DNA from: Achatina immaculata
Lineage: Eukaryota; Mollusca; Gastropoda; Stylommatophora; Achatinidae
Reading direction: 5' to 3'
NCBI GenBank assembly: GCA_009760885.1
Contig: CM019713.1
Coordinates: 27,060,927-27,124,926 of the forward strand
Length of the DNA stretch: 64,000 bases
This document shows, one piece after another, positions 1-64,000 of the stretch. The first letter of the stretch is position 1. Every line of letters starts with the position of its first letter. Below the pieces are notes generated by a model. It was not told the DNA's origin. It did not search any database and saw only the letters and a list, made by a program, of their open reading frames with translations. The position numbers were made by a program, and so were the translations under genes.

Positions 1-126
1 TTAATGGTTTGTAATAACAAACGGACCCTTCTGTGCATCAAAACATTGGGCATCTACAGCAGTTCGTTAGTTTCTTTAATGTTTTTTTTACATATTGTAC
101 CATGGCCTTGTAAGTAATGAGTATAG

Positions 127-153
127 TTATTATTATTATTATTATTATTAATT
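127..153. repeat. (ATT)n microsatellite
   Basis: About eight ATT units running into an AT-rich stretch. Confidence 0.9.
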
Positions 154-774
154 AATATGATTATGAAAATATACTGTAAACAAAATAGTAACATCGAATA
201 GCGACAGAGAAAAATGGGTAGGAATGGAATAGAGTAGCACAGAACTTCCATGACACTAGAACAAGACACGGACAAAAGTAAACAGTGAAAACAGTGAATA
301 GAAAAAAAGACGAGACTCAGTGACGCTGAGATTTAGGTAATGCAAAGGAAGGACGCCAGAAAGTAGGATGGTCCAGTGATAACAAAGCGGTGACTGGACG
401 GTGACATGTGTAAACAAAATAGAAAAGACGAATAGAAGAAACAGACACAATGAAAAAGCCAGGACACAATAAAACCTCCGACATGAAAGAGCATGATAAT
501 GACTTAGGTAAATAACAATTGTATAGACGAAACTAACACAGACTGACACGCGTTATGACGCGATTGCACACGGTTTTTAGATAAAGGGGTGACCAACTCG
601 GCCAGCTGACCAATTAAATATTTAGAGGAGTGGCCTATTGGACAAGACAATTAAATTACGACATATAAGTCATGGGGAAGTTTGAATGACGGACAATCAG
701 AACGCTCATGGGAACCAGTGGACATCTGAAAGGTGGAGTCAATACTTCTTGGTTAATCCGTCAAGCTGGACTTG
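154..774. other. No recognisable feature
   Basis: AT-rich sequence, adenine-rich on the plus strand. The open frames are short and low-complexity; no motif or splice-bounded exon was recognised. Confidence 0.5.
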
Positions 775-1440
775 AAGATAAAAAGGTGAGTGGAGAGACA
801 GCAAGGAACCAAGAAAAATGAGGAAGCGCGGAGGTAGAAGAGGAGAGGATGGTGCCCGAAGACGGAAGAACAGACAATCAGAAGAAGAAAAAGCACGGAA
901 GTATAGGAGAGGACGAAGAGGTACGGAAGTCCTGGAGAGAGGAGACTGAGGAGGGGTCTGAAGATGGAAGAACCAAGAAAGAAGAAGAACCAAGAAGACC
1001 AAGAAGTACGGAAGTAGAGGAGAGGAGACAGAGGAGGGAGCCTGAAGACGGAAGAACAGACAGTCTAGAGCAAAGAAGAGCCAAGAAGTTCGGAAGAAGA
1101 GGAGAGGAAGAAGTACGGAAGTAGAAGAGAGAGGAGACAGAGGAGAGAGATCGTCAGAAAACCGTCGGTCCGGCAAGTAGCGACTGACCAGAACTGCAAG
1201 AAGGATGGTCAGTGCACGTGGACAGCCAAAAGTGAAGAAAGCAGGTCCGACCAGAACAGCCGAGAAGCCATCAGATGAGAGATAAGAACAGAAGTCCAGA
1301 GAAGAGGCAAGTAGACCTTGCTCGTTAGTACACTGCGATTGAGAGACCGCAGAGGAAGAGCGTCAGAAGAAATCAGAAGACAGACAAGAGAAGAAAGAGG
1401 ACGAGACGATATAAAATCAGAAGTAGTGTTGGACGGAAGA
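775..1440. repeat. Purine-rich, imperfectly repetitive tract
   Basis: Recurring variants of GAAGACGGAAGAACAGA and GAGAGGAG without a fixed period. The long open frames on both strands are composition artefacts (Glu/Arg-rich or Ser/Leu-rich). Confidence 0.6.
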
Positions 1441-1900
1441 TGGTTTTCAAGTGATTCAAGTGATTAAGAATAACCGACACTTTTGAAACTTTGAGTACAG
1501 TGATTTTAGACGAGAAACTAGTTGACCACGTGTTTCAGATGGAATATGGTACAGAGTTTAGAATTGTCCTCGTATCATGTGCAGAGTATTTTGAAGTTGA
1601 AAACTTGCAGCATGTAGAATATGATAGAGTTTGATATTGTGAACAAATGATTAAGTGATTCAATCCAACTGATGTAGTCGACAATACATCTTGAATTTAT
1701 TTGTCAGGATTAAATAATCATGTGGTTTAGCGATTGTGGTAATGCGTGTGAGACCTGGATGTGTTGATCAGAGAACTACTTCAAATCATCAACACAATAA
1801 GAGTTTATAACACTACATTATTATTATATTATGTATTCAGAAATATATAATACACAAATCATCAATATTATATATAAAGGTACCCTGCATGCCATATAAT
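1441..1900. other. No recognisable feature
   Basis: AT-rich unique sequence. No open frame, TSD or repeat was recognised. Confidence 0.5.
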
Positions 1901-1904
1901 ACAT

Positions 1905-2015
1905 AACTGACGTTAGTTACGAACAGTACCTAAAATTTCCGACTTACCTATAAATTGGACTTACGAACAATTTTAGGAACGAAACTAGTTCGTAAGTCGG
2001 GGACTGCCTGTTTAA
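1905..2015 (-). mobile_element. Possible DNA-transposon end fragment
   Basis: Read on the minus strand the segment starts ACAGGCAGTCCCCGACTTAC and repeats GACTTAC/GTAAGTC-type words internally, as many short DNA-transposon ends do. No opposite terminal inverted repeat or target duplication was found, so family and boundaries are open. Confidence 0.3.
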
Positions 2016-2047
2016 TAATTATAGCAAAAGTAGTGCTAACCACCAAC

Positions 2048-2232
2048 CTGAGGGTAATGTCCACATTTCTGTCCACACCCAACTTCTTGCTCAGATAACG
2101 GCGTCGATAAATGAGGCTGACTGCGATGATGATGGCTATGAAGACGAACGAACCAACAAAAGGGGGGAGAATCTCAGGTAAGGTGGTGCTGGAGTTATGT
2201 CCCCTGTCCGGAAGTTGTAGCACTGAAGAGGT
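2048..2232 (-). CDS. Internal exon C of the same gene: transmembrane helix and start of cytoplasmic tail
   Basis: The acceptor is TTCTCTTTCAG and the donor is CTCAG/GTTGGTG. The exon starts in phase 0, gives 61 codons and ends with 2 nt over. About 25 residues of stalk include the sequon NSS. A hydrophobic stretch from FVGSFVFIA to AVSLIY follows, then a basic stop-transfer run (RRRYLSKK) and a short tail (GVDRNVDITLR). This is a type I single-pass topology when joined after exons A and B. The frame stays open for about 30 codons past the donor into sequence that looks like a DNA-transposon remnant, so read-through is less likely than splicing. The next exon was not found in 1-2047 and may lie outside the window. 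Confidence 0.72.
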
Positions 2233-2434
2233 CTGAAAGAGAACATAAACCATAGTGCCTTTCTTAAGTTGGAGGAAGATTTGTAGCTTCGACTATAACT
2301 AATGTGTTATGACTTTAATGTGTTCAAAATATATACATACATACATACGTGCATAACAGCCTCTACAATTAAACTATGAGAAGAAGCTTTAACTATAAAG
2401 TGATAGCAAAAAGCTTTAGCATAGTAATAAGATA

Positions 2435-2641
2435 CATAAAGGTAGAATACCTGTTTCCACGCTATTAAGGCAGATTGGGGATAGAGTGTTAGGCCCGTAT
2501 TTTCCACGACCTTCGGCAGGTGAAAGTGTGATGTGGTCAGTATCACGCCTGACCGCTGTATCTTCCCAGATTTCTCTGGTACCCATTTTTAGAGGCTGGG
2601 TGGACCCCCGGCCCTTGTTGTGTGTAGCAGAAAAAAAATCC
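2435..2641 (-). mobile_element. tRNA-derived SINE (family 2), 3' part, split by a LINE
   Basis: Minus-strand SINE body with the shared core GGTACCAGAGAAATCTGGGA, followed by the CAGGCGTGATACTGACCACA region and the 3' end. Its tRNA-like head lies at 3116-3200, beyond an inserted LINE. The composite is flanked by an imperfect duplication (TAGTAATAAGATACA at about 2422, TAGTAATAATACA at about 3204). Confidence 0.75.
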
Positions 2642-3114
2642 ATCCTTATCAATGAATGTTAGAAAACGAGTCCTAAAATGCTATATTGAACCTATCTTGT
2701 TATATGGAAGTGAATCATGGACAATAGGCAGGTCTGCGCAAAAATCATTGGAAGCAGCAGAAATGTGGTTTATTAGAATAATGTTGCGAATCCCCTGGAC
2801 AGCAAAAATAACTAATGAAGAATGTATGAGAAGAGCTGGAGAGACAAAAAAAATCTTGTAAAAAAATAATAAGAGATAGACGATGTACTTACACAGGACA
2901 TGCAATGAGAAGAGAGGGCATTGACAATATTATAACAACAGGAAAAATAGAGGAAAGAAGATCAAGAGGAAGACCAAGAGAAATGATACTGGACAGTCTG
3001 ACGGGATGGTGTGAGAGGAGATCACCAACTGAGCTGATGGCCTGCATGAAGGATCGTGTACTCTGGAGAAGCATAATAGCCAACGCCAGTCGGCATGGCA
3101 CCTGATGATGATGA
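2642..3114 (+). mobile_element. RTE-like LINE 3' fragment inserted in a SINE
   Basis: Encodes the C-terminal part of an RTE-type reverse transcriptase protein: CYIEPILLYGSESWTIG, IPWTAKITNEECMRRAG and, after a frameshift near 2860, RSRGRPREMILDSLTGWC to the end IIANASRHGT. It ends in a GATGATGATGA tail. The flanks GAAAAAAAATCC (2630-2641) and GAAAAAAATCC (3115-3125) are its target duplication. The sequence closely matches the end of the copy at 59160-60906. Confidence 0.88.
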
Positions 3115-3115
3115 G

Positions 3116-3200
3116 AAAAAAATCCCACTTCTGGAACTTGAACCTGGTATCACAGGATTAGCAGCCTGAGAGTCTAACCATTCAGTCAGCTATGCCGTCA
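3116..3200 (-). mobile_element. tRNA-like head of the interrupted SINE
   Basis: On the minus strand: TAGCTGACTGAATGG, resembling an internal promoter A box, then GGTTCAAGTTCC, resembling a B box, then a GGGATTTTTT-like linker. This is the 5' part of the SINE whose body is at 2435-2641. It is not a functional tRNA gene. Confidence 0.7.
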
Positions 3201-3214
3201 CTATAGTAATAATA

Positions 3215-3948
3215 CAAAGTGATATTTTGGATTTCGACTTTTCCAAACACAAAAACAGACAGAAAGACAAACACAGACAGAAACTCAAACACAGACAGTA
3301 AAAACAATGGGAAAAAAAGGAAGAGGAAATAAAAACGATGAGATGAAGATGACAAATAGGATGTAGCGAAAGAAATTTTCGCTTATCGGATTTTGCAGAG
3401 AAAAGATGCGAAGTAAAGCAGCATACAATTTAAAATATCAGTTTAAAAAGTGAATTACTTAAATGTCTAATTTAATCTTTTGCCACAGACAAATTGGCAC
3501 ATTCTTCTTGCCATTTTACCATTGAAGTAAACTGGATAATGTGTGGCACTTTCACCATCACGTTACCATCATATTTCACATCATAATTATCATCATCATC
3601 ATCACCATCATTACATTCTCTACTCTGTGAACTACAATATTATGTTGACCCCACACAGGTCAAGGTGAAGTTTGTTTTACTTCAGCAAAGTTTGGTCAGT
3701 TTCCTTCTATTAATCGTTATCTTCCTTCTCTACATTTCCCCTGCGTCTGTGCCCAAGTGATGTAGAATATGCTAAATAGAATGAAAGATGTGCTATAGAA
3801 GTCTGTACCAAGTTGTATTGAATATGTTAAATAGAAAGAAAGTTGTGAGATAAAGAACAGAATGTTAGACGGGCATGAGTGCCCAGTTCTTCACGCTTTG
3901 AAAACAACGTTAGTCTACCCGTTGTCTCAGACATTGTAAAACTATCTG
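3215..3948. other. No gene; minor repeats
   Basis: Contains a short CAT/ATC-rich patch near 3590 and, near 3860-3905, a degenerate copy of the CR1-like 3' end (GTTAGACGGGC, CACGCTTTGAAAACAACG). Nothing else was recognised. Confidence 0.45.
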
Positions 3949-4065
3949 TACAGTGGCGTATCTACCAGCCAGAGGTGTACAGTGGCGTATCTACCAGCCA
4001 GAGGTGTACAGTGGCGTATCTACCAGCCAGAGGTGTACAGTGGCGTATCTACCAGCCAGAGGTGT
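3949..4065. repeat. 29-bp minisatellite, 4 copies
   Basis: Unit begins TACAGTGGCGTATCTACCAG; copies are almost identical. Confidence 0.92.
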
Positions 4066-4187
4066 ATAGTTTTCGTTTCAGAGTGCCTGTATTAGTATCA
4101 GTATATTCGCTTTTCTCTGATAGTTTTCCCACTGCTTTCAACAAATACTTTTACCTTCACTTTAACCTCACTTTCATTTCTCCGCGT

Positions 4188-5000
4188 TAATTCATTCATT
4201 CATTCTCATGTCCCTTGCGGAACTTTGCCTCCCTAACAGCATTCCTGTAGGCCTCTCGGTTATGAGCAAGATGGCCTGCTGCTGATGCATCCATTTGCAG
4301 ATCATCAACGATATCTTGCAGCCATCTTCGCCTTGGTCTTCCTCTCTTTCTTTTTCCCATTATGTACTCTTCCAAGATCGTCTTCTCTAGATTATCATGA
4401 CGTTTAATGTGTCCAAAATATTTCAGTTTTCTCTCTTTAATCCTCTTTATTAGCCAGCCTTCTTCAATATTAAGTTCTTGTAGTATGGATATATTTGTTC
4501 TTTTTTGTGTCCATTATATTTGAATAACTCTTCTGTAGCATTTACATTCAAAGGCATTTATGAGTTTCTCAGCTGTTTTGTCTCACAGGCATATGTTGCG
4601 ATTGGAAAGATGCATGCCCTTAAAAATCTTATTTTTGTGGCTCTTTCTGCTCCTCTCCACAAATTCTTTAGTTGTTTTACTTTCTGAAGAGCGATAGATG
4701 CCCTTTTAATTTCCCTCATTGTATCTCCATTATTAGTTAGTAGTGATCCAAGATATTCAAAACTCTCCACTTCTTCCAATTTTTCCTCATTGATATATAT
4801 TTCAGCTGCCTTGTTTGTTTTGTCAGTTGTCATCAATTTAGTTTTCTTCGCATTAAGATAGAGGTTCTGCTCTTCGCTGTTCTTACTGACATAATTAGTT
4901 TTTCCATTCCTTTTTGTGTTGTGGACAGTAATACTGTGTCATCAGCATATCTAATCTCTGGTACTTCATAACCTCCAATTGTAAACATATTTTATATTTA
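4188..5000 (-). mobile_element. RTE-like LINE, 5'-truncated, with target-site duplication
   Basis: The minus strand encodes the RT palm end ([10 protein letters not shown] region) and thumb/C-terminal domain: TTDKTNKAAEIYINEEK, FEYLGSLLTNNGDTMREIKR, TYACET, then KRKRGRPRRRWLQDIVDDLQ and the end FRKGHENE-stop. An (AATG)n tail follows. Frameshifts lie near 4860 and in the C-terminal part. The flanks TTCTCCGCGT at 4178-4187 and 5001-5010 are an exact 10-bp duplication. A related copy is at 20653-21500. Confidence 0.88.
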
Positions 5001-5307
5001 TTCTCCGCGTAAAAATATTTTATAGTGTCATTGCAATCAGCTGTTGGTAATGTGTTTGTCAGACATGGGAATAACTTGTTGAAGAAAACTCATCATGGCT
5101 TTGTTTCCATGTTTTCCCTGCCGCGGGTACGAGCGTGCTGTGTGTAAACTTGCCAGGTACATCAGTTAAATTCAAACCAAACTTCGTAGTAAAACTTTAA
5201 CTTACAACATGCTTATGCTAACTCTGCGTAATTATAACAGACCTAACTGCCATCTTCTGAGTTGGCCGCTGTCGCTGGAGTAAACACTTGTACAATATTC
5301 TCATTTA

Positions 5308-5702
5308 CAGTAGGATCTCTCTTAGTCTGCAACAACGGGACTTAATCGATTTCGGATATGAGATTTTGCCGGATAATTGAACATATATCTAGAGATCTCA
5401 TCTATTCATGTTCTGTGATGTCTTCTATAGAAATGGCAGCATGCGAAGTTCTTTGGTCGTGTTGTTGTATCTACCGGCCATAATTAAATAAACAGGATAT
5501 AAATCGCACGGATTTTTTTTTCTTAAGTTAAAAACACATAATTTTATATTTTACAATACCAAATTTAAACGGCACTGAAAAATGCAAACCCATTGTATAT
5601 TTTTCTTATCTCATAGACCTAAATTTTCGGTTTAAACCTTCCAAAGTGCCGTTGTTTTGGCACTGCCGGTTAATTGGGTGCCGGTTAAGAGAGATTCTAC
5701 TG
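5308..5702. mobile_element. pogo/Tigger-like nonautonomous DNA transposon (MITE)
   Basis: About 395 bp bounded by TA dinucleotides (5306-5307 and 5703-5704). Left terminus CAGTAGGATCTCTCTTAG; right terminus, reverse-complemented, CAGTAGAATCTCTCTTAA. These match at all but two positions over 18. The TA target and CAGTAG termini fit the pogo/Tigger branch of Tc1/mariner. Inside are GCCGG-containing subterminal words and no open transposase. Confidence 0.82.
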
Positions 5703-5704
5703 TA

Positions 5705-6264
5705 CTCTTCAGCATAACGAGAACTGACGGTGAATCAGCTGGAGGCTGCCACTGAGATCTACCGGGGACAACTAACGGCACTGGCGTGCAGGTTGTGTAA
5801 CTGTAAATCTTTTTCCACGTTTATTTTTTTGCAGGCGGAATAAAGATCCAGAGGTCACTAACCCAAAACTGCGTGACAAGCAAGTCAACGTTAGCTTATT
5901 TTATCACAGAACAATCCTATAAATCAACAAATACAGGCTTCTCGGAAAAGCTTATAAGCTTATTTCAGCATGTGAATGAGCATACATATAACTCTGAGGC
6001 ATGTTACTGATTGTGTTCGTGGGAAATCTGCATAGAAACGTACGTCTTGTGTGACAAGTATTGTCTTGCCGTAGGCAGATTACTAATGAAAAGAATAAAC
6101 TCTTCAACATTGTTGACTGCAAAACATTCTTTGAAGCGATAAAACTGGCAAACGTAATCAAAGGATTCACTAAAAGAATTGTAGGAATAAGATTCATATA
6201 GTTTACGAAGGCCAGTGAAGTACAAGGTATTTCAACCCTCGTCTTTCACGTTTTAGAAACTACG
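5705..6264. other. No recognisable feature
   Basis: Unique intronic sequence. Short minus-strand frames around 5952-6225 show no motif. Confidence 0.5.
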
Positions 6265-6640
6265 ATCAGAGAGGAAGACCCGAGAGGAAGATCCGAGAGG
6301 AAGATCAGAGAGGAAGATCAGTAAGGTATATCAGAGAGGAAGATCAGAGAGGAAGACCGGAAAGGAAGATCAAAGAGGAAGATCGTAAGGTATATCAGAG
6401 AGGAAGACCGGAAAGGAAGATCAAAGAGGAAGATCGTAAGGTATATCAGAGAGGAAGATCAGAGAGGAAGATCAGTAAGTTATATCAGAGAGGAAGATCA
6501 AAGAGGAAGATCAAAGAGGAAGATCAAAGAGGAAGATCAGTAAATTATATCAGAGAGGAAGATCAAAGTAAGGTAAACAGTAAGTAAACAGTAAGGTATA
6601 TCAGTAAAGTAAACAGTAAGGTATATCAGAGAGGAAGAAA
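6265..6640. repeat. Purine-rich minisatellite (GAGGAAGATCAGA family)
   Basis: About 13-bp GAGAGGAAGATCA units arranged in a larger unit that ends in GTAAGGTATATCA; heterogeneous. Confidence 0.85.
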
Positions 6641-6721
6641 AAACGGAAAAGATTCTAAAAGTAAAGAGAGACTCAACATCACGTACCATCCCTATAGGGA
6701 AGGTTGCCAGTCATGGAACTC

Positions 6722-6885
6722 CAACGTAACTCCACAGATTATCAATATAACCCACATATTAGCAACGTAACTCCACAGATTATCAATATAAACCACACAT
6801 TAGCAACGTAACTCCACAGATTATCAATATAACCCACACATTAGCAACGTAACTCCACAGATTATCAACATCAACCCACATATTT
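6722..6885. repeat. 41-bp minisatellite, 4 copies
   Basis: Unit contains GTAACTCCACAGATTATCAA. It decays on the right into a looser ACATTACCAACATAAACCCA array up to about 7110. Confidence 0.9.
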
Positions 6886-7110
6886 CCAGCAAAAACTCGC
6901 ACACTACCAGCACACACACACATTACTAATATAAACACATACCGTACCAACATAAATGCCTGCACTACTGCACTATCAACATAAACCCACACCACACATT
7001 ACTAACGTTAAACATATACATTACCAAGATAAACCCACACATTACCAACATAAACCCAACATTACCAACACAAGCCCACATATTATCAACTTAAACCCAC
7101 ATATTACATC
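6886..7110. repeat. Degenerate ~21-bp CA-rich array
   Basis: Variants of CACATTACCAACATAAACCC. Probably derived from the neighbouring 41-bp unit. Confidence 0.75.
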
Positions 7111-8076
7111 CAAAGCCTATACAATAACCCGCTTGCTGGAAAGCAACTATATTTCCCCTTGGAGCCACGTAGAGGAGGAGAGATGTAGTTTGCAAGGTAT
7201 GTAGTTGTTGTAGCTGCCAACAGATTAATTGCCTACGCTCCAGGTAAAAAAAATAATAAAGACGATAACAAAAGCAAAAAAACAACTGCAGAATCTTCCT
7301 GTTCATTCATGTTTTTTTTCTTACAGTTTCATGTCCTTCAATCTTTACAAGAGAAAACAATTTAATGGCCCGTTCTCCACAAAATTTACAAGAACAAAAA
7401 GCCGCTCATGTTCCTTCCCATTTTTGGCAACCTTCCTTTGTTTACTCCACACAAAACAACAACAGCAAACGGATACTTTTTGTTAAAACGCCCACACGTT
7501 CCAGAAATATGCTATACGCGCATACGAACATTTAAGTTTAATTAACCCGAACTTCCATTCCAAATTTCACGAAATTAGAAACATTTTCCTGGTTTCGAAT
7601 AGATGGTTTTCAAGTTTTCATTAACTTTGCTGGCTGGAAACCTTATCTAAAAGAGGGAGACAAAGAGAAAATTATCTACGCCAGCTGACTAAGTGGCACA
7701 AAAAGGGAAAGAGAACAGACAGAGATAGATCCACACAAAACAAAAAGGTTGGGGGCACTGGAGCAGTCTGACACGGCGATGGGTGGTCATCTCAGGAGAA
7801 GGTCATCAGAAGATGGTTGCAGTTTTAAATCGTCATGGTACTAATGGTTGATAGCTAAAATACATGTTGATGAGGCAACTGGTAGCAACAGAGTGAGGAT
7901 TATACAAGATGGGGCCCATGGTGGAGAAGGAAAGCAGAGAGAGGCCAGGCCAGAGAGAGGTCAAGTCAGAAGTAGGAATGAGATTTTCAGAGGCATGTTT
8001 TTTTTGCACGGGGCGTGGCATGTCTGCGACCAAATTGAGACCACCGTGTAAAAACGCAGGGGAAGGTGCGACATTT
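7111..8076. other. No recognisable feature
   Basis: Unique intronic sequence. Short frames on both strands have no motif or convincing splice borders. Confidence 0.5.
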
Positions 8077-8968
8077 CAGCTAAGATACTGTTAGTGCCAG
8101 TTCTAGCTAAGATACTGTTCCTGCAAGTTTCAGCTAAGATACTGTTATTGCAAGTTTAAGCTAAGATATTGTTAGTGCCAATTTCAGCTAAGATACTGTT
8201 AGTGCCAGTTCTAGCTAAGATACTGTTAGTGCCAGTTCTAGCTAAGATACTGTTATTGCAAGTTTCAGCTAAGATATTGTTAGTGCCAATTTCAGCTAAG
8301 ATACTGTTCCTGCAAGTGCCAGTTCTAGCTAAGATACTGTTAGTGCAAGTTTCAGCTAAGATATTGTTAGTGCCAATTTCAGCTAAGATACTGTTCCTGC
8401 AAGTTTCAGCTAAAATACTGTTAGTGCCAGTTTCAGCTAATATACTGTTAGTGCCAATTTCACCTAAGATACTGTTAGTGCCAATTTCACCTATGATACT
8501 GTTAGTGCCAGTTTCAGCTAAGAAACTGTTCCAGCAAGTTTTAGCTAAGATACTGTTAGTGCCAGTTTCAGCTAAGATACTGTTAGTGACTGTTTTAGCT
8601 AAGATACTATTCCCGCAAGTTTCAGCCAAGATACTGTTAGTGCCAGTTTTAGCTAAGATACTGTTCCTGCAAGTTTCAGCTAAGATACTGTTATTGCAAG
8701 TTTCAGCTAAGATACTGTTCCTGCAAGTTTCAGCTAAGATACTGTTCCTGCAAGTTTTAGCCAAGATACTGTTAGTGCCAGTTTTAGCTAAGATACTATT
8801 CCTGCAGGTTTTAGCTAAGATACTGTTCCTGCAAGTTTCAGCTAAGATACTGTTAGTGCAAGTTTCAGCTAAGATACTGTTCCTGCAAGTTTCAGCTAAG
8901 ATACTGTTAGTGCAAGTTTCAGCTAAGATACTGTTCCTGCAAGTTTTAGCTAAGATACTGTTATTGCT
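8077..8968. repeat. 27-bp minisatellite, about 33 copies
   Basis: Unit TTTCAGCTAAGATACTGTTC plus TGCAAG or a GTGCCAG variant. The period is a multiple of three, so both strands stay open for 200-270 codons. These frames are not genes. Confidence 0.95.
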
Positions 8969-9294
8969 AGGCGAAGCCTCCGAATGATGGAGCTCTACTG
9001 ATGAGAAGAGAAATGACGAGACTTTAGGTTACTGAGACACTTACAAGGTCAGAAGGTATTGTATGGGCTATCAGTTATGCGACGTTCTCTGACCACTGTT
9101 AAGCCTACTCGACCTAAATATGAGCAGTAAATAAACCATACATAGCAAGGACTAGTGAGAGTTATGTGCTTCTGATAAGTTTGTTACAATACTCTGAGAT
9201 GGGATGTTGTGACTATGATAGAGACTTAGAGACATTTATAGATTCTCTGCTGCTCAACCTTCCAACATGTTACGCAGCGTGTAGAGAGGGAACG

Positions 9295-10085
9295 CTGAGC
9301 AACCTATTTGAGATGATAACAACACTGAACAACCTCACTGAGATGGTAGCAACACTGAACAACCTCCTTGAGATGATAACAACACTCAACAACCTCCATG
9401 AGATGGTAGCAACGCTAACAATCTCCATAAGATGGTAGCAACGCTAACAATCTCCTTGAGATGGTTAACAACACTGAACAACCTCCATGAGATAGTAGCA
9501 ACACTGAACAACCTCAATGAGATGGTAGCAACACTAAACAACCTCACTGAGATGGTAGCAACACTGAAAAACCTCATTGAGATGGTAGCAACACTGAACA
9601 ACCTCCATGAGATGGTAGCAACACTAAACAATCTCTCTGAGATGATGGTAGCAACACTGAACAACCTCATTGAGATGGTAGCAACACTGAACAACCTCAC
9701 TGAGTTGGTAGCAACACTGAACAACCTGCATGAGATGGTAACAACACTGAACAACCTCCATGAGATGGTAGCAACACTAAACAACAACCATGAGATGGCA
9801 GTGACGCTGAACAACTTCTATGAGATGGTAGCAACGCTGAAAAACCTCCATTAGATGGTAGCAAAACTGAACAACTTTCTTGAAATGGTAACAACGCTGT
9901 AAAACCTCCATGTGATGGTAACAACACTAACTACCTCCATGACATGGTAACAACACTAACAACCTCCCTGAGATGGTACCAACGCTGAACAACCTCCATG
10001 AGATGGTAGCAACGCAGAAAGACTTCCTAGAGGTGCTAACTACACTGAAGGACCTCTCTGAGATGGTGACAACGTTGAAAAAACC
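9295..10085. repeat. 30-bp minisatellite, about 26 copies
   Basis: Unit GAGATGGTAGCAACACTGAA plus CAACCTCCAT, with many substitutions. The period of three codons again yields long artefactual frames. Confidence 0.95.
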
Positions 10086-10187
10086 TCCCTAAACCATCCC
10101 TGCGAGACAATGTTTCAATTCCGAAAAGCCAATCTAGCTGTCGAAGTGAATACTTTCCACCAACTGGACCACATATCCTCTAGTGTG

Positions 10188-10450
10188 CTGATAAGTCTAG
10201 GAAAATATGAGAAATAAAAGCAAATTCACACTAGCTTGCTGATAAGTCTAGGAAAATATGAGAAATAAAAGCAAATTCACACTAGCTTGCTGATAAGTCT
10301 AGGAAAATATGAGAAATAAAAGCAAATTCACACTAGCTTGCTGATAAGTCTAGGAAAATATGAGAAATAAAAGCAAATTCACACTAGCTTGCTGATAAGT
10401 CTAGGAAAATATGAGAAATAAAAGCAAATTCACACTAGCTTGCTGATAAG
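10188..10450. repeat. 51-bp minisatellite, left part (5 copies)
   Basis: Unit starts TGATAAGTCTAGGAAAATAT and is almost identical from copy to copy. The array resumes at 10727 after a SINE insertion. Confidence 0.93.
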
Positions 10451-10726
10451 GGGGCCGGCTAGCGTATTGGTTAGAGCACTCGTCTAGCAACCAAATGGTC
10501 GAGGGTTCGAATCCCCAGCTGAGCGGGATTTTTTTTCCGACCAATACGGCCCTGAGGTCGACCCAGCCTCGTAAAATGGGTACCAGAGAAAATCTGGGAA
10601 GTAAAGGCAGCGAGGAAAGGAACTGGTCACCCTACCTCATACGCTGATGACCCAGCATAATGAGGTCTCTAACGCTTCACCCCCTACGGCATTTGAAATG
10701 CTATGGGACTATCTTTACTTTACTTT
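10451..10726 (+). mobile_element. tRNA-derived SINE (family 1) inside the 51-bp satellite
   Basis: About 276 bp. The head resembles a tRNA with A box (TAGCGTATTGG) and B box (GGTTCGAATCC). It then has a GGGATTTTTTTTCC linker, a body with the core GGTACCAGAGAAAATCTGGG and a CTTTACTTTACTTT tail. The flanks TTGCTGATAAG at 10440-10450 and 10727-10737 are an exact 11-bp target duplication of satellite sequence. A second copy of the family is at 63689-63958. Confidence 0.92.
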
Positions 10727-10764
10727 TTGCTGATAAGTCTAGGAAAATATGAGAAATAAAAGCA
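10727..10764. repeat. 51-bp minisatellite, right remnant
   Basis: Resumes with the duplicated TTGCTGATAAG and ends after most of one unit. Confidence 0.85.
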
Positions 10765-10949
10765 TATCCGCTCTATACTTTGATGGTATGACGGAGCTAC
10801 ATTACCGCACACAAAATGATGAAACGAGGCTTGGGATGAGACGTTTGTCTTTCCACAGTGCACAAGTTGGAAAAATGGCCTTGTGTGTCAGACAAGCAAA
10901 GAAGAGGGACATGAATTTGCTACATATACACACATATATACATACATAC

Positions 10950-11056
10950 CTCATTTGTGAACCTAACAGAAGTAGCATTGGCGTCGTCTGGTAACACAAT
11001 GTCCTTGATGTTACCGGTATGGATAACGCCGTGGTCATTGATATCATATGGATGTC
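10950..11056 (-). CDS. Internal exon B of the same gene: acidic extracellular stalk
   Basis: On the minus strand the exon follows an acceptor (CTATTTCTCTCAG) and ends at a donor (GTATGTATG). It begins with 2 nt (GA) that complete the 1-nt overhang of exon A into a Gly codon, then gives 35 codons and ends in phase 0, as exon C requires. The peptide starts HPYDIND and ends VRFTNE, contains the sequon NAT and is hydrophilic, as expected for a juxtamembrane stalk. A second frame is also open through the exon, but only this frame matches both neighbours. A 94-bp minisatellite starts about 55 bp upstream on the gene's strand. Confidence 0.68.
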
Positions 11057-11111
11057 CTGAGAGAAATAGAAGACAGAGACAAAAATAATGTTACATCGAA
11101 TTTAAGAAAGC

Positions 11112-11956
11112 CAGGACAATGTTCTGAGACAACATAGAAGACAACATAGAAGTAGGTATAACAGAAATTGGTGTCACCAACTGGAGACAGAAGATCTGGA
11201 ATAGGGAGGACAATGTTCTGAGACAACATAGAAGACAACATAGAAGTAGGTATAACAGAAATTGGTGTCACCAACTGGAGACAGAAGATCTGGAATAGGG
11301 AGGACAATGTTTTGAGACAACATAGAAGACAACATAGAAGTAGGTATAAAAGAAATTGGTGTCACCAACTGGAGACAGAAGATCTGGAATAGGGAGGACA
11401 ATGTTTTGAGACAACATAGAAGACAACATAGAAGTAGGTATAAAAGAAATTGGTGTCACCAACTGGAGACAGAAGATCTGGAATAGGGAGGACAATGTTT
11501 TGAGACAACATAGAAGACAACATAGAAGTAGGTATAAAAGAAATTGGTGTCACCAACTGGAGACAGAAGATCTGGAATAGGGAGGACAATGTTTTGAGAC
11601 AACATAGAAGACAACATAGAAGTAGGTATAAAAGAAATTGGTGTCACCAACTGGAGACAGAAGATCTGGAATAGGGAGGACAATGTTTTGAGACAACATA
11701 GAAGACAACATAGAAGTAGGTATAAAAGAAATTGGTGTCACCAACTGGAGACAGAAGATCTGGAATAGGGAGGACAATGTTTTGAGACAACATAGAAGAC
11801 AACATAGAAGTAGGTATAAAAGAAATTGGTGTCACCAACTGGAGACAGAAGATCTGGAATAGGGAGGACAATGTTTTGAGACAACATAGAAGACAACATA
11901 GAAGTAGGTATAAAAGAAATTGGTGTCACCAACTGGAGACAGAAGATCTGGAATAA
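11112..11956. repeat. 94-bp minisatellite, 9 copies, beside exon B
   Basis: Unit contains AGGACAATGTTTTGAGACAA and ends GGAGACAGAAGATCTGGAAT. Copies differ at only a few positions (for example GTTCTG or GTTTTG). Each unit carries a short minus-strand frame starting MSSLFQIFCLQ; this is the repeat, not a protein family. Confidence 0.96.
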
Positions 11957-12279
11957 GGAGGAGTGGAGGCGAACTTTATCTGCAGCAAATGAGCCTTAAT
12001 TGGCTCGGAAAGCTGAAGAAGACGAAGGACAATGTTTTGAAGACAGCGGAGCAATGTGGAAACTCCGTACGTGATCAGAGAAATAGGTTTTCTAAGACGA
12101 GAAATCGATTTGTCCAACTTCGAGGTGGGGTAGACCCCTCTAGGTCTTGATTCCTAAAAGTCTGTGCAGCACTTCAAGGATCAGCAACTTCTGGCTTGCA
12201 GGGCCTTGAATCTCAACACCAGGCGTAAGTATTATTCAGTTTTATTTTTGTTTAATTACTGTGGCCGTCACATATTAGC
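11957..12279. other. No recognisable feature
   Basis: Unique sequence between two arrays. Its left edge is a degenerate end of the 94-bp repeat. Confidence 0.45.
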
Positions 12280-12425
12280 TATGGTGGTAAATGTGGCTCG
12301 GCCAATTACTCATAGCTATAGTGGTAAGTATGGTTCGGCCAATCACTCACATCTATAGTGGTAAGTATGGCTCTGCAAATCACTCATAGCTATAGTGGTA
12401 AGTTTGGCTCGCCAATCACTCACAG
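12280..12425. repeat. ~37-bp minisatellite, 4 imperfect copies
   Basis: Unit resembles TAGCTATAGTGGTAAGTATG followed by GCTCGGCCAATCACTCA. Confidence 0.85.
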
Positions 12426-12513
12426 ACTTGGCATCTGACTCCAGAATGGAAGAAGGTTGCCAACTCCTTCTAAACTTCGAAATTCGTGTTGCTTCTTACC
12501 GTAGCTCATCGCA

Positions 12514-12870
12514 GTTCTGCCAGGCGTGGTAGGATTTAATGTTGTGCATCTTTTTATTTTGTGTTGTTCTGCCTGGTGAGGTGACATTTGATGGTTGTTT
12601 ATCTGTTTATTTTGTGTTGTTCTGCGTGGCGAGGTGACATTTGATGGTTGTTTATATGTTTATTTTGTGTTGTTCTGCGTGGCGAGGTGGCATTTAATTT
12701 GTTTATCTGTTTACTTTGTGTTGTTCTGCCTGGCGAGGTGACATATGATGATTGTTTATCTGTTTATTTTGTGTTGTTCTGCCTGGCGAGGTGACATTTG
12801 ATGGTTGTTTATCTGTTTATTTTGTGTTGTTCTGCCAGGCGAGGTGGCATCTGATGGTTCCATATCTTTT
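12514..12870. repeat. 53-bp minisatellite, 6-7 copies
   Basis: Unit contains GTTCTGCCTGGCGAGGTGAC and TGTTTATCTGTTTATTTTGT. Confidence 0.9.
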
Positions 12871-13727
12871 GAAATAATATGAGCCATTTGAAAATTAATA
12901 AAAGTAAAAAGATAACAATATCCACGTTGTTTTGTTCCACATGTGGGAGTTTGTAATTGTAAACCGCAAGAAATTCCAAGACAGAAGTGACGTCTTCTCC
13001 CTGTGAAACATGGCATCCGTAATCCAGGATAACAAATAAAATATTAGTTTTCTTGTCTCACTGGCTGCTAATCTTAGCAATCTCATTCAATCAAACATAA
13101 ACGAGAAAATGAACTATGTTTGTAATTTCCTGTATTCTGAGATGTTCCCTTTTTTGTTTTTTAGATGATGTCAGAAATGTGATGTATCGACCAGTGAAGG
13201 TTTAATAAACTATAAATACTATTACATATGATTAGGAACTTTAACAGTAAAAATGTAGGTCTACAAATCGCAGAAAAATGGAAGAAAGCTGTCTAGATCT
13301 ACAAAATATTTATAACATTATGGATTATATATTTAACAGTAACCCTCAGAGAATCACCAAAAAAAAAGGGTATATATGTGGACGGCTGATTTACTGTCTG
13401 GGGGTTGGAATCATCCATCTCTCCATCCATGATCAGTTATCGACCAAGCAGTTGTTGTTCAGTACGCCTTGTGGCGTCTTGCAGGTCAGCGATAAGCTCT
13501 CTCATGTTCCCGCTGTCTGCAGCCAACCTTTACTTGGTGTCCCCCTATATGTGCTCATGCTATTCATTTCCGCACCTACAAGTATTCGCTAGGTTGTCTC
13601 TGCTTGATCTCAGACTGGCCTAAAGACTTCGGTTATAAGGATATACGAACCAAAGTTGGCAAAGAACCTGTTCTTCCTTGGCTTTGGCGCTTACAATAAA
13701 ATGCTTAGCTTGGCCAGCTCGCCATTG
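12871..13727. other. Mostly unique; possible degraded coding remnant at 13440-13625 (-)
   Basis: No host exon recognised. On the minus strand 13440-13625 reads peptide-like segments (LRSSRDNLANTCRCGNE, MRELIADLQDATRRTEQQ) in one frame, broken by stops. It may be an old transposon fragment, but no family is assigned. Confidence 0.3.
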
Positions 13728-14312
13728 TCACCATCAGCTGCAGAGCCTGGGGCTATCACTATGAACTGCAGAGCCTGGCGCTGTCACTATGAACTGCAGA
13801 GTCTAGAGCTGTCACCATGAACTGCAGAGTCTAGCGCTGTCAGCATGAACTGCAGATTCTGGCGCTATCACTATGAACTGCAGAGTCTGGCACTATCACT
13901 ATGAACAGCAGAGTCTGGCGCTATCACTATGAACAGCAGAGTCTAGCGCTATCACTATGAACTGCAGAGTCTAGCGCTATCACTATGAACAGCAGAGTCT
14001 GGCGCTGTCACTATGAACTACAGAGTCTGGCGCTATCACTATGAACAGCAGAGTCTGGCGCTATCACTATGAACTGCAGAGTCTGGCGCTATCACTATGA
14101 ACAGCAGAGTCTGGCGCTGTCACTATGAACTACAGAGTCTGGCGCTATCACTATGAACAGCAGAGTCTGGCGCTATCACTATGAACAGCAGAGTCTAGCG
14201 CTATCACTATGAACTGCAGAGTCTGGCGCTATCACTATGAACTACAGAGTCTGGCGCTATCACTATGAACTGCAGAGTCTGGCGCTATCACTATGAACTG
14301 CAGAGCCTGGCC
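13728..14312. repeat. 28-bp minisatellite, about 20 copies
   Basis: Unit CTATCACTATGAACTGCAGA plus GTCTGGCG. Variants alternate ACTGCAG, ACAGCAG and ACTACAG in blocks, suggesting block duplications. Confidence 0.95.
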
Positions 14313-15790
14313 AGAGAACTTGCTTTGTGTGTATCACACTGAGTCCTCAACGTCCTGCGGTGTAACCCGCTCCCCGTCTGATGCAAGGCTTGTACTTCAT
14401 CACCTTCACCATATCCTGGTCTCAGCTCCTGGAAGTTATAACAGCTAGAACCCACTAGAGTGCCCGCGGTCAAGATGAAGACATCAAACATTGTGAAGAA
14501 ACACGAATACGCCAACCACTTCTTTATTCTTGTATTCCTAACTATAATTATACAGAGCGTTTATCAGTTTCTTCTATTTGACATTTTTTCAGTGTGTGAT
14601 CTAAAGCATCAAGGACATATCTAGCTCACAGTTTGTTCCTGTGTTAGTTATAAGCACAGATCGATGTTAATGAAATGAACGGTTACAAGTACAAAAGAAT
14701 GAAAAAAAAATGTAATTAAACTTGAGAAGGTGGAGTTGTTTTCTGATAAGATATTCATCGGCCACGTTAAATATGAAATAAAGCATGGTATAATACCTTA
14801 AAATATTCATTTTTATTTTATTTTACTACTAACCAAGATACAGTCTTATATATTAATACTGGCATTTTGTTTGCATGAAAACGTTTTGGTTCATAATACA
14901 ATTACGGTCATTTGATAAAATTCATGGCCAAGCCGAAAATTATGGGTAATTCTAGAGCAGGTGACCTTACGCTTTTTAATCTACTGCAAACCCTCAGTGC
15001 TTTTCCCAGTTTATTCTTAAATCACATTCACAAGCTTGTTGGAACCCTTCTGTCATCAGAGTGACATTAGTTAAAGGCTGGTAAAGGGAAGTCAGACTTG
15101 CCTCTGTGATTGGGGCCGTTGAAATGTTTAGAGACTGGCTTAGATGCATGCTGGGAGACATCATAAAGATGCTTGTGCATGTGGTCACCTAATCTGAGAC
15201 TGATCATTCCAGTGTAAGGTATCTTTAGAAGAAGAAAAAGAGAAAGAAGCAAAGGAAACCAACAGAAATGGAGTAGGCTGGTCTATGTGACCTGTCTTTT
15301 CACTCTGAATTTTTGGGTATACTAGTCCCGTTCCAATAGATCCACCTGTAGAAATGGATACTAGATACGCTACAATCCAATAAAGAAGGAAAATAAATGT
15401 CTGCAGGGTGAGACACACTGTACCGTACAATGAATGCATGGAGAGCACGATATCACGCGAAATTTAAGCTAGACAGATACGATTCTTCGCACCAGCCCAG
15501 ATGGCCCGAACGTAAACAAAGGAAGCCAAATTGTGTTCAGGCCACAGAATTAGATAAGAGCGAGGTCTCTGCAGGCAATATCTGAATATAATGTCCTATA
15601 CAAACACCGTTACTAGAGTCGCCGGTGAGCATCAGATGATAATGTCTGACAGAGATGTTGTCTTACAATATCTCTTATTACTAATGTGATCACTATTAAA
15701 GCTTCGTAGTAGATTATGGCAGAGTATTTTTATGTTTATCTTTTTTCCGTCTACTATTTACCGCCGCCGAATCACAAGATTTCTGACATT
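14313..15790. other. No gene recognised; contains one dispersed repeat copy
   Basis: Unique AT-rich sequence. A minus-strand frame at 14291-14515 has a signal-like start but no donor compatible with the host gene. 15023-15155 is a copy of the repeat shared with 28515-28620. Confidence 0.4.
15023..15155 (-). repeat. Diverged dispersed repeat, copy 1
   Basis: Minus strand shares CACAGAGGCAAGT, AATCATTTCA-like and GTCACTCTGATGACAGAAG words, in the same order and spacing, with 28515-28620 on plus. Both read a similar peptide (HRGK-[SF]-DF ... CHSDDR). Confidence 0.6.
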
Positions 15791-15925
15791 CCTACTCTGT
15801 GATTACATCGGCCGAAATTATGTCGTTGTTCCTACTCTGTGATTACATCGGCCGAAATTATGTCGTTGTTCCTACTCTGTGATTACATCGGCCGAAATTA
15901 TGTCGTTGTTCCTACTCTGTGGATA
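15791..15925. repeat. 40-bp minisatellite, 3.5 copies
   Basis: Unit CCTACTCTGTGATTACATCG plus GCCGAAATTATGTCGTTGTT; the first three copies are identical. Confidence 0.93.
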
Positions 15926-15984
15926 CACAGACCCATGCTATCTCATTGTTTCTACTCTGGATTACATAGAGACTGTCTCATGCT

Positions 15985-16275
15985 CCCTACTTTATGGCAA
16001 TGAGATACAGCCTCCGACTATATTGAACAATGAGATACAGGACGTGACTATACTGGGCAATGAGATACAGCAAGTGACCATACTAGCAATGATACAGCCC
16101 TCCCCCCGACCATACATGGCAAAGAGATACAGCCCTCGACCATACTGTAAAATGAGATACAGCAAGTGACCATAATGGCAATGATACAGCCCTCCCCCCG
16201 ACCATACATGGCAATGAGATACAGCCCCTAACCATACTGGAGAATAAGATAAAGCCCCCGATCTTACTGGGCACA
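15985..16275. repeat. ~30-bp degenerate array (AATGAGATACAGC)
   Basis: Imperfect units AATGAGATACAGCCCCCGAC plus CATACTGGC, with C-run length variation. Confidence 0.85.
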
Positions 16276-16580
16276 GATATACATCAAATGATCATTTTGT
16301 CTCTTATTGCATATACTTTATGCAGTTGCCATGCGATTTTTACTTTATTATGCGTCATTACATTCATATGCATATCAAAATGTGTGACAAAAGTAGGGCC
16401 CTCTATCTTGAAAAACGCTTTCCTCTTCCCTTCCCTCGTCCTTGAAATGCTCTCGTATATCTTGTGTGCTGACATGAAGTCAGAGATCCATTATTGCATT
16501 CTGGTAATGGTATTTATTAAGGGGACTATGTTCTTCCAGGGCACTCCAACTTTTTGGCACTTGCTATGTTTAGGGAAAAC
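16276..16580. other. No recognisable feature
   Basis: Open frames on both strands here overlap the following CT tract and show no domain. Confidence 0.45.
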
Positions 16581-16587
16581 ACTCCTT

Positions 16588-16646
<59 letters not shown>

Positions 16647-16650
16647 GTCT
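16581..16650. repeat. (CT)n / CTTT tract
   Basis: Pyrimidine microsatellite with CTTT and CTGT interruptions. Confidence 0.95.
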
Positions 16651-16757
16651 GTCTCTTTGTACATGTGGGCGTGTCTCTTTTTCTCTTATACACTGTATAT
16701 AGAAGCATAGTAAATGTATTTTCCTGAATGTGCAGACTGTGTTTTCTATAAAATGAA

Positions 16758-16758
16758 T

Positions 16759-16812
<54 letters not shown>

Positions 16813-16841
16813 TTCTTCTTCTTCTTCTTCTTCTTCTTTTG
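16758..16841. repeat. (ATC)n then (TTC)n microsatellite
   Basis: About 17 ATC units grade into TTC units. The TTC part is the target of the LINE that follows. Confidence 0.95.
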
Positions 16842-17036
16842 CCTTGAATGTAATAGTTAAATCTTACACTCTTTTGATATGTTTTTCCTAATTTAATTTG
16901 TATTTTTTTTTTACTAAATCAAGTGTGTGGGAAGAATGAAAGATGGAGTGATGAAGGGCAGAATGTAAGACGGGCCTGCGTGCCCAATTCTTTACCCTTG
17001 AAAAATAAAGATTATTCATTCATTCATTCATTCATT
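16842..17036 (+). mobile_element. CR1-like LINE 3' end, inserted in (TTC)n
   Basis: Contains only the 3' UTR module (GTGTGGGAAGAATGAAAGAT, GACGGGCCTGCGTGCCCAAT, AATAAAGATT) and an (ATTC)n tail. The flanks TTCTTCTTCTTTTG at 16828-16841 and 17041-17054 match exactly and are likely the target duplication. Confidence 0.85.
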
Positions 17037-17054
17037 CTTCTTCTTCTTCTTTTG

Positions 17055-17417
17055 TCCAAGTTCGTTCTTCATATTAAGCGTTCAGGCCCGTGTGTCAAGG
17101 TGAATGTAGGAGCCTTGTACTCAGAGCAAGGTCTCCAGTTTTCCCAGATTTCACAACATGAGATATTTCTCCTGGAAGTCTCGTCTTTCTAGCTGTGTTA
17201 GGTGACGCGGGTCACTCTGGTGGTGGACGTCTAGCAGTAGACGACACGTTGTGGATACACACGTAGAGATTTAGGACGCTTAATTTTCTTAAACTGCAAG
17301 CACAGGACAAAGTGACGTCGCTACTAGCATCAAGCCTGGCTGTTTGTCCTTCCCCAATTCTACAAGGAACCTGGTACCCATTTATATAGCTGGGCAGGGG
17401 TGGGGGGGGGGACGCCT
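17055..17417. other. No recognisable feature
   Basis: Unique sequence ending in a poly-G run near 17405. Confidence 0.45.
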
Positions 17418-18092
17418 CCGGGTGGACTTGACAACATCTACTTCGTCTTGTGACTTGACGTCTGAGGCTGGACTTGACAACATCTACTTCGTCTTGTGAC
17501 TTGACGTCTGAGGCTGGACTTGACAACATCTACTTCGTCTTGTGACATGACGTCTGAGGCTGGACTTGACAACATCTGCTTCGTCTTGTGACATGACTTC
17601 TGAGGCTGGACTTTGGAACATCTACTTCGTCTTGTGACATGACGTCTGAGGCTGGACTTTGGAACATCTACTTCGTCTTGTGACATGACGTCTGAGGCTG
17701 GACTTGACAACATCTACTTCGTCTTGTGACATGACGTCTGAGGCTGGACTTGACAACATCTGCTTCGTCTTGTGACATGACGTCTGAGGCTGGACTTTGG
17801 AACATCTACTTCGTCTTGTGACATGACGTCTGAGGCTGGACTTTGGAACATCTACTTCGTCTTGTGACATGACGTCTGAGGCTGGACTTGACAACATCTA
17901 CTTCTTCTTGTGACATGACGTCTGAGGCTGGACTTGACAGCATCTACTTCGTCTTGTGACATGACTTCTGAGGCTGGACTTGACAACATCTGCTTCGTCT
18001 TGTGACATGACGTCTGAGGCTGGACTTTGGAACATCTACTTCGTCTTGTGACATGACGTCTGAGGCTGGACTTTGGAACATCTACTTCTTGT
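17418..18092. repeat. 46-bp minisatellite with 4-unit higher-order structure
   Basis: Unit contains CATCTACTTCGTCTTGTGAC and TGACGTCTGAGGCTGGACTT. Two unit types, ending TTGACAACATC or TTTGGAACATC, alternate in pairs, giving a larger 184-bp period. Confidence 0.95.
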
Positions 18093-18299
18093 AGACGAGG
18101 GCGCTAACTACTACTTCTTTCACGTTCCCAGAATGTAATAATGGATCTATGACTGTTTTTTTCATCTGCCAGAGGGAGCTGCTAATTATCTTTTTCCTGT
18201 GAAACATATCTCAAGACTAATTCTACAAATGTTGTGATTGACAACACATGCCTGCCGTGTAAAGTTCTATATCACCTATTACAGTTTGACAATCGCTCT

Positions 18300-18455
18300 G
18301 CATGTCTATCTGTCTGCCTCTCTCTTTCTCTGTGTCTGTTTGTCTGTCTGTCTGTCTCTCCCTCTCAGTCCCTCTCTGTGTCTCTGTCTGTCTCTGCCTC
18401 TGCCTACCTGTTTCTCTTTGTCTCTGTCTCTCTCTCTCTCTCTCACACACGTGAC
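18300..18455. repeat. CTGT/CTCT pyrimidine-rich tract
   Basis: Low-complexity, about 20 bp beyond the exon A donor. Confidence 0.85.
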
Positions 18456-18475
18456 TAGACTTAGACTTTACTCAC

Positions 18476-18883
18476 CAGGTACATGGCTATTTCTGGAACC
18501 ACATTCTCCAGTGGTTGGATCCGGAGCCTGCAGGTCACTCACGCACCAGCACCGCTTGGGCTGGTTGTCCGCCAGTCTGACGCAGTCTGCCGTAAGACCA
18601 CACTGAGCATTGCTTTCACAGGAGCTGTTGTCTTGTCTACTGTTGTTCACCCCAACGCGGCCTTCTGTAGCGGAGAACGGATCATCTGCCACGACAGAGC
18701 CGAAGCTTGCCTGGCTGCGACGAGCGTGTTCAAGAGAGGATAGTTTGAACTTGACCTTGCCAGTCTTCCTGCGTTTTTGTACGTTTCTGTTGTTATTGGT
18801 GATAACACTGTTGTAGCTGGTGTTATTGCTGTTTATGACGGTACTGTTTGGCTCCATATATGTTTCTGGCGATGGTTCAGCTT
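18476..18883 (-). CDS. Internal exon A of a predicted single-pass membrane protein: EGF-like ectodomain
   Basis: The minus strand has an acceptor (TTTAACAG) at 18884 and a consensus donor (GTGAGTAAAG) at 18475. The exon starts with 2 nt of a split codon, then gives 135 codons and 1 spare nt. The peptide is Asn-rich at first, with sequons NST, NNT, NTS and later NSS. A basic stretch (QKRRKTGK) follows. The end has six cysteines spaced C-x5-C-x5-C-x10-C-x-C-x13-C, which fits an EGF-like or EB-type module. Sequons plus a disulfide-type module suggest an extracellular part. It splices in phase to 10950-11056. A Met lies nine codons in, but the good acceptor and open codons before it favour an internal exon. 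The upstream exon was not found. I do not recognise the protein family; the exon call is good, the domain call moderate. Confidence 0.72.
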
Positions 18884-20208
18884 CTGTTAAATATTATAAT
18901 AAAGACAATATCATAAATCATACTGCAGTGAGATAAAGTGTGACTGAAGAAAGAGAAACTACGCAAGAATTAGAGAAGAAGTGAGACGTAGAAACAGAAG
19001 TCAAGGGTTGGGTCAAAGAATTAGAGGACAAGACATTGATCAGAAGATTACATAGAGACTGTCTAGTTGTTTCTAATCTGCGATTACATTAACAGAGACT
19101 ATCTCCTTTGTGGTTACATAACCGGAGACTATTAGAAAATGCTAGAAAGGCCCAGAAACTTGACTTGGCACTTTACAGGCAGCCTTGGTGGACTAGAATG
19201 ACGTAGGAAATGGCAAAAAGTGCAGACTTCATACTTCAGAAGATAAACTCCAAGAATTCCAGACATCTGCAAGTCTTCGCAAGCAAAATCTGGCAGATGC
19301 GTCTATATCCAGCAATAGATTAAAGAGAAATAATTGTATAACGGCTATACTCACAGTTTTTCTAACCACATAAGTGCTACTTATTAGACTGCAGGTACTG
19401 TGTTTTCTAACTATAGATTCAAGAATATATTTTTCTTTAAGGAACATCAAGATCAGCACGCGTATACCGTGTTATTATATCGAGCAGTATAGTTTGTATT
19501 TTGTGCATTATAAAGACGTGTGTTGTGCGCAAAACTCGCTCTCTGATACATCGTGTCTGTCGATTATTCCACGAAAAGTATTCTGATAAGAATAATTGTA
19601 CAGTTCACAAATTCTTGAATGACTTTTAAAGTACATATCATATTTTTATTTCTTTTCCCGTCGTTTTCCCACTAATCTACAGCTACCTGTCTATTAAAGT
19701 GCAGCCTGGTATTTCTAATGAGGAAATATGAACACAGTTAATACAGAAAAATAAAACGCAAAGAAGAACTAGAGAACCGGTCAGCCATAACCAGGGTCTT
19801 AATGGTTGTTTTATCTTCATGAAGTTTCCAGCAAATGAGATTATGTCGCTGCCTTCATGGCCACATCATCGTCTGGGATGGCTTCTTTTCTCTCCAGTCA
19901 ATTTTCTTCCGCTCTGTTTTAGGCCTTTCCTTTCTAGCGCCTGGATGAAGTTTCCACTGCCACGTCAAGGTTTTTAAAAATTTGGTCTGGAAAAGAAGCG
20001 ATGCCCGGATGTTTAAAGTGCTACATTTCACGACAAGTTAAGAGGAAACTCTTACGATCTTTGCTAGAAACATGGGAACAAAATTTCCTCATCAGGGAAT
20101 TGAAAAAAAAAAACAAACCCAAAACAAAGCTGTTATTCACTGCCTGGAATTTACAAAGAGAAAGGGGGTATTTCTCTTTGAATATAACGCATCGAGCAAG
20201 GTTTGTGT

Positions 20209-20210
<2 letters not shown>
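18884..20210. other. No exon recognised upstream of exon A
   Basis: Unique AT-rich sequence. A minus-strand segment ending at a GTGAGT near 19350 could be an exon by its borders, but its only open frame ends in phase 0 while exon A needs one spare nucleotide. The missing upstream exon is therefore not placed. Confidence 0.45.

Positions 20211-20272
<62 letters not shown>
20211..20272. repeat. (GA)n microsatellite
   Basis: About 31 uninterrupted GA units. Confidence 0.97.
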
Positions 20273-20276
<4 letters not shown>

Positions 20277-20419
20277 TGATAAACTATCGCTTCATTTGAA
20301 TTTATTGGATGCAGCAAGTATATCCCTTTGGTTTGAATTTAGTTCATGTAGTCTCTGCCGTAACCATTTTTAAATAACGTCTTTTGAACATAATTTTGAA
20401 TAAACGTAATTGTCTTGCC

Positions 20420-20652
20420 TTGTCTCTTTCCTCATATACTTTTCAGTGTTGAGGGGACGTACAGACGTCTTGAAAGGGCTCAGCGATTTGCCTCATATCA
20501 TGGAATATTTAAAGCTTCTGTAACTTACTCACTCCATTTCATGCTTGGGCGACCTCTTCCTCTGTTACTTACAAATCTTAGTGTGAATGTTTTCTGTGAT
20601 ATACTGTCTGGTGTTCGCTTTACTGATTTAACTTGTATACTGAAAATATAAT
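20420..20652 (-). mobile_element. Possible LINE remnant
   Basis: Minus-strand reading gives scattered peptide-like pieces with several stops, next to a clear LINE. Assignment is weak. Confidence 0.25.
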
Positions 20653-21500
20653 GAGGAATGTTAGAGAAGATGTAGACAAAGAATATTACGAAGTCATAAC
20701 AATTGAAGGTTATGAAATACCAGAGATTAGATATGCTGATGACACAGTATTACTGTCCACAACACAAAAAGGAATGGAAAAACTAATTATGTCAGTCTGT
20801 AAGAATAGTGAAGAGCAGAACCTCTATCTTAATGCGAAGAAAAATAAATTGATAACAACTGACAAAACAAATAAGGCAGCTGAAATATATATCAATGAGG
20901 AAAAATTTGAAGAGGTAGTGAGTTTTCAACATCTTGGATAACTACTAACTAATAATGGAGATGCAATGAGGGAAATTAAAAGGAGAACATCTGTCGCTCT
21001 TCAGAAAGTAAAACAAATAAAGAATCTGTAGAGAGGAACAGACAGAACTACAAAAATAAGATTTCTAAGGGCATTGCATCTTTGCCATCGCAACATATGC
21101 CTGTGAGACTTGGACACTTAACAAAACAGCTGAGAAACACATAAATGCCTTTGAATGTAAATGCTACAGAGGAGTTCTCCAAATATCGTGGACACAAAAA
21201 AGAACAAATATATCTATACTACAAGAGCTTAATATTGAAGAAGGCTGGCTAGTGAAGAGGATTAAACAGAGAAAACCTTTTTGACACATTAAACGTCATG
21301 ATAATTTAGAGTCTTGGAAGGGTACATAATGGGAAAATGAAAGAGAGGAAGACCAAAGCGAAGATGGCTGCAAGCCATCGTTGATAATCTGCAAATAGAT
21401 TCAGCAGCAGGACATCTTGCTTACAGCTGAGAGGCCTACAGGAGAGCTGTTGGGGGGGGGAGGGGCAAAGTTCCGCAAGGGACATGCAAATGACTGACTG
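20653..21500 (+). mobile_element. RTE-like LINE fragment (same family as 4188-5000)
   Basis: The RT fragment keeps the catalytic [10 protein letters not shown], then EEQNLYLNAKKNK, TTDKTNKAAEIYINEEK and FQHLG before a stop. Frameshifts and stops break the C-terminal part, which still shows the basic region, the GHIKRHD-like block and a tail of TGACTG words. It is inactive. Confidence 0.85.
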
Positions 21501-21655
21501 TTTGGTTGTAACCGTGTAACATGGCCAAACCATTTGATTTGCTGTTTCTGGATATAATGTAATACTGGTGTTACTCCAACCTTTACCCTGATGGTGTCAT
21601 TTTTTATTTGGTCTTTCTTGTCACATTTAGTATTCTTCTTAGACATCTCAGTGTC
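21480..21655 (-). mobile_element. LINE C-terminal fragment
   Basis: Minus frame reads RVKVGVTPVLHYIQKQQIKW then FGHVTRLQPNS, the W-x-GHV-x-R block typical of LINE C-terminal regions. Confidence 0.6.
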
Positions 21656-21659
21656 AAAT

Positions 21660-22435
21660 ACAAAGAGGCTATGCTCACTTCAAAAGCTAGCAGTAAAGCT
21701 TATTAGTGACAAAGATCAAGCACAAACAACTAACTAGCACAAACGTATCAAAATACTGCCTCTAAGAACAGGTTCCTTTTCAACAAAGCCAAGTTTGTAC
21801 ATCAAATTCTTTCACGGCATGCCCCGCCTTATCTATGGAACCTGTTTAAATTTAGCCCAAAGTGCAGCCAACGCTTGAACAACATATGTCTTCCAAAACC
21901 TAGACTTGGCCTTTACAAGAAAGCTTTATCTATTCTGCTGCTCATCTTTGGAATATCCTCCCAATCTGTATAAAAATATAAACTATACTCCTTCCTACAA
22001 CTACAAACTTTTCCTATATCTATTTATGTCGACTACATGCCTTCATGAATCGTAAAACTTAAAAAGTTATTTTAGTCCGCTCCTACAGACACTGAACTCA
22101 ATATTATGAATAGTAATGACATTTTTGTTTGGTAAATAGTCATTTATATGTGTATGTAGTTAGTCATTTGTATGTATATGTAGTTAGTCATTAATATGTA
22201 TATGTACTCATTCATTTTTATGTGTATGTAGTTAGTTATTTATATGTTTACGTAGTTAGTCATTTTTATGTGTATGTAGTTACTTTATTGTTAATTATGT
22301 TCGTTATATGAGCAGCATATTTGTAGAATGTCTGGAACAGAGTGAAAGCTGTGTGATAAAGGGCAGAATGTCAAACGGGCCTGCGTGCCCAATGCTTAAC
22401 CCTTTTGAAATAAAGATCAACCAGTCAATCAATAA
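21660..22435 (+). mobile_element. CR1-like LINE 3' end, subfamily with (CAAT)n tail
   Basis: Degraded C-terminal coding (LWNLFKF-, LPKPRLDLYK- and AAHLWN-like blocks over frameshifts), AT-rich 3' UTR, then GTCAAACGGGCCTGCGTGCC, AAATAAAGAT and CAATCAATAAATC. It closely resembles 33541-34169. Confidence 0.82.
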
Positions 22436-22734
22436 ATCTCATTTCTATCGTGATGATTTTTCTTTTGCTCTTGGCTGTTAGCGTCCATGTTTGATATTGA
22501 TACCATAGAGTTTGGAGGAAAATTGTGTTGTACAGTGCCCCTTTTTGTTTCAGTTGTTATGTATTTATTTTTCAGTAAAGGACTCATTTGTCCAGTAAAG
22601 AGACAGAGAAGTTGAGGGTGGATGCGGACTGTAGACAGACGTAGTAGTTAAAGTCGAAATCAAATTTTAAGAAAGGACAAAAGACAGTTGGAAGGTGAGG
22701 CCGAAAACGTGACGTATAGAGTCCAAAGCCCTGG

Positions 22735-23770
22735 TCTGTGTTATAATCTGTACTTATAGACACAAGCTTATAATCTGTATTTATAAATGCAAGCTTATAA
22801 TTTGTATTTATACACACAACGTATAATCTGTATTTATATAAACACCAACGTATAATCTGTATTTATAAACACAAACTTATAATCTTTATTTATAAATACA
22901 AACGCATAATCTGTAGTTATAAACACAAACTTATAATCTGTAGTTATAAACATAAACTTATAATCTGTATTTATAAACACAAACTTATAATCTGTATTTA
23001 TAAACATAAACTTATAATCTGTATTTATAAACACAAACTTATAATCTGTATTTATAAACATAAACTTATAATCTGTATTTATAAACACTAACTTATAATC
23101 TGTATTTATAAACATAAACTTATAATCTGTATTTATAAACACAAACTTATAATCTGTATTTATAAACATAAACTTTTAATCTGTATTTATAAACACAAAC
23201 TTATAATCTGTATTTATAAACACTAACTTATAATCTGTATTTATAAACACAAACTTATAATCTGTATTTATAAACACTAACTTATAATCTGTATTTATAA
23301 ACACTAACTTATAATCTGTATTTATAAACACTAACTTATAATCTGTATTTATAAACACTAACTTATAATCTGTATTTATAAACACTAACTTATAATCTGT
23401 ATTTATAAACACTAACTTATAATCTGTATTTATAAACATAAACTTATAATCTGTATTTATAAACACAAACTTATAATCTGTATTTATAAACATAAACTTT
23501 TAATCTGTATTTATAAACACAAACTTATAATCTGTATTTATAAACACTAACTTATAATCTGTATTTATAAACACAAACTTATAATCTGTATTTATAAACA
23601 CTAACTTATAATCTGTATTTATAAACACTAACTTATAATCTGTATTTATAAACACTAACTTATAATCTGTATTTATAAACACTAACTTATAATCTGTATT
23701 TATAAACACTAACTTATAATCTGTATTTATAAACACTAACTTATAATCTGTATTTATAAACATAAACTTC
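22735..23770. repeat. 27-bp satellite, about 38 copies
   Basis: Unit ACACAAACTTATAATCTGTA plus TTTATAA, with an ACACTAAC variant in blocks. The 27-bp period keeps a minus-strand frame (INTDYKFVF) open throughout; it is not a gene. Confidence 0.97.
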
Positions 23771-23901
23771 TTGTATTACACTCCTTCCTGTTATTTAAAT
23801 CCACAAGATGACGCCCCCCCCCTCGAGAAGCCAAGATGGACTACTCGTGTTCGGGTTATCTACCGTTCCTTTGAACATTTTAATTGTCTCCTCTATCTGA
23901 T

Positions 23902-24172
23902 GGCGGCCTGGTTGGCTGAATGGTTAAGCGTTCGGTTTACTAATTCGGTGGTACCGGGTTCAGTCCCAGCAGTGGGATTTCTTTCTGGTATACATCGAAA
24001 AAGCCCCCCCCCCCCCCGGGGTCCATCCAGCCTCTATAAATAGGTACCAGAGAAATCTGGGAAGCTAAATACGGCCAGGCGTGATACTGACCACGTCAGA
24101 CTTTCATGCGCCGAAGGTCATGGAAAATCCAGGTCTGACACTGTATTCCCCAATATGCCTTTTACCTCTACC
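23902..24172 (+). mobile_element. tRNA-derived SINE (family 2)
   Basis: tRNA-like head (TTGGCTGAATGGTTAAGCG and B-box-like GGGTTCAGTCCC), GGGATTTC linker, a poly-C run, core GGTACCAGAGAAATCTGGGA, and the CAGGCGTGATACTGACCACG body. The 3' end is less clear than in other copies. Confidence 0.85.
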
Positions 24173-24690
24173 TGACACAGTAGCCTGTCTTAACCTTCTC
24201 AGAGATGTTGACTCCGGATGGTTTCCCACTTGCAACCGTCGCCAGCAAAGTCTTTCAAGATCTGTCGCTGTCGCTTGAAGACCTGAAGTATTCTATGTTT
24301 AGCTGTACGTTATCTGGTTATAACCAAAGCTAGAAAAAAATGAATAAATAAAAGCCGAAGAATGTAAGAAAATATAGAGTCTGTGAAATTACGAGCGTGG
24401 ACTTACCTGTGAAAAGTTATAATGAAGCAGGTGAATTCTGAAGCTTGGTTTCTATAGAAGTATCACTGAAGTATCACACAGGAAGTATCACTGGCGTTCA
24501 TAGTCATTTTGTGGGACAATCATGACTTATATGAACCTGGTAAGAAATCATTCAGAGTAGTTCATCCGATGAACAATGTGTTAGAATTTTGACAAAGTTA
24601 ACTAACAAGCAAAATAAAACTATTTTTTCACTTCTCACAAATCTATAACATAAGAGACGGCCAGAAATGCATATCACATTTATAGAGACA
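24173..24690. other. No gene; weak exon-like segment at 24407-24451 (-)
   Basis: A minus-strand segment between TTCTATAG and CACAG/GTAAGT could be a 45-nt exon, but none of its open frames ends in the phase exon A requires. Nothing else was recognised. Confidence 0.3.
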
Positions 24691-24699
24691 CTAAGAGGA

Positions 24700-25210
24700 A
24701 TGTATAGTCAGATAGATCATAAAGTGACAAGAAAGTTAACTTCCACATGTATAGTCAGATAGACCATAAGCTGATAAGAAACTTAACTTCCACAATCAGA
24801 CAGATCATAAAATGATTAGGAAAATATCTACAATCAGACAGATCATAAACTGATTAGGATGTTATCTACAATCAGACAGATCATAAACTGATTAGGATGT
24901 TATCTACAATCAGACAGATCATAAACTGATTAGGAAGTTATCTACAGTCAGACAGAAGATAAACAGACAAGGAAGTTATCTACAGTCAAACAGGAGATAA
25001 ACTGACAAGGAAGTTATCTACAGTCAGACAGGATATAAACAGACAAGGAAGTTATCTACAGTCAGACAGAAGATAAACTGACAAGGAAGTTATCTACAGT
25101 CAGACAGAAGAAAAACTGTCAAGAAAATTATCTACAGTAAGACAGAAAATAAACTGACAAGAAAGTTATCTACAGTCAGACAGAAGATAAACTGGCAAGG
25201 AAGATAATAA
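24700..25210. repeat. ~38-bp minisatellite, about 13 imperfect copies
   Basis: Unit ACAGTCAGACAGAAGATAAA plus CTGACAAGGAAGTTATCT, with an ACAATCAGACAGATCATAAA subtype at the left end. Confidence 0.9.
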
Positions 25211-26174
25211 ACAAGTAGTATCCAAGGTTTATCCTGGCCATCTATATCTAAAAGATGAAGATCAACTCACAAACCCAAATTATATACTTCTGTTATTGCT
25301 CTATTTTTATAATATAAAAAAAATTATACGTAATCTAAGCATTCGTATTCATTAAAAATGAATAAACATTAATGAAAGATAATTTGAAACACAAATAGAT
25401 AACAAAATCGGAATAAAAATATTACCCTGTATACAATCAGTGATGCTGTTGTTATGGGAACCGTATGTTAAAAAAGAAACCTTGATAGAATGTCGCAAAA
25501 CAAAACTAGTTTGCCTAAGTCTTTGTCAAAAGAACAGAGAACCCCTAAAGCGAAAAATAGAAATAGCTACATTATGTTACAGAGAAGTTATTTTTAATTA
25601 GCATTGCACAAACTTCATGCAGGAAATATGTAAGCTGAAAGTAAACACATGGAGAGAAGAACGACTGCAACAAATCTTCACAAAAATGGAACATTGATTA
25701 CTTGAATGTGAAACTGAAAAAAGGTTAAAACAGGAAAGTATATAATGTAAAATTTTGAAAAGAAGTTAAAATGTCTAATTATGTTCTGCTTTCCAATACT
25801 CGTTCTTGGTTAAAGTTCCAGTAAGTGAAATGAGAAAACATTACAACTGACAAATCAAGGGAAATAACTACGCAATAATTTGTCTGAAGGGCCGGCGTGT
25901 GGATTACAAAGGAGCAGAGACTGAATTAACTTGGTGTAATTAACCCGCCCGTCTTATTTCGGTTCTTGGGGCGATTTGACCTCAGAATTGTTCATATCTG
26001 CGTAGGATGGATTTACTTAACTGCCTGCGAGACTTTTTCCCTGCCGTAAGCTACTGAAGAACATTTCTGTGTGGGCATTTACTCACGGTAAATAGATGCT
26101 ATTAGTTACTCTATCACGTTTTCTTTTTCCAGCCAGTGGGAGCCAGCAGCTGAAATAAGTTTCAGTACGTATGA
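25211..26174. other. No recognisable feature
   Basis: AT-rich unique sequence without an open frame worth reporting. Confidence 0.5.
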
Positions 26175-26345
26175 AAAATAAATATTTCCATGAACTAGCA
26201 TCATCATCCTGTGCCCTCTCCCCTGAGAAGGTTGGCTGCATGATCATCCAGCTTGTCCTATCCCTCTTCTTCACAGTGCACTTGGGCCATCTCAGTCCAA
26301 TCCACTTTTTTACGTTGTCCACCTGTCTTCACTATTAGCAAGACT
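26175..26345 (-). mobile_element. LINE C-terminal fragment with GATGAT tail
   Basis: Minus frame reads DNVKKWIGLRWPKCTVKKRD then RTSWMIMQPTFSGERAQDDD, typical of the very end of LINE proteins. A short GATGATGATG stretch follows. Confidence 0.65.
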
Positions 26346-26587
26346 TTCCTTATTGTATTGCAGCTCTTGATATGATCAAAACATTAACCTCTGGGTCTTA
26401 AGGTTTTTATTATTTCTTTTTTTCAATTTCAGTTGATTTATTATTTGTTTGTTTGTTTGTTTGCTTTAGTTTCTGACCATGGATTTCACAAGCCCTGTTA
26501 TGCTACAGATTCACGTATCCTCCATTTTTTTGGGGGGGAGGGGTCCATTTTGGTATTTAAATTACATGCTTCTGCACGACATAGAAG

Positions 26588-26593
26588 TCTGGA

Positions 26594-26643
<50 letters not shown>
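26588..26643. repeat. (TA)n microsatellite
   Basis: About 26 TA units. Confidence 0.97.
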
Positions 26644-26820
26644 CTTTAGATGACTCTCAGCGTCTGCATCACGGAACAATGTTATAATACATAACATTAG
26701 ATGAATGTCAGCACATAACATTAGATGACTGTCAGCTTCATCTGTTGTGCTGTATGTTTCCACATAAGAGCTTTGTTTTTTCATTGTGTAGAAGTAATAT
26801 AACAGAATCGCTACAAGTAC

Positions 26821-26843
26821 GCGGGAGAGAGAGAGAAAGAGAG

Positions 26844-26877
<34 letters not shown>
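26821..26877. repeat. (GA)n microsatellite
   Basis: Interrupted by GAAA and GACA. Confidence 0.95.
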
Positions 26878-27051
26878 GATAAAAGAAAAATAGCTTTTCG
26901 AAACTTTTATATATGTTTTTAAATTTAAAAAAAACAATTTTAATCAAATAAATTACATTTTCATGATAACCCCGCAGGCCGCAATAAATAACCAGGAGGG
27001 CCGCCATGTGGGCACTCCTTAACGATGTTACTAGCCTAACCCAAAAAAAGG

Positions 27052-28255
27052 GGTCCGTTCAGGTTCCGTAACTGATCTGATTTAAGGTTCTGTAACTGAT
27101 CTGATTTAAGGTTCTGTAACTGATCTGATTTAAGGTTCTGTAACTGATCTGATTTAAGGTTCTGTAACTGATCTGATTTCAGGTTCTGTAACTGATCTGA
27201 TTTCAGGTTCTGTAACTGATCTGATTTAAGGTTCTATAACTGATCTGATTTCAGGTTCTGTAACTGATCTGATTTAAGGTTCTGTAACTGATCTGATTTA
27301 AGGTTCTGTAACTGATCTGATTTCAGGTTCTGTAACTGATCTGATTTCAGGTTCTATAACTGATCTGATTTAAGGTTCTGTAACTGATCGGATTTCAGGT
27401 TCTATAACTGATCTGATTTAAGGTTCTGTAACTGATCTGATTTAAGGTTCTGTAACTGATCTGATTTAAGGTTCTGTAACTGATCTGATTTCAGGTTCTG
27501 TAACTGATCTGATTTAAGGTTCTGTAACTGATCTTATTTAAGGTTCTGTAAATGATCTGATTTAAGGTTCTGTAACTGATCTGATTTAAGGTTCTGTAAC
27601 TGATCTGATTTCAGGTTCTGTAACTGATCTGATTTCAGGTTCTATAACTGATCTGATTTAAGGTTCTGTAACTGATCGGATTTCAGGTTCTATAACTGAT
27701 CTGATTTCAGGTTCTGTAACTGATCTGATTTCAGGTTCTGTAACTGATCGGGTTTCAGGTTCTGTAACTGATCTGATTTAAGGTTCTGTAACTGATTGGA
27801 TTTCAGGTTCTATAACTGAGTTGATTTCAGGTTCTGTAACAGGTCGGATTTCAGGTTTTATAACTGATCTGATTTCAGATTCTGTAACTGATCGGATTTC
27901 AGGTTTTATACCTGATCTGATTTCAGGTTCTGAAACTGATCTGATTTCAGGTTCTGTAACTGATCTGATTTAAGGTTCTGTAACTGATCTGATTTCAGGT
28001 TCCATAACTGATCTGATTTCAGGTTCTGTAACTGGTCTGATTTCAGGTTCTGCAAGTGGTATGATTTCAGGTTCTACAACTGATCTGATTTTAGGTTCTG
28101 TAACTGATCTGATTTAAGGTTCTGTAACTGATCTGATTTCAGGTTCTATAACTGATCTGATTTAAGGTTCTGTAACTGATCTGATTTAAGGTTCTGTAAC
28201 TGATCTGATTTCAGGCTCTGTAACTAATCTAATTTCAGGTTATGTAACTGATCGG
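27052..28255. repeat. 24-bp satellite, about 50 copies
   Basis: Unit AGGTTCTGTAACTGATCTGA plus TTTA or TTTC. The left two-thirds is homogeneous; the part from about 27780 carries many private substitutions. Confidence 0.97.
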
Positions 28256-28514
28256 ATAACTTAAAGCATAAAATAACGTAACGCTGAAACAGTCAAGGGA
28301 GTTAGTAAAATGAGGGAGATCACCTACCAGGTGTAATTGTTTGATGAGCTAGTTTTATTGAGAACGTGCTAAATCGTGCAGAGCTCATGGAGGATTTTTG
28401 TCGCACGTCTTGTGTGTCCTATCGTTTTCTGTAATAAAATCTGATGACAGAGGTTGCAGAGAAATGTTGCCATTGACAGAGAGGATAGTTGTGTCCTAAC
28501 CTATAATTTAAACT

Positions 28515-28620
28515 TTTCTAAGCCAATCTCAAATCATTTCAGCTGTCCCATACACAGAGGCAAGTTTGATTTTCTAGTAAAAGCCATCAAATCGTGTCAC
28601 TCTGATGACAGAAGCCGCCT
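28515..28620 (+). repeat. Diverged dispersed repeat, copy 2
   Basis: Ordered matches to 15023-15155 (minus), including ACACAGAGGCAAGT and GTCACTCTGATGACAGAAG. Confidence 0.6.
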
Positions 28621-28769
28621 GTATACAAGAATATGGGGCATTTGAACCACACAGTTTGAACTGGAAATTCAGTTACTCTTCTTCTTCTTCGTTCGCTTCT
28701 ACCACCAAGACCGCACTGTGATCCTACTGAATTTACGCCTGTGGTCCTCGTTAGGTCGCGTGGTCTCCT

Positions 28770-28793
28770 GTGTGGTCCCCAAAAGGACCACAC
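28770..28793. other. Perfect 9-bp inverted repeat (hairpin)
   Basis: GTGTGGTCC, six-base loop CCAAAA, then GGACCACAC. More GGACCAC/GTGGTCC words lie within 60 bp on both sides. Function unknown. Confidence 0.7.
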
Positions 28794-28914
28794 ATGATCC
28801 CCGAGAGGACCACAAGAGGTTCAGAGTATCGCAGGGCTTTAGCCTGTATTCTTGGTGGGTCTCTGAAGCGGATTGCGTGACACCGTGGTTTTCGTTGCAC
28901 CAGTTTAATCTAGA

Positions 28915-29105
28915 GTTCTACTTTCTCACCGGAAGACCTCGACGTGTTTAGGATATCGGTGCATCCCCGCTGGGTGAGAGGCGGTAGCCCACCCAGGCCA
29001 GAGTTGGACCTTTTCACCGGAAAACCTCGATATGTTTTGAGATACCCGTGTATCACCGCCGGGTGAGAGGTGGTTGCCCATCCAGTCCAGAGTTGGACTT
29101 TCTCA
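28915..29105. repeat. Diverged ~95-bp direct duplication
   Basis: Two copies of a block running from TTTCTCACCGGAAGACCTCG through GGGTGAGAGGCGGT to CCAGAGTTGGAC, about 80% alike by eye. Confidence 0.7.
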
Positions 29106-29486
29106 CATTCAGTTACTCTAAACCTTTCCTTTCCCTATAATCAGTATTCCCTCTCTACTAAGTTCTCGTCTACTGTTTCCTCGCCTGCAGTCTATATTCC
29201 AGGACCTTCACCGCACTATACTACAAATCCTCTGCTCCAACTACATTCATCCGTTCCGCACACTCTGCTCTCAGTTTGACAACCTTTTACTTTTCCTCAT
29301 TTTCTTCTTTAGTACCGAAAAGTCAGACAGGCGTGACACCTCACAAATCATCATTTAGAAATTCATGAAAACTTCACCAAATTTACTGCCAGAAGCAGCT
29401 TCTTGCAAGTTACAGCTAAGTACTTCCTTGTTTCTGTTATTTCTTATCTCATTCAGCCACATATATTCAGCATTTGTTATTGAAAT

Positions 29487-29487
<1 letters not shown>
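29106..29487. other. No recognisable feature
   Basis: Unique sequence without motif. Confidence 0.45.
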
Positions 29488-29539
<52 letters not shown>

Positions 29540-29541
29540 AA
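29488..29541. repeat. (GA)n microsatellite
   Basis: About 22 GA units, then GGAGAGAG. Confidence 0.95.
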
Positions 29542-29623
29542 AACATTCTTATTTACTGTATATTATTTATCTAAATTTATATCTTTTGTTTCTCTGTCTT
29601 CTAGGTTTTTGTATGATTAAGAT

Positions 29624-31034
29624 AGACAGGAATAAAAATAATAACCAAGTTACTAAATGACATTTACAACAGTGGTTATATGCCCAGTGACCTGCTTAAA
29701 TCCACGTTTATAGCACTACCAAAGAAACCAGTTGCAAAGGAATGTGATGACCACAGGACTATCAGCATCTCATGTCACTTAACGAAGCTATGTCGGAGAA
29801 TTATTATGAGCAGAACAAGGAAAAAGATAAAAAATGGAAATAGGAAATGAATAGTTTGGATTTGTTGAAGGAAAGGGAAACACATAATGCCATTTATGCC
29901 TTACGAACACTAACGGAAAGAGCTTTAGAAGTACAGAAAGATTTCTGCTTATGCTTCATTGGTTACACCAAGGCATTCGACAAGGTGGAACATAATGAAA
30001 TTATTAAAATGATTCATGACATCACAATAGACGGCAAAGACCTGAGGATTGTAAAACATCTATACTGGCAGCAAGAAGCAACAACTCGAGCTGAAAATAG
30101 AACAGGAAAATATCAACATATAAAACAAGAGGTGCGACAAGGATATATACATCTCCAGACCTTTTTTATATGTGCAGCGAGAATATTCTAATAACGATCA
30201 TCACAGACCCAGGTATAAAAATTGGAGGATACAACATTAACAATCTTCGGTATGCTGACAACACAGTAATGATAGCTGAGAACCAACAAGACCTGCAAAA
30301 TCTCCCGGATAAAGTCGCTAAAAAAAGTGAACAGAAAGGCCTTACTTTAAACATAAAAAAGCAGAGACTATGGTTATATCTAAGAAAAAGAATCCACCAA
30401 CATGCAATATCAAATTAAACAGAACTATTCTAAAGTAGGTGCAGAAATTCAAATACCTTGGAGCAGTAATAACTTCAGATGGGAAATGTAGAACAGAAAG
30501 TAGGAACAGAATAGGCCAAGCAAAGACTGCATTTCAGAGAATGAGAAACATATTATCCAACACATCTTTATCAATGAATGTTAGAAAAAGAGTCTTAAAA
30601 TGCTATATTGAACCTATCTTGTTATATGGAAGTGAATCATGGACAATAGGCAAGTCTGCACAAAAATCATTGGAAGCAGCAGAAATGTGGTTTATTAGAA
30701 GAATGTTGCGAATCCCCTGGACAGCAAAAATAACTAATGAAGAATGTATGAGAAGAGCTGAAGACACAAAAAATCTTGTCACAAAAATAAGGGAGAGACA
30801 ACTTACTTTCATAGGAAATGCAATGAGAAGAGGGGGCTTTGAAAATATTATAACAGCAGGAAAAATAGAAAAGGAAGATCAAGAGGAAGACCGAGAGAAA
30901 TGATACTGGACAGTCTGACGGGATAGTGTGAGAGGAGATCACCAACTGAGCTGATGGCCTGCATGAAGGATCATGTACCCTGGAGAAGCATAATAGCCAC
31001 CGCCAGTCTGCACGACACCTGATGATGATGATGA
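29624..31034 (+). mobile_element. RTE-like LINE, 5'-truncated, inactive
   Basis: Begins inside the region before RT motif 1. Visible blocks: [48 protein letters not shown], the palm motif as RYADNTVMIA (second catalytic Asp replaced by Asn), KYLGAVITSDGKCRTESRN, CYIEPILLYGSESWTIG and the end of the protein. At least four stops or frameshifts break it. It ends in a GATGATGATGATG tail and is followed by the 40-bp and 43-bp arrays. Confidence 0.9.
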
Positions 31035-31093
31035 TGCTTGCGTTTGTCGTTTCCTGGTGGGTTCCAGTTGGCTGTGGTGGAACATGCCGTTAG

Positions 31094-31330
31094 AACTTGA
31101 TATTTGTGTCTGGGCACCAGTAGTTTGACATGTAACTTGATATTTGTGTCTGGCCACCAGTAGTTTGACAAGTAACTTGATATTTGTGTCTGGTCACCAG
31201 TAGTTTGACAAATAACTTGATATTTGTGTCTGGGCACCAGTAGTTTGACAAGTAACTTGATATTTGTGTCTGGCCACCAGTAGTTTGACAAGTAACTTGA
31301 TATTTGTATCTGGTCATCAGTAGTTTGACA
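31094..31330. repeat. 40-bp minisatellite, 6 copies
   Basis: Unit AACTTGATATTTGTGTCTGG plus GCACCAGTAGTTTGACAAGT. The reverse complement of the same unit occurs at 40505-40633. Confidence 0.95.
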
Positions 31331-31612
31331 TAGGATATGTGATGTTCTCAGTCCCTGTCAGGTATGTAACATATAGGATATGTGATGTTCTCAGTCCCTG
31401 TCAAGTGTGTAACATATAGGATATGTGATGTTCTCAGTCCCTGTCAAGTATGTAACATATAGGATATGTGATGTTCTCAGTCACTGTCAAGTGTGTAACA
31501 TATATGATATGTGATGTTCTCAGTCACTGTCAAGTGTGTAACATATAGGATATGTGATGTTCTCAGTCCCTGTCAAGTATGTAACATATAGGATATGTGA
31601 TGTTCTCAGTGT
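31331..31612. repeat. 43-bp minisatellite, 6-7 copies
   Basis: Unit AGGATATGTGATGTTCTCAG plus TCCCTGTCAAGTGTGTAACATAT. Its reverse complement forms the array at 40031-40390. Confidence 0.95.
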
Positions 31613-31665
31613 GCAACTGTGCAGTTCTTTAAATCATAGCACTGGAAGCTCCACGTGAAGAAACT

Positions 31666-32007
31666 ATGTTTTCCTTAGACAACTTCAAAGGGCGTATTGA
31701 TTGCAATAAAAGTAGTTCTTCATTACGTGACACACATACTCCAAGGAGGAAGTCGGTTCTGTCATTCGCTTCTAAGCCTCTCAGACACATACCAAGAAGT
31801 ACATGTGTGCAGGGCAACCAATGCGGGCGGGAGGCTAAAATCTACAAGTGGGTCGCAAAGTTAAAACTAGACACAACAGCCCTACACGACGTGGACGAGT
31901 CTGTGCAAGCACACAAAGACTGCAGTGCACAGTTGACTGAGAAGTCAAGACAAAGGAATTTTTTTCTGACTGGAGTTCAGGCGCTGGTGAAGATGTGGTG
32001 CAAATGA
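31666..32007 (+). other. Orphan open frame, 113 codons, unassigned
   Basis: The frame runs from ATG to TGA in non-repetitive sequence and encodes a Lys/Ser-rich, fairly polar peptide with a CVQGNQCG patch. No family, signal peptide, helix or splice context is recognised. The opposite strand is also partly open here. Chance or an unrecognised exon are both possible. Confidence 0.2.
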
Positions 32008-32054
32008 AGAAATATATACCGAAAATAGTGGTACAGTTTCTACACGTTCTAAAG

Positions 32055-32337
32055 AAATAAAAGGTAAAGATAAAATCCCGATTTCTATGATATTAATGCA
32101 TATTGGGGATACGGTGATCATTGGCACATGAGAGTGTGATATGGTCAGTATCACGCCTGGCTTCATTTACCTTCCCAGATTTCCCTGCTACCCATTTTTA
32201 GAGGCTGGGTGGACTCCGGGGTCGTGTGTGTGTGGTGGTACCAAAAAGAGGGAAAAAAAACTCTGAATGCTAGGACTTCAACCCGGTACCACTGGGTTAG
32301 CAGACCGAGCGCCCAATCACTCAGCCAGCCAGGCCAC
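32055..32337 (-). mobile_element. tRNA-derived SINE (family 2), nearly full length
   Basis: Minus strand: tRNA-like head (CTGGCTGAGTGATTGGGCGC, B-box-like GGTTGAAGTCC), core with GGTAGCAGGGAAATCTGGGA, CAGGCGTGATACTGACCATA, and the shared 3' end ATTTTATCTTTACC. It abuts a LINE fragment. Confidence 0.85.
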
Positions 32338-32620
32338 CAAGTATCTTGTTTCTTTGTCTTCCTCTGTCCCTCAGCTTTTCCTGTTGTTACTAGGTGTTGT
32401 AGTTTGTCTCCCCTTGAAACACGTCCTACAACTCTGGACTGCCGTAATCTTTGTTTTGTTTCCCCCTGCCTCACTTAGAGCCTCTTCATTTGTTTTCTTG
32501 GCTGTTTATGGTATTCTCATCAGTCTTCTTATGAACGACCTCCATTGCTTCTTCCAGTAGATTTTGAATGCTCTTGGTTACTGCCCATGCTTCGCATCCA
32601 TATAAATTACAAGCTCTGTT
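32338..32620 (-). mobile_element. RTE-like LINE C-terminal fragment
   Basis: Minus strand reads, across frameshifts, a cysteine-altered NLYGCEAWAV block, an IP-TAKKTNEEALSEAG block and a GRQTTTPSNNRKS block. These correspond to the C-terminal part of the copy at 57400-59030. Confidence 0.7.
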
Positions 32621-32894
32621 TAATCAGCATTTTCTGCCTTTCATTAGTTTCACCCTTGAATATTTTAAAAGCAGGTGAACTAATTCTGCTAGGAGATTTG
32701 TTTGTCAGTTTGTCTCTAGTTACAAACTCGCATGTGTGAGAACGTGAAGTAACTTTATCGTATTTCTTTTATGTGCATATGTGGGTAAGAGGTTATATGT
32801 AACAGTTTTTAATACATACTTAGTGTTGCCTTGTATAATATGTTTATGACTGATGTTGAATTATGAATGAGTAGGTTTTGCATACAAGTTTGGA
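32621..32894. other. No recognisable feature
   Basis: AT-rich sequence; possible LINE UTR remnants only. Confidence 0.4.
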
Positions 32895-32968
32895 GACGAC
32901 TAATAAAATGTCACACGGACTGGCTTCTCCACTACTTCACTCTTTGAAAATAACGTTCCTTCGTTCGT

Positions 32969-32971
<3 letters not shown>
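32895..32971 (+). mobile_element. CR1-like 3' terminus with (GTTC)n tail
   Basis: Diverged 3' UTR module ending CTTTGAAAATAACGTTCCTT followed by CGTTCGTTC. Confidence 0.6.
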
Positions 32972-33001
<30 letters not shown>

Positions 33002-33397
33002 CTATCTTTCTCTTTCTTCTTCTCTCTTTCTCCCCCTCTGTCTTTCTCTTTCTCCCCCTCTGTCTTTCTCTTTCTCTCTCTGTGTCTTTCTCTTTCTCCC
33101 TCTCTTATCTTTCTCTTTCTCCCTCTCTCTCTGTCTTTATCTCTCTCTTTCTCATTCTTTCTCTCTCTGTCTTTCTCCCTCTCTGTCTTTCTCTTTCACT
33201 CTCTCTCTTTCTCCCTCTCTGTCTTTCTCTTTCTCCCTCTCTCTCTGTCTTTCTTTTTCTCTCTCTGTCTTTCTCTTTTTCTCTCTCTTTCCCTCTCTGT
33301 CTTTCTCTTTCTCTCTCTGTCTTTCTTTTTCTCTCTCTGTCTTTCTCTTTTTCTCTCTCTTTCCCTCTCTGTCTTTATCTCTCTCTTTCTCTTTCTT

Positions 33398-33428
<31 letters not shown>

Positions 33429-33540
33429 GTCTTTCTCTTTCTCTCTCTTTCTCCCTCTCTATCTTTCTCTTTCTCTCTCTTTCTCCCTCTCTGTCTTTCT
33501 CTTTCTCCCTCTCTCTCTCTGTCTTTCTCTTTGTCTCTTC
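32972..33540. repeat. 570-bp pyrimidine tract (TCTTTC / TCTCTG / CCCTCT)
   Basis: Nearly pure C+T on the plus strand, with block repeats of CTCTCTCTGTCTTTCTCTTT. The long Ser/Leu-rich frame across it is an artefact. Confidence 0.96.
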
Positions 33541-34134
33541 AACAGAGCCAAGTTGGTACATCAAATTCTTTCACGGCATGCCCCGCCTTATCTATGGAAC
33601 CTGTTTAAATTTAGCCCAAAGTGCAGCCAACGCTTGAACAACATATGTCTTCCAAAACCTAGACTTGATCTTTACAAGACAAGCTTTAGTTATTCTGCTG
33701 CTCATCTTTGGAATAACCTCCCATGCTGTATAAAAAATATATATAAATTATACTCCTTCCTACAACTACAAACTTTCCCAATATCTATTTGATGTCGACT
33801 ACATGCCTCCATGAATTATAAAACTTAAAAGTTATCTTAAACTGCTCTTACAGACACCGAATACAGTTAATTGTTTATTCTGAATAGTCCCGAAATTTTT
33901 GTTTAGTAGATAGTCATTTATTTATGTATGTAGTTACTTCTGTACTGAGAGAATGTTTAAGAGCGAAACGTAAATGTTATATTTTATTTTATGTCTCTCA
34001 GCTTCAATGTTCATTATGTTTGTTACATGAACAGCATGTTTGTAGAATGTCTGGAATAGAGTGAAAGATGTATGATAAAGGGCAGAATGTCAGACGGGCC
34101 TGCGTGCCCAATTCTTAACCCCTTTGAAATAAAG

Positions 34135-34169
<35 letters not shown>
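33541..34169 (+). mobile_element. CR1-like LINE 3' end, (CAAT)n tail, intact C-terminus
   Basis: An open stretch encodes the C-terminal end of the LINE protein (AKLVHQILSRHAPPYLWNLF, CLPKPRLDLYK, YSAAHLWNNLP) to a stop at 33790. The 3' UTR has GTCAGACGGGCCTGCGTGCC and AAATAAAGAT before (CAAT)n. Confidence 0.88.
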
Positions 34170-34284
34170 TCTCTGTCTTTCTCTCTCTGTCTTTCTCTCT
34201 GTCTTTCTCTCTCTTTTTCTCTCTCTGTCTTTCTCTTTCTGTCTTTCTCTCTCTGTCTTTCTCTCTCTTTTTCTCTCTCGCACA
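34170..34284. repeat. Pyrimidine tract between two LINE ends
   Basis: CTCTCTGTCTTTCTCT units. Confidence 0.93.
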
Positions 34285-34937
34285 ATGCTCCGCCTTACTT
34301 GTGGTCACTGTTTACGTATAACACTAAACATAGCCAGCGTTTAAAAAACTGTCTTCTTCCTAAACCCAGAATTGATATGTACAAGAAAAGCCTTGCATAC
34401 TCTGCAGTACAGCTCTGGAACACCCTCCCCTACAATTTAAAATCCATTGGTAATACTTCATCCTTTAACTCAAACCTGTTTCATTATTTACTTGCTTGTA
34501 ATTATATGCCTCCATAAAATAGCCAGCACTCTCTCAACACATGGCTCGTAAACCATCAAGTACTTCAGTGACATAGTTAGAAAAGCAACTTGTTAGATAT
34601 TGTTAGAAATTATTTTAATGTTTGTTTAAAAAAACATATGTTAGAAGATCTGTATTTACAATGTATTTTTATTTATGTATATGTCTGCGGGTGTATGTGT
34701 GCGTGAGTGCTATTTTATTAGGTTAATTACTTCTTCTCTTTACCTTGAATGTAGTAGTTAAATCTTACACTCTTTTGATATGTTTTTACTAATTTAATTT
34801 GTATTTTGTACTAAATCAAGTGTGTGGGAAGAATGAAAGATGGAGTGATGAAGGGCAGAATGTAAGACGGGCCTGCGTGCCCAATTCTTTACCCTTGAAA
34901 AATAAAGATCATTCATTCATTCATTCATTCATTCTCT
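34285..34937 (+). mobile_element. CR1-like LINE 3' end, (ATTC)n tail
   Basis: Open C-terminal coding (SQRLKNCLLPKPRIDMYKKS, YSAVQLWNTLPYNLKSIG) ends at a TAA near 34517. The 3' UTR ends GACGGGCCTGCGTGCCCAAT, AATAAAGATC and (ATTC)n. It is the same subfamily as 50848-52755 and 16842-17036. Confidence 0.9.
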
Positions 34938-35035
34938 GTCTTTCTCTTTCTCCCTCTCTCTTTCTCCCTCTCTGTCTTTCTCTTTCTCTCTCTTTTTCTC
35001 TCTCTCTCTCTCTCTTTCTCTCTGGCTCTGTGTGC
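34936..35035. repeat. Pyrimidine tract after the LINE tail
   Basis: CTCTGTCTTTCTC-type units directly after (ATTC)n. Confidence 0.93.
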
Positions 35036-35045
35036 GTTAAAACAC

Positions 35046-35126
35046 GTCTCTCATCAAACACTGAAGTTCTAATGTTCTATGGCATTCATTTCTCTCATCA
35101 AACACTGAAGTTCTAATGTTCTATGG
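35046..35126. repeat. ~40-bp direct duplication
   Basis: Two copies of TCTCTCATCAAACACTGAAG followed by TTCTAATGTTCTATGG. Confidence 0.85.
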
Positions 35127-36129
35127 ACGTCATTTCCATGCATTAGCCATCAGCGCATAGACATTCCAGATGGCGTCACCCAAGAGATTCTTTAAAATGC
35201 CAAAAATCATCTCTGGGGCAAAACGAAGATGGGCCCTAGGGCGTTATAAAAACATTAACAAACATAATCTGGGCTTTATGAGATCATGCAAATCTTCAGA
35301 CGTAGATCCATGGTTTTTTTTTTAAAATTTAAATATTTCTAGCTTGTCTTCTCTCCTTCCTCATTTATCTTTCAGCGCTGAGGGGAGATATAAAATTATT
35401 GATAGATATTTTGATCTTTTTTTATGATCTAAATTATTGATAGATATTTTGATCTTTTTTATGATCTTCAAAAAAATATGAACCCCAGAAATTTCTCTAT
35501 AATTGTTTTTATGAGTGCAGCAAGACTGCGAGTATATGTGGAAACATTGCTGTTTATGTCTTTATTTATAAGAGAAGAGGAAGAGATGATATAAAGAAGA
35601 AAGAAAAAGAAATAAATCAAAAGGGTTAAAATGTTCTTTCATTTAAAACAGAGCGTTCTTCGAAAACAATGATGTAATGAAAATGAAAACGGAAAAAAGA
35701 CGAAAGATAATATAGCAACATATGTCACTGGATTAAACAAGGAATGTATTTGTTTAGATGTGCAATTAAAATGAGATGTAGATGGGTGTCTACATCCCGT
35801 GTAAACAGTTTAAGTGTCTGTATACCAGCAGAGGTTTGCGTTTTCTTTATCTGAGGACCGTGTCTACCAGGCAGTGCTCACTCGTTCCTGGACAGCGGAA
35901 GGACATTGATCACACAGCACTTAATTACCGACAGGCAACCCGTCGGAGTAGGGTGTACGATTTGGGGGGCAAGGTTCAGGGTTCAGGGTTTAGGGTTGGT
36001 TAAGGTTGGCACGTGCTTTAAAGTCAGAGTAAGTTGGATGTCGATGATTCAGTGTCGGGTGATTAAGTGTCGCGTGATTGCGTGTTACATGATTAAGTGT
36101 CACCAGCAAGCCTAAACTGCGTTTGAAGT
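35127..36129. other. No gene; minor repeats
   Basis: A ~37-bp duplication near 35393-35470, and short GGGTT-rich and GATTAAGTGTC(G) repeats at 35960-36100. No exon was recognised. Confidence 0.45.
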
Positions 36130-36760
36130 CCATCGAGGAGCCATTTTTGTCCCAGCTGACATTTACTCCAGTCTTTGATACCCTCAGACAGGGTGACATT
36201 TACTATAATCTTTGATAATCTCAAACAACGTGATATTTAGCCCAGTCTTTGATACCCTCAGACGAGCTGCCATTTATTCCAGTCTTTGTTACCTGCAGAC
36301 AAGGTGCTATTTACTCCAGTCTTTGATACCTGCAGACAAGGTGCTGTTTACTCCAGTCTTTGATACCTGCAGACAAGGTGCTGTTTACTCCAGTCTTTGA
36401 TACCTGCAGACAAGGTGCTATTTACTCCAGTCTTTGCCATTTACTCTAGTCTTTGATGCCTGCAGACAAGGTGCTATTTACTCCAGTCTTTGCCATTTAC
36501 TCCAGTCTTTGATACCTGCAGACAAGGTGCTATTTACTCCAGTCTTTGCCATTTACTCTAGTCTTTGATGCCTGCAGACAAGGTGCTATTTACTCCAGTC
36601 TTTGCCATTTACTCCAGTCTTTGATACCTGCAGACAAGGTGCTGTTTACTCCAAGTCTTTGCCATTTACTCTAGTCTTTGATACCTGCAGACAAGGTGCC
36701 ATTTACTTCAGTCTTTGATACCTGCAGACAAGGTGCCATTTACTCCAATCTTTGAGTGGG
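36130..36760. repeat. Composite 37-bp minisatellite
   Basis: Unit CTGCAGACAAGGTGCTATTT plus ACTCCAGTCTTTGATAC. A second form adds TTTGCCATTTACTCTAG, giving a longer unit duplicated several times around 36420-36700. Confidence 0.93.
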
Positions 36761-36943
36761 GGGTGAGGGCCAAACACTCTAGTAAAATTTAAATTAAAAA
36801 AAAACCTGCTTGGAGCACGCACAGGGTAGACGTGAGTTTTATTGAAACCTGCGGCATTTATTTTATTCTGTCATCTCAGCACATGTTATCTAAAAAATCA
36901 GATACGATAGAATGGATTCAGAATCCTCATTTTCACTCGCTTG

Positions 36944-37071
<128 letters not shown>

Positions 37072-37084
37072 TGCATGGTACATG

Positions 37085-37258
37085 CCAATCAAGAGTTGGT
37101 CGTCATTGATTCCCACAACCATCTGTCCTTAACTGTTTCTACTTCTACAAGATCTGTGTTGGACCATGCCACGTGCCACTCCTTTAGTTCCTCAAATATC
37201 TTGTTTCTTTGTCTTTCTCTGTCCCTTTGTCCTTCTAGCTTTTCTACTGTTACTAATA
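37085..37258 (-). mobile_element. LINE C-terminal fragment
   Basis: Minus frame reads VEKLEGQRDRERQRNKIFEE then LKEWHVAWSNTDLVEVETVK and DRWLWESM, a LINE C-terminus similar in style to the copy at 57400-59030. Confidence 0.7.
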
Positions 37259-37261
37259 AAC

Positions 37262-37470
37262 TTCTTCTTCTAATATCTTATATCCTTCCTGTGCCGTTAA
37301 ACGTCACATAGGGCTCGCAATGTAGTTCGCCAATTTTTCCTGTCTTCGGCGAGTTTTTCAACCTCATCAAGGGATTTTATGCCTGTTAATTTGGCCTCTC
37401 TTAACAATGTCCTCTTCAGAGTTTCACGCCGTCTGCCTCTTTTTCTTTGGCCTGTTGTGTTCCACTTGAT
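37262..37470 (-). mobile_element. LINE 3' fragment (family of 54289-55121)
   Basis: Minus strand matches the end of that LINE: GRRKRGRP-like, KRTLLREAKLTGIKS, RLAEDRKNWRT, then ACGGCACAGGAAGGATATAA and ATAAGATA as tail. Confidence 0.85.
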
Positions 37471-37935
37471 AGTAAACTTACATGTACTTATTTATTCAGT
37501 TATCAAATCTTTATCAGTAATCTTGCTTGCTTGTAAGGCACATTGCTACCACAGAAAGCTTTCTTCTACTTCGAGAGAATGATTTCCTTCCTATTGCAAT
37601 CTCTCTGGTATCATCTGTCTCTTCGCTGAATTCTGTTTCTGGCCAGTTTTACATTGTCTACGTCTGGATTCAAGGACAGTCGAAACAAAATAGGTCCTCG
37701 ACTAATCAAACACATTGGCTTCACTTAATGTAAGAAAGTCCCTGACACTTTTGTTCCTGGCACACGACGTACTTTTCTGTTCGTCCCGGGCTGCCTAGAC
37801 CGAAGTGGTAACCATGATTGACAGAGACGGTTAGCGAGGAACAATGGGGGAACCGCTGCCCTCATAGGGCACGTGGGCGGGAACAAAATTGGTAAATATT
37901 ATTTGGTCTGAAAGCTCTTTATTTGTGGTGACAAG
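37471..37935. other. No recognisable feature
   Basis: Possible LINE remnants to about 37640; otherwise unique. Confidence 0.4.
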
Positions 37936-37939
37936 ATGG

Positions 37940-38190
37940 ACTTTTACATCTCTCTCTCTCTTTCTCTCTCTCTCCTTATCTGTTTATCTCCTTCCTTCTT
38001 ATCAGTGTTTCCTTTTCTCTTCCTCTTACTATTTCTCTCTGTTTCTCATACTCTCTTCGCTACTATTTCTCTCTCTCTCTCTCTCTTTCTCTCCCTCTCT
38101 CTCTATTTCTGTCTCCCTCTCTATTTTATCACAGATTTACTCTCTTTCCCTATTTTTATTACTGTTTGTACTCTCTCTCTCATTATATCA
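37940..38190. repeat. Pyrimidine-rich tract
   Basis: CTCT/CTTT units of uneven length. Confidence 0.9.
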
Positions 38191-38195
38191 TTGTT

Positions 38196-38412
<217 letters not shown>

Positions 38413-38702
38413 TGATGTAAGCAAATATTAGACATACAAACTGCAATCTTTAAAAGCATTCCACCGGTCTACTGATCGTGAGACACTAACTGGGAATCAG
38501 ATCTTACATTTTGACTCACCTTGTACCTGCCATCTAAATTGGTCCAGTTCTTCGTATCTTTCTTCTCACACTGTCTAACCTTATATTAAGTTTACATACT
38601 TTCTTCACAATATCACGTTAACGTTTCGTTTTGTATTTGACAAGTTCCACCTGGCAGGGATAGTAATGAACTGATATTTAACCACATTCGCCGATTTAGC
38701 TT
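38413..38702. other. No recognisable feature
   Basis: Unique sequence before the 44-bp satellite. Confidence 0.45.
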
Positions 38703-40030
38703 CAGTCGTGCCCCTTACAGAGTTACATACTAAGTAATAGTTTTAGCTGCTTGGCCTCTTACAGGGTTACATACTAAGTAATAGTTTTAGCTGCTTGGCC
38801 TCTTACAGGGTTACATACTAAGTTATAGTTTTAGCTGCTTGGCCCCTTACAGGGTTACATACTAAGTTATAGTTTTAGCTGCTTAGACCCTTACAGGGTT
38901 ACATACTAAGTTATAGTTTTAGCTGCTTGGCCTCTTACAGGGTTACATACTAAGTTATAGTTTTAGCTGCTTAGACCCTTACAGGGTTACATACTAAGTT
39001 ATAGTTTTAGCTGCTTGGCCTCTTACAGGGTTACATACTAAGTTATAGTTTTAGCTGCTTGGCCTCTTACAGGGTTACATACTAAGTTATAGTTTTAGCT
39101 GCTTGGCCCCTTACAGGGTTACATACTAAGTTATAGTTTTAGCTGCTTAGACCCTTACAGGGTTACATACTAAGTTATAGTTTTAGCTGCTTAGACCCTT
39201 ACAGGGTTACATACTAAGTTATAGTTTTAGCTGCTTGGCCTCTTACAGGGTTACATACTAAGTTATAGTTTTAGCTGCTTGGCCTCTTACAGGGTTACAT
39301 ACTAAGTTATAGCTTTAGCTGCTTGGCCCCTTACAGGGTTACATACTAAGTTATAGCTTTAGCTGCTTGGCCCCTTACAGGGTTACATACTAAGTAATAG
39401 TTTTAGCTGCTTAGACCCTTACAGGGTTACATACTAAGTAATAGTTTTAGCTGCTTAGACCCTTACAGGGTTACATAGTAAGTAATAGTTTTAGCTGCTT
39501 AGACCCTTACAGGGTTACATACTAAGTTATAGTTTTAGCTGCTTAGACCCTTACAGGGTTACATACTAAGTAATAGTTTTAGCTGCTTAGACCCTTACAG
39601 GGTTACATACTAAGTAATAGTTTTAGCTGCTTAGACCCTTACAGGGTTACATACTAAGTAATAGTTTTAGCTGCTTAGACCCTTACAGGGTTACATACTA
39701 AGTAATAGTTTTAGCTGCTTAGACCCTTACAGGGTTACATAGTAAGTAATAGTTTTAGCTGCTTAGACCCTTACAGGGTTACATACTAAGTAATAGGTTT
39801 AACTGCTTGGACCCTTACAGGGTTACATACTAAGTAATAGTTTTAGCTGCTTAGACCCTTACAGGGTTACATACTAAGTAATAGTTTTAGCTGCTTAGAC
39901 CCTTACAGGGTTACATACTAAGTAATAGTTTTAGCTGCTTAGACCCTTACAGGGTTACATAGTAAGTAATAGTTTTAGCTGCTTAGACCCTTACAGGGTT
40001 ACATACTAAGTAATAGGTTTAACTGCTTGG
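38703..40030. repeat. 44-bp satellite, about 30 copies
   Basis: Unit TTACAGGGTTACATACTAAG plus TAATAGTTTTAGCTGCTTAGACCC. Variants TTATAG/TAATAG and GGCCTC/GGCCCC/AGACCC are arranged in blocks. A stretch of about 250 bp carrying a rare CATAGTAAG variant and a GGTTTAACTGCTTGG variant occurs twice (near 39720-39800 and 39950-40030). Confidence 0.97.
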
Positions 40031-40390
40031 CTACACACTTGACAGGGACTGAGAACATCACATATCCTATATGTTACACACTTGACAGGGACTGAGAACA
40101 TCACATATCCTATATGTTACACACTTGACAGGGACTGAGAACATCACATATCCTATATGTTACATACTTGACAGGGACTGAGAACATCACATATCCTATA
40201 TGTTACACACTTGACAGGGACTGAGAACATCACATATCCTATATGTTACACGCTTGACAGGGACTGAGAACATCACATATCCTATATGTTACACACTTGA
40301 CAGGGACTGAGAACATCACATATCCTATATGTTACACACTTGACAGGGACTGAGAACATCACATATCCTATATGTTACACATTTGACAGG
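40031..40390. repeat. 43-bp minisatellite, 8 copies (inverted relative to 31331)
   Basis: Unit TTACACACTTGACAGGGACT plus GAGAACATCACATATCCTATATG, the reverse complement of the 31331-31612 unit. Confidence 0.96.
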
Positions 40391-40504
40391 GACGCAAGTA
40401 GACATCTCACGTACACAGCTGAAAAACTGACACGGCATGATACCAACGCCATCAATCTAGTAACATAAGATGAACATATTGGGGGCTTCGAGTGATGATG
40501 AAGT

Positions 40505-40633
40505 TGAATAATGGATGAAAAATATCAAGTTACATGTCAAACTACTGGTGGCCAGACACAAATATCAAGTTACATGACAAATTACTGGTGGCCGGACAAA
40601 AATATCAAGTTACATGTCAAACTACTAGTGTTC
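40505..40633. repeat. 40-bp minisatellite, 3 copies (inverted relative to 31094)
   Basis: Unit AATATCAAGTTACATGTCAA plus ACTACTGGTGGCCAGACACA, the reverse complement of the 31094 unit. It ends exactly at the LINE junction. Confidence 0.93.
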
Positions 40634-42130
40634 AACGTAAGGCCTTTCTCTTCACTTTCTTTAGGAACTTCATCCAAGAGATTTTGCAGGTCTTGTTGGT
40701 TCTCAGCTATCGTTAATGTGTTGTCAGTATACCGAAGATTGTTAATATTACATCCTCCAATTTGTATGCCTGGTTCTTTGATGATCGTTATTAGAGTATT
40801 CTCGCTGTACAGAGAAAAAAGATCTGGAGATAGTACACATCCTTGTCGCATCCTTTGTTTTATAGGTTGATATTTTCCAGTTCTATTTTTAACTCGAATT
40901 GCTGCTTCTTGCTGCCAGTATAGATGTTTTACAATTCTCAGGTCTTTGTCGTCTGTATTGATGTCTTCAAGCATTTTAATAATTTCATTATGTTTCACCT
41001 TGTCGAATGCCTTGGTGTAATCAATGAAGCATAAGTAGAGATCTTTCTGTACTTCTAAAGCGCTTTCTATTAGTGTTTGTAAAGCATAAATGGAATTGTG
41101 TGTTCCCTTTCCTTCAACAAATCCAAACTGTTCATCGGCTATTTCCATTTTTATCTTTTTCCTTGTTCTTCTCATAATGGTTATCAGAAGTAGCTTCGTT
41201 AAGTGACATGAGATGCTGATAGTCCGGTGGTCAACACATTCCTTTGCACCTGGTTTCTTTGGCAGTGCTATAAACGTGGATTTAATCAGGTCACTGGGAA
41301 TATAATCACTGTTGTAAATGTCATTCAGTAACTTGGTTATTATTTTTATTCCTATCTCCTCTAGAGCCTCTATTTCTTTTATTGTTACATTATCAGGCCC
41401 AGTCGATTTTCATTTCTTCATGTGTTTGATGGCATCTATGATTTCCTCATCAAGTATTGGTAGTCCATCACAGTTTTCAGTATCTGGTGTTAATTCTGGT
41501 CTTTCTCCTCCATATAGCTCACCGATGTACTCTGTCCACAATGTCTTCTTTTCCCATTAACATTTTACCTTCTTTTGATGTCAGGCATCCTGTGGTATAT
41601 TTTGTCTTCCTGCCTTTGAGTTCACTAATTCGTGTGTGCAAGTTTTTGCCGTCTTTATTATGAGAGTCCTCTATCTGTCTGCACTGTTCATTTAACCACA
41701 CTTCCTTTGCTTCCTGCATTTGCGTTTTATTTCTTTATTTATCTTGTTACATTTTTCTTGGTTATTTTTCTCCTCCTCCTCTTGTCCATCAGTCCTAAGA
41801 TGTCGTCTGTCATCCATTTATTTTTAGGGGCTTCTTTTTTCGGTGGTATTATCTCCTTAACAATTTGGTAGATAGAATCTCTTAACATTGCCCATTGTTC
41901 ATCTATACTATATATCTTTGATATTGCATTGTATCTATTTGTTATAATAACTTTGTATTGTTCTCGCAGTTCTTGGTCATTTTTAAAGAGTTCTGTATTC
42001 AGTTTGATGTTTCTCACTTTTCTTCATGGTTTATTTAGCTTTATTCTAATTTTTCCACAGAGAGTGTCATGGTCACTATTGCAGTCGGCTCCTGGCATGG
42101 AGTAGTGGCATGTAGTGGAGACATATGTGT
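40634..42130 (-). mobile_element. RTE-like LINE: endonuclease end, linker and most of RT; 3' end lost
   Basis: Minus strand. Near 42100 a piece of the AP-type endonuclease with GADCNSDHDTLCGKIRIKLN, where SDH is the conserved motif, then the linker (RNIKLNTELFKNDQELREQY). The RT region is open from about 41175 down: [58 protein letters not shown], and the palm as RYTDNTLTIA, which has lost both normal YADD features. It breaks off after EEKGLTLNT and joins the 40-bp array. Frameshifts lie in the linker. No intact active site. Confidence 0.92.
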
Positions 42131-42144
42131 CTCTCTCATTCTCA

Positions 42145-42400
42145 GTATGACATATACAGATATCTGTAAACATACACACCCCACAACAGCTTTCTGTAAA
42201 CATATAGACCTCACAACAGCTTTCTGTAAACATATAGACCTCACAACAGCTTTCTGTAAACATACACACCCCACAACAGCTTTCTGTAAACATACACACC
42301 CCACAACAGCTTTCTGTAAACATACACACCCCACAACAGCTTTCTGTAAACATACACACCCCACAACAGCTTTCTGTAAACATATAGACCGCACAACAGG
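42145..42400. repeat. 30-bp minisatellite, 8 copies
   Basis: Unit CACAACAGCTTTCTGTAAAC plus ATACACACCC or ATATAGACCT. It directly borders the endonuclease end of the LINE. Confidence 0.95.
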
Positions 42401-42835
42401 TGACTAAATCTAGACTTACTCAACAACCAAAGCTTCTGTACGTCTTCCAACTAAGGCTCAGTTACTCCCACAATTTCCCTACAGGACACCATAGCATGCC
42501 CTAAACTGAGCTGAAAAAGGAGGGGGAAGAGAGAAATCATCCCAATATCCCGAGTATAGAGACAAACTCAGGGGCGTTAACTTTACACGAGTTCTTGCAG
42601 GGTTGCATACCCTGACACACGTAATCTGTTACAAATGTGATCACCATTTTGACATGCGCTATTCTCGGCTTTGCTACTTAGCGACGGTGGCGCTAAATGC
42701 GTGCTGACGTCACTGATTTAAGTGTACAGAGTTGGTGCTACTGTAGTTTTCTATCCATTCTTTCGAAAACTTTATTCATGTTGTCTGACTGTCATTTGAT
42801 TCAACCTTGTTTATTGGTTGATAAATAAGTAAAGC

Positions 42836-42886
<51 letters not shown>

Positions 42887-44677
42887 TGAAGGAAGGGTGA
42901 GAAAGGTAAGGGGAAGGGTAATAGAAATGAGAAGAAGAAGAATAAAACATAGTATGAGAAATGAAGAATGAGCTGCAGGTAGAGTAAAACAAAGAAATAT
43001 AGCAGCAATGAAATTTAATTTTCTAATTAAGGGCAAAAAAAAAAAGGCTGTCACACAGGGAGTAGTTTAGTCGTTGATAAACTGTCATTCCACCCCAAGT
43101 TTGTGGCTTAAGATCCACCAATCAGTGGATAATAGCAAAGAGGGAACTTGATCATCTAAAGTCGCGGAAGTTTGATTCTGCAAATGGAGAACATGTTCTT
43201 GTATAGAGAGGAGACATATCGGATTACGCTATTCTCCTCCCATACTCACACATATTGTCAGTAGATGAAGAGAAGAAAGATATTTTGCCTGAAGATCAGT
43301 CGTGTGGGTATGAATGAGTGTCTCCCGTATCCACAGCGATGTACAATCCAGTACCTATTTTAAAGAAACGCTCGGATAGACAGATAAAAGTCTCTTTTTT
43401 CTCGTAAGTTTTCTCCTTTGTCTCCTCCGCAAATGCCCCTGCTAAAACTCCAGCCTATATTGGCCCAGTTATAGTGAAATGGTTATCAATACTTGTCAGG
43501 CATGAGCTAATTAGATTCTCCTGCCTTCCCGGAGCCATATGGTTGACACAAGACTTAAGTAAAACAAATGTCGATCTATCGCTATCAAAGAAACACAACA
43601 TTTACAAATTTTATGTGGGCAACGCGCGTTCGAAAAACGATCAGAAAGTTCTGAATCAACGTTTTTTTGTGATAATCACGTATTCTTTCCTCGATCAGAG
43701 GTTTACATTACAGTTATTAGACGCATAAAACCGTCTTTAATTATTCTATTTATTCATACGAAGAAACACGCATTTATGTAGTTCGAGAGATACGCGCCGA
43801 TTAATTATGCATGCAGCGTTTTAAAGAATGGGATTACTTTTGCCATTGACTTTGTTTTCTCGACAAATAGATCTGTTGATGACGTACGGTATTCTGTAAG
43901 TCATAGAATAAGATTTTGTTAATATCAGCAAACGTAGGAGTAGCCGTGCTGATGATGAAACTAGTTGTAATGCGTAGGCTTTGGTCCGGAGACCCAGTTC
44001 ACCTGCACTTCATCTGGCTCATTTGTAAAAAAAAACTGGCACGCAATTGGAAAAAAGTTGATGGCGAAATGTGAGAATTACTAAAAAATATGAGCAGTTC
44101 ATGATTCATCTACTCATCTTCCTCAAGAGAGATCCCCGTTCTCATTACAGCCTTGCCTGTTTTTTTTAAATCCCTCAACAAACGACATGACTGCACTGAA
44201 TTTACTGAAGTAATCCCAAGATCGAACTCAAAGCCATTTCATTTGCCACCAGAAGTTGAAATTTTAACTACGCGTTTAAGAGTTACAACATGACAGCATC
44301 TGACGGGATCGTTTGTGTCTCTCTAGCTTCTCTTACTCCATTCGTTTTTCTTTTCATTTGCTTGGGTTTCTATTCTCACTTAGTACATTCTAGTCTTTTC
44401 TTCCCACACTCCTCAGTCACTGCCTAACTTTCAATCATGTTTCCTATTCAGTTGCACTTTCAGATATTGTACTATCTTGTCCTACCAGGAAGTGCATTTT
44501 TCTCTTCTCCCTATTTCCATCTCCATTTTTGGATCACTTGGCCATTGTCTATGTTGTCTGTGTCATATGGAGAATAAGATATTGTATAATTGATCTGTTT
44601 GTTCCGCCGGCCTGGCCTTTATGTGGTTATTTCTAATTTTTTATTTTTCAGACAGTTGTTTTGTTTCCTATTAACGC
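42401..44677. other. About 2.3 kb of mostly unique sequence
   Basis: Contains (GA)n at 42838-42884. A plus frame at 43474-43728 (84 codons) is non-repetitive but shows no domain, signal or splice context. No exon can be supported. Confidence 0.45.
42838..42884. repeat. (GA)n microsatellite
   Basis: About 23 GA units. Confidence 0.96.
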
Positions 44678-45512
44678 CCTAACTATCCACATTACTTGCT
44701 TCACGTCTTAACTTGACTTTGTCTATCCACATTACTTGCTTCACGTCTTAACTTGACTTTGTCTATCCACATTACTTGCTTCACGTCTTAACTTGACTTT
44801 GTCTATCCACATTACTTGCTTCACGTCTTAACTTGACTTTGTCTATCCACATTACTTGCTTCACGTCTTAACTTGACTTTGTCTATCCACATTACTGGCT
44901 TCACGTCTTAACTTGACTTTGTCTATCCACATTACTTGCTTCACGTCTTAACTTGACTTTGTCTATCCACATTACTGGCTTCACGTCTTAACTTGACTTT
45001 GTCTATCCACATTACTGGCTTCACGTCTTAACTTGACTTTGTCTATCCACATTACTGGCTTCACGTCTTAACTTGACTTTGTCTATCCACATTACTGGCT
45101 TCACGTCTTAACTTGACTTTGTCTATCCACATTACTGGCTTCACGTCTTAACTTGACTTTGTCTATCCACATTACTGGCTTCACGTCTTAACTTGACTTT
45201 GTCTATCCACATTACTGGCTTCACGTCTTAACTTGACTTTGTCTATCCACATTACTGGCTTCACGTCTTAACTTGACTTTGTCTATCCACATTACTTGCT
45301 TCACGTCCTAACTTGACTTTGTCTATCCACATTACTTGCTTCACGTCTTAACTTGACTTTGTCTATCCACATTACTGGCTTCACGTCTTAACTTGACTTT
45401 GTCTATCCACATTACTGGCTTCACGTCTTAACTTGACTTTGTCTATCCACATTACTGGCTTCACGTCCTAACTTGACTTTGTCTATCCACATTACTTGCT
45501 TCACATTCCAAC
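44678..45512. repeat. 40-bp satellite, about 20 nearly identical copies
   Basis: Unit TCACGTCTTAACTTGACTTT plus GTCTATCCACATTACTGGCT. The only common differences are TTGCT/TGGCT and CTTA/CCTA. Confidence 0.98.
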
Positions 45513-47593
45513 CAAGAGGATCTTTTTCAGCTACGTGTTATTTTGTGTTTATTTGTTGTTTCATTATTTTCGCCGTCCTTGATAAAGGCATGTGGCGAAA
45601 ATATTGGTTTGCTACTGTTTGTATTACATTTACACACGCTCTTCTCAGCTGCACTATACACGTCTGAAAACAGATAACATAGAGCTGGATTCCTTCAGTG
45701 TTATAGTTCCTTTATTTTATACTGCAAATCAGCTGTTGGATATTTCGGATTTGAAGTACTAGAATATTCCATTTCAAAAGTGAATAAAATAAGGAAAAGT
45801 TTGCTAGATTCTAGAAGAATGAGAGGTGTTACCAAGTGGTTTCACGATTACTTTAAAGGGCAAAGTTGTCCACCAAGACTTTAGAAAACAACTTTAGAGG
45901 CTTAAAAATGACTGACAAATTAAATCGAATCAAATAAAGGACTATAAAGATCGTTAAGTTATAGAACTTCACTTGCTATGCGATACTGTAGTCTTTATCA
46001 CTTGGGACTTAGTCCACCGGGATTGTGTGCCTTGTAGCATAAAATACATTTAATGAATGTTCAGTTATTTCTTTTGTTCTGAGTTTATTTCTAGTCGACT
46101 TTTAATGAAGATATTAATGATATCACTACGAGGAGAAGTCTTATCTTTCCGTCTGAAATGTCATCATAATCTTGCGCCGTCTAAAACGGGAAGCTTGGCT
46201 GCAGTGGATCTTTATCGTTGTATTCTATGACTTGTTTCTGTGATACACACCATCATGTTTTCCCCATCCATCTTTATTGTTGACGTTATCCTGCCCTTTT
46301 AAAACTTTATTTTCCTCCATTACTATCTTCAGGTGATATGCCTAAGGCATCAACGGCACTTCAAACACCTCTCACTCAATCAGACGTGTCCTGGCTGGTC
46401 ATTGTTATAGTATCTTAGAGTGAAAAGAAGGCCAAGACCAAAATAATAAAAGTATCACAAAAACATAAGTGGGACAAGATCAAGAAGTGGACTTAGAGGC
46501 AGCTTGTTCATGTTCTCTTCACGTCCGACTTCAGACTGTCAAACTTTCAGACTGACGTGAAGATTACTGAAAATGTTCGCGTAGAATGTCATTTAAAATG
46601 AAAGTTAGAAATTCCTGTTACACTAAATTCGATTCTCTCTCTCTCCCCCCCCCCCCCACCTTTTTTTCCCTTCTTTTCGGTTTTTTTTTTTCGTGTAAGT
46701 AAATCCATTACTGCTATCTATAAGGAGTGTCAGTTGAGGGCAATATTGGAGTGTTCTCAGAACATACGACTCTATACACCAGGGATCAAGAGAACGTTGG
46801 CCGCACTGGTCTTCCGTACACACTACGCTTCATGAATAATTGAAAGAGTCGGCCACTGCTTACGTGTCATTTTTCTCTGGACATCTTTCTGCAGCCTGAA
46901 AGCACTCCGCGCTAAGAAAACATCGTGATTTGCACCGGAGAAAAACAGCAGAAAAATGTCAGCATAACTTCAGCAGATATCGAACAGGAAAGGTGAGGAA
47001 CAGGGTAAGCGTTTGGAATTTTTTTAAAAAGCAGAAGTCGGGAGCTGAAGTGATAAATAAACAAGAGAAGCAATGAGAAATTATGTTATCCTGTTTTGCG
47101 GGCGAGATCTTTGCACTTCTGCGCATTAATGGCAGTGATACGGATACACAGGCTTGACTGATGGCTTTGTTGCTTGTCTTGTGTGGAAAACTGAATACTG
47201 AGAGCAGCAGACATTGCTCTCAAACCGGGCTAATGTATGTTTCATTACACAAATATTTTGCATACTCAATTTTTAAACTGCCATAAAAGCTAAACATGTG
47301 CCACTCGTCAATTCCCAGTATAACATGGCGGATGAATTTATTATACATTTCGTATGCAGACTTTGATCCAGTTCAAAATATAACATTTTGTTGCAAATCT
47401 TCCCACACAGCAAAGACATATATTTCCTTGTGACTGTTGATAGGGGGCTTCATTTTCGGAAACGAAAGAACATAGTTCACTTTTCCCCCTGATTATTGCC
47501 GTTTTGAATCGCTAGGTAAATGATAAAAATAATTTTTGGACATAATTTCACAAACCCACAAATATGGACAAACAAGCAAGGGGAAATGTACAG
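45513..47593. other. About 2.1 kb of unique sequence, nothing recognised
   Basis: A plus frame (45473-45667) runs out of the satellite and is hydrophobic; no gene is supported. A poly-C/poly-T run lies near 46645-46692. Confidence 0.5.
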
Positions 47594-47670
47594 AACGAAC
47601 GGACGAACGAACGAACATACTTTATTTTCAAAGAGTTAAGATTTGGGCTCAAAGGGTTAAGAATTGGGCG
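47594..47670 (-). mobile_element. CR1-like 3' terminus with (GTTC)n tail
   Basis: Plus strand reads GAACGAACGAAC, CTTTATTTTCAAAGAGTTAA and GATTTGGGC. This is the reverse of the LINE 3' module, heavily shortened. Confidence 0.7.
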
Positions 47671-47709
47671 GATGGATGGACGGACTGATTAATCATATCG
47701 ACAAGGAGG

Positions 47710-47901
47710 CAGGGCCCTTTTAACAGCATCGGGGCCCCTGGGCAAAGTAATGCACTGGGCCTCCACTATTTCTCTCTATGCACGCACAGCACACCCACTA
47801 TATACATGCACACACATAGACTTCCATGGGCTGGCTGAGCCACCATACACTTGGGGCCCCTGGGCAGTGCCTAGGTGGGCCCATACATTAAAACGCCACT
47901 G
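47710..47901. mobile_element. hAT-like MITE with 8-bp target duplication
   Basis: 192 bp. The left end CAGGGCCCTTTTAA and the reverse-complemented right end CAGTGGCGTTTTAA match at 11 of 14 positions. The flanks CAAGGAGG at 47702-47709 and 47902-47909 are identical. CAG-type termini with an 8-bp duplication are the hAT hallmark. The interior is GGGGCCCCTGGGCA-rich (two copies) and non-coding. Confidence 0.87.
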
Positions 47902-48241
47902 CAAGGAGGCACTTAAAAACTAATCATATATAAACAGCTGCCCTATCAAAATTACAGGGAGATAAGCAAATAAATTGTGAATGTAGTACCTATCAACAAA
48001 GACTATGCGAAAGGGGAATAACAAAGGGCAGTGGCAGGTATTCAGAACTTAGCTGAAAAGATCGAACTGTATTCAGTCAATGTGCCATTGGCACTCTCAC
48101 ATATCATACATTGGGAGCACCACCGAGATTAAAGGCTGAGCACACACACAGGATTGTCCTGAGTGTAAGGAGGCCCATCTCTAGGCCAGCAGCAGAGCAT
48201 GGCCGTTCTTCAAATTCATATACAGACAAATATGCAGATAC
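47902..48241. other. No recognisable feature
   Basis: Unique sequence before the TA tract. Confidence 0.45.

Positions 48242-48314
<73 letters not shown>
48242..48314. repeat. (TA)n microsatellite
   Basis: About 36 TA units. Confidence 0.98.
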
Positions 48315-48317
<3 letters not shown>

Positions 48318-48601
48318 CTGATGCAGATATTACGTTTAGGAACAAGAGCATTAAAGAAGAAGAAGAAGAATGTAGTGAATAATACAGAAATAAGAGAAGA
48401 CGTAGCCTAAACACTGATATAAAGGAAGTGAATTTCACACATTATTTAAGAGAATTCAAGGATCTTTCCGATCGAAGAGATGAGAAACTTAAACTTAAAT
48501 AGGACGCAAGCAGGCATCTCATTATACCAGGGCACAGGAAATAACAAGATTTGAATAAATCTGATGTTCTCATGGAAACAAATACACGCTTTGACGGACT
48601 A

Positions 48602-49291
48602 AAAAAGAAAGAAAGAGAGAGAGGGGGAGAGAGGGAGAGAGAGAGGGAGAAAGAGAGAGAGAGGGAGAAAGAGAGGGAGAGAGAGTGGGAAAGAGGGAGA
48701 GACAGAGAGGGAGAAAGAGAGGGAGAAAGAGGGAGAGAGAGAGGGAGAAAGAGGGAGAAAGAGAGGGAGAGAGAGGGAGAAAGAGAGGGAGAGAGAGGGA
48801 GAAAGAGAGAGGAGAGAGAGAGGGAGAAAGAGAGGGAGAGAGAGGGAGAAAGAGAGGGAGAGAGAGAGGGAGAAAGAGAGAGGGAGAGAGAAAGGGAGAG
48901 AGAGGAGAAAAGAGAGGGATAGAGAGAGGGGGAGAGAGAGGGAGAAAGAGAGGGAGAAAGAGAGGGAGAGAGAGAGAGGTAGAGAGAGGGAGAAAGAGAG
49001 GGAGAGAGAAAGAGAGGGAGAAAGAGAGAGAGAGAAAGAGAGGGAGAGAGAGAGGGAGAAAGAGAGAGGGAGAGAGAAAGGGAGAGAGAGGAGAAAGAGA
49101 GGGATAGAGAGAGGGGGAGAGAGAGGGAGAAAGAGAGGGAGAAAGAGAGGGAGAGAGAGAGAGGTAGAGAGAGGGAGAAAGAGAGGGAGAGAGAAAGAGA
49201 GGGAGAAAGAGAGAGAGAGGGAGAAAGAGAGGGAGAGAGAGAGGGAGAAAGAAAGAGTGAGAGAGGGAGAGAGAGGGAGAGAGAGAGAAGT
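48602..49291. repeat. 690-bp purine tract (GAGAGGGAGAAAGA)
   Basis: Almost pure A+G on plus. A block of about 220 bp, including GGAGAGAGAGGAG(A)AAAGAG and AGAGAGGTAGAGAGAG, recurs (near 48895 and 49085), so part is a recent duplication. Glu/Arg-rich and Ser/Leu-rich frames are artefacts. Confidence 0.97.
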
Positions 49292-49655
49292 GTCTCTCAA
49301 AAACAACACCGTATATTTGGAGATGGTACTAGTGTTAAATGCGCAACATATGAAAGAACCATCCTGACAGGACACAACTGATTTGGATTCTTACTCACAA
49401 AAAACTGAATCAGGCAACAAAATAAAAATAACAAAAGTATATTTACAGAAATACAGTTAGATGTATCACGAGGGAGACTGTTCAACGGAAAAAAAATAAT
49501 TCGAAGGATAGAAAGAGGAGAAAAGTAATTGAAAAGGAACAAAAAGAAAGAAAAAAAGTTGCCGACCTGGAAGAAACAGAAAAAAGATAAATTCAAACGT
49601 ATTAAAAAAAAGTAATTATACGAAAGGAAGATTTAAAAAGCTACTTTAAAGGATT

Positions 49656-49697
<42 letters not shown>

Positions 49698-50025
49698 GTT
49701 CGAAAGAGGCCGAAAAATAGAAAAATGTAATTTAAAGAAAAGAAACAAAAAAAAAACAAACCAGAAGGTAATTTAAGAGGAAGAAAGAGACAAAGTAAAG
49801 TACAAGCAAAACTGGAGCTAATGCCAAAGGAAAGACACACAAAGAGAAGACGATCACGAAGAGAGAATAGCATGGGCAGATACGAGGGAGGGTCAAAAAG
49901 AGATCGCAGTTTTGCCATCAGAATTCGAAATCGAGTAGTAGACATTTGTACGACAGATATGTTGTACTCTCCCTCTTTAGATAGACGTAATCGGAGCTAC
50001 GGTTGTTGGACACAGAACGAACGAA
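49292..50025. other. No gene recognised
   Basis: A-rich sequence with (GA)n at 49656-49695. A basic plus-strand frame from 49821 has no recognised domain. Confidence 0.45.
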
Positions 50026-50140
50026 CGAACGAACAAACATATTTCATTTTCAAAGGGTTAAGAATCGCACACGCAGGCCCGTCTAACACTCTGCCCTTCA
50101 TCATACAGCTTTCACTCAGTCACAGTCATCCAGCATTCAG
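50026..50140 (-). mobile_element. CR1-like LINE 3' terminus with (GTTC)n tail
   Basis: Plus strand shows GAACGAACGAACGAAC, TTTTCAAAGGGTTAAGAATC, ACGCAGGCCCGTCTAACA and CTGCCCTTCATCATACAGCT: the reverse of the shared 3' module. Confidence 0.82.
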
Positions 50141-50754
50141 AGAAAAAGTGAGCCAGCACGGAATGGTGACATTCGTTCTCTCTAAAACCAAAAAAAACCT
50201 CCGTCGGACTGAAAGTTGATGTTCGTGCTTGTCTAGAGCTGTAAAAGCTCAATATTGGAACATTACATGCCCAAAGGAACAACTACCAACAGAAAAACAA
50301 ATTGTTATCTGTTTGAGAACCTTCAATCAGTTCAGAAGGTTGGAGTCTTCTCAGTTCTAGTGTGTTCTTACATCATGGTAATACGCAGCCTTATACAGCT
50401 CCTGCAGGAGCTCACCAGATTACGAATCTGCATGTAGAGTGTCTTCCACATATGACATGTTCATCGGATCTTGCACCATGTGATTATCATGTGATTGGAT
50501 ATCTCTAGAAGGCGCTATGTTGGAAGATAAAAGAGAAAAAGAATATCTTTTGTTTCTAGAGGAATTATTGAAGCTGTGGCAGAGCTGCGCTGAGCGTGGT
50601 GGGGACTATGTTCAAAACTAATAAAGGGGTTTCAATTATATATATATATATGTATATGTATGTATGGTTTACATTAATAAAACATATTGCGTGTAGACAG
50701 ACAGAGAGATAGACGGATGAGCGGACGGACATATAGACAGACAGACGGACGGAC
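50141..50754. other. No recognisable feature
   Basis: Unique sequence with a short (TA)n at 50637-50653. Confidence 0.45.
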
Positions 50755-50755
50755 G

Positions 50756-50847
<92 letters not shown>
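50755..50847. repeat. (ATAG)n microsatellite
   Basis: About 23 ATAG units, abutting the 3' tail of the minus-strand LINE. Confidence 0.97.
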
Positions 50848-50849
<2 letters not shown>

Positions 50850-51865
50850 ATGAATAATCTTTATTTTTAAATGGTAAAGAACTGGGCACGCAGGCCCGTC
50901 TTACATTCTGTCCTTCATCACTCCATCTTTTATTCTTCCTACACACTTGATTTAATACAAATTAAATTAGGAAAAATATATCAAAAGATTGTAAGATTAA
51001 ACTATTACATTCAAAGTAAAAGGAAAGAAGTAATTAACCTAATAAAATAGCTCTCACACACATATACGCACACACAGACATGTACATAAACAAAAATACA
51101 TTGTCAGTACAGATCTTCTAACATATGTTTTTTAAACAGACATTAAAATAATTTCTAACAATATCTAACAAGTTACTTTTCGAACTATATCATTTTAATA
51201 CTTGATGGTTGGCGAGTCATGGGTTGAGAGACTGCTGGTTTTTCTATGGAGGCATATAAATGCAAGCAAGTAAATAATGAAACAGGTTTGAGTTAAAGAA
51301 TGAAGTATTACTAATGGATTTTAAATGATAAGTGAGGGTGTTCCAGAGCTGTACTGCAGAGTATGCAAGGCCTTTCTTGTACAAATCAATCCTGGGTTTA
51401 GGAAGAAGACAGTTTTTTTTAAATGCTGGCTATGTTTAGTGTCTAAGTGTACTACTCTATGGAAGTGAATACTGGAAAATCACCAAAACCATAGAAAACA
51501 AGTTGAATTCTTTCCAGACTAAATGTTTACGAAGAATTGGAAAAATATTTTGGCCAAACACCATAAGAAATAACATCTTATTAGCAGAAATGCAGATGAC
51601 ACCACTGACAACAATTACTGAGGAAAGACGCTGGCGATGGCTGGGACATGTGCTCCGAATGACTGACAACTCACTACCAAAAATAGCACTAAGATGGACA
51701 CCACAGGGGAGCAGAAGTAAGGGTAGACCAAAAGAGACATAGAGAAGAAAAACAGAAAGGATGTTGAGCAATAGAGGGCTCACCTGGGCAAGAGCAGAAA
51801 AAAAGGCGAAGGACAGGCATTTGTGGAAAACCCTTGCGGAAGCCCCATGTGCCCTGGGCACTTAA

Positions 51866-51913
<48 letters not shown>

Positions 51914-52753
51914 TTTAGTGTTATACGTAAACAGTGACCACAAGCAAGGCGGAACATTGTGCGACAGAATTCTGTGATAAAAATTTGTTAAAAATGACTC
52001 TGTATTTGAGGGGTAACATTTTGAGTTGTTTGTGTTGATCTACAGTCTGTACTGGGTGTTTGTCACAAATCAGATTTAATGCTCGTTTCTGAAGTGAGTG
52101 GAGCCTTTTTGTGTTTGGGACTGAGCATCCATCCCAGATTGTGGAACAGTAATCTAAGTGTGTTTGTATGTGTGATATGTAGAATATCTTTCTTGTGTCT
52201 TTGTCGATAAAGTGTTTAATTTTGGCTAGTTGGTAAACTTTCTGTGCAATCAAGTTTGTTATGTTATGAACGTGAGAATTCCAAGTTAAATGCTGATCAG
52301 TGATGAGTCCTAGAGTTTTATGTTCATGAACATTTTCTATTGCCTTAGTCCCAGCACAAAGCTGTTGTGAAGTTTTTGTTGCATTCTGCAGTTTCTGTCT
52401 TGTAGTGATAAGCATGGATTTTGTTTTGTTGGTGTTTATCAACATTTCATTTTTATTACTCCATTTAATCAAACTGTTTATATCAATATGGAGCGTTGCC
52501 TGTAGGTTATTGGTATTATAGTCACTATTGCAAACAATACAATCATCAGCAAAAAGATCACATGAAGAGTGCTTTAAATGTAATGGTAAGTCGTTAATAT
52601 AGATAGGAAAGAGAAGAGGACCAAGAATGGAGCCTTGAGGAATACCAGTATCAACCACAGAAGAGTCAGATATTTCGTTTCTAAAGCAAACTGCTTGTTT
52701 TCTATCTGACAGAAAAGATTTTTGTTAGGTCAGGGTGTAATCTACAACATTCC

Positions 52754-52755
<2 letters not shown>
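50848..52755 (-). mobile_element. CR1-like LINE, RT to 3' end, split by a nested LINE
   Basis: Minus strand. From 52755: SDRKQAVCFRNEISDSSVVD, TGIPQGSILGPLLFPIYIND, the palm motif LFADDCIVC (FADD intact), SMLITTRQKL, HKTLGLITDQHLTWNSHVHN, KHFIDKDTRKIFYISHIQTH, YCSTIWDG and SLQKRALNLI. A nested element lies at 51443-51910. The 3' part (KPRIDLYK-like, AVQLWNTL-like, 3' UTR, CAGGCCCGTCTTACATTCTG in reverse, AATGAAT tail) ends at 50848. The visible RT part is open for about 245 codons, so the copy is rather young, but it is 5'-truncated. Confidence 0.9.
51443..51910 (+). mobile_element. Nested LINE C-terminal fragment with (GA)n tail
   Basis: Encodes LYYGSEYWKITKTIENKLNS, FQTKCLRRIGKIFWPNTIRN, TEERRWRWLGHVLRMTDNSL, ALRWTPQGSRSKGRPKET, a stop, then a TWARAEKKAKDRHLWKTLAE-like end. 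It finishes in TTGAGAGAGAG. The flanks ATGTTTAGTGT at 51432-51442 and 51911-51921 are an exact 11-bp target duplication. The (GA)n is thus probably the element's own tail. Confidence 0.92.
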
Positions 52756-52789
<34 letters not shown>

Positions 52790-52818
52790 TGATAGATAGA
52801 TAGATAGATAGATAGAGA
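52756..52818. repeat. (GATA)n microsatellite
   Basis: About 15 units; marks the truncated 5' edge of the minus-strand LINE. Confidence 0.96.
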
Positions 52819-53400
52819 ACACACATTTAACTATATCTTTAAAAACTCTTCTGCTGTTACCAGCATTTTTCATAAAATAGACTTACGTTGCAAAAAGTTG
52901 CCTTATGTCAGATATCAATTAGCCGCGCGTACAAGATAATGGCGGCTCTGATGCGATCTGCCTCGTGGGTTTTTATAAGATGGTATTATCTCCTCTTGTT
53001 TACGTTTGTTTTATGTTTATTCTTGTTTACGTGTGGTCGTTGTTTATTCTTGTTTACGTGTGGTCGTTGTTTATTCTTGTTTACGTGGCACGAAGTGAAT
53101 GAGAGCTGGGTTCACAGTTTCAAGTGTTAAAGTGCCAGAATGAGATGTAACCAGTTTACATGCCCGTAACTGATGAGTCATTTGCGTTGTTATGCACTTT
53201 TGTTTTTATATGAATGGACGTGACAGTGACTGCGGTAAAAACTGGTTCTAGTAAAGGTAGACGGAGGTGCCCAATATGTGAACAACGGAGAAGGCAAATG
53301 TGGCCAACGACCACACAGGAGCAGAGCAAACTGTATGGGGATGTCCATCTCCCTCCAGGTGATCATCAGTTACTTCAAAAGTATACATGTTGACATTTGA
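52819..53400. other. No gene; short 27-bp array
   Basis: 53005-53090 has three copies of TCTTGTTTACGTGTGGTCGT plus TGTTTAT. Otherwise unique. Confidence 0.5.
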
Positions 53401-53453
53401 AGCCGTTAGGAGGAGGAGGAGGAGAACGATGAGGATGAGGAGAAGAAGAAGAA

Positions 53454-53545
53454 GGAATGAATGAATGAATGAATGAATGAATAATCTTTATTTTTAAAGG
53501 GTAAAGAATTGGGCACGCAGGCCAGTCTTACATTCTGCCCTTCAA
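53454..53545 (-). mobile_element. CR1-like LINE 3' terminus with (ATTC)n tail
   Basis: Plus strand: (GAAT)n, AATCTTTATTTTTAAAGGGT, AAAGAATTGGGCACGCAGGC, CAGTCTTACATTCTGCCCTT. It contains only the last ~90 bp of the element, lodged between a GA-rich patch and a GAA tract. Confidence 0.85.
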
Positions 53546-53975
53546 GAAGAAGAAGAAGACAACGACGACGACGAAGAAGAAGTAGTAGAAGAAGAAGAAG
53601 AAGAAAAAGAAGAAGAAGACGACGAAGAATAAGAAGAAGAAGAAGAAGCAGAAGAAGAAGAAGAAGACGACGACGACGACGAAGAAGAAGAAGAAGAAGA
53701 AGACGAAGAAGAAGAAGAAGAAGACGAAGAAGAAGAAGAAGAAGCAGAAGAAGACGACGAAGAAGAAGAAGACGAAGAAGACGAAGAAGAAGAAGAAGAA
53801 GACGAAGAAGAAGAAGAAGAAGACGAAGAAGAAGAAGAAGAAGAAGAAGAAGACGAAGAAGAAGAAGAAGAAGAAGAAGAAGACGACGACGAAGAAGAAG
53901 AAGAAGACGAAGAAGAAGAAGAAGAAGAAGACGAAGAAGAAGAAGAAGACGAAGAAGAAGAAGAAGAAGAAGAAG
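53546..53975. repeat. 430-bp (GAA)n/(GAC)n tract
   Basis: GAAGAA runs punctuated by GAC and occasional GCA. Arg-rich and Phe-rich frames across it are artefacts. Confidence 0.98.
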
Positions 53976-54033
53976 GTATATTTCTTTATGCTGGACTTGA
54001 TTAAGGCATGTCTTGATGAAATATTGTGCTGCT

Positions 54034-54288
54034 GACTGGCCTGGTAGGTTAGGCGCTCGGTGTGATACTCCGCTAGCACCGCGTTCAAATCCAAGCAGTG
54101 GGGATTTTTTTTTCAGGTGCCATCACACAAAAGAGGCCCCAGGTTCACCCCAGCCTCTAAGAATTGGTACCAGAGAAATCTGGGAAGGTAAATGCGGCCA
54201 GGCGCGATACTGACCACATCAGACCTTCATGTGCCCAAGGTCTTGGAGGTACGAGCCTAACAGATTATCTTCAGCGTACCTTAATGTC
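54034..54288 (+). mobile_element. tRNA-derived SINE (family 2), 5' part, split by a LINE
   Basis: Head GGCCTGGTAGGTTAGGCGCT with B-box-like CGTTCAAATCC, GGGATTTTTTTTTC linker, core GGTACCAGAGAAATCTGGGA and CAGGCGCGATACTGACCACA. Its 3' end resumes at 55122. Confidence 0.85.
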
Positions 54289-55121
54289 CTTGATTTTGTC
54301 CTTAATGTACCTTGATTTTGCTGATGACATAACTCTTATCAGTAATAATGTGAATTCCATGCAAGAAAAAACAGATAGCCTGTCTTCACTGGCTAGCAAA
54401 ATAGGACTTGAAATTAACAAGGACAAAACAAAAATAATGAAAATTCCCATCAATCAAAATGGAAAAATACACATAGAAGGGACAGATATTGAAGAAGTCA
54501 ATCAATTTGCATACCTTGGCAGCTACATAGACCAGGATGGTGACACTAGAAAGGAAGTTAGAATCAGAATTGCAAAAGCAGCATCAATCTTCAAGAATCT
54601 TGAGAACATATGGAATTCAAAAGTTATAAGCACAAAAACCAAGTTAAGACTATTCAATTCAAATGTAATATCCACCCTCATTTATGCATGCGAAAGCTGG
54701 AAAACAACTAAAGAAATAGAAAAGAAATTAGACTCTTTTGAAAACAAATGCCTAAGGAAAATACTCGGCATCAAGTGGAATGAATTCAAGAACAATGCAG
54801 AGATAAGACAGATGACTGAACAACAACCAGTCTCACGGGTGATCAGGAAAAGGAGATGGACATATGTTGGTCACTTGATGAGAAGAAATGATCAGAGAAT
54901 TCCAAAACAAGCTATCAAGTGGAACACAACAGGCCGAAGAAAAAGGGGCAGACCGCGTGAAACTCTGAAGAGGACATTATTAAGAGAGGCCAAGTTAACA
55001 GGCATAAAATCCTTTGTTGAGGTTGAAAGACTCGCCGAAGACAGGAAAAATTGGCGAACTACTTTGCGAGCCCTATGTGACGTCTAACGGCACGGGAAGG
55101 ATATAAGATATAAGATATAAG
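54289..55121 (+). mobile_element. LINE with FADD reverse transcriptase inserted in the SINE
   Basis: Open for about 265 codons: LDFADDITLIS, SKIGLEINKDKTKIMKI, NQFAYLGSYIDQDGDTRKEV, STLIYACESWKTTKEIEKKL, CLRKILGIKWNEF, RRWTYVGHLMRRNDQRIPKQ, GRRKRGRPRETLKRTLLREA and the end RTTLRALCDV-stop. A tail of ATAAG units follows. The flanks ACCTTAATGTC at 54278-54288 and 55122-55132 match exactly. This is a young 5'-truncated copy. It is probably RTE/CR1-like, clade uncertain. A related fragment is at 37262-37470. Confidence 0.92.
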
Positions 55122-55165
55122 ACCTTAATGTCATGGAAACGGGGATTTAACTTTACCTATTGCGT
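55122..55165 (+). mobile_element. SINE 3' end beyond the nested LINE
   Basis: After the target duplication the sequence continues ATGGAAACGGGGATTTAACT and TTACC, matching the 3' end of the SINE at 32055-32337. Confidence 0.75.
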
Positions 55166-55631
55166 TGCTGGTGTTATTTCATAAACGTTTCTTTTTTGAA
55201 AAATGCCTTATTGCTAACTTTCTTCATTCCGTTACTCTTTTAACCTTTGTTTGGAAAACTGCACTATACATCTCCGTCTCTTTTCTTTTATAAGGCGGTT
55301 TCGGAAGAGACAAAAAAAAGAAGGAAAAAAGAAGAGGAGGACTAAAGAGGAGGGGAAGAGAGGAAGATGAGAAGGAGGAGAAGCTTTTGATAACAATAAG
55401 AAAATTTAACATTAGTAAATTAAAGGAAGCATTAAAGCTGGAAATGTGAAGGGGAGAGAACCGAGTGCTGTGTGCCAGTGATGTCTGTCATCTTGTCCCC
55501 GCTCGATAAAAAATGAACAAATTGACACAGAAAACAGGTCACAGGGTCTTCTGTCGCTCAGACGGTCTTCGAGACCTTTTAGTCACTGAGAAAATCTTGG
55601 AGGTCGTCAAGTGCAACTCATAAACAATTCT
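55166..55631. other. No recognisable feature
   Basis: Unique sequence with a purine-rich patch at 55308-55385. Confidence 0.45.
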
Positions 55632-55835
55632 GCCTTGAAGCACTGCTGAGATGAAGGAAAACGTCTGTACTTAGAACAAGCATTGATGAGATGATGGACA
55701 ATCTCTGTACTTAAGACAAACATTGATAAGATGATGGACAACCTCTGTACTTAGAACAAGCATTGATGAGATGATGGACAACCTCTGTACTTAGAACAAG
55801 CATTGCTGTGACGATGGACAACGTCTGTCCTTCTT
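55632..55835. repeat. 40-bp minisatellite, 4 copies
   Basis: Unit GAACAAGCATTGATGAGATG plus ATGGACAACCTCTGTACTTA. Confidence 0.92.
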
Positions 55836-56689
55836 TCTAGCTGCGGCCGGTGAAAGTTTACATTTCTTCATTTACCTATTCATGACCAAAATTGTCATTT
55901 TTTCTCTTGAAGTTCGTGAACACAATCAAGACCATGTAGGGTCTCTCCCTTGGTACCAATAGTAACATGTTCAGCCTGAGCAATAGAGCATGGATTCCTA
56001 CGATCCCAGTGATAGTGGAGTCTGTTTAAGATGCACTGCAGCTTCTTGCTTTTCAGCTGTACTCATTTTTAGTCGAAACCCACTCTCTGTTGGACACGAT
56101 GAGTATGCCCCAACATCTTCATCGCATCAGCTACAAAGAACATCATGGGGGTCAGATTTCCAGGGAGATACAACAACAACAAAACAATAACAACAACAAA
56201 ACAATAGCAACACCAACAACAAAACAATAACAACAACAACAACTAATCGTAAAGTTTATGGTTTAGAATAGAAGTTATAAAGAAGCAATACAAGATCTCG
56301 AATAAAGAAAGAGCGCTCTGGATGTTGAGACAATAAAAGAAGAAGAACTAACTAAACTCCTGAAGAAACCTGACAACAAATATTCTGGACATGGCTCTCA
56401 AACGAAAGTTAGAAAACCTTTTACTCGCACAAAAGCTCAAAGGAAAAAGAGAGAGAGGGAGAACAGGTTAAAAGATATCCGAGCAAGTGATGTACGGAGA
56501 GAAAGGCACGAGAAATGATTAGAAATAACAGCACACATATGCAGAAGCATGATTGCCCACATCTGCATAGCGTCTAATGAATGAATGAATGAATGAATGA
56601 ATGATGGCATAACAGGCAGTTTAACGACATACTCGTAGCATACATGTGCTTATTAGCAAGAGTGAAAAAAGGCAACCATCGTAAATTTA
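55836..56689. other. No gene; minor microsatellites
   Basis: CAA-rich tract at 56168-56245 and (AATG)n at 56576-56604. Nothing else was recognised. Confidence 0.45.
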
Positions 56690-57126
56690 GAAAAGAGAGA
56701 ACTATAAAGAAAGAAAAGAGAGAACTATAAAGAAAGAAAAGAGAGAACTATAAAGAAAGAAAAGAGAGAACTATAAAGAAAGAAAAGAGAGAACTATAAA
56801 GAAAGAAAAAAGAGAACTATAAAGAAAGAAAAGAGAGAACTATAAAGAAAGAAAAGAGAGAACTATAAAGAAAGAAAAGAGAGAACTATAAAGAAAGAAA
56901 AGAGAGAACTATAAAGAAAGAAAAGAGAGAACTATAAAGAAAGAAAAGAGAGAACTATAAAGAAAGAAAAGAGAACTATAAAGAAAGAAAAGAGAGAACT
57001 ATAAAGAAAGAAAAGAGAGAACTATAAAGAAAGAAAAGAGAGAACTATAAAGAAAGAAAAGAGAGAACTATAAAGAAAGAAAAGAGAGAACTATAAAGAA
57101 AGAAAAGAGAGAACTATAAAGAAGAA
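56690..57126. repeat. 23-bp satellite, about 19 copies
   Basis: Unit AAAGAAAGAAAAGAGAGAAC plus TAT. Copies are nearly identical apart from two short deletions. Confidence 0.97.
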
Positions 57127-57182
57127 CATATCTGAATAAGAAGAATACAGTAGGTAAAAGTGGTTAAGGTGTGGCGGAAACA

Positions 57183-57254
57183 ACTCACTCACTCACTCAC
57201 TCACTCACTCACTCACTCACTCACTCACTCACTCACTCACTCACTCACTCACTC
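57183..57254. repeat. (CACT)n microsatellite
   Basis: 18 units, almost perfect. Confidence 0.98.
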
Positions 57255-57399
57255 TCCACTACAGTTCTAAAAACCTATAGATGATTAAACAGTTGAGTGA
57301 CTAAAATGAAAATTTCAATAAATAAATAAATCAAAGTGCAGATTCGCAATGTACCATAAAACAAAAGGACATACCACAAGACTGGTTGCCTGAAGTCAA

Positions 57400-57853
57400 A
57401 AGAGGTGCATACAATAACGGACAGAGATGAAATAATGACAAGATGGTGGGAATACATTAGAGAACTCTATGAGGACAATAGAGCGAAATAGATATACGAA
57501 ATAATAATGAAGAGCCTTACATATTAAAAGCAGAAGTGGATGATGCCATCAAACACATGAAAAACAACGAAGCACCAGGACCAGATAAAATCACCAAGGA
57601 AGAATTTGAAGTGTTAGGAGAGCTCGGCATAGCAATAATTACCAGACTGTTGAATGACATCTGTAACAGTCCCATCAGACATTTTGCAATCAGTTTTCAT
57701 TGCCCTACCAAAGAAACAAGGTGCAGTTGAATGTGAAGACCATCGAACCATTAGTCTTATCAGCTATGTTACTAAAATCCTACTTTGTATTGTCATTAGA
57801 AGATTCAGGAGGAAATAAAACCAGAAATTGCTGAAGAACAGTGTGGCTTCGTC

Positions 57854-57887
<34 letters not shown>

Positions 57888-59030
57888 ATGGAAAGATCAA
57901 TAGAAGTAAAGACTGGCATATACTTATGCTTCATAGACTACTGTAAATCATTCGATAAAGTGAGCACACAGAAATTATAAGAATGCTGGAAGACATTAAC
58001 ATAGATGGGAAAGATCTGAAGCTCATCAAAAACATATACTGGCAGCAATCAGCACCAATGAAGGTTGAGGACAAAATAGGAGCATTCCAAGACATAATAT
58101 TGGGAATGAGACAAGGATGTGTTCTATCTCTTGACCTCTTCTCCTTTTAAAGCGAAAACATAATGATAAATATAGATAGCTTGCCAGGAATATCAACTGG
58201 CGGGTACAACTTTAACAACTGAGTGATATGCGGACGACAACATTCTGATTGCTAAAAGTGAAGAGGAGCTACAGTCTCTTCTGGACATCATGGTTCATGA
58301 AAGTAAAAGTAAAGGTCTCAGCCTGAATAAAAAGAAGACTGAAGTGATCTTCATCTCAAAGAAAAGAATACCACCAAAATGTAGCATTACCATCGATGGC
58401 ACACAACTGAAACAAGTTGATAGATTCAAGTACTTAATAACAATTATAACAGCTGATGGGAAATGTCACAACGAAATAAAAAGCAGACATGCTCAGGCGA
58501 AGTCAGCATTCCAGAAAATGAGAAACATTTTGTGCAACATATCCATATCAATGGAAACAAGATTCCGAGTACTTAAATGTTACATCGAGACAATTTTGTT
58601 TTATGAATTGAAGCATGGTCCATGAATAAGAGAGTTCAGCGAGAAATGGACGTCATGGAAATATGATTCATAAGAAGGATGTTGAAGGTACTATGGACAG
58701 CTAAGAAAACTAACGAAGAAGTCTTAAGAGAGGCTGGAGTTAAAAGACAAATTACAGCAAAGATCAGAAGCAGACAAACTAGATTTGTAGGACATTTTCT
58801 GAGAAGAGGAAAATTGGAACACACTGCGGCAACTGGAAAAATTGAGGGAAGAAAAGACAGAGGAAAACAGAGAGAGAAGAAAAGACAGAGGAAAACAGAG
58901 AGAGAAGTTACTGGATGGGCTGTCAGTGTGGCTAGGAAGGAAGTCACCGGCGGATCTCATAATCAAGTCTAAAGACAGGGAAATGTGGGGAGAAGTGATC
59001 GCCTACGCCACGCGGCACGGCACGTGATTG
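57400..59030 (+). mobile_element. RTE-like LINE, long but degraded copy
   Basis: Order of blocks: KHMKNNEAPGPDKITKEEFE, a FVE-like motif, LCFIDYCKSFDKV (broken by a stop), LKLIKNIYWQQ, MRQGCVLS-DLFSF, the palm as YADDNILIAKSEEEL (YADD intact), KGLSLNKKKTEVIFISKKRI, a VLKCYIETILFYELKHGP break, TAKKTNEEVLREAG, and an end reading SPADLIIKSKDREMWGEVIA then YATRHGT. Several frameshifts and stops; a (TA)n of 28 bp is inserted at 57858-57886. Distinct from, but related to, the next element. Confidence 0.88.
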
Positions 59031-59159
59031 ATTGACCAGAAAACAAATGATGTTAAAAACGTTGATTCCCCCCCCCCCCAAAAAAAAAGCTGTCGTCCTA
59101 AACAGTGTTTTACATATTTATATTTAATGCCGAATAAAAAATGGAAACTTATTTGTTAA

Positions 59160-60906
59160 AATACTATAATAAGATAGAGGACTCTCATATTAAAGACAGC
59201 AAAAACATGCACAAACGAATTAATGAACTCACAGGCAGGAAAACAAAATATACCACAGGATGCCTGAAATCGAAAGAAGGTAATGGGAAAAGAAGACATT
59301 GTGGACAGATGGACAGAGTATATCGGTGAGCTATATGGAGGAGAAAGACCAGAATTAACACCAGATACTGAAAACTGTGAGGGACCACCAATACTTGAAG
59401 ATGAAATCATAGATGCCATCAAACACATGAAGAAAGGAAACGCGACTGGGCCTGATAATATAACAATAGAAGAAATAGAGGCACTAGAGGAGACAGGAAT
59501 AAAATTAATAACCAAGTTACTGAATGAAATTCACAACAGTGGTTATATTCCCCTTGACCTGATTAAATCCACGTTTATAGCACTACCAAAGAAACCAGGT
59601 GCAAAGGAATGTGACGACCACCGGACTATCAGCCTCTCATGTCACATAAGGAAGCTACTTCTGAGAATAATTATGAGAAGAACAAGGAAAAAGATAAAAA
59701 TGGAAATAGCAGATGAACAGTTTGGATTTGTTGAAGGAAAGGGAACACACAATGCCATTTATGCTTTACGAACACTAACATAAAGAGCTTTAGAAGTACA
59801 GAAAGATCTCTACTTATGCTTCATTGATTACACCAAGGCATTTGACAAGGTGAAACATAATGAAATTATTAAAATGCTTGAAGACATCAATATAGACGGC
59901 AAAGACCTGAGGATTGTAAAACATCTATACTGGCAGCAAGAAGCAGCAATTCGAGTTGAAAATAGAATTGGAAAATATCAACCTATAAAACAAGGGGTGC
60001 GACAAGGATGTGTACTATCTCCAGACCTTTTTTCTCTGTATAGCGAGAATATTCTAAGAACAATCATCACAGAACCAGGCATAAAAATTGGAGGATACAA
60101 TATTAACAACCTTCGGTATGCTGACGACACAGTACTGATAGCTGAGAACCAACAAGACCTGCAAAATCTCTTGGATAGAGTCGCCAAAGAAAGTGAACAG
60201 AAAGGCCTTACTTTGAACATCAAAAAGACAGAGACTATGGTTATATCTAAGAAACAGAATCCACCAGCATGCAGTATTAAATTAAACTGAACTGTTCTAA
60301 AGCAGGTGCAGAAATTCAAATATCTTGGAGCAGTAATAACTTCAGATGGGAAATGCAGAACAGAAATTAGGAACAGAATAGGCCAAGCAAAGACTGCATT
60401 TCAGAGAATGAGAAACATATTGACCAACACATCCTTATCAATGAATGTTAGAAAACGAGTCCTAAAATGCTATATTGAACCTATCTTGTTATATGGAAGT
60501 GAATCATGGACAATAGGCAAGTCTGCACAAAAATCATTGGAAGCAGCAGAAATGTGGTTTATTAGAAGAATGTTGCGAATCCCCTGGACAGCAAAAATAA
60601 CTAATGAAGAATGTAGGAGAAGAGCTGGAGAGACAAAAAACCTTGTCAAAAAGATAAGAGAGAGACAATGTACTTTCATAGGACATGCAATGAGAAGAGG
60701 GGGCATTGAAAATATTATAACAACAGGAAAAATAGAAGGAAGAAGATCAAGAGGAAGACCAAGAGAAATGATACTGGACAGTCTGACGGGATGGTGTGAG
60801 AGGAGATCACCAACTGAGCTGATGGCCTGCATGAAGGATCGCGTACTCTGGAGAAGCATAATAGCCAACGCCAGTCGGCACGGCACATGATGATGGTGAT
60901 GATGAC
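59160..60906 (+). mobile_element. RTE-like LINE, best-preserved copy in the window
   Basis: 5'-truncated in the linker (RINELTGRKTKYTTGCLKSK). After an apparent 8-nt deletion near 59281 compared with the minus copy, one frame runs to 60890, interrupted only by stops at 59781 and 60288. Blocks: [118 protein letters not shown] (catalytic YADD present), KFKYLGAVITSDGKCRTEIR, YGSESWTIGKSAQKSLEAAE, and the end WRSIIANASRHGT. A GATGATGGTGATGATGA tail follows. The endonuclease domain is missing, so it cannot be autonomous. Confidence 0.93.
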
Positions 60907-61149
60907 TATAACAACTATTTCATGTTTTATTTCTTTGATTTTTAGTAAAACAAAAATCTCAGTGACAAAAACGGCCCACACTATTTTTATTCAGCCATAA
61001 GACACCGAAAAGTTATTTTGCTCCGTTTCGCGCGGTCCTTGTTATTTATAATCACATTATTTGTCTTTCATCCTCTGTGCTATTTCATACAGTTGTTGGT
61101 TCACGCACCCCCCCCCCCCCCCACCTCATCCCCCTCTCATTCCCCTATT
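60907..61149. other. No feature except a poly-C run
   Basis: C17-like run at 61107-61123. Confidence 0.5.
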
Positions 61150-61262
61150 ATTTAAAATCCATTAGTAACACTTCATCCTTTAACTCAAACCTTTTGTCAA
61201 TATTTACCTGCTATGTCTCCATAGCAGAACCAGGAGTCTCTCAACCCACGGCTCTCCAGCTA
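61150..61262 (+). mobile_element. CR1-like C-terminal fragment
   Basis: Reads LKSISNTSSFNSNLLSIFT then a TCTCAACCCACGGCTC stretch, matching part of 34285-34937. The 65-bp-class array follows directly; the LINE 3' end appears again at 62300-62682. Confidence 0.75.
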
Positions 61263-61510
61263 AATCAGTATTTCATTCTCTTGAATACTATACAGCACTG
61301 TTAAACAGTTATTTTGTCGCCAGCTGAATCAGTATTTCATTCACTTGAATACTATACAGCACTGTTAAACAGTTATTTCGTCGCCAGCTGAATCAGTATT
61401 TCATTCACTTGAATACTATACAGCACTGTTAAACAGTTATTTCGTCGCCAGCTGAATCAGTATTTCATTCTCTTGAATACTATTCAGCACTGTTAAAACA
61501 GTTATTTGCT
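61255..61510. repeat. 64-bp minisatellite, 4 copies
   Basis: Unit CGCCAGCTGAATCAGTATTT, CATTCACTTGAATACTATAC, AGCACTGTTAAACAGTTATT, TCGT. Confidence 0.95.
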
Positions 61511-62097
61511 TAGTTGTGATACTAAGTCTCAAACCCTGTTGCATAGATATACACGGTATAACTAAGTAACAACACAACAACCCAGGCCAACAATAACAAT
61601 ACGCTGTCGAGCAGTCTAACGTGAAGGACAGTTAACCACAATTTATACATGACAAATGGGAGAGTTAACACGGAGTCCACATATCACAGAAGCTAAGAGT
61701 TGCAAAATACAACTGGAAAACGTTAATGGAAACCAAAAACGTCTGAATGAATGATTGCAAAAAATGGAACTTATGAATGTAAACTGAAATGAAGGAATCA
61801 ACAAGAAGGTACACAGGCTATCGGGATGAGCTGTGATCGCCATAGCAATCTACCACACACACTCAAACTTGTAAATATACTGACCTCAATCATTGCGAAA
61901 TATCTGTGCACAACTTCCATCAGAATCGCATTTCATAATTTTGTCTTAAAAACACTACATAATGATGTGCACAACAATATACACTTAAAAGGACAACCAA
62001 ACTTACATAAAACCTACACGATGACCCAGTCAACTCGAACAGCCATCCAAGACCAAACTAACTAGACCTACTCTCTCTCTCTCATTCTCTCTCTCTT

Positions 62098-62130
<33 letters not shown>

Positions 62131-62299
62131 GATCCCAAGCAGGAGTCTTTTTCCTTGCAAAAGGAACCCCAGACCCCGTGATCAAGTGACCAATTGGAAC
62201 ACGGAGGCAAAACTCGCTCCGTGCTTGCATAATCATCTGTGCCATGGCCAACAAGTTACAACCTCTGTTCTGTCATAGAATATCTTCTTTATTCTGTTA
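61511..62299. other. No gene recognised; (CT)n at 62070-62129
   Basis: Unique sequence with a pyrimidine tract of CTCTCT and TTTTTCTC. Confidence 0.45.
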
Positions 62300-62682
62300 C
62301 ACAGCCATCAAGTTCCAAAAGGAAATAATTCTAAAAGTAACTTGTTAGATCTCGTTAGAAATTATGTTAATGAATGTTCAAGAACATATATTAGCAAAAC
62401 TGTACTTAAAATGTATTTCTATTGGGATGTCTATGCTTGCCTGTGTGCACGCGTGTGTGCGCTATTTTGTTAGACTAATTACCTTTTCTCTTATATTGTA
62501 AATATAAGAGTTTAATTCTGCACTCTTTTGATATGTTTTTCCCTCATGTAATTTATATACTTGTATTAAATCGAGTGTGTGGGAAGAATGAAAGATGGAG
62601 TGATGAAGGGCAGAATGTAAGATTGGCCTGCGTACCCAATTCTTTACCGTTTAAAAATAAAGATCATTCATTCATTTTCTCT
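62300..62682 (+). mobile_element. CR1-like LINE 3' UTR, (ATTC)n tail
   Basis: AACTTGTTAGAT, CTTTTGATATGTTTTTCCCT, GTGTGTGGGAAGAATGAAAG, GATTGGCCTGCGTACCCAAT, AATAAAGATCATTCATTCAT. Same module order as 34560-34937. Confidence 0.87.
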
Positions 62683-62702
62683 CTCTCTCTCTCTCTCTCT
62701 CA

Positions 62703-62761
<59 letters not shown>
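62683..62761. repeat. (CT)n then (CA)n microsatellite
   Basis: Directly follows the LINE tail; about 27 CA units. Confidence 0.97.
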
Positions 62762-62762
<1 letters not shown>

Positions 62763-62769
62763 AGAGAAC

Positions 62770-63668
62770 GAAAATCACTGTCTGATATAAATGATGATAA
62801 ATTGTGTGGTGCTATCTTTGTTGACTTCAAGAAAGCCTTCGATATAAATTACCCGAGAGTCTAGCGAAAAAGCTGAAGGGTTATAGATTACACCAATACA
62901 TGACCAAATTTATCACATCTTGTCTCTCAGGCAGACAACAGGTAGTTTGCTTCAGAAACCAAATATCTGACTCATCTGTGGTTGATACTGGTGTTCCTCA
63001 AGGCTCCATTCTTGGTCCTCTTCTCTTTGCTGTCTACATTAACAATCTACCACTTCATTTCAAACACTCTTCATGTGATCTTTTTTCTAAAGACTTCACA
63101 GTTTATACTTTGTACAGGTGAGTGTGGCATTAGTAGGTACATGAGGCGCTTCAAAATATAAATAATGAGATTAAATTGAGTAATAATAACTGTATGTTGA
63201 TAAACACCAACAAAACGAAATCAGCGCTCATCACGACAGGACAGAAACTACAGAATGCAACAGAAACTACACTACATATTTGTGCTGGGACTACAGAAAT
63301 AGAAAACGTTCATGAGCACAAAACTCTCATTATAGATCAACATTTAACTTGAAATTCTCATGGACATAACCTGACAGCACAGAAAGTTTACAAATTTACT
63401 CAAATTAAACACTTTATCGAGCAAGACAAAATCATGCTACATATCACAAATACAAACACACTTAGGGAATTGTTCCACAATCTGGGATGGATGCTTACTC
63501 TCAAACACAGAAAGGCTCCAGTCACTTCACAAACAAGCATTAAATCTCTTTTGTGACAAGCATCCAGTGCAGACTGCAGTTAAGCACAAACAGCTCTCAG
63601 AATTCTAACCCTCAAATATAGAGTCATTTTTAGCAAAGTTAAGTTTGTTCATAGAAGTCTATGGCATA
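62770..63668 (+). mobile_element. CR1-like LINE RT fragment, degraded
   Basis: IFVDFKKAFD region, then LSGRQQVVCFRNQISDSSVV, TGVPQGSILGPLLFAVYINN and LPLHFKHSSCDLF. The catalytic FADD is replaced by frameshifted sequence. The later blocks (MLINTNKTKSALITTGQKLQ-like, EHKTL) follow in other frames. It aligns with the minus copy at 50848-52755. Confidence 0.85.
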
Positions 63669-63688
63669 ATGCACCGGCTTGCCTGTAG

Positions 63689-63958
63689 TAAAAGTAAAGA
63701 TAGTCCCATAGCATTTCAAATGCCGTAGGGGGTGAAGCGTTAGAGACCTCATTATGCTGGGTCATCAGCGTATGAGGTAGGGTGACCAGTTCCTTTCCTC
63801 GCTGCCTTTACTTCCCAGATTTTCTCTGGTACCCATTTTACGAGGCTGGGTCGACCTCAGGGCCGTATTGGTCGGAAAAAAATCCCGCTCAGCTGGGGAT
63901 TCGAACCCTCGACCATTTGGTTGCTAGACGAGTGCTCTAACCACTACGCTAGCCGGTC
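63689..63958 (-). mobile_element. tRNA-derived SINE (family 1) inserted in the LINE
   Basis: Minus strand matches the SINE at 10451-10726 over its length: A box TAGCGTAGTGG, B box GGTTCGAATCC, core GGTACCAGAGAAAATCTGGG, and a TATCTTTACTTTTA tail. The flanks CACCGGCTTGCCTGTAG (63672-63688) and CACCGGACAGCCTGTAG (63959-63975) are a 17-bp target duplication with two mismatches. Confidence 0.92.
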
Positions 63959-64000
63959 CACCGGACAGCCTGTAGCCACTAGTTAAATGTAACACTCAGC

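Follow-up and report, generated by a model that had tools for sequence, protein, structure and literature searches.

Three short exons scattered between satellite arrays in the genome of the snail Achatina immaculata raise the question of what protein they belong to. In the window analyzed here, a stretch of 64,000 nucleotides, a preliminary description had assigned them to a real but uncharacterized split gene whose remaining exons were unseen, belonging to no recognized family and encoding a type I membrane protein that crosses the membrane once and carries an EGF-like module. The analyses below indicate, with a probability of about 0.87, that these exons belong to a gene of the Trk-like (Trkl) family of receptor tyrosine kinases, which has ten or more coding exons, and that they encode its ectodomain and membrane-spanning part.

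All three exons lie on the minus strand. Exon A (18476..18883; 408 nt, phase 1 in and phase 1 out; acceptor ttaacag, donor gtgagt) encodes a sequon-rich N-terminal stretch followed by the EGF-like module. Exon B (10950..11056; 107 nt, phase 1 in and phase 0 out; ctctcag and gtatgt) encodes extracellular stalk, and exon C (2048..2232; 185 nt, phase 0 in and phase 2 out; ctttcag and gttggt) the end of the stalk, a transmembrane helix, and the basic stop-transfer sequence RRRY. By generic splice scoring, the donors of exons A, B, and C reach 10.9, 8.9, and 6.1 bits and the acceptors of exons B and C 12.1 and 8.9 bits; the exon A acceptor is weak, at 2.3 bits (75th to 90th percentile of same-strand AG sites). 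Several tandem arrays occupy each intron on this strand, both the 7.4-kb intron A–B (11057..18475; e.g., 11113–11962, 13738–14311, and 17423–18088) and the 8.7-kb intron B–C (2233..10949; e.g., 8074–8967 and 9291–10067), the latter also containing retroelement fragments (e.g., 4196–4938). Exon positions, splice sites, phases, and the setting between satellites thus agree with what had been described, and the stop-free, in-frame chain, counting the split codon at its end, comprises 233 residues rather than 231. GC content in exons A, B, and C is 0.515, 0.439, and 0.497, compared to 0.413, 0.406, and 0.394 in their flanks, and none of their bases falls within the self-repetitive 52% of the window. 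Their top rank in a coding score calculated across the window is circular, because the score was trained on exons A–C themselves. A search of both strands of the window yielded no convincing candidate for an additional exon.

The EGF-like module (18501..18620, minus strand) contains six cysteines with the spacing C-x5-C-x5-C-x10-C-x-C-x13-C. When all six frames were scanned with a loose EGF pattern (50,313 residues), two open frames of at least 40 residues matched, one being exon A and the other a minisatellite frame. The module produced no Pfam EGF match. An AF2 model of exon A, for which two aligned rows served as input, was of low overall quality (mean pLDDT of 46), with block means of 57–76 and two short strands in the module and values below 50 in the remainder; a Foldseek search with this model returned three matches (best E value of 6.7) and did not recognize an EGF module. 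The 192 ectodomain residues read include eight N-x-S/T sequons. Exon C contributes a hydrophobic, presumed transmembrane segment, judged by eye from the sequence (2107..2169, minus strand; LPPFVGSFVFIAIIIAVSLIY). The sequon-rich ectodomain, the six-cysteine module, and the single-pass type I topology proposed earlier are supported by these features; the stalk is present as well, but its supposed acidity is only mild.

Database searches provided one outside relative. Among 5.8 billion proteins, a single sequence (P0001) was related to exon A, with 85% identity over 129 residues (E value of 7.2e-65), and none joined exons A–C; individual protein searches gave one match among 241 candidates, the same single match among 21, and none among 1126. 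P0001 corresponds to a short exon A frame that ends where the window frame running through the exon A donor ends, and it retains the cysteines of the EGF-like module. With the three-exon peptide alone, Pfam returned no family and the PDB two matches that were taken as chance (best E value of 1.3). Two stretches in viral contigs fit a pattern, and neither encodes a relative.

A second locus was found in the same genome, on a contig (C30) other than that of the window (C3). There, counterparts of exon A (C30:24103191-24102760), exon B (C30:24080777-24080671; 40% identity), and exon C (C30:24078195-24078014; 39% identity) fall within 80 kb, with order, strand, and phases as on C3 and tblastn E values of 8e-18, 2.5e-4, and 1e-8. 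All six cysteines of the EGF-like module recur with every spacing equal, and a hydrophobic segment aligns with the presumed transmembrane segment. The site corresponding to the weak exon A acceptor is also spliceable in C30, in identical phase. At the level of sequence comparison, P0001 and the C30 locus confirm that exons A–C are more than chance. An orthologue with the same exon order had been named in advance as the expectation for a real gene; what was found is a paralogue in the same genome that shares order and phases.

The identity of the gene becomes apparent beyond the edge of the window, where the frame continues. Seven further exons chain in phase after exon C, encoding an NPTYF motif, a complete tyrosine kinase, and a 338-residue tail, and they therefore identify the gene as a receptor tyrosine kinase. 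The ten-exon chain from exon A to the stop comprises 884 residues with all phases fitting, and the part read, on the minus strand, begins with exon A at C3:27079809 and ends with the stop at C3:26990788. The kinase domain (PF07714, E value of 4.4e-91) carries a GEGAFG loop, the VAVK lysine, HRDLATRN, DFG, and a YTTDYY activation loop. Its best single-domain PDB matches are TrkB and TrkC (294 bits each) and TrkA (284 bits), followed by MuSK (259 bits), ROR1/ROR2 (251 bits), and INSR (248 bits). The tail, as predicted from genomic DNA, runs from after VMYLSDY to the stop in one open exon. Hence, the expectation of unseen exons was borne out, whereas the labels "uncharacterized" and "no family recognized" do not hold.

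In C30, nine exons are stop-free, with phases identical to those in C3 (501 compared to 497 residues), and a match to the tenth exon is present (C30:24032971-24032771; 67% identical over 67 residues). The two copies are 36% identical across exons A–C and 80% identical across the kinase. For the kinase, EGF module, exon B, and exon C, respectively, nonsynonymous divergence (pN) is 0.10, 0.33, 0.34, and 0.37, with corresponding pS values of 0.79, 0.71, 0.93, and 0.58; constraint is weak in the N-terminal part of exon A (20% identity, pN of 0.57, pS of 0.80). Kinase, EGF module, and exons B and C are thus under protein-level constraint between the copies, and divergence has been much faster in the outer parts than in the kinases. 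As read from the genome, the gene is real and present as two old copies.

The published Trkl layout consists of an EGF domain, one transmembrane region, NPxY, YXXDYY, a Trk-like kinase, and a C-terminal extension; members are known from Aplysia (ApTrkl), Lottia, Daphnia, bee, wasp, and aphid (PMC2772990). In both snail copies, the EGF spacing, one transmembrane region (by eye) that separates the ectodomain from the kinase, and NPTY before the kinase were found, with YTTDYY and YTNDYY as the respective activation loops; the complete C3 kinase is most similar to Trk, and the 338-residue tail supplies the extension. Because of this layout and kinase similarity, with the published layout description rather than any Trkl sequence as the reference, we consider the gene a further member of the known Trkl family, published in molluscs and arthropods, here in two copies.

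The assignment would change if the gene were a receptor of another branch of the Trk superfamily, MuSK/NRK-like or gastropod-specific, that gained its EGF module independently. Such a reading could draw on the partial C30 kinase (read to K5), which in BLAST scores slightly higher against MuSK (234 bits) than TrkB (224 bits), and on a kinase tree of 14 rows, several of them partial and none a Trkl sequence, in which the C3/C30 pair groups together (97/93) outside the DDR (100/100) and ROR (100/99) groups but the deep branches, including the link to Trk, lack resolution. However, the complete C3 kinase favors Trk over MuSK by 35 bits, the genome has MuSK/NRK-like genes at other positions, with the GQGAFG loop that is described in NRKs (PMC2772990), and the NPTYF motif, EGF module, and long tail match the Trkl layout, leaving an independent origin unlikely.

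Alternatively, the gene could be the snail's true Trk, a neurotrophin receptor with an altered ectodomain, given its Trk-like kinase and NPxY motif, the unusual ectodomain of Lymnaea LTrk (PMC2772990), and the unread exons upstream of exon A. The exon A acceptor implies an upstream exon, yet no such exon or start codon was found for the C3 gene. A strict scan for signal-peptide exons covered 105 kb upstream of the C3 gene, where it gave one unconvincing candidate, and 39 kb on C30, where it gave none, and none of the best 25 filtered pairs from a C3–C30 comparison of upstream conserved exons, inspected by eye, was convincing. LRR or Ig exons upstream of exon A are possible; from exon A onward, the part read has no LRR or Ig match in Pfam. 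A true Trk identity is nevertheless very improbable, since a kinase encoded at C1:13.89 Mb resembles Trk more closely (identity to TrkB of 57% over 226 residues, compared to 50% over 268 for the C3 gene), has the loop VYSTDYYK, and is accompanied by an open frame resembling its own transmembrane exon.

Even less credible is a composite of two genes, with exons A–C forming a separate secreted or membrane protein and the kinase exons belonging to a neighbor. The gene was read from genomic DNA alone, and 7 kb of retroelement-rich DNA separate exon C from the first kinase exon, K1, at C3:27055992, but the C–K1 phase fits in both copies across a split Arg codon (AG|G in one, AG|A in the other), conservation extends to the residues past this junction, and loci on two different contigs agree in order and strand. 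Chance open frames between satellites, as the weak exon A acceptor and the many repeat-borne frames in the window might suggest, have a negligible probability in view of the conserved second copy, P0001, the constraint, and the kinase continuation.

For the Trkl receptor proposed here, established receptor tyrosine kinase biology and the work on ApTrkl would predict self-association on stimulation, followed by phosphorylation of the YTTDYY loop. Phosphorylated NPTYF would recruit a PTB-domain (Shc-like) adaptor, which would drive Ras/ERK signaling, most likely in neurons. Control would be serotonin-dependent rather than neurotrophin-dependent, as reported for ApTrkl. The original report of ApTrkl is said to be that of Ormond et al. 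in 2004, and we know of no direct ligand established for Trkl receptors. Because the ectodomains have diverged (36% compared to 80% identity) while neither copy is interrupted in the exons read, different stimuli are possible. Tentatively, and with considerable doubt, an ancient and perhaps whole-genome duplication may have split an Aplysia-type serotonin/ERK memory receptor in two, the copies then taking different stimuli. Among the 112 matches listed (150 of 250 candidates scored), kinases of the MuSK-like, ROR, and DDR-like types each occur at at least two places, and a whole-genome duplication in Stylommatophora is described (PMC9392753); C3/C30 was considered as a pair of this origin. With two Trkl genes and a ten-exon structure mapped, the parts kept in the short ectodomain can be compared. 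More generally, long repeat-filled introns can push a diagnostic domain out of view, so that a gene mimics an orphan membrane protein.

Compared to known systems, MuSK/NRK, ROR, and DDR receptors are related tyrosine kinases, but for each of them the genome contains a gene or gene pair elsewhere that matches better (MuSK on C8 and C22, ROR on C8 and C3, and DDR on C13 and C17), as it does for Trk (C1). Trk and LTrk neurotrophin receptors share kinase similarity, activation loop, and NPxY motif with the snail gene. In contrast, LRR and Ig domains are present in the ectodomains of these receptors but not seen in the exons read, the more Trk-like gene sits separately on C1, and the C3 tail ends in NEYSTPIKLNL instead of the C-terminal PLC-gamma tyrosine consensus of Trk, P(VIS)YLD(IV)L(GE) (PMC2772990). 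The Trkl family, with ApTrkl, shares the small ectodomain with an EGF-like module, the single transmembrane region, NPxY, the Trk-like kinase with YxxDYY, and the long C-terminal extension. Whereas ApTrkl and Daphnia Trkl are described without a signal peptide (PMC2772990), the exon A acceptor implies an upstream exon in the snail, and the snail differs from the family further in having two copies, 36% identical across exons A–C.

The minus-strand exons A, B and C of the window were described at first as part of a split gene for a single-pass EGF-like membrane protein, chained in phase but recognised as belonging to no family. Re-reading of the window bore out the positions and phases of exon A (18883-18476), exon B (11056-10950) and exon C (2232-2048), which join into a stop-free frame of 233 residues. 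The six-cysteine module encoded by exon A has the spacing of an EGF domain, and exon C encodes 21 hydrophobic residues followed by RRRY, in agreement with the hydrophobic helix and basic stop-transfer claimed in the preliminary description. A loose EGF pattern matched one other open frame in the window, a minisatellite. With a generic splice matrix, all donors and two of the three acceptors scored well, the acceptor of exon A being weak (2.3 bits). The exons are higher in GC than their flanks and do not overlap the self-repetitive 52% of the window. Upstream of exon B, a tandem array of nine nearly identical (99%) 94-bp units at 11113-11962 stops 56 bases short of the exon, whose splicing could be sensitive to changes in array copy number.

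A search of 5.8 billion proteins (241 candidates) returned a single match, P0001, which aligns to exon A without gaps over 129 residues at 85% identity. Its C-terminus, PGE, coincides with the end point of the window frame read through the exon A donor, so this protein sequence most likely derives from a copy of exon A in genomic DNA from elsewhere. Within the snail's own genome (1.65 Gb, 145 contigs; nine candidates scored), the four matches were exons A, B and C themselves and one place on a second contig, C30. There, an 80-kb locus holds relatives of A, B and C (tblastn E 8e-18, 2.5e-4 and 1e-8, respectively) with their order and strand preserved, which independently confirms the proposed linkage of the three exons.

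Beyond the window edge, comparison of C30 with C3, the contig that holds the window, revealed conserved kinase exons downstream at both loci. The last two bases of exon C open an arginine codon, whose third base is supplied by the exon at C3:27055992 (AG|G); the split codon is also completed in the C30 gene (AG|A). The chain continues in phase on the minus strand through K1 (C3:27055992-27055820), K2a (C3:27050148-27050072), K2 (C3:27042299-27042212), K3 (C3:27040093-27039972), K4 (C3:27032618-27032445), K5 (C3:26997296-26997138) and K6 (from C3:26991951 to a stop at 26990788). Read from exon A to the stop, the resulting ten-exon gene encodes 884 residues, with the motifs NPTYF, GEGAFG, VAVK, HRDLATRN, DFG and YTTDYY in that order and a tail of 338 residues past VMYLSDY, where the kinase ends. 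The C30 gene comprises nine stop-free exons with the same phases (501 residues versus 497 in C3), and a match to the tenth lies at C30:24032971-24032771 (67% identity over 67 residues).

In every part compared between the two copies, pN was lower than pS: 0.10/0.79 in the kinase, 0.33/0.71 in the EGF module, 0.34/0.93 in exon B, 0.37/0.58 in exon C and, weakly, 0.57/0.80 in the N-terminal part of exon A. For exons A-C together the values were 0.43/0.73; shuffling one copy's codons (200 shuffles) gave 0.73/0.77. Silent sites are close to saturation, which indicates that the duplication is old.

Pfam identified a tyrosine kinase in the C3 protein (E 4.4e-91). Among the best 60 of 823 matches to solved structures, an EGFR chain had the highest summed score, its two kinase copies contributing 153 bits each; the single-domain structures that matched best were TrkB and TrkC (294 bits) and TrkA (284), followed by MuSK (259), ROR1/ROR2 (251) and INSR (248). 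By BLAST, the complete C3 kinase scored higher with TrkB (279 bits) than with MuSK (254); for the C30 kinase, which was read as far as K5, MuSK (234) came slightly ahead of TrkB (224). In a kinase tree of 14 rows, several of them partial, the C3/C30 pair was supported at 97/93 and stood apart from the ROR and DDR groups; deep branch order in this tree was not resolved.

Other receptor kinases were found in the same genome. Among the matches listed, MuSK-like kinases (C8 and C22; C8 query best matched by MuSK in the PDB, 356 bits), ROR kinases (C8 and C3; C8 query against ROR1, 380 bits), DDR-like kinase exons (C13 and C17; C17 query against DDR2, 261 bits) and the present pair (C3 and C30) are each represented by two loci, on separate contigs. 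These matches included one Trk-like gene, on C1; its nearest relative among the rows compared is TrkB (57% identity), and it has an open frame resembling a transmembrane exon. The pairs would fit an old whole-genome duplication and, together with the size and contig count of the genome, would suit a land snail, a group in which a duplication is known, with n=31 in Li. immaculata (PMC9392753).

Elsewhere in the window, two inverted copies of a non-LTR retroelement, at 29624-31610 (plus strand) and 40032-41409 (minus strand), lie ~8-11 kb apart, each followed by the same pair of tandem arrays, with 40-bp and then 43-bp units, at 88-98% complementarity. Within the 284 kb examined at both loci the arrays occur only in these two places, and the element has other copies; the arrangement is perhaps a single inverted duplication, or an array-carrying element. 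An AAG microsatellite of 432 bases (53544-53975) is open in all six frames over most of its length, so its long frames are not genes.

Trk-like (Trkl) receptors have been described in Aplysia, Lottia, Daphnia and several insects; they combine an ectodomain that carries an EGF domain or fragment, one transmembrane segment, NPxY and a Trk-like kinase with YXXDYY, with a C-terminal extension in Aplysia and Daphnia, and published trees join them to Trk, not to ROR and NRK (PMC2772990). These five features of the layout are present in the C3 gene, which by this comparison is most probably a new member of a known family. In the open-licence literature searched on the topic, as far as its accessible text extends, no account of a mollusc with a second Trkl copy came to light. 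If the C3 receptor works as Trk and ApTrkl do, its activation would depend on a ligand or serotonin, autophosphorylation of the activation loop would follow, an adaptor would dock at NPTYF, and ERK signalling would be the outcome. A response to serotonin, and none to mammalian neurotrophins, is reported for ApTrkl, which is also described as lacking the PLC-gamma tyrosine of Trk (PMC2772990); the C3 tail, ending in NEYSTPIKLNL, departs from that motif.
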